In this document: in pieces, positions 1 to 64,000 of the stretch | Numbering within the stretch: position 1 is the stretch's first letter | How the letters are laid out: the number at the start of each line of letters is the position of its first letter | Assembly: GCF_963678975.1 (NCBI RefSeq) | Contig: NC_089274.1 | Span: 17,997,633 to 18,061,632, forward strand | Direction: 5' to 3' | DNA from: Dysidea avara | Lineage: Eukaryota > Porifera > Demospongiae > Dictyoceratida > Dysideidae | DNA: 64,000 nt | Position numbers and translations under genes: made by a program | Notes under the pieces: generated by a model | Seen by the model: only the letters and a program-made list of their open reading frames with translations | What the model was told of the DNA's origin: nothing | Database searches by the model: none

Positions 1-730
1 TAGTGTTGTCAGCCTGGATCATGGGATCACAACATGGTGACAACATGTGCACTAGAGAAGTTAGTATCCAGTATGATGTGTGCAACATTATCTGAAAAAA
101 TAATATGTGATATTTCTCAAGTCTGCCAAAAAAATCGCTTAGTTTATGGGATTGATAAGCAGCAGCACCAACAGAAGCCAGTCAAGAACTTGAACATCTG
201 CTGTAATTCCTGCCTTTGTCTCTGTGTCCTTTATCATTCTTATCAGTTGCGCTCACATCTACGACAGTGATTATAGCTAGACAGTCGACTTGTTAAGGGA
301 AAGTTATCCTCATCTGAGTAACCCAACTACTTAAGGGTTATGATCTCTCTAGTAAACATGTACGTCTTTCAGCCAACAATCAAAAATCAAGACATTACAA
401 GCAATTTCCACCCACACAAAAATAATTAGAACTGGTTGAAAACTAGTATATTACTAAAGAATACAAGCCCATAGTGACACAAAACTAGTCCTTCAGAGCC
501 CAGTAATAACCTCACTAACCACATAATGATTTAGATTTCCAACATTTGTTAACAGTGCACTTAATCCTGAAACACAGTTTATTTGTAATTCAGCAAAAGA
601 TTGTTTAAGTGTGACAAGAAGGTGATACAATAAAGAGCCTGTCTTATTGACAATAGAAGCCTTGAGTACAACAAGTAGATAGCCAATCAGAAATGCTGAC
701 ATGCAAAGCCTTTTAAGTACAACAACTAAT
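1..730. other. No recognisable gene
   Basis: I see no conserved domain, splice-consistent exon or clear repeat boundary here. The short open frames have no family resemblance. The right end runs into the foldback element that starts near 731. Confidence 0.5.
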
Positions 731-1568
731 GATATTATCCATCCCAAAAACACCTTCGCTGTAAGAAAAAGGTGCGTCCAAGAAACTACCAGTACCTGGA
801 ACCCTATGTAAATAACAGCTCAGAAAAGTAACTGGTAACTTAAAGAGCTGATATCTGGAGCGGCCAAGAATACAACTAACTACAATTACTAAAGTTTTAA
901 TCCATGTAACAACACCTGGCTGTAAAGCAGATGCATGTACAATTATACATGAAAGTAAAAGTAACTGGCAACTGAAACAGCTGATATCTGAAGCAGCCAA
1001 GAATGAATGTTCATATACAACTAATTCAAAATTTAAACATTGAACTTTTATCATTCAGCTGTGTTCTATATTCACTCTTGCTGCAACCTTAAGTAATTTC
1101 TTTTAATTCTATAATTGGCTGGTAATTTGGCCGCCTTTTTTAAATAGTCAGTATATAGAACAAAAAAGGCGGCCAAATTACCAGCCAATTATAGAATTAA
1201 AAGAAATTACTTAAGGTTGCAGCAAGAGTGAATATAGAACACAGCTGAATGATAAAGGTTCAATGTTTAAATTTTGAATTAGTTGTATATGAACATTCTT
1301 TCTTGGCCACTTCGAATATCAGCTGTTTCAGTTGCCAGTTACTTTTACTTTCATGTATAATTGTACATGCATCTGCTTTACAGCCAGGTGTTGTTACATG
1401 GATTAAAACTTTAGTAATTGTAGTTAGTTGTGTTCTTGGCCGCTCCAGATATCAGCTCTTTAAGTTACCAGTTACTTTTCTGAGCTGTTATTTACATAGG
1501 GTTCCAGGTACTGGTAGTTTCTTGGACGCACCTTTTTTTTACAGCGGAGGTGTTTTTGAGATGGATAT
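731..1568. repeat. Foldback (long inverted repeat) element
   Basis: Positions 731-1141 and 1162-1568 are near-perfect reverse complements around a loop of about 20 bp, so the whole unit is a hairpin of about 840 bp. Both arms carry the same open frame of about 110 codons with a few substitutions. That follows from the palindrome and is not evidence of a gene. The low divergence suggests a young foldback or MITE-type element. The superfamily is not identifiable, because I could not see a convincing target duplication. Confidence 0.85.
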
Positions 1569-3249
1569 CACTCATTTTTGTCAGTGATATACTCTACAAA
1601 TTGGTTAAAAGGGTAACTTTTATATGATGTTTGAAAATGAGCAATTAAAATTAACACAGAGTATTATCTCGGAGAGTCAAAGATGCACCTGTCATCTTGT
1701 CTGACAGTGTTATAAAAAGCCATACATACTAATGACTGTTTCACAATACCGTTCAGAAGTATGACTTTACAGTGTAGTATGACTGTTCTATCTATCAAAG
1801 TAAATCTATCTTTACTGCATGCAACAATTACTGTTAGAATATCCCATATCTGTGCATGGTAAATGCTTCGGACACCTTATGCTCAAAAGTAAACTTCCAA
1901 GTGCCTAATTAGTTCACAGTATATACACAGCCAAATATTGTCACTATTATCAAGAGTCCTTAATAAGAGTACATTACGGACTCTTAAATTGTTATTATTA
2001 TAATATTATAACCATTTTTTGTACTGTGTTCACAGCTTCAGGATTGGAGCAGCAGAGAAAGGGATGGGACACTCAATCATCAAGACTCGGGGAGATGGAA
2101 TAGTATTGCCATGAACAATGCTGGTACTAACCCCTCAAGGGTTACATAGCTCTGATCTTATACACTGGTTACATAGATATAACCAGTGTATAAGATCAGA
2201 GCCTTGATCATCACCTTTTGACTGAATTTTTATACTTGATGAAGCAATTAAAACTAAAAAGTTGTAGTACTTACACTTTCCTCAGGGAGCATACTCCCAG
2301 ACTTCCTGCCTGTTCAGCAGAATAATAGGATGAGCCTTACTACCACTTTCACCTTTACTCTGCAGGTCTCCGGATGTATCAGCAACATAATAATAGCTGT
2401 AGGTAATGCTAGTTAATGCCCCTAGGCAGAGCTATAGGGGTGGGAATTTTACCCTACCATCACAGTACTGTCTGCAGTTCTCGCAGTTCTTTGCCCAGCC
2501 ATCATCAACTGCTGTCAAAACATTAGTCTTCTCCCCCAGACCCTTCCTCAAGCGCGCTTATCACACAAAAATAACTTAATTAGTTTAGCAGTGCACAAAT
2601 AATTCTTGACAGCTTATACTATATTAAAGTACACGTACCGTATTGTTGAACCATGGCATACCACCAGAATCCAGCTTGACAACTATCACGTGATCTATTT
2701 AGGGGAAATCTCGTGGAAAGTCCCTGATCACCTCAAGCGGACATATGTGATAGGCAGTTTTTAATTGAATGTTTAAGAAAATTGCAGTCCACGTCTTTGA
2801 GAAACTCGCCCCTCGTGAGAAACTACAACACTTGAGCAATGCTTAAAGAAAGAAGTAAGAGTCTAGAATACTGAGGTACTCAATGATATATATGCCGGTA
2901 TTGGGGGCTAACGAAATGAGGAGTGAAGTTCGTCCCAGTGTGTAAAGTGCCACATCGCTTGCAATCGTCACACACTGATTAACTGTGAGGGTTTTTGGCT
3001 CGGTTTTTGGACCTGTGCAGAGCTGAAAACTTCTAATGCTACTAAGACTAAGTAGCAGCAAATGCTGGTATTACCTCATGGCGAGATTGTCAACAAGGTG
3101 TACGGACCAACTGCCACCTGCCACTTACATCGTCAGAAGTCCAGGAACTTTGGCTGCAGGTTGAAGAAGTAACTAGCGAATGTAACGTGTGCAATGTTTG
3201 TATGTACTCATTCACACTGCACACTGGTCTAAATGACTGAATTGATATA
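1569..3249. other. Non-coding, one small perfect hairpin
   Basis: No gene recognised. The only clear structure is the hairpin at 2149-2202, listed separately. Around 3065-3105 a stretch resembles 4664-4706, suggesting an old dispersed repeat. Confidence 0.45.
2149..2202. repeat. Perfect 23-bp stem, 8-base loop
   Basis: Positions 2149-2171 and 2180-2202 are exact reverse complements separated by eight bases. Nothing nearby shows whether it is a transposon remnant, a structured RNA or a snap-back mutation. Confidence 0.85.
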
Positions 3250-4339
3250 CAGTGAAACCTGACTAATCAGGTCTTTGTGTAGTCTTTTAAACCCAAATGT
3301 GTCGTTTGTGTAAAAAGTGACAGATTTTTTTTAGGTGTAATAGCTATATGTATTAAATGCCCACCTTTCAGTTTTTACAGGTTATCTGGTCATAGCATGC
3401 GGTTCACCCACTAGCAGTAGCAGTTGGATATGGTCATGGTACATGACATAACTTGTGACCAGGCAGAAACTGAGTGTATGAATTTCAGGTCAGTTAATAT
3501 ATAGAGGAATTGTACCATCTATTGTGTTCTTTTTGTAGTTCTCAGTTGTCAAGTATACATGGACTGTAGTGACATATCAAGGGTGTTGTGAATTTCCAGG
3601 TCAGTCTACATACCAAGGAATGTAGTTGTTTATTATCTCAGGTATGTTTTCTGAATTTCCAGGATCAGGCGTACATACTGTTGTGGTGCGACCAAACTTT
3701 AATACCCCGGTCAGTTTACATGTGGTGCATAGTGATATTTTCCAGTACCCAGATTTTAGGCATATTGTATTTAATACCCACTTGTTGGTTTTCGTAGGCC
3801 ATCTGGTTGTAGCAGTTCACCCAGTAGCAGTTGGATGTGGTCTTGCATAACTTGGAACCATACAGGAACTCAGATGAAAAAGGGTGTTGTAAATTCAGGT
3901 TAGTTAACATACAGAGGAATTGTGTTGTTGCAATTCTCCCTCATCTGGACATCTATTATGCAGACACCTCTATTATCCAGACACCTCTATTATTCAGACA
4001 CCTCTATTATCCAGAAACCTCTATTTGAGCACCTCCATTGTCTGCACAGCCTAAATTAGTCATGTGGCTTCTAGTTTATTGACCACAATGAAGTTAGCAG
4101 TTGAAAGCTGTTTGATGGCTTGTTTATTCTACTAATGATAACTACCACTTGGTTGCTAGGTGATAACGTATTTTTTACCGCTAGGGGAGGGACCATGAAT
4201 GTTCTGTAGTGACTTCAATTCTGCACACTAAACTGCACAGCACAACTGATAGCAATAACATTACTTTGCTTTAGTACAGTTTAGGACATTTCTGATATAG
4301 TAGTATGTACCGGACTGGCTGATAAGAGAGGTTCCATTG
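3250..4339. mobile_element. pogo/Tigger-like non-autonomous element (Tc1-mariner)
   Basis: The left end starts CAGTGAAACCTGACTAATCAG and the right end finishes CTGATAAGAGAGGTTCCATTG. These are imperfect inverted ends, each bordered by TA (3248-3249 and 4340-4341), the target expected of Tc1/mariner elements. Ends of this kind are typical of the pogo/Tigger branch. The inside has no transposase frame. It contains several degenerate direct repeats and a 17-bp tandem block at 3944-4027. The two ends are diverged, so the element is old. Confidence 0.6.
3944..4027. repeat. 17-bp tandem repeat, about 5 units
   Basis: Units of the form CAGACACCTCTATTATC start at 3961, 3978, 3995 and 4012, with a degenerate one before them. 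The unit resembles the terminal sequence of the surrounding pogo-like element, as if its end had been multiplied internally. Confidence 0.85.
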
Positions 4340-5861
4340 TACTCAGATTGTAGGTTCATTGTATTTTATGCCTGCTTGTCACTCTGTAGTTAAGCCAGGA
4401 GGATCCACCAGCCTGGCATGTTAGTTTTTTGTACATTCTCTTTTTACTTCAGTGCCTGCTTGTTGGGGGACTGGTCTCTTGTGTCGTCAGATATCAAGCA
4501 AGTTCATTTGGTGCTGGAGGTTCACGAAAGTGATTAGATCAAGGATCAGATCAACATCAACACACACTGATTCACCATGTCGATGCAATTGGTATTTTAG
4601 ACATATGTGTAAGCAGTGCCAATTCACCGAGACCCGTCAGGTGAAACTTCTAGTAGCTCAAATTCCAGTATTATCTCGTGGCAGGATTGTTGACAAGGTG
4701 TACGGACTGAATACCAAATAACCATGGCTCTGTTATCATTTGTGGTCTCAGATGCTTCCGGATTATACTGTTGTGATGGGACCAAAGTAATATCGAGGTC
4801 AATAATGAGATTCATCTGGCCTGGTAAGATCTTAGCATTATTGTTTATGATCTATTGATTTTCCAGGATGAGGCATACAGTTGTGATGGGAATAAACTAA
4901 TTCATAGGTTACATGACTATCGCATTTTATAGTCAGAATTTTATTGTTAATATCACAAACAATTAATGTGATGTATTTTGTTGTATATTAAGTGACATGC
5001 ATGATGAAAGCCACAATGGGAGTGGTTAGGGTGGGTAATGCTATGTAGCTAACAAGCTGGTTTGAGCTCTACCAGAAGCTTGACAAGCGAGTTGACAAGT
5101 CAAATGTTAAGCAAGTTTAATACACCATGTGTGGCCGTGTGTGGTGTGGCACAAGAATTATGCTTGAAACACCTTCTCTAGTGACTACGTTCTTCACGCT
5201 TTCACACCTTATTTATAAGACATCTGCCAATTATCAACGCTTGAATGAGGCGTGGTATTAAATGGAGTTTAAAAAATTTCTGCTTAAAACGCTTTCCCTA
5301 GGGAACTTCAGGTTCTGCACGCTTTCACAACTTGTTTATCAGACAATAGGGCTTGTGTACACATCGTGTCTTTAAAAGTTACTGTAGGGATTAGAGGTTT
5401 GATCGAAGAAAATACGTGAATGAACAAACCAGAATTAGATAATGTCAGTGCTATACAGACTGTATAAACACAGCTATGTTGACTAGTATAACGTGACGGT
5501 AAGTGTACATAAGGTAGAGAAATAAAGTGAAATATGTGTAAATACGTCTATTTTTATATTTTAGCAAGGTCGCAAGACGATGATGACAACTCTTAAAGAT
5601 TTTTTTAACACATAACGCAATACAAATGCATTGAGAGATGTTGCATAATCCAGGGCTAATATTGTGAAACCGTCCCTACACGTAAATAACTCATAGTAGT
5701 GGCCGCACGCCTTTTAATTGGGCATGTGCTTCGTAGTTTCTTGGCCGTGTGACTCACTACTGTGAGTCTTGATGAGAAGCCAATGAGATCCAGAAGTCTT
5801 TAAGTGTTGAAGTAAAGTGGTCACTATGTAATTAGTAGGCAATCACACATTTTCATACAAA
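4340..5861. other. No gene; weak direct repeats
   Basis: No protein family is recognisable. Positions 5160-5225 and 5281-5345 are similar direct copies containing CACGCTTTCACA. Fragments at 4750-4900 repeat the phrase CTGTTGTGATGGGA. These look like worn repeats. Confidence 0.4.
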
Positions 5862-5953
5862 TAGGGAATAATTGTACACGACAGCCAAATTACACTCTGG
5901 CTTCACCTCATTTTAAGTGCAATTTTGACTATTACTCGTACAGTTATTCCCTA
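5862..5953. repeat. Small terminal-inverted-repeat unit (92 bp)
   Basis: The sequence starts TAGGGAATAATTGTAC and ends with GTACAGTTATTCCCTA, nearly its reverse complement, around a spacer of about 60 bp. This is a possible very short MITE with an unknown family. Confidence 0.5.
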
Positions 5954-5993
5954 ATTGCACTCATGTGTGTGAACTCATACCAAGAGTTCATAA

Positions 5994-6660
5994 TCAAGAC
6001 ACATGGTAGTGTGTCGTGCTGTCCAAGAAGCCAGCGCGCCACACCATGAGTATATTAACAGGAAGAAAGAAAATGCAATTTTCACACCTATGTAGCTCTG
6101 TGATCCCTAATCCGATTGGACCCAAATTTGCTAGAGAAGCTCCGGCCAGTTAGGGGAGTATACATACCAAATTTGAAGAAAATCGCTCCAGCCACTTCCG
6201 AGATATGAGCGAACAAAATTTCATTTTAATTTCTTCGTTTTTTCTTCTTCATTTCGCACACTTCACAAAATCTGCCATAAAACTCAAATGCGTGCTTGGA
6301 TCGGGCTGAAATGTGGCACATGTAAAGGGCTCATTAAGGCGGAGCTCAGTACCAACTTTGGTAGGAATCCGATGAACATTCACAGAGTTATGACCAATTA
6401 TTTGCGTAAAATAAGGTCAAAGGTCTGTCACGCCTACAGGGTAAACCCCTTGGAGGAATCGGTTGAAAATTGATATGTAGATGGAGTAACCATCGTAGGA
6501 GTGCCTTTTTGTGGTTTGAAAGGAATCGGGATAAAGACCATGGAGATATGACACTAAACCCAACCTGTGTCAAAATTATGCAATCAATTTTTATGAATAA
6601 AAAACTATTACCGTATAGGGGAATTTGTGAATTGGGAATATTTATGGATTTTTCATGTGT
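5994..6660 (+). repeat. End module of the composite minisatellite repeat, copy M1
   Basis: This begins with TCAAGACACATGG, a short imperfect hairpin and a GC-rich box like the other copies (M2 7878-8682, M3 15075-15906, M4 58726-59553). It then follows them over about 650 bp, including the phrase CACGCCTACAGGGTAAACC. It is truncated where the foldback at 6665 starts and lacks its own array. Its open frames are shadows of a non-coding repeat. Confidence 0.75.
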
Positions 6661-6664
6661 CACA

Positions 6665-7353
6665 AAAATTTACGAAACTGGACCATGACTGGACGTATAA
6701 AACTTGGCAGTCAATAGACAAAATGTGAAAAAGCAGCTCTGTCAGGTACTCTTATATATTAAAGAAGGTTTAGGATTAGTTGTTAATGTTTTTAAAAGCT
6801 TTCTAGCGACATATTTAGCGAGAAAATTCAATAAGAGGGTGGTTTTGCTCGTACTCATGCCTGATACAGACATTGGCATAACAGCCTCACTGTTAAAGCT
6901 TCGGAGCTCAAACTCCCGACACAACATTGGTGTGAACTGGTTAACAACAAGACGTGCTCAATTACAAAATCGGGCTGCTTGTTCAGCAGAAACCTCAACT
7001 TCAATTTTGCCATTGGAAATGTACGGTGATATTGAAGTCGAGATTTCTACTAAACACGTAGCACGATTTTGTAACTGAACACGTCTTGTTGTTAAGCAGT
7101 TCACAGCAATGTTGTGTCGGGGGTTTGAGCTCCGAAGCTTTAACAGTAAGGCTGTTATGCCAATGTCCGTATCAGGCATGGGTACGAGTAAAACCACCCT
7201 CTTAGCGAAGTTTCTCTCTAAATATCTCGCTAGAAAGCTTTGAAAAACATTAGCAACCAATTCTAAACCTTCGTTAATACATAAGAGTACCTCATAGGGC
7301 TGCTTTTTAACATTTAGTCCAGTTGCCTCGTAAATTTATACGTCCAGTTTTAT
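6665..7353. repeat. Foldback element of about 690 bp
   Basis: The two halves are reverse complements around a centre near 7010-7020. Because of this, a frame of about 100 codons on the plus strand (6704-7078) and one on the minus strand (6958-7260) encode nearly the same peptide. The outer ends share ACTGGACGTATAAA and its complement. It separates end module M1 from the 31-bp array at 7385. I see no homology to a known protein. Confidence 0.8.
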
Positions 7354-7384
7354 TTATGTTCCGTATACTTCGAGTATGCGAGTA

Positions 7385-7877
7385 CTCTCTACAAGGAAAC
7401 TTCTTCTAGCTGATCTCTCTACAGGGAGATTTGTTTGTAGCTGAACTCTCTACGGGTGATTTGTTTGCAGCTGAACTCTCTACATGATGGTTTCTTTCTC
7501 TCTACAAGGTAACTTCTTCTAGCTGATCTCTCTACAGGGCGATTTGTTTGTAGCTGAACTCTCTACATGATGGTTTCTTTGTAGCTGAACTCTCTGCGAG
7601 GTAACTTCTTCTAGCTGATCTCTCTACAGGTTGATTTGTTTGTAGCTGAACTCTCTACATGGTGGTTTCTTTGTAGCTGAACTCTACGAGGTGATTTCTT
7701 CTAGCTGAACTATCTCTTTCCATAGTTGCATGAACTCCCCACAAGGTAACTCCTTCTAGCTGATCTCTCTACAGGCTGAATTGTTTGTAGCTGATCTCTC
7801 TACAGGGTGACTTGTTTGTAGCTGATCTCTATACAGGTTACTTGTTTCTAGCTGATCTCTTGAATTCTCTTCAGGGT
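7385..7877 (-). repeat. 31-bp minisatellite array (about 16 units)
   Basis: Tandem units of 30-31 bp have the core TAGCTGAACTCTCTACA. They come in a few recurring variants (ending CAAGGTAACTTCTTC, CAGGGTGATTTGTTTG or CATGGTGGTTTCTTTG). It is the shortest of three arrays with this unit in the window. The orientation label is relative to the array at 59580. Confidence 0.9.
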
Positions 7878-8682
7878 GACTGCTCTATTAGGATGACTGC
7901 TCTATTAGAGTATCTCGATCTCGCACTTGCTACACCAAGTTGGATTTCGTGTTATAACTCCGTGGCTTTATGTCTGATTCTTCTACACCCTTTCTAAGAT
8001 GATTAGTCCATCTATACATTTTCAAAGCATTACTCCAAGCGGTTTATCTGGTAGGCGTGGCAAGCAGTCGTTTTTTATTAGCTAATCTCGATTGCATAAT
8101 TGTTACACACTGTTGGTTTTTTCGTTGTATCTTCCTGGTTTTTAGCTCGATTTCTTTCAAACCACAAAAGGTTTGAGGTTCAATAGTTAACCTATTCACC
8201 CACCGATTTTCAGCTTCTTCCCATACACGGTTTACCCTGTAGGCGTGACAACATATTGGTGTTATTTTTCGTGAATAATCGCTCATAACTCTTTGCCTGC
8301 TTATCGTATTCCAGCCAAAGTTGGTACTGAGATGCGCCCCTTCTGTGTGCCAAATTTCAAAGCAATCGGATATGGCGTTCGCATTTTATAGCAGTTTTTG
8401 TAAGTGTGCGAAAAGAGGAAGAAAAATAAGAAAAAAAACGAAGAAACTAAGCCAATTTGTGAAGTCGCATATCTTGAGAACGCTTGAAGCGATTGCACTC
8501 AAATTTGGAATGTGGAGTGCTGAAGTTGGAGGGCGTGTCCACAGTAAAAATCGTCTTGTTTCATCAAGGCAGCACAGAGCTACGGAGGTGCAAAAATTGC
8601 ATTTTTGTTCTTCCTGTCAATATACTCACGGGTGTTGCGCGCCGGCTTCTTGGGCCGCACGAGACACTACCATGTGTCTTGA
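7878..8682 (-). repeat. End module of the composite minisatellite repeat, copy M2
   Basis: This matches M3 (15075-15906) closely along its whole length and is in reverse orientation to M1 and M4. It joins the array at a TGACTGCTCTATTAGAG box and ends in the ACACTACCATGTGTCTTGA hairpin next to a TA microsatellite (8683-8704). The similar frames in M2 and M3 carry no recognised domain. Confidence 0.8.
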
Positions 8683-8884
8683 TATATATATATATATATA
8701 TATAATTTGTACAATTACTGATAAATCTGAATTAGTTAAAGTATTTAAAATCTGTTTCATCTTGTTCTTCTTCCTGTGGTAAAGAAAAAATTAAAGGTTA
8801 AAAAAGCCCTAAAGCTGGCCATAGGCCGGCTATGGGGGTATACAAATACAAAAAGGGGGTATACAAATACAAAAAGAAGTGAAA
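8683..8884 (+). repeat. TA microsatellite plus linker segment of the composite repeat
   Basis: After the TA run comes a linker containing CTTCTTCCTGTG, AGCCCTAAAGC, GGCCATAGGCCGGC and a duplicated GTATACAAATACAAAAAG. The same linker lies at 11784-11965 (reverse) and 62937-63111 (forward), in each case between a 31-bp array and the hairpin MITE. Here it instead abuts the outer tip of module M2, so this copy is rearranged. Confidence 0.75.
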
Positions 8885-9241
8885 TCTAATCCAAAACAGC
8901 CAAGCTGTAAAAAAAGAGTGTGACCCTCAGAAAGGCTATAGTGAAAAAAGATGTGAAATCCAAGGTGGCGGCCAAGAAATGGCTGTGATGGTAGGTTAAT
9001 GGTAAAAAATTTAATAACAACAATTCAGGTGAATTTTGTGCCAAGACCAAGTGGCACCTGAATTGTCGTTATTAAAATCAAGCGGTACAAAATTCACCTG
9101 AATTGTCATTATTAAAATTTTTACCATTAACCTACCATCACAGCCATTTCTTGGCCACCACCTTGGATTTCACATCTTTTTTCACCATAGCCTTTCTGAG
9201 GGCCGCACACTTTTTTTACAGCTTGGCTGTTTTGGATTAGA
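8885..9241. mobile_element. Hairpin MITE, copy 1
   Basis: It begins TCTAATCCAAAACAGCC and ends in the reverse complement. The two halves pair almost along their whole length with a small central loop. Other copies lie at 11456-11783, 63112-63272 (partial) and 63382-63648. There is no coding capacity. The flanks at 63382-63648 are TA-rich, consistent with TA targeting, but the superfamily is not certain. Confidence 0.85.
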
Positions 9242-10327
9242 TAATATATATACTAAGGAGAGTATCCTACTCTCATATATCCCTGTAGAAGGGCGTATCA
9301 TGAAGTTATGATGTAACAATTCTGAGTTCGCCCGTTTCTCTTTGTATAATTAATTATGTCATTAATTGAACATAATATCTATTGAACATGTGCCTAACAA
9401 TGTTGCTAGCAATCGAACTAACTCGAGCTCTTAGCACTTTTCACTGAACTACAAGCGTATCTTCATGGGTTTAACACAACTGCATAGGCATTTTCTTGCC
9501 TGGCCATTCGTGAATATGACTTTCCTGAATGTTGTGATTGTAAGGTTTGTTCTATAACATATATCCATGGTGTAAGGCAAAAGGATGATTCCTACCCTAC
9601 GAAATCACGAATCTTGAGTTTTTATAATAGGGGGTAGCAAAACTTGATACCATACTTTTACATAATGAGCAGCCATAAAAGTACAAGAATCATTAGAATT
9701 TTGCCAACATACTTGCCATACTAAGGCCAACATTTATTAATTCCTTGTTTCCCACATCACCCGCCTGCATGCCAGTTTTCCTATTAAATTTATTTAGAAA
9801 TACAAATAATTTGTGTCAAAGATCAAGATACTCTAATAGAGCAGCTATCAACTCTAATATAACACTCAGCTAGCTTACTACAGCAATCAAAACCATTACT
9901 TATCTAGTGGGAGGCATTTTACTACGTAGCTACAAACTCCTCCAAAAAGTTTGGAAAGTGCTTTGTTGTTGTCTGTGACACATATGAAAAGCCAGTCCTT
10001 TGAAACACCTAGCCTGTTGCTTGAAACACGGTGGCTAGTGGACAGTGTATTGCACCATTTTGAAGGTTCACCAAAATAATGAAATTATATTTATTAATAA
10101 TAATAACTGCCCACCCTCACTACCTGATTGCTAGGTGACAGGAAACAAGGAATAATCTTATTATTTTATTTATAATGTGCAGGACTCAGAATTGAGTGTA
10201 GCGTACATGTACAGATACAATTGATTAAAATATATAGATTATTTTCTATGTTGGCCTAAGAGCTGAGGATAGTTAGCACGCTAAAACTAAGCAAAATGTT
10301 TGACACCGCCATTAGGCCCCGCCATTA
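9242..10327. other. No gene recognised
   Basis: No domain or exon is visible. A copy of the dispersed ACTCTAATAGAGCAG motif lies at 9821-9845. The end carries a 14-bp direct duplication containing GCCATTAGGCCCC. Confidence 0.45.
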
Positions 10328-10782
10328 GGCCCCTATTTGGTGATTATTAGTTTCTCATCCACCACCCGCATCCTTCTTAAGCTACCGCATGGTAAGCCAT
10401 TATTTACTCTGTGCATGCCCAGAAGAACACGTGATACCAAACTGATATAATTTTTTGTTAATGAACGCTACAATGCGCTATATATTGCCAGGAGAACTGT
10501 TGTTTTCCTTAGCAAATTGCTGCAGTACCAGTTGCAATCGTGTTCTATCGACTTCATCAAAGCAGGCTTTCAGTTGACTGTCGAAAAACAGTTGGTGATC
10601 ACAAAAAGTAGAATCAGCTGGTGAAGGAAACGTTTGTAGTAAGAAAGAAAGACAATTTGGACAAGGTCTGTACATCAGTGTGTTAATATTATAAAATAAT
10701 GGCATAATGGTAATACCCTCCCGCCCGCATCATAATAATTAGAAAGGCTGGATGAGAAACTAATAATCACCAAATAGGGGCC
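10328..10782. mobile_element. PIF/Harbinger-like MITE with TTA target duplication
   Basis: The 34-bp inverted ends are exact (10328-10361 and 10749-10782, starting GGCCCCTATTTGGTG), and each is flanked by TTA. A three-base TTA duplication with G-rich ends is typical of PIF/Harbinger. Inside lies a 75-codon ATG frame on the minus strand (10478-10705) containing a CPNC motif. It has no family match I recognise and may be chance. Confidence 0.8.
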
Positions 10783-11027
10783 TTAGCCATAATACATTTC
10801 TTGACCAACAAAACTCGGAGCATGTCACGGAAAGGTTAACATGACCACACCTTAAAATGGCAACCCAATATACCTTCTGTGGGAAATTTAATTGGCTCAG
10901 TGATTTAAAAATAATAATTAACTCGACCATTATACAAAAGTAACTTAGATATTGCTGTAACAATATACACCTATTAAACTACTACCTATATACTTATTAC
11001 TAGCTATGTACTTAATAACTTAGCCTT
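10783..11027. other. Unassigned non-coding interval
   Basis: AT-rich sequence without a recognisable feature, between the PIF/Harbinger-like MITE and the LINE 3' end. Confidence 0.4.
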
Positions 11028-11425
11028 ATTTATTTATTTATTTATTGTTAATCAGCAGGACCCTCCAGGGGTATAATGCTGATGTACAATTACATGTGTA
11101 CAATTTCATAGTTACTTAACTATATAAGTATGTACAATTACTTAATTATATACATATGTACAATTACAATAATAAACTATAAAAATATATACAATTACGA
11201 TAAGTTACTTAACTATATACATAGAAGGGGCTAATTTTTGCTTAAATTCTTCAACACAGTCAGTCTCAATAATCTCATCATCTAATCTATTCCATTCTGG
11301 TACAGTTCTTGGGAGGAAGGAATATTTATATACATCAGTTCTTGGTTGGTAAGGTACTAGTTTAAAGTTGTGTGAGTGTCGGGTCCGTAATACAGTAGAT
11401 TTAAATGGGAGATAACAGTTCGGTA
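11028..11425 (-). mobile_element. LINE 3' end (C-terminus of the reverse-transcriptase ORF and 3' UTR)
   Basis: The minus strand from 11425 to 11222 encodes the usual tail of a non-LTR retrotransposon ORF2. It contains LRTRHSHNFKLVPYQ, then YSFLPRTVPEWNRLDDE, then VEEFKQKL, without a stop. A 3' UTR of about 190 bp follows and ends in a TTTATTTATTTATT tail (plus-strand sense) at 11028. This is a 5'-truncated insertion of the CR1/L2/Jockey type. The good frame suggests it is not very old. MITE copy 2 sits just beyond its broken end. Confidence 0.8.
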
Positions 11426-11455
11426 TAATTAATAAATCATGTAGTAGCTACTTTA

Positions 11456-11783
11456 TCTAATCCAAAACAGCCAAGCTGTAAAAAAAGTGTGCGGCCCTCA
11501 AAAAGGCTATGGTGAAAAAAGTTGTGAAATCCAAGGTGGCGGCCAAAAAATGGCTGTGATGGTAGGTTAATGGTAAAATTTTTAATAACAACAATTCAGG
11601 TGAATTTGGTGCCGCTTGGTCAATTGGCACAAAATTCACCTGAATTGCCGTTATTAAAATTTTTACCATTAACCTACCATCACAGCCATTTCTTGGCCGC
11701 CACCTTGGATTTCACATCTTTTTTCACCATAGCCTTTTTGAGGGCCGCACACTTTTTTTACAGCTTGGCTGTTTTGGATTAGA
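11456..11783. mobile_element. Hairpin MITE, copy 2
   Basis: A full-length copy of the hairpin element seen at 8885-9241, with ends TCTAATCCAAAACAGCC and its complement. It lies directly against the linker of the composite repeat (11784-11965), as the partial copy does at 63112. Confidence 0.85.
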
Positions 11784-11965
11784 TTTCACTTCTTTTTGTA
11801 TTTGTATACACCAAAGCCGGCCTATGGTCTGCTTTGGGACTTTTTAACCTATCTTTTTTCTTTACCACAGGAAGAAGAAAAGATGAAGCAGATGTACCTT
11901 AAATATTTCTGATTTTATCAGTAAATGTACAAATTATATATATAATACATATATTTATTACAGAA
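11784..11965 (-). repeat. Linker segment of the composite repeat (reverse)
   Basis: Reverse complement of the linker at 62937-63111. It carries the GCCGGCCTATGG box, the CAGGAAGAAG box and a TA-rich end leading into the 31-bp array. Confidence 0.75.
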
Positions 11966-11982
11966 CTGTCCATGGTGGTTTC

Positions 11983-14900
11983 TTTGTAACTGAACACTCT
12001 TCAAGGTAACTTCTTCTAGCTGTTCTCTCTACAGGGTGATTTATTTGTAGCTGGATTCTGTACAGGTGATTTTTTTGCTGCTGAGCTCTTTACAGAATGG
12101 TTTCTTTGTAGCTGAACTCTCTACTAGGTAACTTCTTCTAACTGATCTCTCTACAGGGAGATTTGTTTGTAGCTGAACTCTCTACAGGTGATTTGTTTGC
12201 AGCTGAACTATCTAGATGATGGTTTCTTTGTAGCTGAACTCTCTACAAGGTAATTTCTTCTAGCTGAACTCTCTACATGGTGGTTTCTTTGTAGCTGAAC
12301 TCTCTACAAGATAACTTCTTCTAACTGATCTTTCTACAGGGCAATTTGTTTGTGGCAGAATTTTCTACAGGGTGATTTCTTTGCAGCTGAACTCTCTACA
12401 TGGTGGTTTCTTTTTACTGTAGCTGAACTCTCTACAAGGTAATTTCTTCTAGCTGATCTCTCTACAGGGTGATTTGTTTGTAGCTGAATTCTATACAGGT
12501 GATTGTTTGCAGCTGAGTTTTTTACAGAATGGTTTCTTTGTAGCTGAACTCTCTACAAGGTAACTTCTTCTAACTGAACTCTCTACAGGGAGATTTGTTT
12601 GCAGCTGAACTTTCTTCATGATGGTTTCTTTGTAGCTGAACTCTCTACAAGGTGACTTCTTCTAGCTGATCTTTCTACAGGGTGATTTGTTTGTAGCTGA
12701 TTTTTCTACAGGGTGATTTGTTTGCAGCTGAACTCTCTATATGGTGGTTTCTTTGTAGCTGAACTCTCTACAAGGTGACTTCTTCTAGCTGATCTCTCTA
12801 CAGGGTGATTTGTTTGTAGCTGAACTCTCTTCATGATGGTTTCTTTGTAGCTAAACTCTCTACAAGGTAACTTCTTCTAACTGAACTCTCTACAGAGAGA
12901 TTTGTTTGCAGCTGAACTCTCTTCATGATGGTTTCTTTGTAGCTGAACTCTCTACAAGGTAACTTCTTCTAGCTGAACGCCCTACATGGTGGTTTCTTTG
13001 TAGCTGAACTCTCTACAGGTGATTTGTTTGCAGCTGAACTCTCCACATGATGGTTTCTTTAAATTTGTAGCTGAACTCTCTACAAGGTAACTTCTTCTAG
13101 CTGATCTCTCTACAGGGTGATTTGTTTGTAGCTGAACTATCTACAAGATAATTTCTTCTAGCTGATCTCTCTACAGGGTGATTTGTTTGTAGCTGAATTC
13201 TGTACAGGTGATTTGTTTGCAGCTGAGCTCTTTACAGAATGCTTTCTTTGTAGCTGAACTCTCTACAAGGTAACTTCTTCTAACTGAACTCTCTACAAGG
13301 AGATTTGTTTGCAGCTGAACTCTCTTCATGATGGTTTCTTTGTAGCTGAACTCTCTACAAGGTAACTTCTTCTAGCTGAACTCCCTACATGGTGGTTTCT
13401 TTGTAGCTGAACTCTCTACAAGGTGACTTCTTCTAGCTGATCTTTCTACAGGGTGATTTGTTTGTAGCTGAATTCTGTACAGGTGATTTGTTTGCAGCTG
13501 AGCTCTTTACAGAATGGTTTCTTTGTAGCTGAGCTCTCTACAAGGTAGTTTCTTCTAGCTGATGTCTCCACAAGGTCACTAGTTTGTAGCTGAACTTTCT
13601 ACATGGTGGTTTCTTTGTAACTGAACTCTCTACAAGGTAACTTCTTCTAGCTGATCTTTCTACAGGGTGATTTGTTTGTGGCTGAACTCTCTACAGGTGA
13701 TTTGTTTGCAGCTGAACTCTCCACATGATGGTTTCTTTGTAGCTGAACTCTCTACAAGGTAACTTCTTCTAGCTGATCTCTCTACAGGGTGATTTGTTTG
13801 TAGCTGAATTCTGTACAGGTGATTTGTTTGCAGCTGAGCTCTTTACAGAATGGTTTCTATGTAGCTGAACTCTTTACAAGGTAATTTCTTCTAGCTGATG
13901 TCTCTACAGGGTCACTAGTTTGTAAATGAATTCTCTACATGGTGGTTTCTTTGTAACTGAACTCTCTACGAGGTAACTTCTTCTAGCTGATCTTTCTATA
14001 GGGTGATTTGTTTGTAGTGGAATTCTGTAAAGGTGATATTTTTTGCAGCTGAGCTCTTTACAGAATGGTTTCTTTGTAGCTGAACTCTTTACAAGGTAAC
14101 TTCTTCTAGCTGATGTCTCTACAGGGTCACTAGTTTGTAAACGAATTCTCTACATGGTGGTTTCTTTGTAACTGAACTCTCTACAAGGTAACTTTTTCTA
14201 GCTGATCTCTCTACAGGATGATTTGCTTGTAGCTGAACTATCAACCAGGTAACTTCTTCTAACTGATCTCTCTACAGGGTGATTTGTTTGTAGCTGAATT
14301 CTGTACAGGTGATTTGTTTGCAGCTGAGCTCTTTACAGAATGGTTTCTATGTAGCTGAACTCTTTACAAGGTAACTTCTTCTAGCTGATGTCTCTACAGG
14401 GTCACTAGTTTGTAAATGAATTCTCTACATGGTGGTTTCTTTGTAACTGAACTCTCTACGAGGTAACTTCTTCTAGCTGATCTTTCCATAGGGTGATTTG
14501 TTTGTAATGGAACTCTGTGCAGGTGATTTTTTTTGCAGCTGAGATCTTTACAGAATGGTTTCTTTGTAGCTGAACTCTTTACAAGGTAACTTCTTCTAGC
14601 TGATGTCTCTACAGGGTCACTAGTTTGTAAACGAATTCTCTACATGGTGGTTTCTTTGTAACTGAACTCTCTACAAGGAAACTTCTCCTAGCTGATCTCT
14701 CTACAGGGAGATTTCTTTGTAGCTGAACTCTCTACAGGTGATTTGTTTGCAGCTGAACTCTCTACATGATGGTTTCTTTGTAGCTGAACTCTCTACAAGT
14801 TAACTTCTTCTAGCTGATCTCTCTACAGGGTGATTTGTTTGTAGCTGAACTCTCTACATTGTGGTTTCTTTGTAGCTGAACTCTACAAGGTGATTTCTTC

Positions 14901-15074
14901 TAGCTGAATTATCTCTTTCTATAGTTGCATGAATTCCCTACAAGGTAACTTCTTCTAGCTGATCTCTCTACAGGGTGAATTGTTTGTGGCTGATCTCTCT
15001 ACAGGGTGACTTGTTTGTAGCTGATCTCTATACAGGTTACTTGTTTCTAGCTGATCTCTTGAATTCTCTTCGGG
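11983..15074 (-). repeat. 31-bp minisatellite array, about 100 units
   Basis: About 3.1 kb of tandem 30-31-bp units with core TAGCTGAACTCTCTACA. Variants recur in a regular order (TAACTTCTTCTAGCTGATC, then GTGATTTGTTTGTAGCTG, then TGGTTTCTTTGTAGCTG). This gives a higher-order period of several units and suggests amplification of multi-unit blocks. There is no coding potential. The array ends abruptly at the conserved module M3. Confidence 0.95.
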
Positions 15075-15906
15075 TGACTGCTCTATTAGGATGACTGCTC
15101 TATTAGAGTATCTCGATCTCGCACTTGCTACACCAAGTTGGATTTCGTGTTATAACTCCGTGGCTTTAAGTCTGATTCTTCTACGCCATTGAAGAGCCTT
15201 TCTAAGATGATAACTCCATCTGTACAGCAATTTTCAAAGCATTACCCCAAGCGGTTTACCTGGTAGGCGTGGCAAGCAGTCGTTTTTTATTAGCTGATCT
15301 CGATTGCGTAATTGTTACACACTGTTGGTTTTTTCGCTGTATCTTCCTGGTTTTTAGCTCGATTTCTTTCAAACCACAAAAGGTTTGAGGTTCAATAGTT
15401 AACCTATTCACCCACCGATTTTCAGCTTCTTCCCATACGCGGTTTACCCTGTAGGCGTGACAACATATTGGTGTTATTTTTCGTGAATAATCGCTCATAA
15501 CTCTTTGCCTGTTTATCGTATTCCAGCCAAAGTTGGTACAGAGATGCGCCTTTATACCCCCCTTCTGTGTGCCAAATTTCAAGGCGATCGGATAACGCGT
15601 TCGCGTTTTATAGCAGTTTTTGTAAGTGTGCGAAAAGAGGAAGAAAAACAAGAAAAAAAAAACGAAGAAACTGAGCCAATTTTTGAAGTCGCATATCTCG
15701 GGAACGCTTGAAGCGATTTCGCTCAAATTTGGAATGTGGAGTGCTGAAGGTGGAGGGAGTGTCCACAGCAAAAATCGTCTTGTTTCATCAAGGCACCACA
15801 GAGCTACGGAGGTGCGAAAATTGCGTTTTCTTTCTTCCTGTCAATATACTCACGGGTGTTACGCGCCGGCTTCTTGGGCCGCACGACACACTACCGTGTG
15901 TCTTGA
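15075..15906 (-). repeat. End module of the composite minisatellite repeat, copy M3
   Basis: About 830 bp, closely similar to M2 and, in reverse, to M1 and M4. It runs from the TGACTGCTCTATTAGAG box beside the array to the terminal ACACACTACCGTGTGTCTTGA hairpin. Several points inside carry variants of two phrases, GAGATATG or GAGTTATGA, and AAATTTGGNA. This hints that the module was built from degenerate subunits of roughly 100-130 bp. The 171-codon minus-strand frame is not supported as a gene. Confidence 0.8.
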
Positions 15907-16239
15907 TATATTTTTATACCTCGCCGGGGCGTACCTCGCACAGTATTGCCTTACCAGTCACAATAGCTCCCTCCAGTATGCAATAGATATTTAGTAGGAT
16001 CAAGGAAATTATCGGCTTCGCGAAAATTTGCAAACAACGAGGTCGCCAAGGACCTAATCCACAGCCGGGAGTACACTGATCCTGATCGCCATTACTATGC
16101 GTGTATAAATTCGCTGAACCATCCTTTCTGTCCTGCTTTCTATCCTCCATGTCTCAAGAGAAAGTAACACCAATCACCAAAGGTGTGGTGTGATCGAGCG
16201 GAGGGGATATAAACTCGGATATCAACAACACCCACCAAA
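15907..16239. other. No gene recognised
   Basis: Short frames only. No repeat boundary is identified between the module tip and the probable LINE fragment. Confidence 0.4.
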
Positions 16240-16540
16240 GAATACTAATAACTCACTAATAAGTAATATCCGGATTCCGTGTATGAGGTTGATTCCGGAT
16301 GGTAGGCGTTATATGGAATAATAGAAGATCAGCCTCCAATGATTTGTTGTGACTTTTGATGTCGGTGAATAAATTTAAAAAGCAGCTAGAACGCCTCGCT
16401 GAAAAAGAAGGCAGGGTGAGAGTCTTATGGAAATGTAACTGTTTATAGTGTGAAGGTTTCAGTGAAGGCAACTTTAGTGCCTGGCGTAACTCCGTAAATT
16501 TCACCTTAATGGGATGTAACCCCTATTATTATTGTTGACT
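16240..16540 (+). mobile_element. Probable LINE 3' fragment
   Basis: A short plus-strand reading with VNKFKKQLERL near 16360-16395 resembles the last residues of LINE ORF2 proteins. Sequence ending in a TTATTATTATTG tail near 16540 follows. The upstream part is frame-broken. Weak evidence. Confidence 0.35.
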
Positions 16541-16591
16541 TTAGAGATTGTTCTTAAATTGGTTAAAAGATTCTTGACACACAGGCACTCA

Positions 16592-16807
16592 CTGTAGGTA
16601 GATCTGCGACTGCGGTCGAACTCCTAAGTCACAGGTCAAGGCCACCAAATCCGTGCAAAGTCAACAGTCAAGGATAAAATTTCCAACCCACAATTGAAAT
16701 ATCATTGCTAAGTCACAGGCCAAACATTGAAAAAGGCTCTTAGTCACAGGTCACAGTGAAATTTTGGCAAGTAAAGACTTCGACCGTGGTTGCAGATCTA
16801 CCTACAG
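16592..16807. mobile_element. MITE with 29-bp terminal inverted repeats
   Basis: The ends CTGTAGGTAGATCTGC (16592) and its complement (to 16807) match over 29 bp with three mismatches. The interior repeats CTAAGTCACAGG-type phrases and codes for nothing. No target duplication is clear, so the family is unassigned. Confidence 0.75.
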
Positions 16808-17176
16808 CGTGTACCTACATGACACTTCCTTGTCCTGGTGTTGGTAGTCTGTTCCACATACTAACCGTTGATGGAAAAAGAGTAGTCAGCCCTGGTTGCT
16901 GGCTGTATAGACTTACAGGGGTGGCCTCGGAAGAGGTTAGAATGTTAGGGGTAGATTTAAGAACACTAACCAATATATATATATATATATATATGTATTT
17001 GATTGTAATACTCATTAGTGTGTTGCCCCTGGTGGGCTTTGCTAATTAACAATAACAATAGAATGAGGTGCGCAGCGTTCGTAATAAAATGCGGGCCCCA
17101 CAAAACCTGAACACGTGTGCCATTTGTAGTGGCAAGTGTTTCGTGGTGAATCTTGTTAATCTGGAGAGGTTAAAGA
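16808..17176 (-). mobile_element. Reverse-transcriptase C-terminal remnant and TA microsatellite
   Basis: The minus strand near 16960-16820 reads LFPSTVSMWNRLPTPG, resembling the RTxxxWNxLP box near the end of LINE ORF2. A TA microsatellite lies at 16973-16993. The plus strand near 17025-17060 has a LINE-like tail (AACAATAACAATAG). The pieces may belong to more than one element. Confidence 0.45.
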
Positions 17177-18330
17177 ATGCCTAAGTCTTGCAGTGTTCCT
17201 GAGTGTAAAAATCATCACCCGAAAGGCAATAGGGTACATTTCTATGCTTTTCCTGCTGATAAAATTTGACGAGCTGCATGGATAGCTGCCATTAGCATTG
17301 AAAACTAGTCGCTGTCCAAGTCTTCCTTGGTGTGTTGTACTCATTTTTATTTCAGATAAGACTACACTATCACAATTCTCCATATGCTTCATTCTCATGC
17401 AGTAGGGGAGAAGAGTGATGATCAATTTCATCCTGACTACATAACTACAATTTTTAGGTTCGTCAAATCAACAGAGCTAAATGACAAAGGCAGTTGGAGA
17501 AGTACAAAATTATTCTCAAAATATGAAAATCAAAAGGTTAAGAGCAGCATTGTCACAATTAGACAAGGAGTATGTGAGGAAAGATGAATCACGGAATGAA
17601 ACTGAGCAATTGACTTGAAAATGAGCAAGTTTCGAATGATAATGAAGAGGCCCAGAATGCTAGCGAACATCAGAATGGAAATTAAAATAAAAATTTTAAA
17701 AATATGAATGGAGAGGCCCAGAATGTTAGTGAACTTCAGAATTACAATGATCAAGCAACAAATAAGACAGTGCCAATATTGACGGTTGACAAGGAATGTC
17801 AAACAGAAGATGTTGTGTTTATTACTGCCCATCAGCCACAGACATTACCATTCAACCAGCAAACATGAGTGATGACAAAAAAGTGAAATATTATACAGAA
17901 TAACAAATTTACCCCATTCTACTTTTATTGTTAAACTTTTTGTTGCCAGGAGTGAAATCAATTGAGAGAAGCTTAAACCATTTTCAACAAATAGTCATGG
18001 TTTTAATAAAACTACATCTGAATCTTGAAAATAATGACTTGGTGTATCTATTCAGTGTTTCACAAATCAATCATTTCCGGAATGTTTTTAAAATGGATGT
18101 CATGCATAGGTCATAAGCTAGGTCCTCTGATTCAATGGCAATGTCGTGATGAACTAAGGAAAACTATGCCAATGGGTATTATTCAGCAAATGTATTATTG
18201 ATTGCACCAAAATCTTTATTGACCAGCCATCTGATTTGAAAGCTCGTTGTCAAACATGGAGCAACTACAAACAACTACCATTAAAATTCTAACAACTGGC
18301 ATTACGCCCCAAGGGAGAAAACTCCACCAT
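17177..18330 (+). pseudogene. Broken THAP-domain DDE transposase (ISL2EU-type)
   Basis: The frame starts at ATG 17177 with MPKSCSVPECKNHH, followed by VHFYAFPADK, a tryptophan, and later CCTHF. That order is the C2CH zinc-binding THAP domain, a DNA-binding module of P-element-like and ISL2EU-type transposases. Downstream, in shifting frames, come LHLNLENNDLVYLFSVSQ (about 18010-18060) and [16 protein letters not shown] (about 18195-18245), then WSNYK. These are the helix-turn-helix region and the first catalytic aspartate (IDCTE-type) block of DDE_Tnp_4 transposases. Stops at about 17268 and 17312 and several frameshifts make it dead. It faces the SWIM/YqaJ relic at 18480-20000, and together they form one decayed transposon. 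Confidence 0.75.
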
Positions 18331-18479
18331 TTACCAAAGAAATGAAGTGGTGTATAAAAGGCAAGAAAACCAAAAAAAAAAAGAGTTTGAGTCCTGTAGT
18401 CCAGTCCAGTAGTTCAGTCCAGTGAATGGATACACCCAGAAGGAAGCAGCTGAGTAGATGTGAGATTGACTGATCACGT

Positions 18480-20000
18480 GAAATATCGTATTTCCATATA
18501 CATGTTGAATGTGGCATAAAATTGCTGAAGCAAAGGATATTACAACACCGACTCCCACTGGGGAAAGAGGTATTCTAAATTATTCCATGGGGGTGTTCAC
18601 ACAACAAATTATAGATCACAGATGTTCAGCTGTGCCTGTACTTGATAGTAATGCGCACTATCTTCCTTTAGTTTAAAGCTATCACCATCAATATCATGTT
18701 CAAGGATTTAGTCACTGGAGTAGGAAGGACATGGGATTTCCAAGGTTCCAATTCCATGGTAATCACACGATATAATCCCATCCAGGGATGATGCACTAAG
18801 AGAAACAGGGGATAAACAACCCACAAGTACTGATTCCAAAGTTACTGTGCTCAGGCGAAACACAAATTGAGCCTTGCTTCAGATTCATGCTCACATCCCC
18901 ACACAAATAAACATGGTCAAAATAATAGCTTGAACTTACCAAGTAGCAGAACTTTTAGAGATTCATGATAACAAACTGCTTTTACAAGTGACTGTGAAGA
19001 TTGTGCCACATTTCTAGATGCTGTGGCTTTAAACCGTGATGCAGTGACTCTACCAGCCCTATCGAAACCGTAATTTGGAGTTGGCCTGCTTTCTAGTACG
19101 TTACTCAAGTTTTGAGGCTTGTTCAGCATCAACATTCAGTGAGTCATAAACCTCTGTGCATTTAAATTATAGCTCTGATAAAGTATATCTAAATATTTTG
19201 CACTGTACAATGTGGATAGGCAGGTTGGTAACTCTCGCAAACAACAAACCTATCCGAATACTGTAATACAGTTGACCGAATGGAAGCTGAAGGATTAACA
19301 AGGGATAAGCCATTAAAGAAGCATTCCAGTGTTATTGCTGTATGAGCTGTGCAGCTGTTGATGATGTGGTGGTCCATCATTTACTGCTAAAATGATCAGG
19401 AAACATCTTCTTTGAACATTTTGGTTTAACAAACTGGATCTCTACAACAGTGCAAAATGTGGTCTACAGAAAACAAGCAGATAAACTTGAGCGCAATTAA
19501 TATTGGTGCATACCGGTCCAGTAGTGTCAAGCCATCGGAATGTGATAGCTGTTTCCTGTTGCTTTCGTATTCAATCCAAATTATGTAATGCATCAATGTG
19601 TGAGCGTGCTTCGCCAGCACCAGCCACGTAATTGCAGTGTGTACACTATTTTTCCATCATCCCTGCATCCAACCCATGGTCTTAGAGGTGGACTACTCAT
19701 GTTTTGGCTGTGTTTATATAACCTATTCAGAGAGTTTATTTTAGCTATTCATTTATTGACACATCTACACTACTTTTGCTGTCATCAACAATGTGTTATC
19801 TGATAGCTTGGTAAGAAGCACTTCCTCTACTAATCCAGCTGCAAAATACGCATACCCTTCTGTGCTTTTGAATGCTTTCAGCGCCTCCTTTGTGTAAGAA
19901 CTTGGAGAGTTCAGCAAATACACGCATATATCTGTGAATGTCAGACACTCCTGTGATATTCATCAGTTGGCAGTAAATACAGTCTGTACTCATCCCTAAC
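18480..20000 (-). pseudogene. Broken SWIM zinc finger-YqaJ exonuclease of the same transposon
   Basis: Read on the minus strand from about 20000 downwards. First comes a block with YTKEALKAFKSTEGYAYF (about 19890-19840). Next is a SWIM-type finger remnant, VHCNYVAGAGEARSHIDAL (about 19645-19590), in which two zinc-binding cysteines are lost. Then comes GRVTASRFKA with SQSLVKAVCYHES (about 19060-18955), followed by a possible intron donor GGTAAG near 18940. Then DGIISCDYHGIGTLEIPCP (about 18800-18740) and AHYYQVQAQLNICD (about 18655-18615). These are the hallmark blocks of YqaJ, a lambda-exonuclease-like family that several metazoan DNA transposons carry as a second gene. Stops and frameshifts show it is inactive. 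Confidence 0.75.
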
Positions 20001-20043
20001 ATCCTCATCTTGTACTGTATAATCTTTGCTCAATTATTTATGA
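20001..20043. other. Possible outer edge of the THAP/YqaJ transposon
   Basis: No terminal inverted repeat could be matched to the other side near 17100, so the element limits are not set. Confidence 0.2.
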
Positions 20044-20196
20044 TAGGGCTAAAACGAATATACCGAATATTCGAATTTGTATTCAATTCGACTTCGTTCG
20101 AAGGAATTATTGAATTCGAAACATCGAAATTACAGTAAAGATGGCGGACACTAGTAATGAGGAATCTTTGTCAGTCTCTACAACATCAGACACTGG
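20044..20196 (+). mobile_element. 5' end of a hAT-type element (fragment)
   Basis: It begins TAGGGCTAAAACGAATA, with ATTCGAAT-rich subterminal repeats characteristic of many hAT ends. An ATG frame follows at about 20141 (MADTSNEESLSVSTTSD), which could be the start of its transposase. That frame runs into a second transposon-like start (TAGAGATGTACCAATAATCGG) near 20197. No right end was found. Confidence 0.45.
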
Positions 20197-21574
20197 ACTA
20201 GAGATGTACCAATAATCGGATTGGTGATCGCGATCGGTTGCTGATTTGCCTTCCATATTCAGTAATAATGGGCACAAACGCTCTATGAATCTATTAGTTT
20301 GCATGGCCAGCTATCAAAAGCCTTTTTGCTCGCTACAAACAAACAGAAAGCCTCTCTACACTATTCTATAAAACGCTAAGTTACGAGAAGCCATACAACT
20401 GCGCGTGTGAGTACTGCTATTAGTGTTAAAGTATTCTTACCCAGAACAGTAGCTGTTAGCTGCACTTTAAGAATAAAAAAACTGCACTACAGGAAAACTA
20501 AAGTGATCACCTGTGTATTTCAGCCATCTTGGTAACTAATCAAAATACGGAGTAATCCGGACAAGGAAGCATGTATCATAGTAAAATATTTGTGGTGCCT
20601 AATTGTCTGGGATGTGTAATAGAGGCCACACCACCATAAGTAGTTGTGCAATATAGTAAAGTTACATTACTTCTCTTTTCTCAATGCTACAAATCATTAG
20701 AATATGTACCATGAAACCACCTAACTTCAAAGCCAAATTTCAGGGTACATATCTTATAAACCCTGGCTGGCCATGGTACATTTAAGTTAAACCATGGCTG
20801 GCTATGGTACATTTAAAATAAACCATGGCTGGCCATGATACATCAGTCTTTTTGAGAGCCACTTACTTTGCATGGTTGTCGGATGCACCATTCTTGTTGT
20901 CGTTCTTGTGACTTCATTGTCTAGTTTATTACATTCCATTGTTACAACTCTCCAATGCTAGAGTGACCTCTCTATGTTCTAGAAGGGGTGACCACTGCCC
21001 AACTAGTTCACAACATGGCATGGTTTGAATACATAGCAGTGGAATCAGTCAGCCCAATACAAGACAAAGTGGGCTGGCCGATACAATGTGAATGTATTCC
21101 AGTATGCTTAACTATGTTCTAAAAGTATTCTACAATGTGACTACTTCACACTATGCTTCTGGTAGGCTCTGTGACAGTTTTGCTAATGATGAGTTGATAT
21201 TCCTGGCCTAAAAAGAACCCAGTGGCTTAAACACAGCATTGTACAGCTCATTTCAGCTGGTTCTTTACTTTGTTTTCAGTACTGTTTTATTAAGTGTCTA
21301 ATCAAAAGCTTATTATACATTTTACTTTTGTTATTATTCGGTGCTGAGTTGTGTTAGATATAGAAGAGTGTACAAGAGCCATTCTAAGTTTAGTAACCTG
21401 AGTTGATAATGTGAGGGTAGTGTGAACGGGCTGTTAGTGCATCAACTGACCTGGAAAATAAGAATGCCTTGTCAATCCTGAAATTTCCATATTACAGGTT
21501 CAGTTTTCATGCTCAAACATGTAATACTTTATTTCATTTTGTTTGTAACTCTAGTACATGTTGTTTTGTTCCAG
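20197..21574. other. Upstream region of Elongin A; first exon not located
   Basis: The missing first exon of Elongin A should lie here or further upstream. It must end in phase 0 before the intron that closes at 21574, but I could not find an ATG frame with the expected leucine-rich helix. About three copies of a 31-bp tandem unit (GGCTGGCCATGGTACATTTA) lie at 20752-20845. The rest is unassigned. Confidence 0.4.
20752..20845. repeat. Short tandem repeat, about 3 units of 31 bp
   Basis: Three successive units containing ATGGCTGGCCATGGTACATT, unrelated in sequence to the large 31-bp arrays. Confidence 0.8.
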
Positions 21575-24130
21575 GATAATGACATCCTGGATATTTTGCA
21601 TCAGCTAAATTCATTTCCAATGACTCTAAGTATCTTGAAGGTATGTAATATCCGTATGTAGATCATGCTTGGTACAATGAAACTTGTCTATCCTAGTCAA
21701 TTTTGAGTAAGTTTCTGACCTCATAGAGTAGGTTAGTAGGTGTGCATTAGACAGTTGACGTTATTATACATACACTGACCATATCAGAGTGTTGTCACTG
21801 AATTCTACTGTATATTGCTCTACTGTAGGAGACTCATATTGGGAAGACGGTGAACACATTAAAGAAACGCAAAGGCATCATCGGAACTACTGCCTTACAA
21901 CTGGTAAATTCTTGGAAACAGTTGGTGACTGATGTTAACAAGCCAAAGCCTAAAATTGTGGTAGAGGAGAGTCGTGATGACTATGAGGCTGAGGAACCAG
22001 TCGATATGTATAATCGTTCAAGGTGAGCCATGATGTGTCTGTTGTATTAGTCTTCAAAGTATTGGGTGGGAGTTGGGTAATTATTTAATAATAATAAAAA
22101 AAACTGGCAAACAGAATAGACCTCAGTTGGCCACATTGAGGCACTACCGTATACGTAAAAAGTTTCGAGGTAGAAAACTTTCGTAGATGAGCAACTATGG
22201 CAAGATTCAGAGGAAAGTTTTCATAGCTAGGCAGTCACAATAGCTAATGATATGCATAATTGCTAGATTCGGAGGAAAATTTTCGTAGGTGAAAGGTGAT
22301 CTATGAAATCTATGAAAATTTTCCACCTCAAAAATCTTTACATATGCAATACTGCAATTATTTTGTTAACACACACTTTTCTATTATGTGTCTGTTTGTC
22401 TGTCTGTGTTTAATCTCTGAACTCTTGGTTATATTGTAGATCTTAAGGTTGACAGAAAGTAAAGTTACATTAGAAACTGTTAGACAAAACAATTTTAGTT
22501 ATTAGTGCTCTTGTTCTGATTTGTGTACAAATGTATGGAATTGTTTTTGGTGAGTTTCTTGTGCTGAACAAATGCTGTGCTTTCAAATAGTAACCATCTA
22601 AAGAAGTTATAGGCACAACATATTTTACTACTATGTAGCTAGCTGATATGCCCAATCAAAATGCTTTTAAAGCTCAGAGAGTAAACAAGTATTGTAAATT
22701 ATGATTGACAGCACTTCCAGTAGGCAATGTGATATTCTGGATACCCGTGTCCATCTTTAGAGGCATTACCTTTGATACCATGATTACTGGGGCTGATCAG
22801 CTTGCCACCTTCCTTGTTAGCTATCAAGGTGTCCTTTGTTCTTTTAAGAAGGTTTCCACTATGTAAAAACGCAGGTGTTGTAATGACTGAGTGAGTGTGT
22901 GTGTGTGTGTATGTTGGTTTGTAGAGTAAAGAAGTCACCATCTAGTCTGAGAACTTTCAACATGTTTGAGGGTGTTGAACAGCCGTCATATTCACAAACA
23001 AGATCACGATCTCCTTCGCCATTATCTTCGACATTATCCCTCTCACTGTCACCAGAAACACCGAGTACTTCCAAGTACTCTCCAATTACAGAAAGAAGAA
23101 GTCTGTCACCTCAACCATTCTCTGGTGCCTCAACTGCAAAAAGAAAAGGTAAAGTTGGAACCATTGTTTCCAGTGATAGTGTATTTTGTTTACTTTCTAG
23201 TTCCTATGATGGATTCTCCTACTGAATCAGTGGCACTCTCTAAAAGGTCACGCACACAAGTGTACTCAGGGAAGAGATCGGGATCTCAAGGTGTGTATGT
23301 ATGTGGATTCTTGTATTTTAATTGTTCTCCATAGCCGTCCTTTCACTTTTTGAACTGGCATTAAAAGTTTTAATGGCGAACATAAATGGTAAGATATTTT
23401 CTTTCTTTAACAGTATAGACAGTGTCTTGTGTAGCATTAGAAGAAGTAAAGGGAGTGCCATATCGAATTATGGAGCCAGTTCTAGCCAGGTAACACTTGA
23501 TACACTAAATGTATGTTATATGTCAAGTGTTTAGGTGTTCACCTGCACAGCTTCAAAGACTAGAAAGCTTTAATCCAGTTAGTGTTATGTAGTGTTTTGT
23601 ATCACACATAAATAGCTGTAATTTATAGCACTTTCTTGGTCGTGGCGATGGTTTATGGCACAAACACTGCCAGAAGGAATTTAAAGGAGTCCATCCGAGA
23701 CCAGGACAGTTGTGGAGAGACTTATATATGGTACTAAAATGTTACACAAATGTAGTCGTATATACTTGCTGATTCCTATCAGAAACAAGTTGAAGCAAGG
23801 GAGGATAGATTGAAAAAAATATCTGACAATATTAGTGCCAGAAAAGCTCAGCAAGAACCAGGTGTGTGCGTGTATGCTATCTTGTACATCATGTGTAGTA
23901 TGTGGTGTTGCAATACAGTTCGCACTGTAAAAATGGCTGAGGCAACAAGAATGAGACGTCGTAGAACTGCAACACCATTCAATAACACATTCATCACACC
24001 TTCAAACCAGCCAAAATCAGGTACCTATATCCATTTTCATTATGTACTGCTCATATTTACTGACCCCTTAGTGACACCGCTGATGAAGAAAGCACGTGAC
24101 ATGGCCAAGGAAAGGCATGTCTACTTGTAA
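21575..24130 (+). CDS. ELOA: Elongin A (transcription elongation factor B subunit), 5' exon missing
   Basis: Eleven exons join in phase: 21575-21640, 21829-22022, 22925-23148, 23201-23290, 23335-23388, 23435-23489, 23535-23577, 23629-23730, 23783-23861, 23919-24020 and 24072-24130. They give 355 residues plus stop. The first two exons form the TFIIS N-terminal (LW) domain: LNSFPMTLSILK, then HIGKTVNTLKK and LVNSWKQLV. A short Ser/Pro/Arg-rich linker with TQVYSGKRS follows. Next is the Elongin A core: SLFELALKVLMANI (BC-box region), GVPYRIMEPVLARCSP, LQRLESFNP, DGLWHKHCQKEFKG and LWRDLYM. A basic tail ends MKKARDMAKERHVYL. The family binds Elongin B/C, stimulates RNA polymerase II elongation, and acts as a Cul5 substrate receptor. 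The linker is far shorter than in the roughly 770-residue human protein. The intron at 23389-23434 is only 46 bp. The 21574 acceptor shows that at least one 5' exon is missing. Confidence 0.88.
22145..22351. mobile_element. MITE in an Elongin A intron
   Basis: The inverted ends of about 40 bp are diverged: TACCGTATACGTAAAAAG on the left, and the complement of TATTGCATATGTAAAGAT on the right. Internal copies of GAGGAAAATTTTCGTAG are present. It lies wholly within the 22023-22924 intron. No coding capacity. Confidence 0.65.
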
Positions 24131-24311
24131 TCTGTGTATCTCATTGACTTGCTGTTTATTAATAGATCTATGATGTTTGGAAAATCAAGGAGATGAAAAA
24201 GGCATTTATATCACCACTCGCCCACCCACCCACCCACACCGCTCGATCCCTGTACAGCACATTCAATGTGACAATTGAAAATTTGTACATAAGAAAACTA
24301 ATATATACTAT
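24131..24311. other. Convergent intergenic spacer
   Basis: The Elongin A and PTRHD1 stops face each other across 181 bp. It contains a short CCCA microsatellite (about 24220-24237). Both 3' UTRs and poly(A) sites must lie here or overlap, which suggests overlapping antisense transcripts. Confidence 0.6.
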
Positions 24312-24786
24312 TTATTTGAATAACTTTAACTTCTTAAAATATTTTTGTATGTCTGACTTCTCGTATGGCTTTGTTGCCAAACAAGTAGCTATATTTTCTG
24401 GTTGTTCTGTCCATAATTTGAAATCCATTTTGTCATCTTGAAGTGCATCAGCAATTCCAACTAATTCTGCCTCATCCTTGGCCTGTTTATATATAAATAT
24501 AATTGCAAACAATAAAGTAATCGACTGTTCTATTAGACTTTAGAGTAGTTACCACAAATTGGGTTGAATGTATACGTGTTCTCACCTCTACAACGACTTT
24601 GCGCATATTATCCAAGTTCTTGAAGTAAAGTTGAGTGTTAGGGTCTTCTCTAAACTGATGCAGTACTGCTGCAGATGCGTGACATGCTTGAGCAACTATT
24701 GCTCCAATTGGCCATTTTTCTACTCGCAATAAATCTCCTCTTAGTGCTATGTACTGTACAAGGCCACAAGCGACTCTTTCTGCCAT
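24312..24786 (-). CDS. PTRHD1: PTRHD1-like peptidyl-tRNA hydrolase domain protein
   Basis: Two exons: 24786-24586 (67 codons, ATG start, ends VVVE before GTGAGA) and 24482-24312 (56 codons plus stop, after an ACAG acceptor). They join in phase 0 to give 123 residues, close to the 140 of human PTRHD1. Diagnostic stretches are LVQYIALRGDL, WPIGAIVAQACHASAAVL, MRKVVVE, WTEQPENIATCLATKPY and the C-terminal KKLKLFK. The family has the Pth2-like fold and is described as a putative peptidyl-tRNA hydrolase, which would recycle tRNA from prematurely released peptides in the cytosol. The enzymatic role of PTRHD1 itself is less well established. The gene looks intact. A decayed ABHD first exon starts head-to-head about 120 bp upstream. 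Confidence 0.92.
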
Positions 24787-24907
24787 TTTACTTGGTCTTT
24801 CAACTGTCGGTGATTATCAATTTCTAGCTAACGCACACCTGTTCGTTCTAATTAACGCCATCATGACAGCTATAGTTCTTTACAAGCGAAGTTACTTTAA
24901 AGTGTAA

Positions 24908-24955
24908 ATGTTGTGGATACCAATTGTACTAGCGTTGCTTGTTGTACTCTTATGC
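24908..24955 (+). pseudogene. Decayed first exon of a second ABHD1/3 copy
   Basis: The ATG frame LWIPIVLALLVVL is nearly the same as LWVPVLLALLVVL, which starts exon 1 of the intact ABHD gene at 32376. The frame then meets unrelated residues and a stop within about 22 codons. Together with the last-exon relic at 27688 it marks a tandem duplicate. Confidence 0.7.
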
Positions 24956-25221
24956 CAAATCCCCAGAGGTGGCTAGGTGCAACAAGGATCTCCTGCTCAT
25001 AGTGATCGAGAGCCAAGGTTGAATGAAATGCTGTGCAATGTTCTTTTAGACAAGGTCACATAAAGTGACATCTTACCTTCAGGAACAGAGGTAGCTATAA
25101 ACTGAAGGTGTCACGTGTATTACACATTTTATACCAGGTAAGTTGGTCAGTAATGCTGACTTAGTTGACCCAGTAGGCAGTAGCATACAATCCCATGGCC
25201 AATAAGTGGGTGTGGTATCCC
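24956..25221. other. Degenerate interior of the dead ABHD copy (no exon seen)
   Basis: No middle ABHD exon is recognisable before the hAT element at 25222. Confidence 0.35.
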
Positions 25222-26112
25222 CAGGCCTGCCAACCTAGGAAACAGAAAAACCTTGAGACTTGGTCTTGACATCCAGAACGGACTGCTGTATCTGCACATT
25301 ATTATAGGCAGACACAGCAAGTTGCAACTGCCCCCATCCCATACGATGGGCAGGTAGGCCATGTACCAAACAACAAAAATACACATGCCCATCTTCATAT
25401 GGGCATCAATATAGCATTTAAAACATGTTGTGCATCACTAATCCATGCATGGAATAGCTAGACCTGCAGTAAATGTGTGCATGAGTCTTATTTCACCAGC
25501 TAAATGTACTTACTTGAAAGTCATTGTGTTGAAACAGTTACTCTTTTATTGTTGTGAAGTTGTAACGTGACTGGACTGTGGAACAATCTTGATATAAGCC
25601 ACTAGGTGCTTATAATATCACGTGATGACTTAGAGATGTGTCAATTTCATCATAGAGGCTGAAAGCAAACACATAGTACATACCATTTGTATAGGCTACA
25701 AACCCAGGAAAGCCGGTGCTCTTGTATGGGGTCTCTTGTGTGACGTGCAAACCAAGTGCTTCAGGGTTGGTAGTCTGATCAGTTCTGACCACTTAAAATC
25801 AACCCCAGACCTTGCTCCAAATACCCTCCAATGTATTGGTATTAAATAGAAGGCGAATCCTTGCCACAATTAATGCCCACCTTTATAATCACGTGATCTT
25901 GCCTCTATTATTAAATGTACCTGGGGAAATCCCCTGAGAACTGGTATTCTGAGAGCCCTGAGCTTGAAAGTGAAAGAAATCATGAGTTTTACAGTGATGA
26001 TCCGTGAGACTTAACTAAAAATCCTTGAGTTTAGAGCTACTGCTTGTGAGACCTTGAGCTTGGTAGTGAAATCGTGAGTCTCACGGTAAACCCGTGAGGG
26101 TTGGCAGGCCTG
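25222..26112. mobile_element. Non-autonomous hAT-type element
   Basis: The 14-bp inverted ends are exact (CAGGCCTGCCAACC and GGTTGGCAGGCCTG). They are flanked by TATCCC on both sides, or by an 8-bp duplication with one mismatch (GGTATCCC/TGTATCCC). Such ends and target size fit hAT. Internal phrases repeat GTGAGACTT and CTTGAG. The 891 bp hold no transposase frame. Confidence 0.75.
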
Positions 26113-27687
26113 TATCCCTACAGATGGCAAACACATTCACATAAGTTTCTTGAGTATGTACAACTGTATTGAGCTTGCTCATATGTGATCGCACATGATC
26201 TCATCCTGAGACTCACATAAGCAACCCAGATAATCTGGATGACCTGCAGCTGACCCACTTACAATACTGCTTTATACTACTGATGCTGTGTTTTGGTTAC
26301 CAACAGTAATCATGTTTGGCATGTGCATTGTTGCTCTTTTGACGTGGATTTTGCTGTATTTGCCTTTTTGCAAAAGGTGATAATCAAACGACTTACTAGA
26401 CTGTAAAGTAGTTATTGCCAGGCAATGACTACCATTCACGTGCAGTAAACTCTTTGAAGTATAAAAGTTAGAGGATTAGATCACATTTAATTAGTTTGAC
26501 AATGTGAAAGTATGTTAGCACATCATAATCTAGCCTGCTGCAGCCACACCTACTTATCAGTAGTATTGCAGTCTGAAGGTATGCCATGTCTGTTGCTGTC
26601 TGCAGGCTCATGTGGAACCACACCCTATTGTATGAGATGTAGTCTAGTCTTCGGGGTAGGCCAGATTCTTTCATGAGGCACACTGCCACACCCACTTCAA
26701 TATTGGAAATGTGTAATAGCAAATTTAATTTATCAGTACGGTGAGATGAAGGTTGTAGGTATTGCACCTACTTACAGGAAATGTATCTCGCTGTCTGTTA
26801 GCTTACATGGAACATGTTCACTGACTATTCATTAATTATAAACCTTACCACCGTACCCTTATACTTAACTGTCTTAACATGATAGTCAAGCGCCCAAAAT
26901 GTAGCTCAGTTTTGGTTCAGTTTTAATAAAATCCTATAGTGTCAGCAGTAGTGACCCGGTCCTTGTACCTCCCTTGTTTCATTGCTTTTTTTATCTGTCG
27001 TCAAATATAACAACTTTTCGTAACATAATTCATTACCATTGCATACCACATCAAAGGAAAGAATGACATCAGACACACTTATCACACAACTGAACACATG
27101 CTCCAATTATTGTCAATGACTGAAATGCAAATTTGCCATTCTACTTCTTTTCAACCATATTATCTATGGTTCAACCTATTATACAGCTTTACAAATGAAG
27201 AACAGTACAAGAAGTGCAATCAATCCAGTCAATATTGATGTGGTATGGAATATGGTGATTCGAGTGGAACTAAGAAACTAATAATTAGCTTAATATTGGA
27301 CATATTTCATCAACGAGAAGCTTGTGAGAAATCATTAATTCAACATCTGCCTGCAAATTGGTTTTCTCGTACTATAATGTAGAGCATAATGTGGATGTTA
27401 TAGTCTTGCCATGCTGCCATAACACTATAACTCTATGCTATAATGCACACCTTTCTTCTGTTTGCTGCTGGTGAAATGGTCACGCAGGAGAAGCTTAGGA
27501 CAAGATTATAGGTGTCTGGTCCGTTTTCATTTATGTTCTCTTTTAGTACTAACCAATAACTTTATTTGAACATCTGATGATCTGTGTTGTCTTCAGCACC
27601 ACACATTACTGGTGCATCCAACACATAGCATATGCCAATGTCCTTTCATAAACCCAAGTCTTATTGCTCCACTATTTTGTTTCTCAT
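26113..27687. repeat. Unassigned; includes a copy of a 660-bp repeat family
   Basis: About 27010-27300 contains GAAGAACAGTACNAGAAG and CAATCAATCCAGTC, matching the duplicated family at 35200-36545. Around 27550-27590 a stretch weakly resembles the seventh ABHD exon (TCTGATGATCTGTGTTGTC), which would be a further piece of the dead copy. No intact gene. Confidence 0.4.
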
Positions 27688-27960
27688 CTATAGCTATTCC
27701 ATAGGACAATATTCTGAATAATGATTAACTCTGACCAAAAAAGGAAGTCACGGTGCCTTAATGCAGTGTATATATCACCATTTGGTAAGAACCCAATGGA
27801 CCACATATTGATACAACTCACTAAGGCAATGTTCCATCATGGACGTGAACTTCTACAGTCTGTATCTTGGCATAAATTGAATTGCAGAGCTAATATTTTT
27901 GCATCAATGTTTATAGTTGCATCTTTATTCGTGTACGAATCACATCATATTATAGACACT
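27688..27960 (+). pseudogene. Decayed last exon of the second ABHD1/3 copy
   Basis: After TATAG comes AIP, a stop, then DNILNND. The stretch covering the catalytic-histidine loop is damaged, and the frame resumes as PFGKNPMDHILIQLTKAMF, then HHGREL. The intact gene has AIPEDDILNNEN and PFGKNLMDHTLMQFTKAMF. The stop, the loss of the GGH histidine region and isolation from other exons make it a pseudogene. Similarity continues to about 27870. Confidence 0.8.
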
Positions 27961-30900
27961 TAAAAGCAGCATCTGGGGGGAGAGGGGGTGTAGTGGTAGT
28001 GGATAACCAAATGAAGACTGATAAAAAATAACAGCTCATGGTCATGCAAGTACTGGTCTATTAACCACAGTTTTAGCAGGTACACAAAGAATCTGCTACC
28101 TTTAAGCTTTTGATACAATGTAGAGTTACGACATAATAAATTCAGAGCCAACTTTATGCCCAGTGTGCACACACCTACTTTAAGGGATTGACTTTTAAAG
28201 GTAGCTAAGTTATGACTATATGGAGGACTGTAGCTATTTCTTTACAAAGTGACTAGGTATATACCGGTAGCTAGATAGCAGTATAGGGTCAAAGTCCAAT
28301 GGACTTAAGGTATAGAGCTACATGGCTATGCATGTGTGCCAAGACTAGACATGTACCTATCACTATTTGGTGTATCTGGATAATCAAAATGACTGTTCAA
28401 TTAGAATATTTGTCACAAGTGTGTGTTCTGTTAGAGTAGTTGTATTATGTTAAATTAATTGAACAGAGCTCTGTATTTTAGTCAATGGCTATAGGCTTTA
28501 GTAATCTGGACAAATTTACCAATTTTGTATTCAAGTACATCACATCTAGCTGGCATTCATCTTTTTTGCTGGTAGATAGATGGTAATCTCATGCTCATTA
28601 GTTTGGGCAGAAATTTGATATCACTAAATGTATGGCCATAATGAGCCAATGGCCTATTATTAACTTATTTGTATTTTTGACCTACTATATATATTAGTAA
28701 TAATGTATAGGCAGTAACCAGTCACAATAACTGATCATGTATAGCATAACAATGCATGGGCAGGGTGACATGCCTGTACTGAGTATAAATAATTCAGCTA
28801 GGTCACTAGCTAGCCCAGCACTGGTAGACCCAGCCTCAAAAATCATCTTGTCACAGACTCCACACGCTTGTACATGATTCTGTAAAGTGATTAACATTTT
28901 GTGGGCCTGGGTGAATCAGCCAATGGTAGCTATATAAGTACTGCTTGTTTTACTTTACTGGCATTTGTGTGTATCAAGAGTGACTACTACTACACAGTTT
29001 GTTATGAAGATTGTGATTATTCTAATAGAACAATCAGTTATTATGTAGTCAGACTCACTAACTGCTTTTACTGTTCTTCAGTCTCCTCCACTAAGTCAGT
29101 GTTTTAAAACTAGCTAGTCATGCCAATTCCTGGCCCAAATGATGCCATAGCTATAATAATTATCCAGCTGATTATGTCCATGTAGGGTAGGTTGGTTACA
29201 TGACAATTCATTGGTATTCAGCTAATCAAGTGAGTGGAGTCAGTCAGTAACTTGTGGAGGGAGGTCATTCCATTATCTTATTACTCTAGGGATATGTTCA
29301 TGTAGGCATCAATGTGAAGTGGTAGCTAGGATTGATGATGTTGAATTCACTGTAATAGTGGAATTGTTAATGTTCATATCCATCAAAGAGCTCTCCTTTG
29401 AACTCTATAGACGTACACAGTTAATATGATTGTTATGGTGGGATCCTACACTGACAGAACTAGCATAATTGTCAAGCATTAGCCATAAATTATAACTATT
29501 GTGTGAACACTACATGCAGCTACAGGCAGGAGGAGAATCCAACCTTAAAGGAAAGGTGACTGCTTAATCAGAGAATATTACACTGATAGCTGATTGCTTT
29601 ACAGAGTATTCTGTGATCATGAATGTTATCTCCACTAGGAACCTGCGGGAACTGAGGCCTATAACCTGTGAATACAGAGGATCTAGGTCTGTTCTTTACT
29701 AGATTTATTACTGTGCAAACCTCACACGGAGTATAAAATGCACAGATAAACAATTAGATGTATCATCAAATATTATCCTAACGTTAGTTGCTAGTTTATA
29801 GTATGTACAAATTGAGCTGGATCCCGAAAAACAGCTAAAATTAAAAGTGGATTTATTCTCAAGGGAGTTAGCATTTCAGCCAACCAGATGATTAGTGGCG
29901 ACAGCAGAGGTGTCAACAACAGACATGTACAATTTGGCTCCATTACAAGTTCAGAAAAGGGTTGTAATGGACACTGTACTTTTGTGGAATCCCAATAGGA
30001 AATGTATGGTGAAAATTTTGATTGATCATAATACATTTTTTTAGTGGGTCAAGCAGTGCTACAAATGAGCCACATTTCAAGATCATGTGTAATTGTATCC
30101 ATGAGTTATTAAATGTTTTTGAGGATCCACGTACATACTATTTAGCCTTGAACTGATTCAGAGTTGTGGACAAGATCACATCATCGAGTAGTGTGTTCCA
30201 AATCGTTATGGAGGAGGGAAAAAATGAGTGTAAATAATAAGAGTCAATTCTAGTGGTCAGCTACTGAACTTCATTGCGGCCACAGGTGGTATATGAGTAG
30301 GGTAATGGTAGGTTTCAGGTATGTCAAATATAGCTTTCAGGTGGTTTCAGTAGACGGGTTGGCAAGTTTAATACTTGTAGCATTTCTGCAACACTTGAGT
30401 GGTAGGAATAATCATTAAACACAAATTTCTCTGTACTGACTTAGTGTGTGTGGCCCCCAGACAATGCAAGTATATTCATCTAGTTTGACTAGAGACTTAT
30501 AGCTAATAGTTGGCCTAGCTTGACAGTATATATACTGGACACTCCGAATTCAAGTCTGGAAGTTGCGTTGTAGAAAACCCTTGACTTTGTTAGCTAGTAG
30601 CCTCTTGAATATGTTGCGACCATGATAATCAGGTTTGCTAAAATGGTAGTTATACAAGTACGTAGGACAATGTAGGACTCAAGGATCTTGGTGGAGCTCT
30701 CGAAAATAATTAATTTAAAATTGCGTGCAGAACACATGCCTACATCAGGATTATACTCCATATTCTTCAGGAAACTCTTGGGATCGTATTCTTCAGTAAA
30801 GAGTTATGGGATCACATTCTACAGGAATCCAAAAATCAATTCTGAATTAAGCGATCCCGGGATTGTATTCTTCAGCAAGCCCAATTTCAGATTTACTGAT

Positions 30901-31636
30901 CTTCAAGATACTATTTCAAGGCAATGAAAAAGAAATATTGGATGGGTGAAATATGTGCTACTTGTATACTGTATCTATGGTGAACTGAATCATGGGGGCA
31001 GAGAATTGGCAAAACCATAATAACCTGTAATCTCACATCTGGTGTTGTGAAGTAATACCGGCAGCAAGAAAATCTGGCTAATAACCGAATCAGGTGTAGT
31101 TAATGATTCCTATATACCCATGGATAATTGATAAAACACGATCATGGGATTTTTAATTGCCCCTCTGATAAGTGTATATTTCTTTGATTCATAAATTGAT
31201 ATAAATTGATATACATAAAAGGTACACAGTATACATGTAGTTGCAATCACTGATAGACTTAATTACAGTAAGTCTGGTAGAAGGTATCTTTCAGTGATAT
31301 GACCAATCGTGCTATCTATTTGCCTCTTTCGCTGTCCTTCCAAATTTCTCCCTCCACATGAATTCATCAAGATATTCCGGGAGATGGTCATCACATCATC
31401 CTCTTCAACTTGGCTTTTGCTCTTGACTGGTAGCTGTCTATATGCTGGGCCAGTATGAGTCCAATCAACAAAGTGAAGAGACTATGGTTAACTGATGAAT
31501 GGGTATAGCCTGCTGCAGATATACGAGAACAAGCTGCTCACTAATCTGAATGTACCATTGTCCCTGGATGCATGTGTTGTTGTATGATAGGAAGAAGAGT
31601 AATTGCATTTCTTTGAGCCAGTAATTGCATGTATCC
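27961..31636. repeat. Gene-free interval with dispersed repeat copies
   Basis: 29130-29610 resembles 46790-47116 plus 48192-48330; the latter is the same repeat split by a hAT insertion. 29797-30130 resembles 40800-41050 in the ABHD gene (both start TAGTATGTACAA and end near CCATGAGTTATTAAATGT). A copy of the dispersed TATTCTAATAGAACAATCAG motif lies at 29019. None of these has an identifiable protein, and they may be LINE or LTR remnants. Confidence 0.5.
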
Positions 31637-32050
31637 TGTTTATTTATTTATTGTTACTGCGCAGACGACAATTGCAAATGCGCCCAGGGGGCGATCAACA
31701 CCAGAAATCACACATACACATAAAATATACAGCAAACAATTAGATAGACAATAAGTAATTAGTAAATGTATCTATGTTTTCTGATTCTATGACAGATACT
31801 GGCAAACTATTCCAATCTTTGATTGTTCTTGGAAAAAAAAGAATGCTGGTAATAACTGGACTGCGTAGCTACTGGGTTGAATAAAGTGGTGAGTGTGGTA
31901 GTGTCTGGTGGATCATTGAGTTGGCAAGAAATATGGTGGAATGGGTAATCCTGGTAAGTTGTTGATCCCTTTATAAAATGTTTGTAGTCAACCAATCCTG
32001 TTGCTGAACGTGACGAGCTGAAATATCCTGGGCAGTTTGGGGAGATCTTC
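31637..32050 (-). mobile_element. LINE 3' end, second family
   Basis: The minus strand encodes PVATQSSYYQHSFFPRTIK and DWNSLPVSVIESEN (about 31875-31775), the typical FFPRTxxxWNxLP box of LINE ORF2 C-termini. A 3' UTR with GCGCCCAGGGGGCGATC (plus-strand sense) and a TTTATTTATTTATT tail at 31637 follows. One frame disruption lies upstream of the box. 5'-truncated and inactive. Confidence 0.75.
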
Positions 32051-32087
32051 TAATCCCTACTACTTTGTTAATTAAATACTGTACCTT

Positions 32088-32197
32088 AGTCTCGTGTCCA
32101 GACCCCACCCACTGCGTTGAGTCATAGAGGGGTGTATTATCTATGGTTGAGTTGAGTAGGTGGGTGGGTGGGTGGGGTCTGGGTACTAGACTAACTA
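32088..32197. repeat. Short hairpin element upstream of the ABHD gene
   Basis: CCAGACCCCACCCAC near 32098 pairs with GTGGGTGGGGTCTGG near 32168-32185, and TTAGTCT pairs with AGACTAA outside it. An (N)GTGG microsatellite has grown on the right arm. It lies about 180 bp upstream of the ABHD start codon. Confidence 0.65.
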
Positions 32198-32375
32198 TCT
32201 ATGATTCACTGAGCGGCCCGCCGCTTACTTTTAAATAATGCACCCTACTATTTGGATTTTGTTTATTGCGAGGTTTATTGTGCCATCTAATGTTAATGAT
32301 CGAGCTACGCCCGTATTTTATTGCGTCTGATTGCAGTGCTTCGAGGAGTACCTGATTTTTGCTATTAATATATAC

Positions 32376-35300
32376 ATGCTCTGGGTACCAGTTTTACTAG
32401 CATTATTAGTTGTACTCGGATCGCTATATGCGACCTACTATCTGGTTAGGGTGGTTTCACCTCCCAAGATTATCACCTCGAACAAGAAAATGAGACGGTT
32501 TCTGGAAGAACATTGTCCGGTGTTGTATCAGTCGTATTGGCCAACCTTTTGGGCTTTTCAGGCACACATACAGACCATATCCAGAGTGTTCCTGCAGTCT
32601 TGGCCGTCGATCACTATGAAAAGGTAAATGTTCTAGCCAATTAAGTATATGGTGCTAGGGTTCGGTCCATTCTTCCCTCTTTTTCCCTCGCTTTTTCCCC
32701 AGGGGAAAAGGGGCATGGCTTATGCAAGACTGGACATTCAACAATATATTGTTGTATATTGTAGCTAAGGCTGGGGGGTTTGCATAAAGCTATATGAGAA
32801 ACCCCTTTCATGGGGAGAGTTTTGTGTAGCACCACAGAAAACCATTTGTCTATGATTGTTGCAGCACCCCCACCCCACCCACAACCTGGGGTACAACTTC
32901 AGTTGATGACTTCCCTACCTGGGGTAGGTGGAGCATATCACCGATTGATTTTTCACTAGCATTTTATTGGTCCACTACTGTATGTAATTGTAACCAAGAG
33001 TTTATAATGTGGGAGGAAACTTGTATCTAAATCATTATATGGGTGTATAGTCTTGGATCTCAGACCTTATTTATTCCAGATAGCGGACCATATTTACATG
33101 CCATGCCATTATGATGTATGTAACCGAGTCCATAGGACACAATGCTTATGGGCTCCTCAATGTTGGTTAAAACTTTTGTGTTTTGTGTTGTGCATATCAA
33201 ATGTTCCATGATAAATGTTAGCACGTCTTCATAGGGAGAGAATAATATTGTCAGATGGTGGACACATCTGTTTGGATTGGTGTAATGAGATGGACACTGT
33301 TGAAGACTCAGAAAGCTGTAGACCAACTGTCATTATACTGCCTGGATTATCTGGTCAGGGTTAATATTATGATAGAAGTGTTGTAACAAATCCTCCTTGT
33401 ATATACAGGCAGCAGTGGTGAGAACTACATCAGCCACTTCTTAAAAGACATGTCAGAATGTAATTACAGGTAATTTGAAGATGAATGTGTTTGTCTAATA
33501 TTGAGAATGAAACCCGAGAGTATTTTCAAAAGCACTTGGCAGGTTTTAATTAGTGGTAAATGTATATATAGAAACTGCTGCTTAGCAGCATCCATAAAAG
33601 GCTTATATCATGTGTTCTTTTGTTCTGATAACATATATAGTGCTTTTAGAAAGTGTTAACTGTCTCACTTGTGTAGTCAGCTCTGTAAAGTGTTGATGTG
33701 AACTAATTAATACCTTTAGAATGTGATGCCACCATGCCTCAGTCACAACTTCAAGATTATTTTGTCACCAGTAATATTTCTGTGTTGCCATATGACAGAA
33801 AATTTCATGAAAGAAAAGAAATTTGTCTAACATACCCCTAAAAGTACATGTTTAGATCTATGATTTCTTGGTTCTTGTCAATATTTAGTTTGTCAATACT
33901 GATGAAGTGTGGATTCAGTTTGTCAAATTTTAAAGCGGTTTCCTGTTGTACGGTAGGAGAATTACCATATAGCGGAAAATTTTGGCGAATTTGGCAAGTA
34001 TGCATGGAATCGCCACCTGCCATTTTTCTGAACACTGAAAGTGTAGTAGACACTGTTCATCACTTTTATTCAGTGAGTGAATATTGTTACAGCAGTGAGT
34101 GGTTAGTCTTCCGCAAGTATCCCATATGGTTTTAGACTGATAGCTCAGGCAGATGGGCAATCCAGCTGCCCATACACAAGCCTCGCCACACATGTTCCAG
34201 TCAAGGTTGCAGTCTTGACATAGATACTATAGTATCTATGGTCTTGATTACTGACTTAGCAAGCTACCAGTAGTGCATGTTGTTTTTGCTATAGCTAGCT
34301 ATTTACATAAGAAGAGCGCGTCGATTTGAATGAGAGGTATTTGAACTATAGTACTTCGTCTGTATACATCGCAAAGCTGTGTCACCAACGCTGTCAGATT
34401 AAAATTATGTGAGCGAAGTAATGTGATGCATTCGCCAAAATATTATTCACCAATTTCTGTCAATGATCAATTCACTAAAATTCCTCCTGCCAAAACTTTC
34501 TGTTATATAGTAGTCCAGGCTGATGTATGCTGTATATGCATACATTTTTGTGATGTGTGTTTAAGTGAGTGGGTGGGTGGGTGAGTGAATGAATGCAGGC
34601 GTAGTGCATGTGTGTGCGTATATGGCAGGCAATTCACCAAAATTCGGTACATATTCATTATGGGCAATTCTAAGGGAATTAGGGGTACCCTTATGAAAAA
34701 AATGTTTTGTATTAAATATCGGAGAAAAGGCAGTAGAGACAACATTATTAGTTTTTGTATTTTTTATCATGCAGTACATAGGGCTGGGTTGTAAATAATC
34801 ATGAATGTGTATTAGTCAATTAAAAATGGTGGCACACACTGTTGTGGAAGAACTCAACCTGGAGAATAAGCCTACACTTCTGAGACAGTTCATTGTAGAG
34901 TTGTGACACTTAACCAGTTAACCGATTAATTGACCAGTTATTTTTATAAATTCAGTTATCAGTTATTTTTTTTAAGATGCATGTAGCTTAAAAATTAAGT
35001 CCTACACAAAAAATAGAGATAATTTCATTAAGTTCAGTTAACCGGATAACCGGCAGTTACGATTTGCTCAGTAACCGTTTATGATACTTTGTCCAGTTTC
35101 ACAGCTCTAGTTCATTGTGGGAATGGTTAAAAAGCTTACCTGATAGAAACTGTTGAATTTCTAAGGATACTATTATTCATTATACTGTTTATATTATAGG
35201 TGGCCTCCCTTGTTTCCCTACTTTTTTCTATAATCCCTAATCAAACTTAAGATTTTGGTTGTTTACTTTTTTGTAACATTATAATGACTGGTGAACCTGC

Positions 35301-38300
35301 ATCCAAAGAAAGGATGGCACCAGAGGTAATGTTTTCGACTGAATGTGCACCACAACTATCAATTACTGACAGACAAAACTGAAGCTTCGCTTTCAGCTAT
35401 GTTCAGCATGTTACAAACGGAGAAGCACTTCTGCAATCAATCCAGTCACCATGGAAAATACGGATGATTCCTGTATACAAATGTAGGTAAGCTATTGCAC
35501 TACTGTGAATTGACACCTTGGGCTGTCAGTAAAAAGAAATTGGACACAAAGGAGGACAAAGGTAAGTCTATGATGCATGCATTGTACATACTGCAGTGTG
35601 CCTGTTGGGCTGAAGTGAAGTTGAACAGATCAAGCCTGTAGCCTTAGCCATTATCAAGTTACGCTTGCCTGAAGGCATCAGGCAAGCAGTTAGCCAGTCA
35701 GTAGAAAATTCTATTGAATATGCATTTTAAAAATTTTGTAGCAATCTATTGGAAGCATTTAGGGTTGTGTTGAAGGCACTTTTGGGCTTAGTTATACCTA
35801 ACCAATACTGCCAAGGTGCCAGGATGGTAATGTGAAGCTGGTTTTTGGGTGATATTTTTGGCCAGAAAATCCCAAATCTCCATGATCCATAATATACAGT
35901 ACTAACATGCTGTATGATATATTATGACTAGTGAATTAACCTGCAGAAACAAAGGATGACGCCAGGCCACATATTCTAAAGTTTCATGTACGTATGAACG
36001 AGCCCAAACTATCAATTACTGAAAAGCAAAGTGGCTCATTTCACTTTATTTTCAGCTTCATTTCGTCCACTACAAACGAAGAACAGTACGAAAAGCACTT
36101 TCACAATCAATGCAGTTGATACTAAAATTATCCATTTAGTAAACACAAGGAGCTATATGCTATCTGAAAATCAACATCTGCAGTAGAGGAGAAAGAAGCG
36201 GGACAAAAAGGACAAAGTTAAGTCCATGATGGATCCACTGTAGTTGCTGTAGTGGCACATCTTGGACCTAGGTGGCAGCAAGCAGTAAAGAAATCAAACC
36301 CGTAATGTTGAGTTATGCTTGGCTGAAGGCATCAGGTAAGTTAGTTAGTTTGTTAGTTAGTAGGTACAAAATTTCATAAAACTTGTTGAAAGCTTTTAGG
36401 GTTGCTATTTGGGCTTGACTATGCCTATCCAACACAGCCAAGCAGTTGTGAAGAAAAAATGAAGCTACTGGTTTCTGGGTGATACTTTTGGGCAGAAAAA
36501 AGTACAAACTTTTATGATCCCTAATATACAGTACTATTGTACTGTTAGGGCTGAGCAATTGTGAAATTTCACAATTGTAGGATGCACCGGATTATGATTA
36601 TGATAACTATCACAATGTTACAACTTTACATGTATCAATAACATCATATAGCTATGCACAACTTTGTATGAATTAGGTGTAGGCGACCTCCCTTGTTTCC
36701 CTACTTTTTTTCTACGATACTTTTCTTTATATGTTACAACAAATAGATACAAGGAAAATTAGGAATTTAAGAATCACATCAGTAAAGAATAATAAGATAA
36801 GAGAGGTTGGCTACACATGCAGACATACTAGTGGACATTTAATTCCTGCTTCAGTCTATAGCTGTGATTGTAGACGGAAGTAGGAATTAAACATCTACTA
36901 GTATATCTGCAGATGTAGGCTTGTTTCATAACTTTTTTATTTCTATGACCCATTTCAAACTTAAACAAAAATCTGGGGGGTTATACCCCAGTTCCAATCC
37001 CCTGAAATTCACTTTTTATTGTTACATTTATATGGTATCTCTGGAATTTTATCAAAATAAATAGTTTGTACATGTATATTTTCAGGTCAGTAGTATTCAA
37101 CTATCGTGGGTGTGGCAATACAGGCCTGTCCACTCCAGTGTTGTATTGTGCTGGTAACGTGGATGATCTGCATGAAGCAATAGATCACATCAAGCAACGT
37201 TTTCCCAAGTCACCATTGATAGCTGCTGGAACTTCCCTTGGAGGGTAGGTACATACTATTTATTATTTTTTTAAATCATATATGTACTTATACTCATTGA
37301 TTTGTGGCTATATTTTATTGCAACACTCTGCTCAATTTTTGTGTTACATTCCAGCCAAGGAAACTCTAATATTGGTGTTAGTTGCATGTGTTTGTTTTCA
37401 ACTCGGTAGTCATTATAATAATCATGACATGCCATAAGTTTATAACATCGATTCATCATAAATTATGTTTACCGGTACTCTGGAAGATGTAACAGTGCTC
37501 GCATTTTCTAATGCAATATGTCAGACTTGAGAATAAATTTATAGTACATTCTACACAGACACTCTATTAGAACAATTGAAAGCTGCCCCAGTCAGAAAGG
37601 GGAGGAGGGCTTCTTGGCTGGCTAGGGAGATGAAAATAGAATAACTGAAACATTTCTAGCAGTGGGATAAAAACTGTGACTGTGAAAATATTGTTCAAAT
37701 ACCCTAATAGAGCAGCAATCATATCAAAAAAGGCTAATGAAAATTGTAACATTTGGAAAATTTTACAAAACACCAAATTTTAACCTTAATTCTTATGAAA
37801 TATGCATTAAAACAGTGTAAAAACTACTTCATGTCCTTTTTGTAACTTTAGCTTGGTCCCACTGATCAGTTTAAAATATTTGAACAGCCATTGTTTCTTG
37901 CCCAATAGAAAATACATGTATTTGCATTATATACAAATAAGGCAAAAGTACACCCGTTAGAATCCATAATTTGCCCGACAAACCATACATAAAAACAAAG
38001 CCCTTGAATTTCTCTATACAATGCCATCCGAACATTTGTTGTAACACTTTCATAGTGGCAGTTGTTAACAGTTGACTCCACCACAATGCGCACTCCATAC
38101 AATTTTCTATAGGAGAAATTCGTTACCTCAGTACGCAAACCTCAAAAGTACAGTGGGTTGACCTTACCCAAATTCACTAAACTTGGTCTCATTCAATGAG
38201 TTGAATCGTACAGATTAAGAATCCACCCAAACAAATGACTTAACTGGCCATTTTACAAAGATACATCACAAAACATGAAAAAACAAGGTTTTTTCACAAT

Positions 38301-41300
38301 ACAATTTCGTACCTGGCTGTGTAAATTCGCCGTACAAGGCTCTTTCCTCTCTTTTACATTATTCGCTATACAAAATCTTGCATATCACTCAATGTGCAAT
38401 TTATCAATGATTCTGGTAAATGCAATCCCATCTCCGTAAACTGAAGTATGCGGAAGTTATGATACGTTGTTTGAAAGACAGTGTTATTTTCCGTAACTTT
38501 TAATTAAAAAATTAAATGTACAGTAAATACATCAAAGTTTTTGATATTTTCATAAAAGTGCTTTCCTAAATATAGAAACTGGGATAGAACTACTTGTGTT
38601 ATTTGTACATATGCCTATGGACTCTTGTAGTGTCTATAAATGCTTTAGCTATGATCAGAGATGTAACATTGAAATCTTAGCCAAAATTCTATTGGCTGCA
38701 GATAACTAAATTTTAAAAACTGTATTAAAGTGCTATTGGCTAGACATACATATACGTTCATGTTATGTACTTCAAATTATATCAATTCTGATGCCATGAA
38801 AGCTATAATGGCTACACCTTCTGAGACTGTACTCCTCAGATCTCCTGCTGACGAAGATTCTATACTCTGGCCCTAGCATCAACAACTTCCTCCACCACCA
38901 AGGCCCCCAGTTAGTTTGGTAGTGATACCCAATTTCTCTTAGCAAAACTTGAAGAGTGGGTATAGGATCAGAACAACACTAGTATTCCAATTTTTGGAAA
39001 ACAGTTGATGCATGCACATGAATAGATTGGGAGATACATGATTTAAAAGATTTCAATCCACTACAGTGCCATGAATGCAGCCAACCATGCATGGTGTTTA
39101 AACTTCAATCCATAATAACTACTGGTGTGACCATGATTTTGAACAACTTTTTTCTTGACTATGTCTAGAACACAGGTACATCATGACCATTGGTGTTGGT
39201 GGTGGGCATGGATTCAGTATATCAACAGAAAATGTGACCAGCTGAGCAAAACCTGGTTGTTTCCGCACATTCCTCAAATTCTTTTTCTGTTATCTATAGC
39301 AAGCCAAAGCTTCAGCCGTTTATGATGAATAGTCTTGGAGTTATAGCGATAGACAATTGGACAGCAGTAAATTTGATTTGTACAGCAACAATATGGCAAA
39401 TAATTACAGCTACTTATTTAATTGATCACAACTCACGATTGAAACAAGCTGTGAAGATGAGACTTGGCTCAGACTGTTCAATATGAACTGGCAAATCAAA
39501 GGCCATTCCAACCAAGAAATGACATCAGTAAACCCGCATTGTAAATAAGTGCTCGTATTTCCTTTTTGTTGTACAAACACGAAACAAATATTTTCTTACT
39601 CTCCATTAACCAGCAAATCCTATGGTTTATAACTTTTATTGATTGAGGGTGAACCAAAGTGATTATAATGTGCATAATTTTTTTAATGTAGCACACATAC
39701 TTTTACCCCAATATACTTTCAAAAGCAAATTTTGCAAAAATGATCGGTTTTTACTCGGCTGGTCACAAATGATATCAGGATGATATCGGCAGAAAAATGA
39801 CTGAGCAGGTCGTATGGAGTCTCCAACCTGCTGCCAAGGGGTTAGACCTGACCCATTCAAATATACATCTTGGCACAGGTTCCATGTCTCTAGCCTCATG
39901 TTACAGATGGACAGTGGCATTCCAGGGTGCCAGAGCATCCCAGTGGCTGACACATCTCTATAGTAATCCTCTCTTGAAAATGCAGCTTGAACAACTAGTG
40001 GCATGGCTGTGATACAAATGTGTAGTGTATTGGTGTGGCTATCCATTCATGTTTTAAAAAGTCAAGGAGAAATCAGAAAAGTTGATCTTACATGTCTAGT
40101 ACATTTGAATGTGTATTGCTAATGTTCATTTTTTATGTCCCAGTATGTTATTGCATGTTTTTGTACAGGATTCAGATAATATGTTACCTTAATGAGTGTT
40201 ACAAGTTAAAAAAGGATCCACAATTGATAGCAGCATTTACTATTTCTGTGCCATGGAATCTTCACATTGCAACAAGCAGAATTCATCAACCAATAAGTCG
40301 ATATACAATCAATGCATTTCTTACCAATAAAATAAGACAGATTTTGAAAAGGTAATTAATGTTTTTTTTTTAAATTGTATGGTTCAGGTTTTTTTATTTG
40401 CTAGAAATCAAGATATATTTTCGGACCGAAAAAATCTTTCTTTTGATTATGATACAGTAATGAAGGTTTGTATTCTATTGGTGGTGTGATTGTATGTTGA
40501 CTGACTCTTTTTAGTGCTACTGCTTTGAAGACCTCGAGCGGCATTTAAGTTGCCCCATGTTTGGATTTAAAAATTCTGTTGCATTAAGAGATCATGGCTC
40601 ACCTCATAGTAGAGTGGATGGGATTACAATTCCATTGCTTTGTCTTAATTCTGAAGATGATCCGTTTTGTCCAACAGTTGGTATGGATAATAATGTTTAA
40701 AGACGCTAATCTGTTTGAACATGTCTGTTTTCTTTCTGAATTCATAACTAGTGTATCTTTGTCTTACTCGTACTAAAATGTAAATCACATCATTTGTAAA
40801 ACCAACACTAGTATGTACAAGTTGAGCTGAGCTCTGAGAAAGCAGCTAAAAAAGAAAAGTGACAAGCTTTAGCCTACCAGATGATAAATGGTGACAGTTA
40901 TGTAGTCTGGCTCCAGGAAAGGATCATAACAGATTATGCACTTTACCACACGAAATGTATAGTGAAAATTTTGAATGAGACAAGAGCTAGAGTAATTCCA
41001 TGATTCCATCCATGAGTTATTAAATGTATTTTAAGGCTCAGCTCATAGTTGTATTTATTCGACATGTGTGAAAGTGAAAATAAAAATTAAAAGATCATAC
41101 AATTATCTGAGCCCAATATCCAGTGTTCTTCTCAGGAAATAATCAATCTAATTGCCAGACACCTCAATGTGAGACAAGGAATCTGGTTCTATTCGATCCC
41201 ATATAAAAATAAAACATATGTATGCAACGGAAGTGGATGCATCCTGTAAAGCACTACACAATAAATACTTTGTCTAAGTCCTTGAAATGGTAATCCTTAG

Positions 41301-42340
41301 GCTACAGCACATGTTGCTGTCAGACCTTCACATGTTGCTGTCAGACCTTCAGTGCTGGTCACTGTAAAGCTCTAATAACAATAACAATAATCATCCATGA
41401 TGTCAGCACTGATTATAAAGGAGGGGATTCTACTTGTTTATGCTTTAGCTTTTCTGAGCACATATTATTAAATCCTTCTTCGATTCCACCAGGCTTGTGT
41501 GAGGTTTATGTGCAAGTGCATCACCTAGTATACACCTTTATACAGATTCTCTAATACCATATAGGGGAAACTTTGGTAGAGGTAAACTTTGGTGAATAGC
41601 AAGTTAAATTGAATTCAGCGAAAAAATTGAAACTCAATCTTGCTAATCTTGGATGCTACAAGTAATCAGTTGGTGGGTTAAACTTGGCAAATTTGTAGCA
41701 AATTGCCAAATTCGCCAAATCTATATGTCAAAATATTGGAAAACTTGTATACATACTAGGTAACTTTTGATGCTGCTTTATCTGTTTAACCGATATTTAT
41801 AGTTTATAAATCACAATGCATTTCTTCTCGCTTCTCTGCCACTGTTTAGTTCAATATTATTAACGTATCATTAATTAATAGAGTGGACCCTCTGTTATCC
41901 GAATCCCAATGTATCTCAAGCAATGGTAAAAGTGTTCAGATAAGTGAATTGTTTAGATAATTGAAGCCCATACATCTATCTGTTGAAATAGAAGATACAC
42001 CTGTATTCAAAAATAACCTGTATTCAAAATACCCTAACAGAACAGTCATTTTTAATTCTAAGGTACAGATAAACAAGGGTCGGATAACTGAGGGTCTACT
42101 GTAGCATGAATCTGCAGCTTTTAAACATATATATGTGTGTGTGTTTCCATTCTAGCTATTCCAGAAGATGACATCCTAAACAATGAGAACATTACACTAG
42201 CTATTACTAGTAAAGGAGGTCATGTTGCCTTCATGCAGGGTGCATTACCATTTGGCAAGAACCTAATGGACCATACTTTAATGCAGTTCACCAAGGCAAT
42301 GTTCCATCATCAACATGAACTTCAACAATCTTCATCGTAG
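32376..42340 (+). CDS. ABHD1/ABHD3-like membrane alpha/beta hydrolase
   Basis: Eight exons join in phase: 32376-32623, 33235-33353, 33409-33469, 37086-37244, 40169-40351, 40405-40465, 40515-40680 and 42156-42340. They give 393 residues, against about 405-409 in human ABHD1/3. The start is ATG 32376, ahead of an N-terminal membrane anchor (residues 2-22, LWVPVLLALLVVLGSLYATYY). Family landmarks are SDGGHICLDW, PTVIILPGLSGSSGENYI, VVFNYRGCGNTGLSTP, the nucleophile elbow GTSLGG (Ser193), FTISVPWNL, CLNSEDDPF (catalytic Asp325 or 326) and SKGGHVAF (His355), so the triad is complete. ABHD3-type enzymes are membrane-bound phospholipases acting on phosphatidylcholines with unusual acyl chains; the substrate here is inferred only. 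Introns 3 and 4 (3.6 and 2.9 kb) and intron 7 are filled with transposons. A dead copy lies at 24908-27960. Confidence 0.92.
33470..34895. repeat. ABHD intron 3, first part: worn repeats
   Basis: Part of ABHD intron 3 (33470-37085). About 33960-34510 has ends that roughly pair (ACCATATAGCGGAAAATTTTG on the left, and the complement of CCAAAACTTTCTGTTATATAG on the right), with GCCAAA/TTTGGC phrases inside. The same phrase family recurs at 41560-41770, so it is probably a MITE. A GTGG microsatellite lies near 34567. Confidence 0.4.
34896..35109. mobile_element. Short hAT-type MITE with perfect 8-bp target duplication
   Basis: The ends TAGAGTTGTGA and TCACAGCTCTA are inverted with one mismatch. 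The flanking 8 bp GTTCATTG occurs exactly on both sides (34888-34895 and 35110-35117). The 214-bp interior is rich in AACCGG/GGTTA phrases. Inserted in ABHD intron 3. Confidence 0.9.
35200..36545 (+). repeat. Two diverged direct copies of a 660-bp repeat
   Basis: The halves (about 35230-35910 and 35920-36545) share blocks in order: AATGACTGGTGAA-type start, AACTATCAATTACTGA, GAAAAGCACTTTC or its variant, CAATCAATSCAGT, GACAAAGGTAAGTC-type, CTTGCCTGAAGGCATCAGG, and ATATACAGTACTA at the end. GCCTCCCTTGTTTCCCTACTTT lies before the first copy (35200) and recurs near 36690. A third partial copy lies near 27010-27300. No coding similarity is recognised. Confidence 0.65.
36546..37085. other. ABHD intron 3, last part
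   Basis: A hAT-like left end (TTAGGGCTGAGCAATTGTGA) begins near 36547 without an identified partner. A small inverted pair containing CTACTAGTATATC/GACATACTAGTGG phrases lies around 36823-36918. The rest is unassigned. Confidence 0.4.
37245..40168. other. ABHD intron 4
   Basis: 2.9 kb between exons 4 and 5. It contains two dispersed-motif copies (about 37558 and 37697). Minus-strand frames of 90 codons (37866-38138) and 127 codons (39663-40046) have no recognisable domain. No ABHD exon is missing, because exon 4 joins exon 5 directly in phase. Confidence 0.5.
40681..42155. repeat. ABHD intron 7 with several repeats
   Basis: 40800-41050 is a copy of the 29797-30130 family. 41230-41390 ends like a LINE or SINE tail (ACTGTAAAGCTCTAATAACA), similar to the SINE tail at 47310. 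41560-41770 is GCCAAA-rich and related to 33960-34510. The pogo-like MITE at 41881-42101 is listed separately. Confidence 0.55.
41881..42101. mobile_element. pogo/Tigger-like MITE
   Basis: The ends GAGTGGACCCTCTGTTATCC and the complement of GGATAACTGAGGGTCTACTG are inverted with a few mismatches and flanked by TA on both sides (41879-41880, 42102-42103). This is the end type of pogo/Tigger elements. Its interior includes a copy of the dispersed CTAACAGAACAGTCA motif. Confidence 0.8.
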
Positions 42341-43433
42341 ATTCAGAATACATTTATATATTGTATATTATATTTTTCTACTGTTCTCTACAATGGACAA
42401 TGTTAGTCTGGTGCTGTTTGCTCCTTCACAAAAAAATTAAGGGGCTGGTGAAACACAATGCTTCTAGAGAGCAATCATCTGCCATAACTAGTTGTTATAA
42501 TGTACACTGTCTCTTTGAAATGATACGGGATTGTGTTTCCAAGGAAATTTGTGTGTAAACGTCATTGTATAATGCATTAATTGGCTGGTACAAAAGTTCA
42601 GTGCTAGAAATGATGTGATTTGTATCTACCAGACCCTTAAAGTGGCGGGCTAGGTAAATGTATTGATAGTATTATACACAGTGAAACTTGTTCATATAAG
42701 AATTATAGAAGGCTATAAGGATGGCCATGCACTTTGTTCAAATGAATGACCATCATATAATTAAGACAGCATCTACTGTATTGAAGATCAAGATTATCAG
42801 AATCATGTGCCTGTGTGTAAGTTTGAAAGTTCTGTTCTATAGTAAGCTGGTGTTACATTTCCACAACACACGTCGAGTTGATATTTTGTGATCTTCAATC
42901 GACATTACAGGTGTATGTATACCATATTAAGAAAGACAGTTGGAGTTGTATACTATAAGTTCAGATCTCTTTGTGGGACAGGCTGGCCAAAAGTTTTAGT
43001 TTTGTCACTGCCATTGAAAGTGGGAACTATAAATATTTAACTATATATCTCGATCGTGTACTTGTTACACCTAGTTCACTTTCACAGAGTAGCTCAGTGG
43101 ATTTTACTTGTAAACCACTGAAAGATTGCTCTAAAATAATATATCTATACCTCTCTACCTGATTTCAGCTGATTCCGTTAACTGGTATAGGTGTGGCAAG
43201 TACTACTCTTTTTTATTAACAAAACTTGATATAGAATTATATATAAACTCAATAAACTATAGATAAGCATTCATTAAATGTTTATTTCTAATCTGAATGT
43301 GAGGTCAGCTAAAATTTTTTCTTATAGATTTACGGTACGTGTGACTTAACAATTTACATTCATTTTGATAAACTGAAAATAAAACACACCTGGAACTGAT
43401 GTTGGTGTGACCATCACACTCTGTTCTGATGTT
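42341..43433. other. Spacer between ABHD and fucosyltransferase A (convergent)
   Basis: The 3' flanks of the two genes lie here. I see no further gene. A TATACACAGTGAAACTTG stretch near 42675 looks like a lone pogo-type end. Confidence 0.45.
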
Positions 43434-44591
43434 CTAGTTACTTGTGTTAATAGCAGCGCTAGCTAGTGTATACCTTCCTCTACAACGTTGCTGTTTCAAC
43501 TGATATGATTCTTTGCACATTGTACAACCTAATAATTCTGTTGGGCAATTCTTTTGAAACTTCAGAGTATGATCAATATCAAATTTGAAAAATGACTGAT
43601 AGAGTGATTCATCTTCATCAATTTTCTTGATAAGTGCTGCCAATTGTTTGGGTTCATACTTCTTAGCATCTATAAATGAGTTAGCCCCTGGTACCTGATC
43701 ATATATGTAACTGTCACCATAATATATAGGAATGGCTTGAGCCAAGTAAGCATGCCAAATCTTTTCTGAAATATACTCACGAAGGCTAGGGGAATTTTCA
43801 AACGTCAATACAAACTTGTATCCTTTGCTTTTAATAATGTCCAATTTTATTGAAATAAATGAATCCGATCCTATATTTCTTGAACTTTTCATATCAGTAT
43901 TATGCAAGCATTTGCCATATGAGTCAACATCAATATATTCCATTAGTTGTGTCATATAATCTTGTCTCCATTTGATACAGTGACTAACAAACATGGCAAC
44001 TCCATTTCTGCCAACTGGTGGCTCCTGTCTTAGTATATCAATCAGAGGCTGTTTAATATCAGGCCAGCAAATATATGGGTAAGGAATTGCATTAGCTAAT
44101 GTGTAACTAACTCTGATGTCACCCAGTGGTAACACTTTATTGCACTCCTTATGTTCTGGCCCACGATTGTATCTAAGCATTATTTGTCCAGGATATGCTG
44201 GCTGAGTTACATCAGTACCACATTCACGAATAAGTAACACATCAGCAGTTTCATAATCATACTCGTTACTGGTTAGCTCACAGACTGCACCATTAGGTAA
44301 AGTACAGTTTTTAGCCTCTTCTCCATGGGCTATGAACTGCCATCCCACAGTATCTGGTCTTGTTAGCTGGTAGTATATTGAAATTTTGGCCTGATCCTTA
44401 CACAGAGGACTGTCTATGCCCACTGATGGTGTGGAACGGATTTGTCCCAAGAATCCTTGCCGTGCACTAATCGTATTCTGTTCTTTACTCCAAAAATGAG
44501 GGATTCCATATAGTAGTAGTGCTATTATCAACAAGAATACACACAGCTTCAATCGATAATTTACAATATATACACACGTAGTTTCCCACAT
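43434..44591 (-). CDS. GT10 alpha-1,3-fucosyltransferase, copy A
   Basis: An intronless frame of 385 residues. I take ATG at 44591 because the frame's extra two codons upstream begin with GTG. It is a type II Golgi protein in layout: short cytosolic tail, membrane anchor at about residues 15-30 (LKLCVFLLIIALLLYGI), stem, then the catalytic domain. GT10 landmarks are FVSHC, VDSYGKCLHN and the donor-binding block at about 260-279 (FVLTFENS..REYISEKIW), then AIPIYYGD and SFIDAKKY. C-terminal cysteines (about 349, 356, 359, 370) match the disulfide-bonded end of the family. The reaction is transfer of fucose from GDP-fucose to GlcNAc on glycans; linkage and acceptor are inferred. Copy B (54211-55344) is nearly identical over the catalytic domain. 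Copy A has about 13 extra C-terminal residues and a different stem. Confidence 0.93.
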   Translation of the reverse strand: MWETTCVYIVNYRLKLCVFLLIIALLLYGIPHFWSKEQNTISARQGFLGQIRSTPSVGIDSPLCKDQAKISIYYQLTRPDTVGWQFIAHGEEAKNCTLPNGAVCELTSNEYDYETADVLLIRECGTDVTQPAYPGQIMLRYNRGPEHKECNKVLPLGDIRVSYTLANAIPYPYICWPDIKQPLIDILRQEPPVGRNGVAMFVSHCIKWRQDYMTQLMEYIDVDSYGKCLHNTDMKSSRNIGSDSFISIKLDIIKSKGYKFVLTFENSPSLREYISEKIWHAYLAQAIPIYYGDSYIYDQVPGANSFIDAKKYEPKQLAALIKKIDEDESLYQSFFKFDIDHTLKFQKNCPTELLGCTMCKESYQLKQQRCRGRYTLASAAINTSN

Positions 44592-44970
44592 AGCCACAAA
44601 CTGACAAAGGCGCAGGCCTCGAACAACAGAACCGGAATCAGGATTGGAATGGAAAGGAACGGAACGGAATGACCAATTTTTTGTGCTCGCTTCTTGTAGC
44701 TACTTTGCCAGCGACATGTCGGTAATCCTCATATTGCGAGGCGTATATTGTACTTTACATGAGTCAGGACCGAGGTGTGACACGCTGCTTGAGGAGCAAT
44801 CAGCTATAGTATTAGCTAAGCAGTCAATACCGAAAATTTTGCAAAAGATCGAAATACTCTAATAGAGCAGTCATTCACGTAAATCATACGAAAATAATTA
44901 TCATGATTTTTTTTTTCCACGAGAATTAGTACTGATTTATGGTTGGACTGATTCTCCTCTTGTGTCTATA
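44592..44970. promoter_or_regulatory. Upstream flank of fucosyltransferase A with GGAAC/GGAAT repeats
   Basis: A run of GGAATGGAAAGGAACGGAAC at about 44647-44666 lies about 60-75 bp from the start codon. A related run precedes fucosyltransferase B. GGAA-core arrays can bind ETS-type factors in animals, but a regulatory role here is only a suggestion. A copy of the dispersed ACTCTAATAGAGCAGTCA motif lies at 44855-44873. Confidence 0.35.
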
Positions 44971-46626
44971 TAGAGTAAATTATCTATTCTCGGACACCAT
45001 GTATACTCGGACACTCGTTCTCGTAAACTGCTGGACAGAATCCTACGAAAATTGGTGTGGAGATACCTTGCATATAGCCTAACTATATAGCTACCTCAAA
45101 GTTTGAGCCAAAACGCTTGTTTGATTGTTGTGCTAGACCACATCAAAGTCGTTGCTCGAAATAATATATTCTCGGACAAAATTCAAGTATTGTCGGACAC
45201 CGGTCAGTAATCCTACATCAAATACTTTAAAGACTTACCACCAAACCATCTGTTAGGGCTATTCATTAGCTATCAGCAGAGCCATAGTTTATTTCTTTCT
45301 ATCTCATTTGCAGGAAGCTGTGATCGGAAATATGCGAGCATGTCACCACCTCTATTCTCGGACACGAGCTATCAGCTGGTTCCCGTACACGGTTATACCA
45401 AACCGTATGAAAATTATTGTGGACATACTTTATACATAGCCTATCTGAACCTCCAAGTTTGAGCTAAAAAGCTTTTATGGTTAGCTAACTAGAGCGGATT
45501 AAAGTTTCCACGAGAAAATTAGTATTCTTATTTTTCTCGGATAATAGCCAATGCTTCCTACCCCAAATAATTTAGCCACTTCGTACCACCACCATCTGAT
45601 AGAGCTGTTCATTGGCTATCAGCAGAGCCACAGTTTATTTATTTCCATTACCGTTATGGATAGTTATGATCGGAAATATGCGAGTATATGTAATTACATC
45701 TATTCTCGGACACATTGTTTCTGTGCTGTGTGATTGAATCTTGGCTCCAGCTATTACTGGGGAAATTTTTTTACTTTTCATTGACTTGAACTACTTTAAA
45801 TAGCATGTAATGCCAGTGAACTACCTTTTTGTACCACCAAAAATAGCTGGAGCCAAGATTCAATCACACAGCACAGAAACAATGTGTCCGAGAATAGATG
45901 TAATTACATACTCGCATATTTCCGATCATAACTATCCATAACGGTGATGGAAATAAATAAACTGTGGCTCTGCTGATAGCCAATGAACAGCTCTATCAGA
46001 TGGTGGTGGTACGAAGTGGCTAAATTATTTGGGGTAGGAAGCATTGGCTATTATCCGAGAAAAATAAGAATACTAATTTTCTCGTGGAAACTTTAATCCG
46101 CTCTAGTTAGCTAACCATAAAAGCTTTTTAGCTCAAACTTGGAGGTTCAGATATAATATAGGCTATGTATAAAGTATGTCCACAATAATTTTCATACGGT
46201 TTGGTATAACCGTGTACGGGAACCAGCTGATAGCTCGTGTCCGAGAATAGAGGTGGTGACATGCTCGCATATTTCCGATCACAGCTTCCTGCAAATGAGA
46301 TAGAAAGAAATAAACTATGGCTCTGCTGATAGCTAATGAATAGCCCTAACAGGTGGTGTTGGTGGTAAGTCTTTAAAGTGTTTGATGTAGGATTACTGAC
46401 CGGTGTCCGGCAATACTTGAATTTTGTCTGAGAATATATGATTTCGAGCAATGACTTTGATGTGGTCTAGCACAACAATCAAACAAGCGTTTTGGCTCAA
46501 ACTTGGAGGTATAGTTAGGCTATATGCAAGGTATCTCCACACCAATTTTCGTAGGATTCTGTCCAGCAGTTTACGAGAACGAGTGTCCGAGTATACATGG
46601 TGTCCCAGAATAGATAATTTACTCTA
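44971..46626. repeat. Giant foldback element, 785-bp arms
   Basis: Arms 44971-45755 and 45842-46626 are near-perfect reverse complements (starting TAGAGTAAATTATCTATTCT) around a loop of about 86 bp. Each arm is itself built of two or three related segments carrying CTATTCTCGGACAC and GATCGGAAATATGCGAG. No coding capacity. Very high arm identity suggests recent origin or ongoing homogenisation. It begins 380 bp upstream of fucosyltransferase A. Confidence 0.9.
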
Positions 46627-47116
46627 GCTATAGCTAAGTCATGCAGTGTTCATGCACTGACACATAAAACTAGCCGCCATATTTATAAGCTGAGACAGCT
46701 CCCATGATGCAGCTGCATGATTATGCCCATGCAGTGAATTTGACAAATTACAGTTTGCAATAAATGACACGATTAATAAGTACAGAAATGTCCAATAATT
46801 ATTATAAATCAAGTGGTCATTCCAATATCTTATTGTTCTAGGAAAGTTGCTAACTGTTCATGTAGGCACCTGTTCTGACTTGTGGTGGGTGGTATAGCTA
46901 GGATTGATGATGATGAAATATTGTTATGCATGTTAATGGAATTATATACTAGTATGTAAGACGCATCATGCATCCTTTTTGTAATGATGTAATGTACGGC
47001 GTAGTGGTGACAATGTGACTATAATAATCATTTAATATCTGTTGAGGAGCTCTAACCTTTGAGTAAGGATCCTATACACTAAACTAGCATATTCAAGCAT
47101 AGTCGTGCTGTATGAA
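46627..47116. repeat. Left part of a dispersed repeat
   Basis: 46790-47116 resembles 29240-29510 (shared GTTCATGTAGGCA, TAGCTAGGATTGATGATG and GAGGAGCTCT-type blocks). It is interrupted at 47117 by the hAT element and continues at 48192-48330. Confidence 0.5.
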
Positions 47117-47309
47117 CAGGGCCGCCCACAGAGGGGGGCAACTGGGACATTTTCCCCGGGCCCCGACTTGAAAGGGGCCCCAGGAGGTCCCATGAAGGGC
47201 CCCTTGAATACCTGTTTAAAAGATCGATATACTCTAATAGAACAGTCAGATATAAATACTCTAATAGAGCAGTCACAGTACTCTTCAGAGGAGCAGTGTA
47301 ACAAGCTTA

Positions 47310-47520
47310 TTTATTTATTATTTATTAATGCTTTACAGCACAAGTGCTGAAGGTCTGTAGGACACCCGGTCCTACAGCCTGCTCAAAGACTTTAGCTGTG
47401 TTTGAAAAGTTGGAGAAAGGAGAAAAAATCCATGACTGGACCTAGGTAGCCTCGAACCTGCAGCCATCCGATTTACGCTCGAACGCTTACAGTAGTCTAC
47501 CAGGTGGTCATGCAGGATGT
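47310..47520 (-). mobile_element. tRNA-derived SINE
   Basis: Read on the minus strand, the head near 47515-47445 has a box-A-like CTGGTAGACTACTGTAAG and a box-B-like GGTTCGAGGCT, spaced as in tRNA-derived SINEs. The body follows, then the 3' end CTTCAGCACTTGTGCTGTAA with an AATAAATAATAAATAA tail (47310-47330). A second tail fragment of the same family flanks element B at 47611-47640 and 47978-48000. A similar 3' end lies at 41330-41390, perhaps the partner LINE. Confidence 0.6.
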
Positions 47521-47640
47521 TTTCTCCTTGTTATTTTTCATGTAATTATATCCATAGGAATTCTAGAGAGTAACTCATTATCTCTAAGTACCCCAAGTAG
47601 AACCAAATGGACACTAGTTTATTTATTAATGCTTTACAGC

Positions 47641-47969
47641 CAGGGCCGCCCACAGGGGGGGGGGGGGGGGGGGGGGCCCAGGAGGCCCCATGAAGGGCCC
47701 CCCGAATACCTGTTTAAAAGATCGATATACTCTAATAGAGCAGTCAGATCTAAATACTCTAATAGAGCAGTCACAGTATTCTTCAGAGGAGCAGTGTAGC
47801 AAGCTTATAGATAAGGAGATATGGTTGGTGATGGGTAGTTATTGTCACTGCCAGCAGGTTGTGACATTTTTTTTTTTTTTTTTTTTTTGGTCTTCACCTT
47901 TACAACTTGGGTGAAGGGCCCCACTTTAACTCTTTGCCCTGGGCCCCTTAATTTCTCTGGGCGGCCCTG
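47641..47969. mobile_element. hAT-type element B nested in element A
   Basis: A 329-bp member of the same family as element A, with ends CAGGGCCGCCCA and GGGCGGCCCTG and an exact 8-bp duplication TTTACAGC (47633-47640, 47970-47977). It contains a 22-base G run at 47655-47676 and a long T run near 47868-47888, both likely to be length-variable. It landed in SINE-tail sequence inside element A. Confidence 0.93.
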
Positions 47970-48191
47970 TTTACAGCACAAGTGCTGAAGGTCTGTAGGA
48001 AACTTATAGATAAGGAGATATAGTTGTTGAGTGGTAGTTATTGTCATTGTCAAGAGGTTGTGACTTTTTTTTTTTTTGGTCTTCAACTTATAGCTTGGGT
48101 GAAGTTGTGATTCAGAATGGAAACCTCCTTGCCTCTGGGGCCCCACTTTAACTCTTTGCCCTGGGCCCCTTAATTACTCTGGGCGGCCCTG

Positions 48192-49979
48192 TGTATGAAC
48201 AGTATATACAGGAGGAGAATCCAAAAAAAAAAAAAACAGGAAACACTGTTAACCAGTACCCACATAACTTTTTAATAGTGACTGCTTAATTAGAGAATAT
48301 CACACTGATAGTTTATTGCTCTATTAAAGTAATTCAATCTTCAAAACAATCAGTGTGTCTGTAAGCCTCACGGTTAGTCTTGATATACAGTTGTGTGGTT
48401 CAGGGCATCTAAACGTAACCATGCAGATACCTTCTTATCCTCCTACTAATGTTGTATTGAAGGTTGTTACAAGTCAGAAATATTTTGACCTAGTGTTTGA
48501 TCATCTGGATATGTCTCACAAGTCTGCAAGAGAGCGTCTTATTATACTTGTATGTCATTTGATGTCATCAGAATGCTGTCGGTTCTAAATTGCTGAAGCT
48601 TTTAACTGAACTACAGTACTCATCCTCTCTCATCGTAATTAGTCTCTTCCTACATACTCAATCTTTACAGAGATTCAAGAGGATGCAGAATATATGGCAG
48701 TACGTCTTTGTATATAGGATATATACAACATCTCAGAACACTACCAGCATCTTTATAGTGGCTTCCATTGGAGTCTCCAATACAGTATCATTCTCTATGC
48801 CTAGCCTGATGTATCGATTACCAATTTCATGAATTGCAGTATATACCACTACAACCACTTATTCTGTTTGATAGGCATCACTGTCATAATACTAGACATG
48901 CCCTTTCTTTGCTAATTTGTCTTTGTACCATCTAAAATTTTTACAAAGACATTTCTGATTACAAGACCTCACAATGATCACAGGTGGAATGGTATTATAA
49001 CAATGAGAATTTTACTGCAGCTATCAATGACCATCTGTTCTTTTTTGTTTTTGTGTAATTTGTTTGATCAATTTTGTAATAGAGTTGTAGCATTTTTTTT
49101 GATGTGTTTTTTTTTGTAACTGTGTCCACTTTTTGTAGCCATCCACGTGTTTAATAAGTTTTGTACTTGTTAACTAGTTATGTGTATTTCTCTGTTTTGT
49201 GCACTGCTCTGGCAAGGAAAAATAGTATAGTAGTTGTCAATTACCAGAGGATAAAACATAAATCAATCATTCAATGTAGAGTATAATTAGCATACGCAGC
49301 TATATGACTGGCTATCATGGTGCAGGTGAGCACAAAAGTTGATCATTCCATTCCTCATTCTGATTCCGGTTGTTATAACTTGTTAGCTGAGAAGCACGGT
49401 AGTCTATGTACCTGACTCTTTGAAAAGTCTCATGGATCAGATTCTAGTTATCTTTTTGTCTACTTCAATTCGGCAATCCAATGTATTATAGGAGTGACAA
49501 GGTTACTACATTATGTGTGCTCCAGTGAACTTAATTCATTCAGAAACTCAGCTTTGCAGTTAACACTTTTAAAAATTAATATCATATGTATGTATGATTT
49601 ACTGTTGTTGATCAGTGAAAAGTAAGTCACATCCTAACACAGCTCTTTCCATTTATCAGACAGCAAACTAGCCAGTCTCTTATAAAACACAGTTGCTTCA
49701 TGACCCATTCCTCTGGTAGCTAAAGAACACCAATGGGATAAATGAACTGTGTGTTCCACCTCCCGGATTCATGACTCATAAGCCCAAGATTCCTATAACG
49801 TGATTGGATATTGGATCCACTGTTGGATGGGCATGTGTATATTAAAGACTCTGATATCTGTGTAGCACTTTTTCAAAACGTCTGCCCCAAAGACCATTCA
49901 TTGACATATCCAAAAGCACCGTCCTGAACATTGTCTGTTTTATATTAAAAGTCTTGTCATTCAGTGGCTGCAAATGAGG
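48192..49979. other. Repeat remainder, then unassigned sequence
   Basis: 48192-48330 is the right part of the repeat split by element A. 48330-49300 holds a 77-codon frame (48355-48588) that I cannot assign, and T-rich sequence. The stretch ending AAAACATAAATCAATCATTC near 49270 looks like a retroelement tail. Positions 49335-49378 resemble the upstream flank of fucosyltransferase A in reverse. Confidence 0.4.
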
Positions 49980-50311
49980 TTCAACTGCTACATCATGGCA
50001 CACCTCAATGTTCAACTAGACACCAACTACCCTTACCACTTCATCAAGGTACGTAGCTACATGAACCGGCATTCCTTCTTTCCAAGAGCTGTCATCGACT
50101 GGAATAATTTGCCAACTCAGTGATTGAGTCAGAAAGCATTAGCATATATAGCTACTACATACGTGTGCTGTAAAGTAAAAAATGGTATAGGCATTGCCTT
50201 TACCAGGTAGATATAATTAAGAAGTACTATTGTTATCTTGTGTAATTTTTTTCCTTGGAGCATTACTCACCCCTTGGCACATCGGCATGCCCAGCAATAA
50301 TAATAAATAAA
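49980..50311 (+). mobile_element. LINE 3' end, third copy
   Basis: The plus strand encodes YMNRHSFFPRAVIDWNNLPT (about 50057-50116), the FFPRxxxxWNxLP box, and then a stop. A 3' UTR of about 190 bp follows, ending in an AATAATAATAAATAAA tail at about 50311. 5'-truncated. Confidence 0.75.
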
Positions 50312-50555
50312 GTAGCTGATGGTGATACATGTGATAAATTGGGGCGAGCCTGATAATAGCTAGCTCAGCAGGGAGATATTTTGTGATACCATTGTAAATG
50401 TAACATCTGATGGTAGACCTGCTCCAATTGTCACCTCAGACTCAGAGTATGTGGAGAAATAGCCTCATGCTGCTTACACTTCTTTTATCCATGGATTATA
50501 TTATTAGTATGTATGCTTCATCATTTTTCTGCTAACTTGAGTAGGTATTGAAAGT

Positions 50556-51100
50556 TTATACCAGCCTTGACTGGTCTTGACTCCCCTGGTATACTACAAT
50601 GCTCACTTTTTGCCCTCCAACAGGTTTGGGCATTGTTGCTCCTGATTCTTTATCACGAGCTGCATTTGGAAAGTAACCAAAGGAAGGACCCAATGAAGAC
50701 ACTTTGTCCCAACATGTTCGAAGAGCAGAAATCTCACCACAAGCTGCAGCGTCAGCTGCATACCACATTTGAGTGACAGGAGTGGTCATTTTCTGATCAA
50801 GGGCACAGTAGCAAAAGCATAAAATGGCATTGTGAGAGGGTCACCTTGAGTAGTCCCGTTCTCTGAGTAGAGAACATCATCATCAACATAAAGGCAAGCT
50901 GGGTACTGATAGGTATTTATCAGAATGGTAGCACAAATGCTGAATGTTATAATATTATAATGCCACAGCTCTGTTAAGAGAATTAAAAGCACTGATAGCA
51001 TCAATTAGTAACATACCATCAGTATCATCACCATAAAAGGCTTCCCTCATTGCATTCAGCATAGAACCAGCAGTAAACTGAATGACAGCCTTAGCAATTA
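50556..51100 (-). pseudogene. Reverse-transcriptase palm domain fragment
   Basis: On the minus strand in order: IIAKAVIQFTAGSMLNAMREA (first 20: IIAKAVIQFTAGSMLNAMRE), GMLLIDAISAFNSLNR (palm motif with the first Asp), GTTQGDPLTMPFYAFATVPL (fingers/palm motif), then WYAADAAACGEI, where the catalytic YADD is YAAD, then SLGPSFGYFPNA. Stops and a frame change occur in the middle and at the end. This RT family is often found as multi-copy ORFs in sponge and coral genomes. The fragment is inactive. A MITE lies immediately upstream at 51101. Confidence 0.75.
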
Positions 51101-51380
51101 TGCACCTATCAATGTATATCTCCGCTACCCCACCTCAGGCATAAGTGGGGCTTCACAGGGGGACTCAGTTGACATGAAACTGTTGCCCCACCCTGGGGAA
51201 TTTCACAACCAATAAGTGTCCAAGTACTTTTTGTTACTACTTTATACCAAGCCAAATCCCCATGTTGTAATTGGGTGGGGATTTGATACACTAGATTACG
51301 GGATATTTGATATTTGAGTGTGTCAAATTCCTACCATAGCCCTGTTATACCCAACTTGGAGGGGGTGGTTACATCTGCTC
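51101..51380. mobile_element. Degenerate copy of the TTA-targeting MITE family
   Basis: It starts TGCACCTATCAATGTAT after TTA (51098-51100), as the better copy does at 57611, and contains GTAAGTGGGGCT-like and ACATGAAACTGTTGCCCCA blocks in the same order. The right end is not recognisable, so the limit is approximate. Confidence 0.6.
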
Positions 51381-53233
51381 GAATTTAAAATTTCACACAG
51401 TTTGTGATTTGAAGTATTAGTCTCAGTGCATAACACTATAGATGGCAATTATTTGCTAATTTATCTCCAAATCTTTGGCATGACAGTTGTAATTAATAAG
51501 TGATTGCTGCACATGCTTGCCACATTAAGTGGTAGGCCAATTTTAGATTGCATTGATTATTACTACTACACAATGCATTTTGTGCCAATGGTAGTGGTGT
51601 AAAAGCTTGTTGTTAAGCACTTAATGACAATGTTGACATAAAATTTTCTCTTTAGAGTTAAAGAAATGATTGGCATAAAATCTTCTCTTTAGACATAAAG
51701 ACAGTTTTTGTCATCATCACGAATGTCTGCACAACAGGCAATTGTAGTACACAAACAATGAGCCAGCTGCAGGATGGCTAGGACAGAACAAAGGTCAGCA
51801 CATGCAAAAGGACATAGTCTCAGTCTCCAGCATCAATGCCAGATGGATCAGCAGCACCTAAAGTTTGAAGTACAGCATAACTCTAAAGACAGAACCATCT
51901 AGTATGTCAAAGATAGCTGAATGTGCTGGAGTTGCCTGTCTGGTAGCAAGCTGCTGAATGTAGTGGAGCAGCAGCTGGATGTTTAGACTTCAGAATGCCA
52001 TACTTTACCAGAATCAGGTATAGTGTCATCTAAACAAAGAACACAGAAGACAAAAGCAGGAGAGCAGCAGTGTCTCTTACCAGAAAACATCAACTTTTCA
52101 AAGGACTGTGACAAACAACTATTATTAGAAGAGTCTCAAACACTTGTGTGAAAATGACTTTAAATAGCTCTGCCTTCTATACTTACTATATCTGTCCATA
52201 GTGACAATCTTTACAAGATAATTATGTGGTCCTATAATTTTGATGTACGTGTTAACTTCTGAGTTATTAAAGTACGAATATGTAAACTTCACAGAATAGA
52301 CTTAAACTAGCTAAATCCTTCCTTTGCAGATAGAAAAGGCTGGGCAAACTTAACTCTAACTAGCACAATTTCTTGCCAATGTTTCCAGAAAGTATTTTAA
52401 TACTGTTGCTTCACTTAATTCACCATAAGTAACCTCCGTCAGCACAGGAGTGGATGAAGGTACAAAATCTGGTAGGAAACAGGATTGATCTTCAGTTGAC
52501 TCTTTATTTAATTTAAGAATCAGACAAATGAGACTAGCATCAAAGATGATGTAGCTAGATCAACAGATGCCTTAGGGCATAGATCAGGGGCATGGTTTCC
52601 ATATTTGGTAGCTATAAGTGCAGGGTCATCTGTGTCACAGCCCCAGCTGTTTGGACATTAAAATGCTTCAAAATTACTGAGATTCATGATTCCATGGGTA
52701 GTCAATACTGATATGGTTGGTTAACAGTTGGTAGTGATCCAAACTGAAAACCTACTAAATTATATATTCTTAAAATTTTCTTACATTAATTTTATTCTTT
52801 ACAATTATATTCCATTATGAATATTCTATTAGAGTATACTTTTGATTGTTCTATTGGAATTTTACTCTATTAGAGTATCTCGATCTTTGTTAACAAACAT
52901 ACTGGTAGCTATCTCCCTTGTTCTCTCCTGATCGACTTCAATGTATGTTTCCTATTACGTATACATTGTAGCTATACTGCCCTGTTCCCAGTCTGATGTT
53001 TCTGCATTCCAACATTTCAGCTTGAGGGAGTTATTATTATTACAGTATCTATATTGTATAAAAGCACTGGTAATAATTAATTACAAAATATAATAAGAGT
53101 TTCCAGAAACTGGCCCCTGATTTCTCTTGGCAAGTGAAAATTCATAATTTCCATTGGCATAATGTATACAATATATTATCATAAAATTGTTAGCATAATT
53201 TTGCTTGCAAGACTGAATACAAAAGGCTATATA
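51381..53233. other. Mostly unassigned; upstream remnant of the reverse transcriptase
   Basis: About 51740-52050 on the minus strand contains LGAADPSGIDAGD in broken frames. This resembles the GAAGPSGxDA region that precedes the palm in the same RT family, so the dead element probably spanned 50556-52050. Further right I see two dispersed-motif copies (52826-52886) and no gene. Confidence 0.4.
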
Positions 53234-53851
53234 TGTGACCCAGTCTGGGAAAACCGGTCTTATCGCCTATAAGTATCGAGAAACGCCAGTTTTAAGTATT
53301 TAGTGTGTTGTAGCTCAGCAATGGTTGAAGCTATGTATACCAAAGTTTCACACGTTTTACACCAATTCCTTACCTTCCAGAGCATCCAATCAACAAATAA
53401 GTTTCCCGCCATTTTATAGTTTTTGAACCGAGGTTATTGTATCAGGCGAGCTCCAAAAGGGGAGGGAGGTGGGGGCCTGGATGGAGGGCAAGAGGCTAAG
53501 TGTTCAAAAAAATTGAAAAGGAAGGCGTAGGGATGAACTAGGCCAAGTTATGGGCCATTCAGGTCTCAAAACTGGCTAAAATAAAAGGAAATTCACAGCA
53601 GAGGTATTTATTCAACACCACGGAGCTGTATAGCCACATACAGCCATCCCCAGGCTGACCAGAGCTCCATTAAGGCCCCACACTACATGTACGGATCGCC
53701 ACTGGGCTTGGGAAAAGCAGCCAGCAAAGCCAGACCACTCAAGTCTAGCTGATTTTGATCGTAAAATTAGATAGTTTATTTATGTAGCTTTGTGTTCTGG
53801 TCGAATCTGCTGACATGGGCGATAACACCAGTTTTCCCAGACTGGGTCACA
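53234..53851. mobile_element. MITE with long inverted ends and TATA flanks
   Basis: The ends begin TGTGACCCAGTCTGGGAAAA and match in inverted orientation over about 38 bp with few mismatches. TATA occurs on both sides (53230-53233, 53852-53855). The interior of about 540 bp is non-coding. The palindrome CCCAGNCTGGG within the end is distinctive. The superfamily is not certain; a TA or TATA target is consistent with several. Confidence 0.82.
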
Positions 53852-53855
53852 TATA

Positions 53856-54210
53856 GCAAATCAATATAATTATGTACACGTTTAAAAAGTTTAAAGCTCA
53901 AATTGTGATCTTTGTCATATGACATAGTCTGGAATTGCTTGTGTGAACCTTTCACTGGCATTTGCTATGATGGGCTGACCAAAATTACTTTTTTTATAGT
54001 TTCTTTGAAAGTGGAAAGCAGATGAGCAGGTTTTTCTGCACAATAATATTCATGAAAGTTTGCAATTTGCTCACAAGAATTAATGTTTCTGGATATGATT
54101 TTAAAATTACAATTATGTTGAAAAGATACACACCTTGACTGATTTGACTGTTGCATTCTGTTTGAATTCTGCATATACAGTGTGTTAATAGAAGTGTTAT
54201 TGTTATTTCC
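53856..54210. other. 3' flank of fucosyltransferase B
   Basis: No recognisable feature. The downstream sequence is not obviously similar to that of copy A, so the duplicated block ends near the stop codon. Confidence 0.4.
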
Positions 54211-55344
54211 TTAACTTCCTCTACAACGCTGTTGTTTCAACTGATACGATTCTTTGCACATTGTACAACCTAATAATTCTATTGGACAATTCTCTTGAAA
54301 CTTTAGAGTATGATCAATATCAAATTTGAAAAATGACTGATAGAGTGATTCATCTTCATCAATTTTCTTGATAAATGCTGCCAATTGTTTGGGTTCATAC
54401 TTCTTAGCATCTATAAATGAGTTAGCCCCTGGTACCTGATCATATATGTAACTGTCACCATAATATATAGGAATGGCTTGAGCCAAGTAAGCATGCCAAA
54501 TCTTTTCTGAAATGTACTCACGAAGGCTAGGGGAATTTTCAAACGTCAATACAAACTTGTACCCTTTGCTTTTAATAATGTCCAATTTTATTGAAATAAA
54601 TGAATCCGATCCTATTTTTCTTGAACTTTTCATATCAGTATTATGTAAGCATTTGCCATAAGAGTCAACATCAATATATTCCATTAGTTGTGTCATATAA
54701 TCTTGTCTCCATTTGATACAGTGACTAACAAACATGGCAACTCCATTTCTGCCAACTGGTGGCTCCTGTCTTAGTACATCAATCAGAGGCTGCTTAATAT
54801 CAGGCCAGCAAATGTATGGGAAAGGAATTGTGCTAGCTAATGTGTAACTAACTCTGATGTCACCTAATGGCAATGCTCCAACCTGATTACACTTCTGATG
54901 TTCTGGTGCACGATTGTACCTAAGGATTATTTGTCCAGGATATGCTGGCTGAGTTACATCAGTACCACATTCACGAATAAGTAACACATCAGCAGTTTCA
55001 TAATCATACTTGTTACTGGTTAGCTCACAGACTAAACCATTAGGTAAAGTACAGTTTTTTGCCTCTTCTCCATGGGCTATGAACTGCCACTTCACATTTT
55101 TTGTGAGCTTGTAATAGATTGAAAAGTTGCCCTGATCTTTACACAGAGGACTGGAACCCTTGTGTATGCCCATTCGTGTGGAAGGACCTCGGGAGAGACG
55201 GATTTGTCCTGTCATCCTTGCCGCATCAGTGATGCTCTGTTCATCACTCCAAAAATGGGGGATTCCATATATCAGTAGTGCTATAATTACCAACATAAAG
55301 AATACACACAGCTTCGGTCTGTAAGTTACGCTAAGAATGTCCAT
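54211..55344 (-). CDS. GT10 alpha-1,3-fucosyltransferase, copy B
   Basis: An intronless frame of 377 residues from ATG 55344 (MDILSVTYRPKLCVFF). The longer frame upstream starts with TTG and is not used. It has the same layout as copy A: membrane anchor at about residues 12-30, stem, then catalytic domain with FVSHC, VDSYGKCLHN, FVLTFENS..REYISEKIW, AIPIYYGD and the C-terminal cysteine cluster ending QRCRGS. From the HGEEAKNCTLPNG block onward the two copies differ at only a few positions. The membrane anchor and stem differ more, including a longer RGPSTRMGIHKGSS insertion here. Both appear functional and probably fucosylate N- or O-glycans in the Golgi. High identity confined to the catalytic domain suggests gene conversion or relaxed stem evolution. 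Confidence 0.93.
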   Translation of the reverse strand: MDILSVTYRPKLCVFFMLVIIALLIYGIPHFWSDEQSITDAARMTGQIRLSRGPSTRMGIHKGSSPLCKDQGNFSIYYKLTKNVKWQFIAHGEEAKNCTLPNGLVCELTSNKYDYETADVLLIRECGTDVTQPAYPGQIILRYNRAPEHQKCNQVGALPLGDIRVSYTLASTIPFPYICWPDIKQPLIDVLRQEPPVGRNGVAMFVSHCIKWRQDYMTQLMEYIDVDSYGKCLHNTDMKSSRKIGSDSFISIKLDIIKSKGYKFVLTFENSPSLREYISEKIWHAYLAQAIPIYYGDSYIYDQVPGANSFIDAKKYEPKQLAAFIKKIDEDESLYQSFFKFDIDHTLKFQENCPIELLGCTMCKESYQLKQQRCRGS

Positions 55345-55379
55345 TGTAACTGAGAGTGACCACAAATTAAAGGCGGCCT

Positions 55380-58345
55380 GCGAGGCGAATATGATGTCGC
55401 CGGCCCCCCACGGTGGAGTCTATTCTACGGAACGGAATGATGGACTAAACCACGGAACGGAACACTTTCTCAAATTGAAGCTTGCAACTTACAATTGCTG
55501 AAACTGCCCTTACAAGTTATCAAGCATAAGATAAAATGAATTAAAGGATCGATTGTGGGTTCTTGTTGGTTGTCATTAGTAACGAAGTATTAATTGTGGG
55601 ATGAGCTGTATCAGTGATGTTCATCCATGGTTCATCTACGGATATATCAAGAAGGGCACTTTATGTGGGCTGTTTTGCTTATTTTGACTTTAAAAACAGT
55701 CTGGGCCGGCTTTTCAAGTCATAAGTCAGTGTACAAATAAAGCAAGCAGGAAGACACTGGTAACAGGAAAGAGCCAGCTGAATTAAAACTTGAAGGATTT
55801 TGTGCAGTGTGTGAGGAGCAAATATTTTGGCAGACCGCAAGGAGGCTATATTCTGCAAACATCACTGAAGTGTATGCATGGAGTTATTACAGCCGGTGCA
55901 GTGAACTAATGCCATGTTCAATAGTGATCTGATTTTTTCTGTTGCACAAACTCAAGGATGTGTCTGACTGTTAGCCTTGAATCAGGCTAAATGCCAAAAC
56001 TCCAAGATCAACCAAATCTCAATTATAAGCCTTCTATACATGTGAAACCATGTCCATAGCCACCAGGCAAACGTGATTTGGACCAAGATGTGTGTGTAAT
56101 TTCAATGTATCTAGTCAGACCCAAAATGGAACACTCATATTAATTACATACCACCTAAGAATCCTAGGATTTCTTAAGTGTAACATTTCACATGCTTCAC
56201 TTCAAACAAAATAGGCTAAATTTGTTTGTCTAATTTCAAGTGATTCCCAGTCCAGCTGGTCCATGAAATTACAGTGGGATCACATGTATTTGTTACAGTG
56301 AGGGCTGCTCTGTGTTGGATCTACTCTAGAGTTGAGATTTCAAGGTACTACTCTAGAGTTGAGATTTCAAGGTAGACTGCCAATGTACCGACACTGTTGT
56401 AGCATATTTAAGTGGAGGACAAATGAATACAGTAATGCTAAATTATTTATGTATACAAATTTTTCATAATAAAATTGATATCCCATTTTGATTTGTACCT
56501 CCACTTTGCAACATATTCAAGAACAAGAAGTTACCACCCTTTTAATCTCCAACCACTGTCGTTAATTTACCAAGATCTCACCAATCTTCAGTTTGTTTTT
56601 TCCATCTACAATTTTGCTTTGGAACAATAATTATCTAAAGGTTCTAATTCATATTAAGTATTTAAATCTGTAATTCACCTTATTGTAGTTGTACTAATTT
56701 TATTGATTTGTCTATGTTTTCTTCATTTTCCTTTGAAGTTGTACAGTATAGGTAAACAAAGATAAATTTTCTCTCCCATCTTATTCTAGGATTTCTATTG
56801 ACTAAGAAAAACTTACTATATAGTAATTATTTGTATACAGGCTCAAAATTGAGAAAATATAAAGAAAGTGAATTAATATTATACAGTCAGTTTGCTTTTG
56901 GATATTTAATGTCTCCAACTGCAACAAAAAATTCGATGAATCCATGCATCTCATCGCTGGTCGTCTGAACATTCTGAAAGTGATACCTCACTCAATCAAC
57001 CATATATTCTGTTTTATTAGACTGAATAAAGTCATGATCACCTAGCCTTTTCCTGTCATCAGTAACTTGCTAGTTAATTTCTCTGTGGATACTATGCTCT
57101 GAAACTGAAGAAATTGAGTGGTCTTCTAAACTATCTTGTCAAGATCAGCAGAAACAACTGACATCCAATTGGCTACTGTATTGTAGTAACAAAACTTACC
57201 TTGGTCATGCAATGAATGAATTGAAGAGACCTGCTTGATATATCAGGTAGTAGAACAATCACTGCATGAGACAGCTATTAATGTTTTATTATTATCCTAT
57301 TCCATTTTCCTGGAGGCTCCACCGATAAAATGCAATTTCAGCAATGATAGCGGCTAGCCAAGCTGCAAGTTTTGATTCCTCCATTCTGTAAAATAGACCC
57401 CAACTCACTACTCAGGCTGAGATATCTGCCATGAGTCCACTACTCTGTTAATGAATCATTGATGTTCACACAATATAGCCTCCTTGAGGTATCTGAATGT
57501 TTGCTCCTCACACACTGCACAAAATTCCTTTAGATCTGATGTTGATTCAGCTTGTCACCATACTTGTTTCCTTTGTACTAGTGTAGCTATATACTGACTT
57601 ATGCCGATTATGCACCTATCAATGTATTGCCCCACCCCCCCCCCCCCCCCCTCGGGCGTAAGTGGGGCTTTACAGGGGGAATTGACACGAAACTGCTGCC
57701 CCACTATGGGGCATTTGACGATCGTTCAGTAAGCACCCAAATATTTTTTGTTGTAATTTGCTTCGCTATGTCAAATCCCAAGTAAATCCCGTGTTGCAAC
57801 TGGGGCCAACGGTGGGGATTTGACATGATAGGTTTGTCCTACTATGGGGCATTTGACATTCGGCTGTGTCAAATCCCTACTATAGCCCCATATATGCCCG
57901 AGGGGGGGGGGGGGGGGGGGGGAGGGGCAGTGGGGCAATACATTGATAGGTGCATTAGAAAGGATGGGCCCCAGACTGTACATTCTAAAGTCAAAGTAAG
58001 CAAAAACAACTCACATACTAGTAAAAACAAGTCATCCATTAAGTTCCCTACTTGATACATCCGAAGATAGAACACATTGAGTCAGCTATTCCCACAATTA
58101 GTACTTCGTTACTAATGACAACCAACAAGAACCCACGATCGATCCTTAAATTCGTTTTATCTTTCTTGGGGTGCGTTTGATTACCTGCTGGAAGTGCCAC
58201 CGATAACTTGTACGGCAATGGTAAGCTGCTAGCTTCAATTTGAGAAAGCATTCCGTTCCGTAGTTTAGTCCATCATTCCGTTCCGTTCCGTTCCGTAGAA
58301 TAGACCCCACCGTCCCCCACACAGGCTCGCAAAAACGAAGGGTTA
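55380..58345. repeat. Imperfect palindrome of about 3 kb upstream of fucosyltransferase B
   Basis: The left arm (about 55380-55880) and right arm (about 57460-58345) are diverged reverse complements. Shared blocks are TCTATTCTACGGAACGGAAT, TCTCAAATTGAAGCT, GGGTTCTTGTTGGTTGTCAT and GTGCAGTGTGTGAGGAGCAA. The right arm is interrupted by the MITE at 57611-57954. The spacer of about 1.6 kb has no gene; it contains a 25-bp direct duplication at 56323-56370. The left arm contains the upstream flank of fucosyltransferase B, including its GGAAC repeats. Confidence 0.75.
57611..57954. mobile_element. MITE with TTA duplication and G/C homopolymers
   Basis: The inverted ends start TGCACCTATCAATGTATTGC and are flanked by TTA (57608-57610, 57955-57957), consistent with PIF/Harbinger. 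Inside the ends lie a 17-base C run (57635-57651) and a 21-base G run (57902-57922) at mirrored positions. A worn relative lies at 51101. Confidence 0.85.
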
Positions 58346-58725
58346 TCGCTATATTCGCCCAGATATTCACCCAACTTGATGTGGCGCCTCAAAATAATAA
58401 CGCACTTTGTAAGCGAGACAGATGCTAACAGCATTGAGGGGCGAGCCTGAGCAAATATACGAGAAGGTATAATGTGTGATCATCACCTATAGTGTTGTTC
58501 TAGCATACCCATAGTCTGTGGCTGGGCATATTGATTAGAGTAGAGATTTCCAACCCGGCCTACCGATTTGTCACATATATATTTGCTAATCAAAGATATT
58601 TTTTCCCTAATTTGATAGTATTCTTCAATCAACACTGACACATTCAATGAAAAACAGTAATTAGCTAATAATCTAAAGACATTGTTTTTATACTCAAATT
58701 TGTGAGTTTTACAATCATATATATA
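58346..58725. other. No gene recognised
   Basis: A short spacer between the palindrome and module M4. It ends in a TA-rich run. Confidence 0.4.
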
Positions 58726-59553
58726 TCAAGACACACGATAGTGTGTCGTGCGGCCCAAGAAGCCGGCGCGCCACACAGTGAGCATATTGACAGGAAGAAA
58801 GAAAACGTCATTTTCACACATTTGTATCTCGGTGATACCTCATCCGATTGGAACCAAATTTGCTGCAGAGTTGCCCGCCAGCTAGGGGAGTCTACATTCC
58901 AAATTTGAAGGAAATCACTCAAGCCATTTCCGAGATACGAGTGGCCAAAGTTTGGTTTTTTTTCTTCTTCGTTTTTTTTTTTTTTCTTCTTCGTCTTTTC
59001 GCACACTTGCAAAAATTGCTATAACAAGCAAACGCGTACTCCGATCGCCTTGAAATTTGGCACACAGAAAGGGAGTCCAAAGGCCAATCCTAGCATCAAC
59101 TTTGGTACAAATCCGATGAATGGTTCAGGAGTTATGACCGATTATTCGCGTAAAACAAGATCGATTTGTTGTCACGCCTACAGGGTAAACCGCTTCATGG
59201 AATGAGTTGACAATTGCTATGTAGATGGAGTAACCATCGTAGGAGTGCCTTTTGGTGGTTTGAAAGGAATCGAGATAAATACCACGGAGATATGACACAA
59301 AACCCAACCTGTGTCACAATTACGCGATCAATTTTTAGGAATAAAAAAGTATTAGTTTTCACGCCTACTAGGCAAACCGCTTAGAGCAATGAGCTGAAAA
59401 TCGGTGTATAGCTGGAATAATCTTCATAGAAAGTACTTGCAGTAGTACAGAAGAATCGGATTACAAACCACTGAGTTATGATTCGAAAGCCAACTCCGTG
59501 TAGCAAATGCGAGATCGAGATACTCTAATAGAACAGTCACCCTAATAGAGCAT
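58726..59553 (+). repeat. End module of the composite minisatellite repeat, copy M4
   Basis: From the terminal TCAAGACACACGATAGTGTG hairpin and GC-rich box to the ACTCTAATAGAACAGTCA box beside the array at 59580. It is collinear with M1 and with M2/M3 in reverse. Repeated phrases CACGGAGATATGACAC, GAGTTATGACCG, CACTGAGTTATGA and AAATTTGG occur at intervals. Non-coding. Confidence 0.82.
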
Positions 59554-59579
59554 TCGGCTAATTTATTTACTCCATTATA

Positions 59580-62500
59580 GAATTTTATTACATCACAAGT
59601 TATTCTGTAGGGAGTTCAGCTGTAAACAGTTGATCTTATAGACAGTTCAGCAAGAAGACAGTCACCATGTGGAGAGTTAAGCAAATATATCACTATAGAG
59701 ATTCAGAACATTACAAGTCACACTGAAGAAAGTTCAGCTATAAACAAGTCATGCACCCTGTAGAGAATTCAGCTACAATTAAGTCACTCTCTAGAGAATT
59801 CAGCTACACAGAATTCAGCTACACACAAATCACTGTGGAGAGAGTTCAGCTACAAACAAATTACCCTTTAGAGTGATCAGCAATGAACAAATCAACACAA
59901 ATCTACCTGTAGAGAGATAAGCTAGATAAAAATCACCCTGTAGAGAGTTCAGCTGCAAAAAAATCACCCTGTAGAGACATCAGCTAGAAACTAGACACAA
60001 TGTAAGGAGTTCAGCTACAAGCAATCACCCTGTAGAGAGTTCAGCTAAAACAAATCAACCTGCAGAGAGATCAGCTACAAACAAATTACCTTATAGAGAG
60101 TTCAGCTACAAACAAATTACCCTGAAGAGAGATCGGCTACAAACAAATCAACCTGCAGAGAGATCAGCTACACACAAATCAACTTGTAGAGAGATCAGCT
60201 ACAAACAAATCACCCTGTAGAGAGATCAGCTACAAACTACACACAATGTAAGGAGTTCAGCTACAAACAAATCACCCTGTAGAGAGTTCAGCTAAAACAA
60301 ATCAACCTGCAGTGAGATCAGCTACAAACAAATCACCTTATAGACAGTTCAGCTACAAACAAATTACCTTGTAGAGAGATGGGCTACAAATAAATCAACC
60401 TGCAGAGAGACCAGCTACACACAATTCAACTTGTAGAGAGATCAGCTACAAACAAATCACCCTGTAGAGAGATCAGCTACAAACTAGACACAATGTAAGG
60501 AGTTCAGCTACAAGCAAATCACCCTGTAGAGAGTTCAGCTACAAACAAACCAACCTGTAGAGCGATCAGCTAGAAACAAATCACCCTTAAGAGAGGTCAG
60601 CTACAAAAAAATCACCCTGTAGAGATATCAGCTAGAAACAAATCACCCTGAAGAGAGGTCAGTTACAAAAAATCACCTTGTAGAGAGATCAACTACAAAC
60701 AAAACACTTTGCAGAGAGTTCAGCTACAAACAAATCAACCTGTAGAGAGATCATCTAGAAACAAATCAACCTGCAGAGTGATCAGCTACAAACAAATCAG
60801 CTTGTAGAGAGATCAGTTACACACAAATCAACCTGTAGAGAGATAAACTAGAAACAAATCACCCTGTAGAGAGTTCAGCTAAAACAAATCAATCTGCAGA
60901 GAGATCAGCTACATACAAATCACCATATAGATAGCTCAGCTACAAACAAATTACCTTGTAGAGAGATCGACTACAAACAAATCACCCTGCAGAGAGATCA
61001 GCTACACACAAATCAACTTGTATAGAGATCAGCTACAAACAAATCACCCTGTAGAGAGATCAGCTACAAACTAGACACAAAGTAAGGAGTTCAGCTACAA
61101 GCAAATTACCCTGTAGAGAGTTCATCTACAAACAAATCAACCTGTAGAGCAATCAGTTAGAAATAAAATCACCCTGAAGAGAGGTTAGCTACAAAAAATC
61201 ATCCTGTAGAGAGATCAGCTAGAAACTAGACACAATGTAAGGAGTTCAGCTACAAGTAAATCACCCTGTAGAGAGTTCAGCTAAAACAAATCAACCTGCA
61301 GAGAGATCAGCTACAAATAAATCACCTTATAGACAGTTCAGTTACAAACAAATTACCTTGTAGAGAGATCGGCTACAAATTAATCAACCTGCAGAGAGAT
61401 CAGCTACACACAAATCAACTTGTATAGAGATCAGCTACAAACAAATCATCCTGTAGAGAGATCAGCTAGAAACTAGACACAATGTAAGGAGTTCAGCTAC
61501 AAGCAAAATCACCCTTTAGTGAGTTCAGCTGCAAACAAATCAACCTGCAGTGAGATCACCCACAAAAACGCACTTGTACAGAGTTCAGTTACAAACAAAT
61601 TACCCTGTAGAGAGATCAGGTAGAAGAATTCACCTTGTAGAGAGTTCAGCAACAAAGAAACCACCATGTAGAGAGTTCAGCTGCAAACAAATCACCCAGT
61701 AGAAAGATCAGCTAGAAGAAATTACCTTGTAGAGAGTTCAGTTACAAAGAAACCATCATATAGAGAGTTCAGCTACAAAGAAATTACCCCATAGAGAGTT
61801 CAGCTAGAAGAAGTCACCTTGTAAAGAGTTCAGCTACAAAGAAACCATCATGTACAGAGTTCAGCTACAAAGAAACCACCATGTAGAGTGTTTAGCTGCA
61901 AAAAATCACCTGTAGAGAGTTCAGCTAGAAATAAATCACCCTGTAGAGAGATCAGCTAGAAGAGGTCACCTTGTAGAGAGTTCAGCTACAAAGAAACCAC
62001 CACATAAAGAGTTCAGCTGCAAATAAATCACTTGTACAGAGTTCAGCTACAAGTAAATCTCCCTGTAGAGGGATCAGCTAGAAGAAGTCACCTTGTAGAG
62101 AGTTCAACTACAAAGAAACCATCATGCAGAGAGTTCAGTTACAAACAAATCACCCTGTAGAGAGATCAGCTAGAAGAAGTTACCTTGTAGATAGTTCAGC
62201 TACAACAATTCACCCTGTAGAAAGATCAGCTAGAAGAAGTCACCTTGTAGAGTGTTCAGTTACAAAGAAACCATTATATAGAGAGTTCAGCTGCAAACAA
62301 ATCACTCTGTAGAGAGTTCAGCTACAAAGAAACCGCCATGTAGAGAGTTCAGCCTCAAACAAATCACCTTGTAGAGAATTCAACTGCAACAAATCACCCT
62401 GTAGAGAAGAAGTTACATTGTAGAGAGTTCAGCTACAAAAAAACCATAATGTAGGGAGTTCAACTACAAAGAAACCACCATGTATAGAGTTTAGCTGCAA

Positions 62501-62920
62501 ACAAATCACCTGTAGAGAGTTCAGCTAGAAACAAATCATCCCGTAGAGAGATCAGCTGGACGAAGTCACCTTGTAGAGAGTTCAGCTACAAAGGAACCAT
62601 CATGTAGAGAGTGAGTTCAGCTGCAAAAAAATCACCCTGTAGAGAGTTCAGCTAGACGAAGTCACCTTATAGAGAGTTCAGCTACAAAGAAACCATCATG
62701 TAGAGAGTTCAGCAACAAACAAACCACCATGTAGAGAGTTTAGCTGCAAACAAATCACCTGTAGAGAATTCAGCTAGAAACAAATCACCCTTTAGAGAGA
62801 CCAGCTAGAAGAGGTCACCTTGTAGAGAGTTCAGCTACAAAGAAACCATCCTGTATATAGTTCAGCTACATTTCAAGTCACCCAGTAGAGAGATCAACTG
62901 CAAAAAAATATCCTGTGGGG
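59580..62920 (+). repeat. 31-bp minisatellite array, about 105 units
   Basis: About 3.3 kb of units such as CAAATCACCCTGTAGAGAG plus TTCAGCTACAAA, the reverse complement of the units at 7385 and 11983. Variant units alternate (AATCACCCTG, AATCAACCTGC, GACACAATGTAAGGAG, AAACCATCATG). The left and right halves use different variant sets, so the array grew in blocks. Frames found here are repeat artefacts. Confidence 0.95.
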
Positions 62921-62936
62921 AATAATGGGCATGTAA

Positions 62937-63111
62937 TAAATATATGTATATAATTTGTATAATTACTAATAAAATCAAAAAACAATTGAAGCATTAAAAA
63001 TCTTCTTTAAGTTCTTTTCTTCTTCCTGTGAAAAAAACACACGGGTTAAAAAAGCCCCAAAGCCAGCCATAGGCCGGCTTTGCAGTATACAAATACAAAA
63101 AGAAGTGATAT
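62937..63111 (+). repeat. Linker segment of the composite repeat
   Basis: It contains TTCTTCTTCCTGTG, AGCCCCAAAGCC, GCCATAGGCCGGC and GTATACAAATACAAAAAG in the same order as 8700-8884. It joins the array to the hairpin MITE. Confidence 0.75.
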
Positions 63112-63272
63112 CTAATCAAAAACAGCCAAACTGTAAAAAAAGGTGCGGCTCCCAAAAAGGCCATGGTGAAAAAAGATGTGAAATCCAAGGTGGCGGCCAA
63201 GAAATGGCTGTGATGGTAGGTTAATGGTTACATTTTAATAACAACAATTCAGGTGAATTTGGTGCTGCTACC
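63112..63272. mobile_element. Hairpin MITE, left half only (copy 3)
   Basis: It starts TCTAATCAAAAACAGCC and stops near the middle of the element, after AATTCAGGTGAATTTGG. Sequence from 63273 is instead an inverted copy of 63655-63765. Confidence 0.8.
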
Positions 63273-63765
63273 ACTTTGCAGTGCGACATCTAGATGTTGC
63301 ACTGCTAAGTGTGCCACATCACATTTGTAGCATAAAGAATTCCTTTGATCTGAGGTGTGAAAGTGTTACATATATATATATCTAATCAAAAACAGAAAAA
63401 CAGCCAAACTGTAAAAAAAGGTGCGGCCCCTAAAAAGGCCATGGTGAAAAAAGATGTGAAATCCAAGGTGGCGGCCAAGAAATGGCAAGCGGCACCAAAT
63501 TCACCTGAATTGTCGTTATTAAAATGTAACCATTAACCTACCATCACAGCCATTTCTTGGCCGCCACCTTGGATTTTACATCTTTTTTCACCATGGCCTT
63601 TTTGGGGGCCGCACCTTTTTTTTACAGTTTGGCTGTTTTTGATTAGATATATATATATATATGTAACACTTTCACACCTCAGATCAAAGGAATTCTTTAT
63701 GCTACAAATGTGATGTGGCACACTTAGCAGTGCAACATCTAGATGTCGCACTGCAAAGTGTGCTG
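63273..63765. repeat. Second-order inverted repeat around MITE copy 4
   Basis: 63273-63380 and 63655-63765 are reverse complements (both contain CTCAGATCAAAGGAATTC or its complement) and enclose the hairpin MITE at 63382-63648. Each arm holds a 28-bp near-palindrome centred on ATCTAGAT (63278-63305 and 63727-63754). Confidence 0.8.
63382..63648. mobile_element. Hairpin MITE, copy 4
   Basis: An internally shortened copy of the hairpin element, starting TCTAATCAAAAACAG and ending with its complement between TA runs. The right half is full and the left half lacks its inner part. Confidence 0.82.
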
Positions 63766-64000
63766 ACAACTCATTACTGCATTCCATAAACTGTACAGCT
63801 TTAATGCTTCTTACTATTGAATACTGTAGTAAAATGTATATGAAACCTATATGAGCAACATCCACTTTACATTGTGGGCTTCAGTGATCTCCTGTGGCCT
63901 ACAATTGAGCCCTCCTGTGGCTCTCAATTGAGACCAACCGAATCCCACAATCAAAACTGTCTCATGGTGATAAGGTTTCTTATACATTTTGAAAACCTTA
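63766..64000. other. No gene recognised
   Basis: Unassigned sequence at the window end. CTCCTGTGGC occurs twice near 63890 and 63912. Confidence 0.4.

Follow-up and report, generated by a model that had tools for sequence, protein, structure and literature searches.

Canonical Helitrons are described as inserting between A and T without duplication of the target (PMC5148889, PMC4778049). For Helraiser, the 3′ hairpin is reported to signal the stop, and both read-through and circular intermediates are described (PMC4778049); repeated 5′ pieces are reported for FoHeli (PMC5148889). Here we analysed a 64,000-nucleotide stretch of the Dysidea avara genome (the window, C3:17997633-18061632), in which a palindromic head of ~330 bp starting TCTAATCC, a linker, an array of 31-bp units, a module and a stem-loop tip ending TTGA follow one another. 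At a probability of about 0.87, we take these parts to form one non-autonomous, non-coding mobile element of ~3.4–5.2 kb with Helitron-type insertion between A and T. The order of the parts and the outer ends are constant, insertion occurs between A and T without duplication, the array is copied together with the ends, and the spread was recent. The family is young, large, Helitron-like and non-autonomous, and its core is a minisatellite. Our search of the literature found no description of the element; the Repbase and Dfam repeat libraries lay outside this search, and we do not claim that it is unpublished.

The composite repeat of the original prediction (hairpin, linker, 31-bp array and end module) was recovered by self-comparison, by tandem-repeat finding and in copies elsewhere in the genome. 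Copy 1 lies on the plus strand. Its head (11455–11784) is self-complementary over 330 bp (94.5%), and the element begins at 11456, with TCTAATCC directly after A. The linker (11784–11965) matches 8855–8682 (84%) and 63108–62932 (78%), and is followed by an array (11966–15059) of 102 units of 31 bp by wrap-around alignment, or 11974–15059 by TRF; the array therefore ends at 15059, rather than at 15074 as first proposed. The module (15075–15906) has at least 40 full-length genome matches at 97% identity or above, itself included, and within the window it matches 7877–8682 (92.5%), 59555–58726 (75%) and 6605–5994 (72%, module positions 208–832). At the end of the module, where a short outer hairpin had been predicted, a stem-loop was confirmed: the tip (15885–15906) has a 7-bp stem, a 4-nt loop and TTGA, and the element ends at 15906 before T.

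Copy 2 is an old copy on the minus strand. Its module (58726–59555, with the tip at 58726), its array (59585–62930, 110 units) and a linker matching that of copy 1 (62932–63109) bear out the mirror-image recurrence predicted for 58726–63272, except that the hairpin is incomplete; only the linker-side arm of the head is present (63110–63270), abutting a separate palindrome at 63272–63760. A hairpin without linker at 63387–63650 likewise lies as TC...GA between A and T.

The third occurrence (5994–9241) had been described as a single rearranged unit. The parts are all there, but they are best read as an old minus-strand copy interrupted by a young plus-strand copy and by a fold-back element. To the old copy would belong a head (8884–9242, with TCTAATCC after A at 9241), a linker (8704–8884, 74.5% like that of copy 2) and a module without its inner ~210 bp (5994–6610, 81% to copy 2). 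The young nested copy would comprise an array of 17 units (7384–7860) and a module with tip (7877–8682, 95.5% to copy 1 over aligned positions); its hairpin end and linker are missing, and it adjoins a TA stretch of the old linker. The fold-back element seen by self-comparison at 6688–7348 lies inside the old copy and is not part of the element.

The tip, ACACACTACCGTGTGTCTTGA, has five matches in the window at three mismatches or fewer, compared with 0.00 expected in 100 shuffles. One of these (5752–5772), absent from the original prediction, marks the tip of a divergent relative on the plus strand (5738–5772), whose stem is kept through one two-sided change; this compensation is weak, being equalled in 105 of 500 shuffles. 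A perfect stem followed by TTGA occurs 3 times in the window, compared with a simulated mean of 0.13 and a largest value of 1 (15 simulations), and with one mismatch allowed there are 6 occurrences, 2 of them not tips, compared with a mean of 1.67 and a largest value of 4. The last 50 bp of the module were better conserved than the rest in three of four tested pairs (p = 0.0006, 0.002 and 0.005; 0.13 in the fourth); in copies 1 and 3, outside the tested pairs, the tip was conserved no better than elsewhere in the module. Beyond element parts and overlapping flanks, the flanks of the window copies (~500 bp, or ~220 bp for the fifth tip) showed no homology to one another at E 0.01.

Copies were then sought in the genome (550.8 Mb, 108 contigs). 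The module search gave 4556 first-look candidates, and the best 40 of these 4556, window copy 1 included, were scored; all 40 were full length and at least 97% identical. Of the 39 other matches, 20 were fetched together with adjoining DNA, ~7.5 kb on the array side of the module and ~1.5 kb beyond it; consisting of the best module matches, this sample under-represents old or broken copies. In 18 of the 20 the order was head, linker, array and module, in agreement with the predicted co-occurrence of linker and module around an array, and the complete copies measured 3358–5202 bp. The 31-bp array was present in all 20. The other two copies (L014 and L029) start inside the array amid unrelated DNA and keep the module and tip, the hairpin end being absent. 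That these two and the nested copy are without a head would be odd if the head were a Helitron 5′ end, and this counts against the one-element reading, as do an end of TTGA rather than CTRR, the lone hairpin of the window, the single clean empty site described below and the failure to find a mover. The linker search gave 1708 first-look candidates, of which the best 40 were scored (at least 98% identity). Five of these 40, window copy included, have a listed module 1.7–6.8 kb downstream, in all five cases on the same strand and in the right order; the remaining 35 are uninformative, since the list of modules covers just 40 of 4556 candidates. The fetched loci happened to contain three further linkers; all three adjoin a hairpin, and the two with enough sequence run into an array.

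The ends of the element are sharply defined. All 17 readable copies start with TCTAATCC directly after A (L020 has N at that place) and have the longer start TCTAATCCAA in common, while CTTGA stands directly before T in 20 of 20 fetched copies, so that the common insertion boundary proposed at the module tip holds throughout this sample; the 22-base tip is identical in 19 of the 20. The window copies agree, with T after all five tips and A before the head in the two copies whose outer head end is present. The neighbouring bases vary: left flanks end in TA or AA, and right flanks begin with TA, TT, TG or TC. No target-site duplication was found, either in the 17 readable copies, where the letters common across the insert are none in 9, TA in 6 and four bases in 2, or at the empty site of L016, the one clean empty site. 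There, a diverged duplicate of the target ~2 kb away reads straight across the A and T junction, as in the proposed comparison of insertion flanks with empty sites; 145 of 160 positions of the joined flanks are identical to this paralogue, with 7 gaps, all away from the junction. When the two flanks of L022 are joined, a single reading frame continues over the junction, with a stop in the same frame further left. The insertion mode is thus of the Helitron type, with an A and T target and no duplicated bases. In L022 the terminal 57 bp on the tip side are doubled in tandem, and a second such place among the listed matches is C6:1920853.

The spread is recent and the family young. L019 and L022, on different contigs (C3 and C2; 3977 and 4045 bp), are 97.9% alike over their full length, array included; they differ most by additional 17-bp units where the module begins, and their flanks show no similarity over 400 bp on either side. 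Mean divergence among 19 copies was 1.9% for the module, 3.2% for the head, 7.0% for the linker, 9.2% for the array end and 20.6% for the array start. The distances of module, linker, head and the two array ends are correlated, all ten pairs being positive (Mantel r 0.28–0.83; 0–2 of 999 permutations as high). Together with the likeness of L019 and L022, this indicates that the whole element is copied together, with the array drifting fastest. Two subfamilies have head, linker and module in common. In the first, which comprises ten copies and copy 1, linker and array are connected by ACATATATTTATTACA-like DNA (L017 differs by one base); in the second, eight copies have extra DNA at this passage, bounded by the inverted ends GACCGG...CCGGTC and 232 bp long in L023, the only copy measured. 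The extra DNA resembles a MITE that would have inserted into one copy and then multiplied along with it.

The window arrays of 17, 102 and 110 units are built of one 31-bp unit and give an identical majority consensus (wrap-around alignment, using 223 of the 229 units), and all three lead in one orientation into a module with a stem-loop tip. When the units were sorted into six types of our choosing, runs of W-X-Y-Z and W-X-Z were seen in copy 1 and on the linker side of copy 2. The steps W-X or Z-W numbered 48 and 19 respectively, compared with averages of 16.5 and 6.3 after shuffling, and none of 2000 shuffles reached these counts; unit order was weaker in the copy 3 array, with 6 steps compared with a shuffled mean of 2.8 (36 of 2000 as high). 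On the module side of copy 2, units recur in a pattern of eight (identity 0.837 at lag 8, compared with 0.776–0.814 at other lags), the best lag of copy 1 is 7 (0.808), and the linker side of copy 2 has no clear lag.

Could the parts instead be two mobile elements side by side, a hairpin-plus-linker MITE and an array-plus-module element? Three features of the window point that way: the hairpin and linker of copy 3 lie outside the nearest tip, copies 1 and 3 are less alike in the linker (127/151, 84%) than in the module (770/806, 95.5%; p = 2e-6), and a hairpin without linker exists at 63387–63650. However, the nesting described above explains the mismatch, which vanishes if the linker belongs with the old left module and the young module is nested, and 18 of 20 genome copies contain all four parts, bounded by one and the same pair of ends. 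We regard a two-element origin as very unlikely, and the genome copies lead us to reject it. The arrangement at 5993–8683, where the outer 53 nt of two modules are 91% complementary, suggests a fold-back element whose two arms are modules. Those two modules are just 70% alike, however, and an inverted second module forms the other end in none of the 20 genome copies, 18 of which have the palindromic head while 2 stop inside the array; this origin can practically be discounted. In the 18 complete copies the head and module ends are unlike each other, with no long matching terminal inverted repeats.

The mode of insertion bears on two other origins. A cut-and-paste transposon duplicating TA would account for the TA common across the insert in 6 of 17 copies, and for the four common bases in 2 of 17, in flanks that are rich in TA, but nothing is in common in the other 9, left flanks end in AA as well as TA, right flanks begin with TT, TG or TC as well as TA, the L016 empty site has no duplicated base, and the two element ends are not inverted repeats of each other. 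We consider such a transposon extremely unlikely. A Helentron (HINE) origin, very unlikely in our estimation, draws on the HINE-like combination of a tandem-repeat core with an end stem-loop, and on an inverted match of 10–13 bp that connects the linker to the tip region in both copy 1 and copy 2 (0–1 of 60 shuffles as long). This match is not near the end of the element but sits ~80 bp inside the linker, 61–74 bp from the tip, and the target lies between A and T, not TT, in 17 of 17 copies. At the hairpin end of copy 1, the only copy that tests the outer end, the best perfect match to the tip region was 9 bp, with 4 of 60 shuffles as long. Of the original assignment, Helitron-like membership stands, on the A and T target, the lack of duplication and the one empty site, while the Helentron/HINE branch is not supported, the target not being TT and no subTIR pair having been found at the hairpin end of copy 1.

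Under the one-element reading, a Helitron-type Rep/helicase supplied in trans would move the element. Transfer may be replicative and single-stranded, either the stem-loop of the tip or the palindrome of the head serving as start or stop signal, and array length may shift through slippage or unequal exchange, during or after copying. By the stop-signal model of Helraiser, the tip would be the 3′ end. Conversely, the copies lacking the head and not the tip (L014, L029 and the nested copy), together with the FoHeli-like doubling of 57 bp in L022, would make the tip the 5′ end. Since both ends read TC inwards from a flanking A, and the A and T target is symmetrical, sequence alone assigns neither end as 5′.

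A Helitron of the same genome is the natural candidate mover. The family Helitron_like_N has at least 150 genome matches over the cut-off (150 of 230 candidates scored), with open frames of up to 2798 aa, and no match in 14 control genomes. Two copies of one Rep family (L043 and L044; ~6 kb, frames of 1550 and 1552 aa) have canonical ends, starting TCTATATT and ending CTAG after a stem-loop; they have no tip in common with the element, and their longest common run with it (23 bases) is a dispersed 27-bp motif. A second Rep pair is alike over the entire 5.7 kb fetched, with no end within it. The autonomous Rep/helicase relative sharing the tip that had been envisaged was thus not found, ends being readable for one Rep family and these being canonical and non-matching.

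Other origins were also considered. No Rfam match reached the gathering score in the window and no tRNA was found, on which grounds an RNA origin was rejected; a permissive Rfam search of 5500–16100 gave 12 matches, all below the gathering score, of which 10 are microRNA families on palindromes. The 31-bp unit has no fold (z +1.07). As to coding capacity, Pfam matches in the 16 frames scanned, of 102 listed frames of at least 75 aa, were limited to two GT10 genes, one exon of PTH2 and a hydrolase match below threshold; the host genes are animal-like. In collections of microbial and viral contigs, where absence says little, there were no matches to the tip (viral_contigs and genome_contigs), to the hairpin arm (genome_contigs), or to the 31-bp unit and two other motifs. 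A 20-base hairpin motif has 20–23 matching bases in 5 viral contigs, plus weak stray matches.

At two sites on different contigs, a near letter-identical array lies between the same ends, so that a satellite is seen moving within a precise insertion. This allows the dispersal of short satellite arrays, and the build-up of higher-order patterns among their units following each insertion, to be counted directly in one genome. The unusual ends widen the range of Helitron-type ends, and families with such ends could escape searches that rely on CTRR. We suggest, tentatively and at somewhat less than even odds, that the family represents a separate branch of Helitron-like elements inserting between A and T, with ends unlike those described, whose members seed satellite arrays genome-wide. 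Its distinctive ends would be, with the same reserve, a TTGA terminus directly preceded by the stem-loop and, opposite, a palindrome of ~330 bp. Non-autonomous members might then, as an equally provisional proposal, spread kilobase minisatellites with inherited unit order, one subfamily having incorporated a nested MITE. If such a branch exists, transposition seeds satellite arrays across the genome.

The element resembles canonical Helitron1 in its insertion between A and T without duplication, in its TC start (TCTAATCC in all 17 readable copies; inwards from the tip, the sequence likewise begins with TC) and in having a stem-loop close to an end. It differs in having TTGA in 20 of 20 copies (TAGA read the other way) in place of CTRR, in a 7-bp stem-loop directly at the end, immediately before TTGA, rather than ~10–12 nt inside the 3′ end, and in the ~330-bp palindrome at the other end. 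Tetris, as described in PMC4079207, is likewise mobile, carries tandem repeats and exists in many rearranged forms, but is a fold-back element with long matching TIRs and target duplications of 8–10 bp. The FoHeli elements of Fusarium oxysporum are also reported to be Helitron-like and to lack CTRR, and in some of them terminal pieces are repeated and copies are nested; they are, however, autonomous, with asymmetric terminal inverted repeats and other target sites (PMC5148889). DINE-1/HINE elements share an end stem-loop, optional central repeats and a lack of coding capacity, but are described with subTIRs and TT targets (PMC4067079). Cg_HINE of Crassostrea gigas, in the description of PMC7492417, is similarly non-autonomous and dispersed, with tandem repeats of constant orientation between conserved flanks; its monomers are given as ~140–180 bp, mostly 5 or fewer and at most 29, with subTIRs and TT targets, whereas the present element has 31-bp units, a length of 3.4–5.2 kb and a target between A and T.

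At the junction between linker and 31-bp array, a MITE-like insert with inverted ends was found in eight of the genomic loci fetched by module match (L023, where it is 232 bp long, L015, L020, L024, L025, L027, L028 and L030). This insert marks a subfamily of the element, and seems to have multiplied together with it. In another such locus, L022, the terminal 57 bp on the tip side are present twice: a second copy follows directly after the tip (L022:8336-8392, 98% alike) and likewise terminates in CTTGA before T. A comparable additional end piece lies at C6:1920853-1920902, among the module matches listed.

A motif of about 27 bp (CTCTATTAGAGTATCTCGATCT-like), which forms the inner edge of the module, was found without module or array at 9820-9868, 44846-44874, 47221-47275, 47719-47773 and 52843-52886, and also in L043, a locus with a Helitron Rep match. 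The module contains a repeated unit of about 190 bp, to which 43046-43230 is an isolated weak match (61%).

In copy 3, probably an old minus-strand copy, the fold-back element is flanked by a 7-bp direct repeat, CCGTATA (6611-6617 and 7361-7367), possibly its target duplication. A small segment with short inverted ends (5862-5955) lies between two tips facing each other. The window also holds a near-perfect palindrome of 1.67 kb (44966-46633, 94% self-complementary) and a palindrome of 0.83 kb (736-1567, 96%). A further palindrome (63272-63760), whose TA-rich centre contains a copy of the hairpin, adjoins the broken head of copy 2. Two GT10 fucosyltransferase genes on the minus strand (43434-44699 and 54211-55419) are paralogues, 89% alike in DNA across about 1.1 kb.

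Rep matches number at least 150 genome-wide, and the genome contains autonomous Helitrons that are young and carry open reading frames of around 1550 aa, for example L043:1650-7609 (reverse-strand count) and L044:525-6489.
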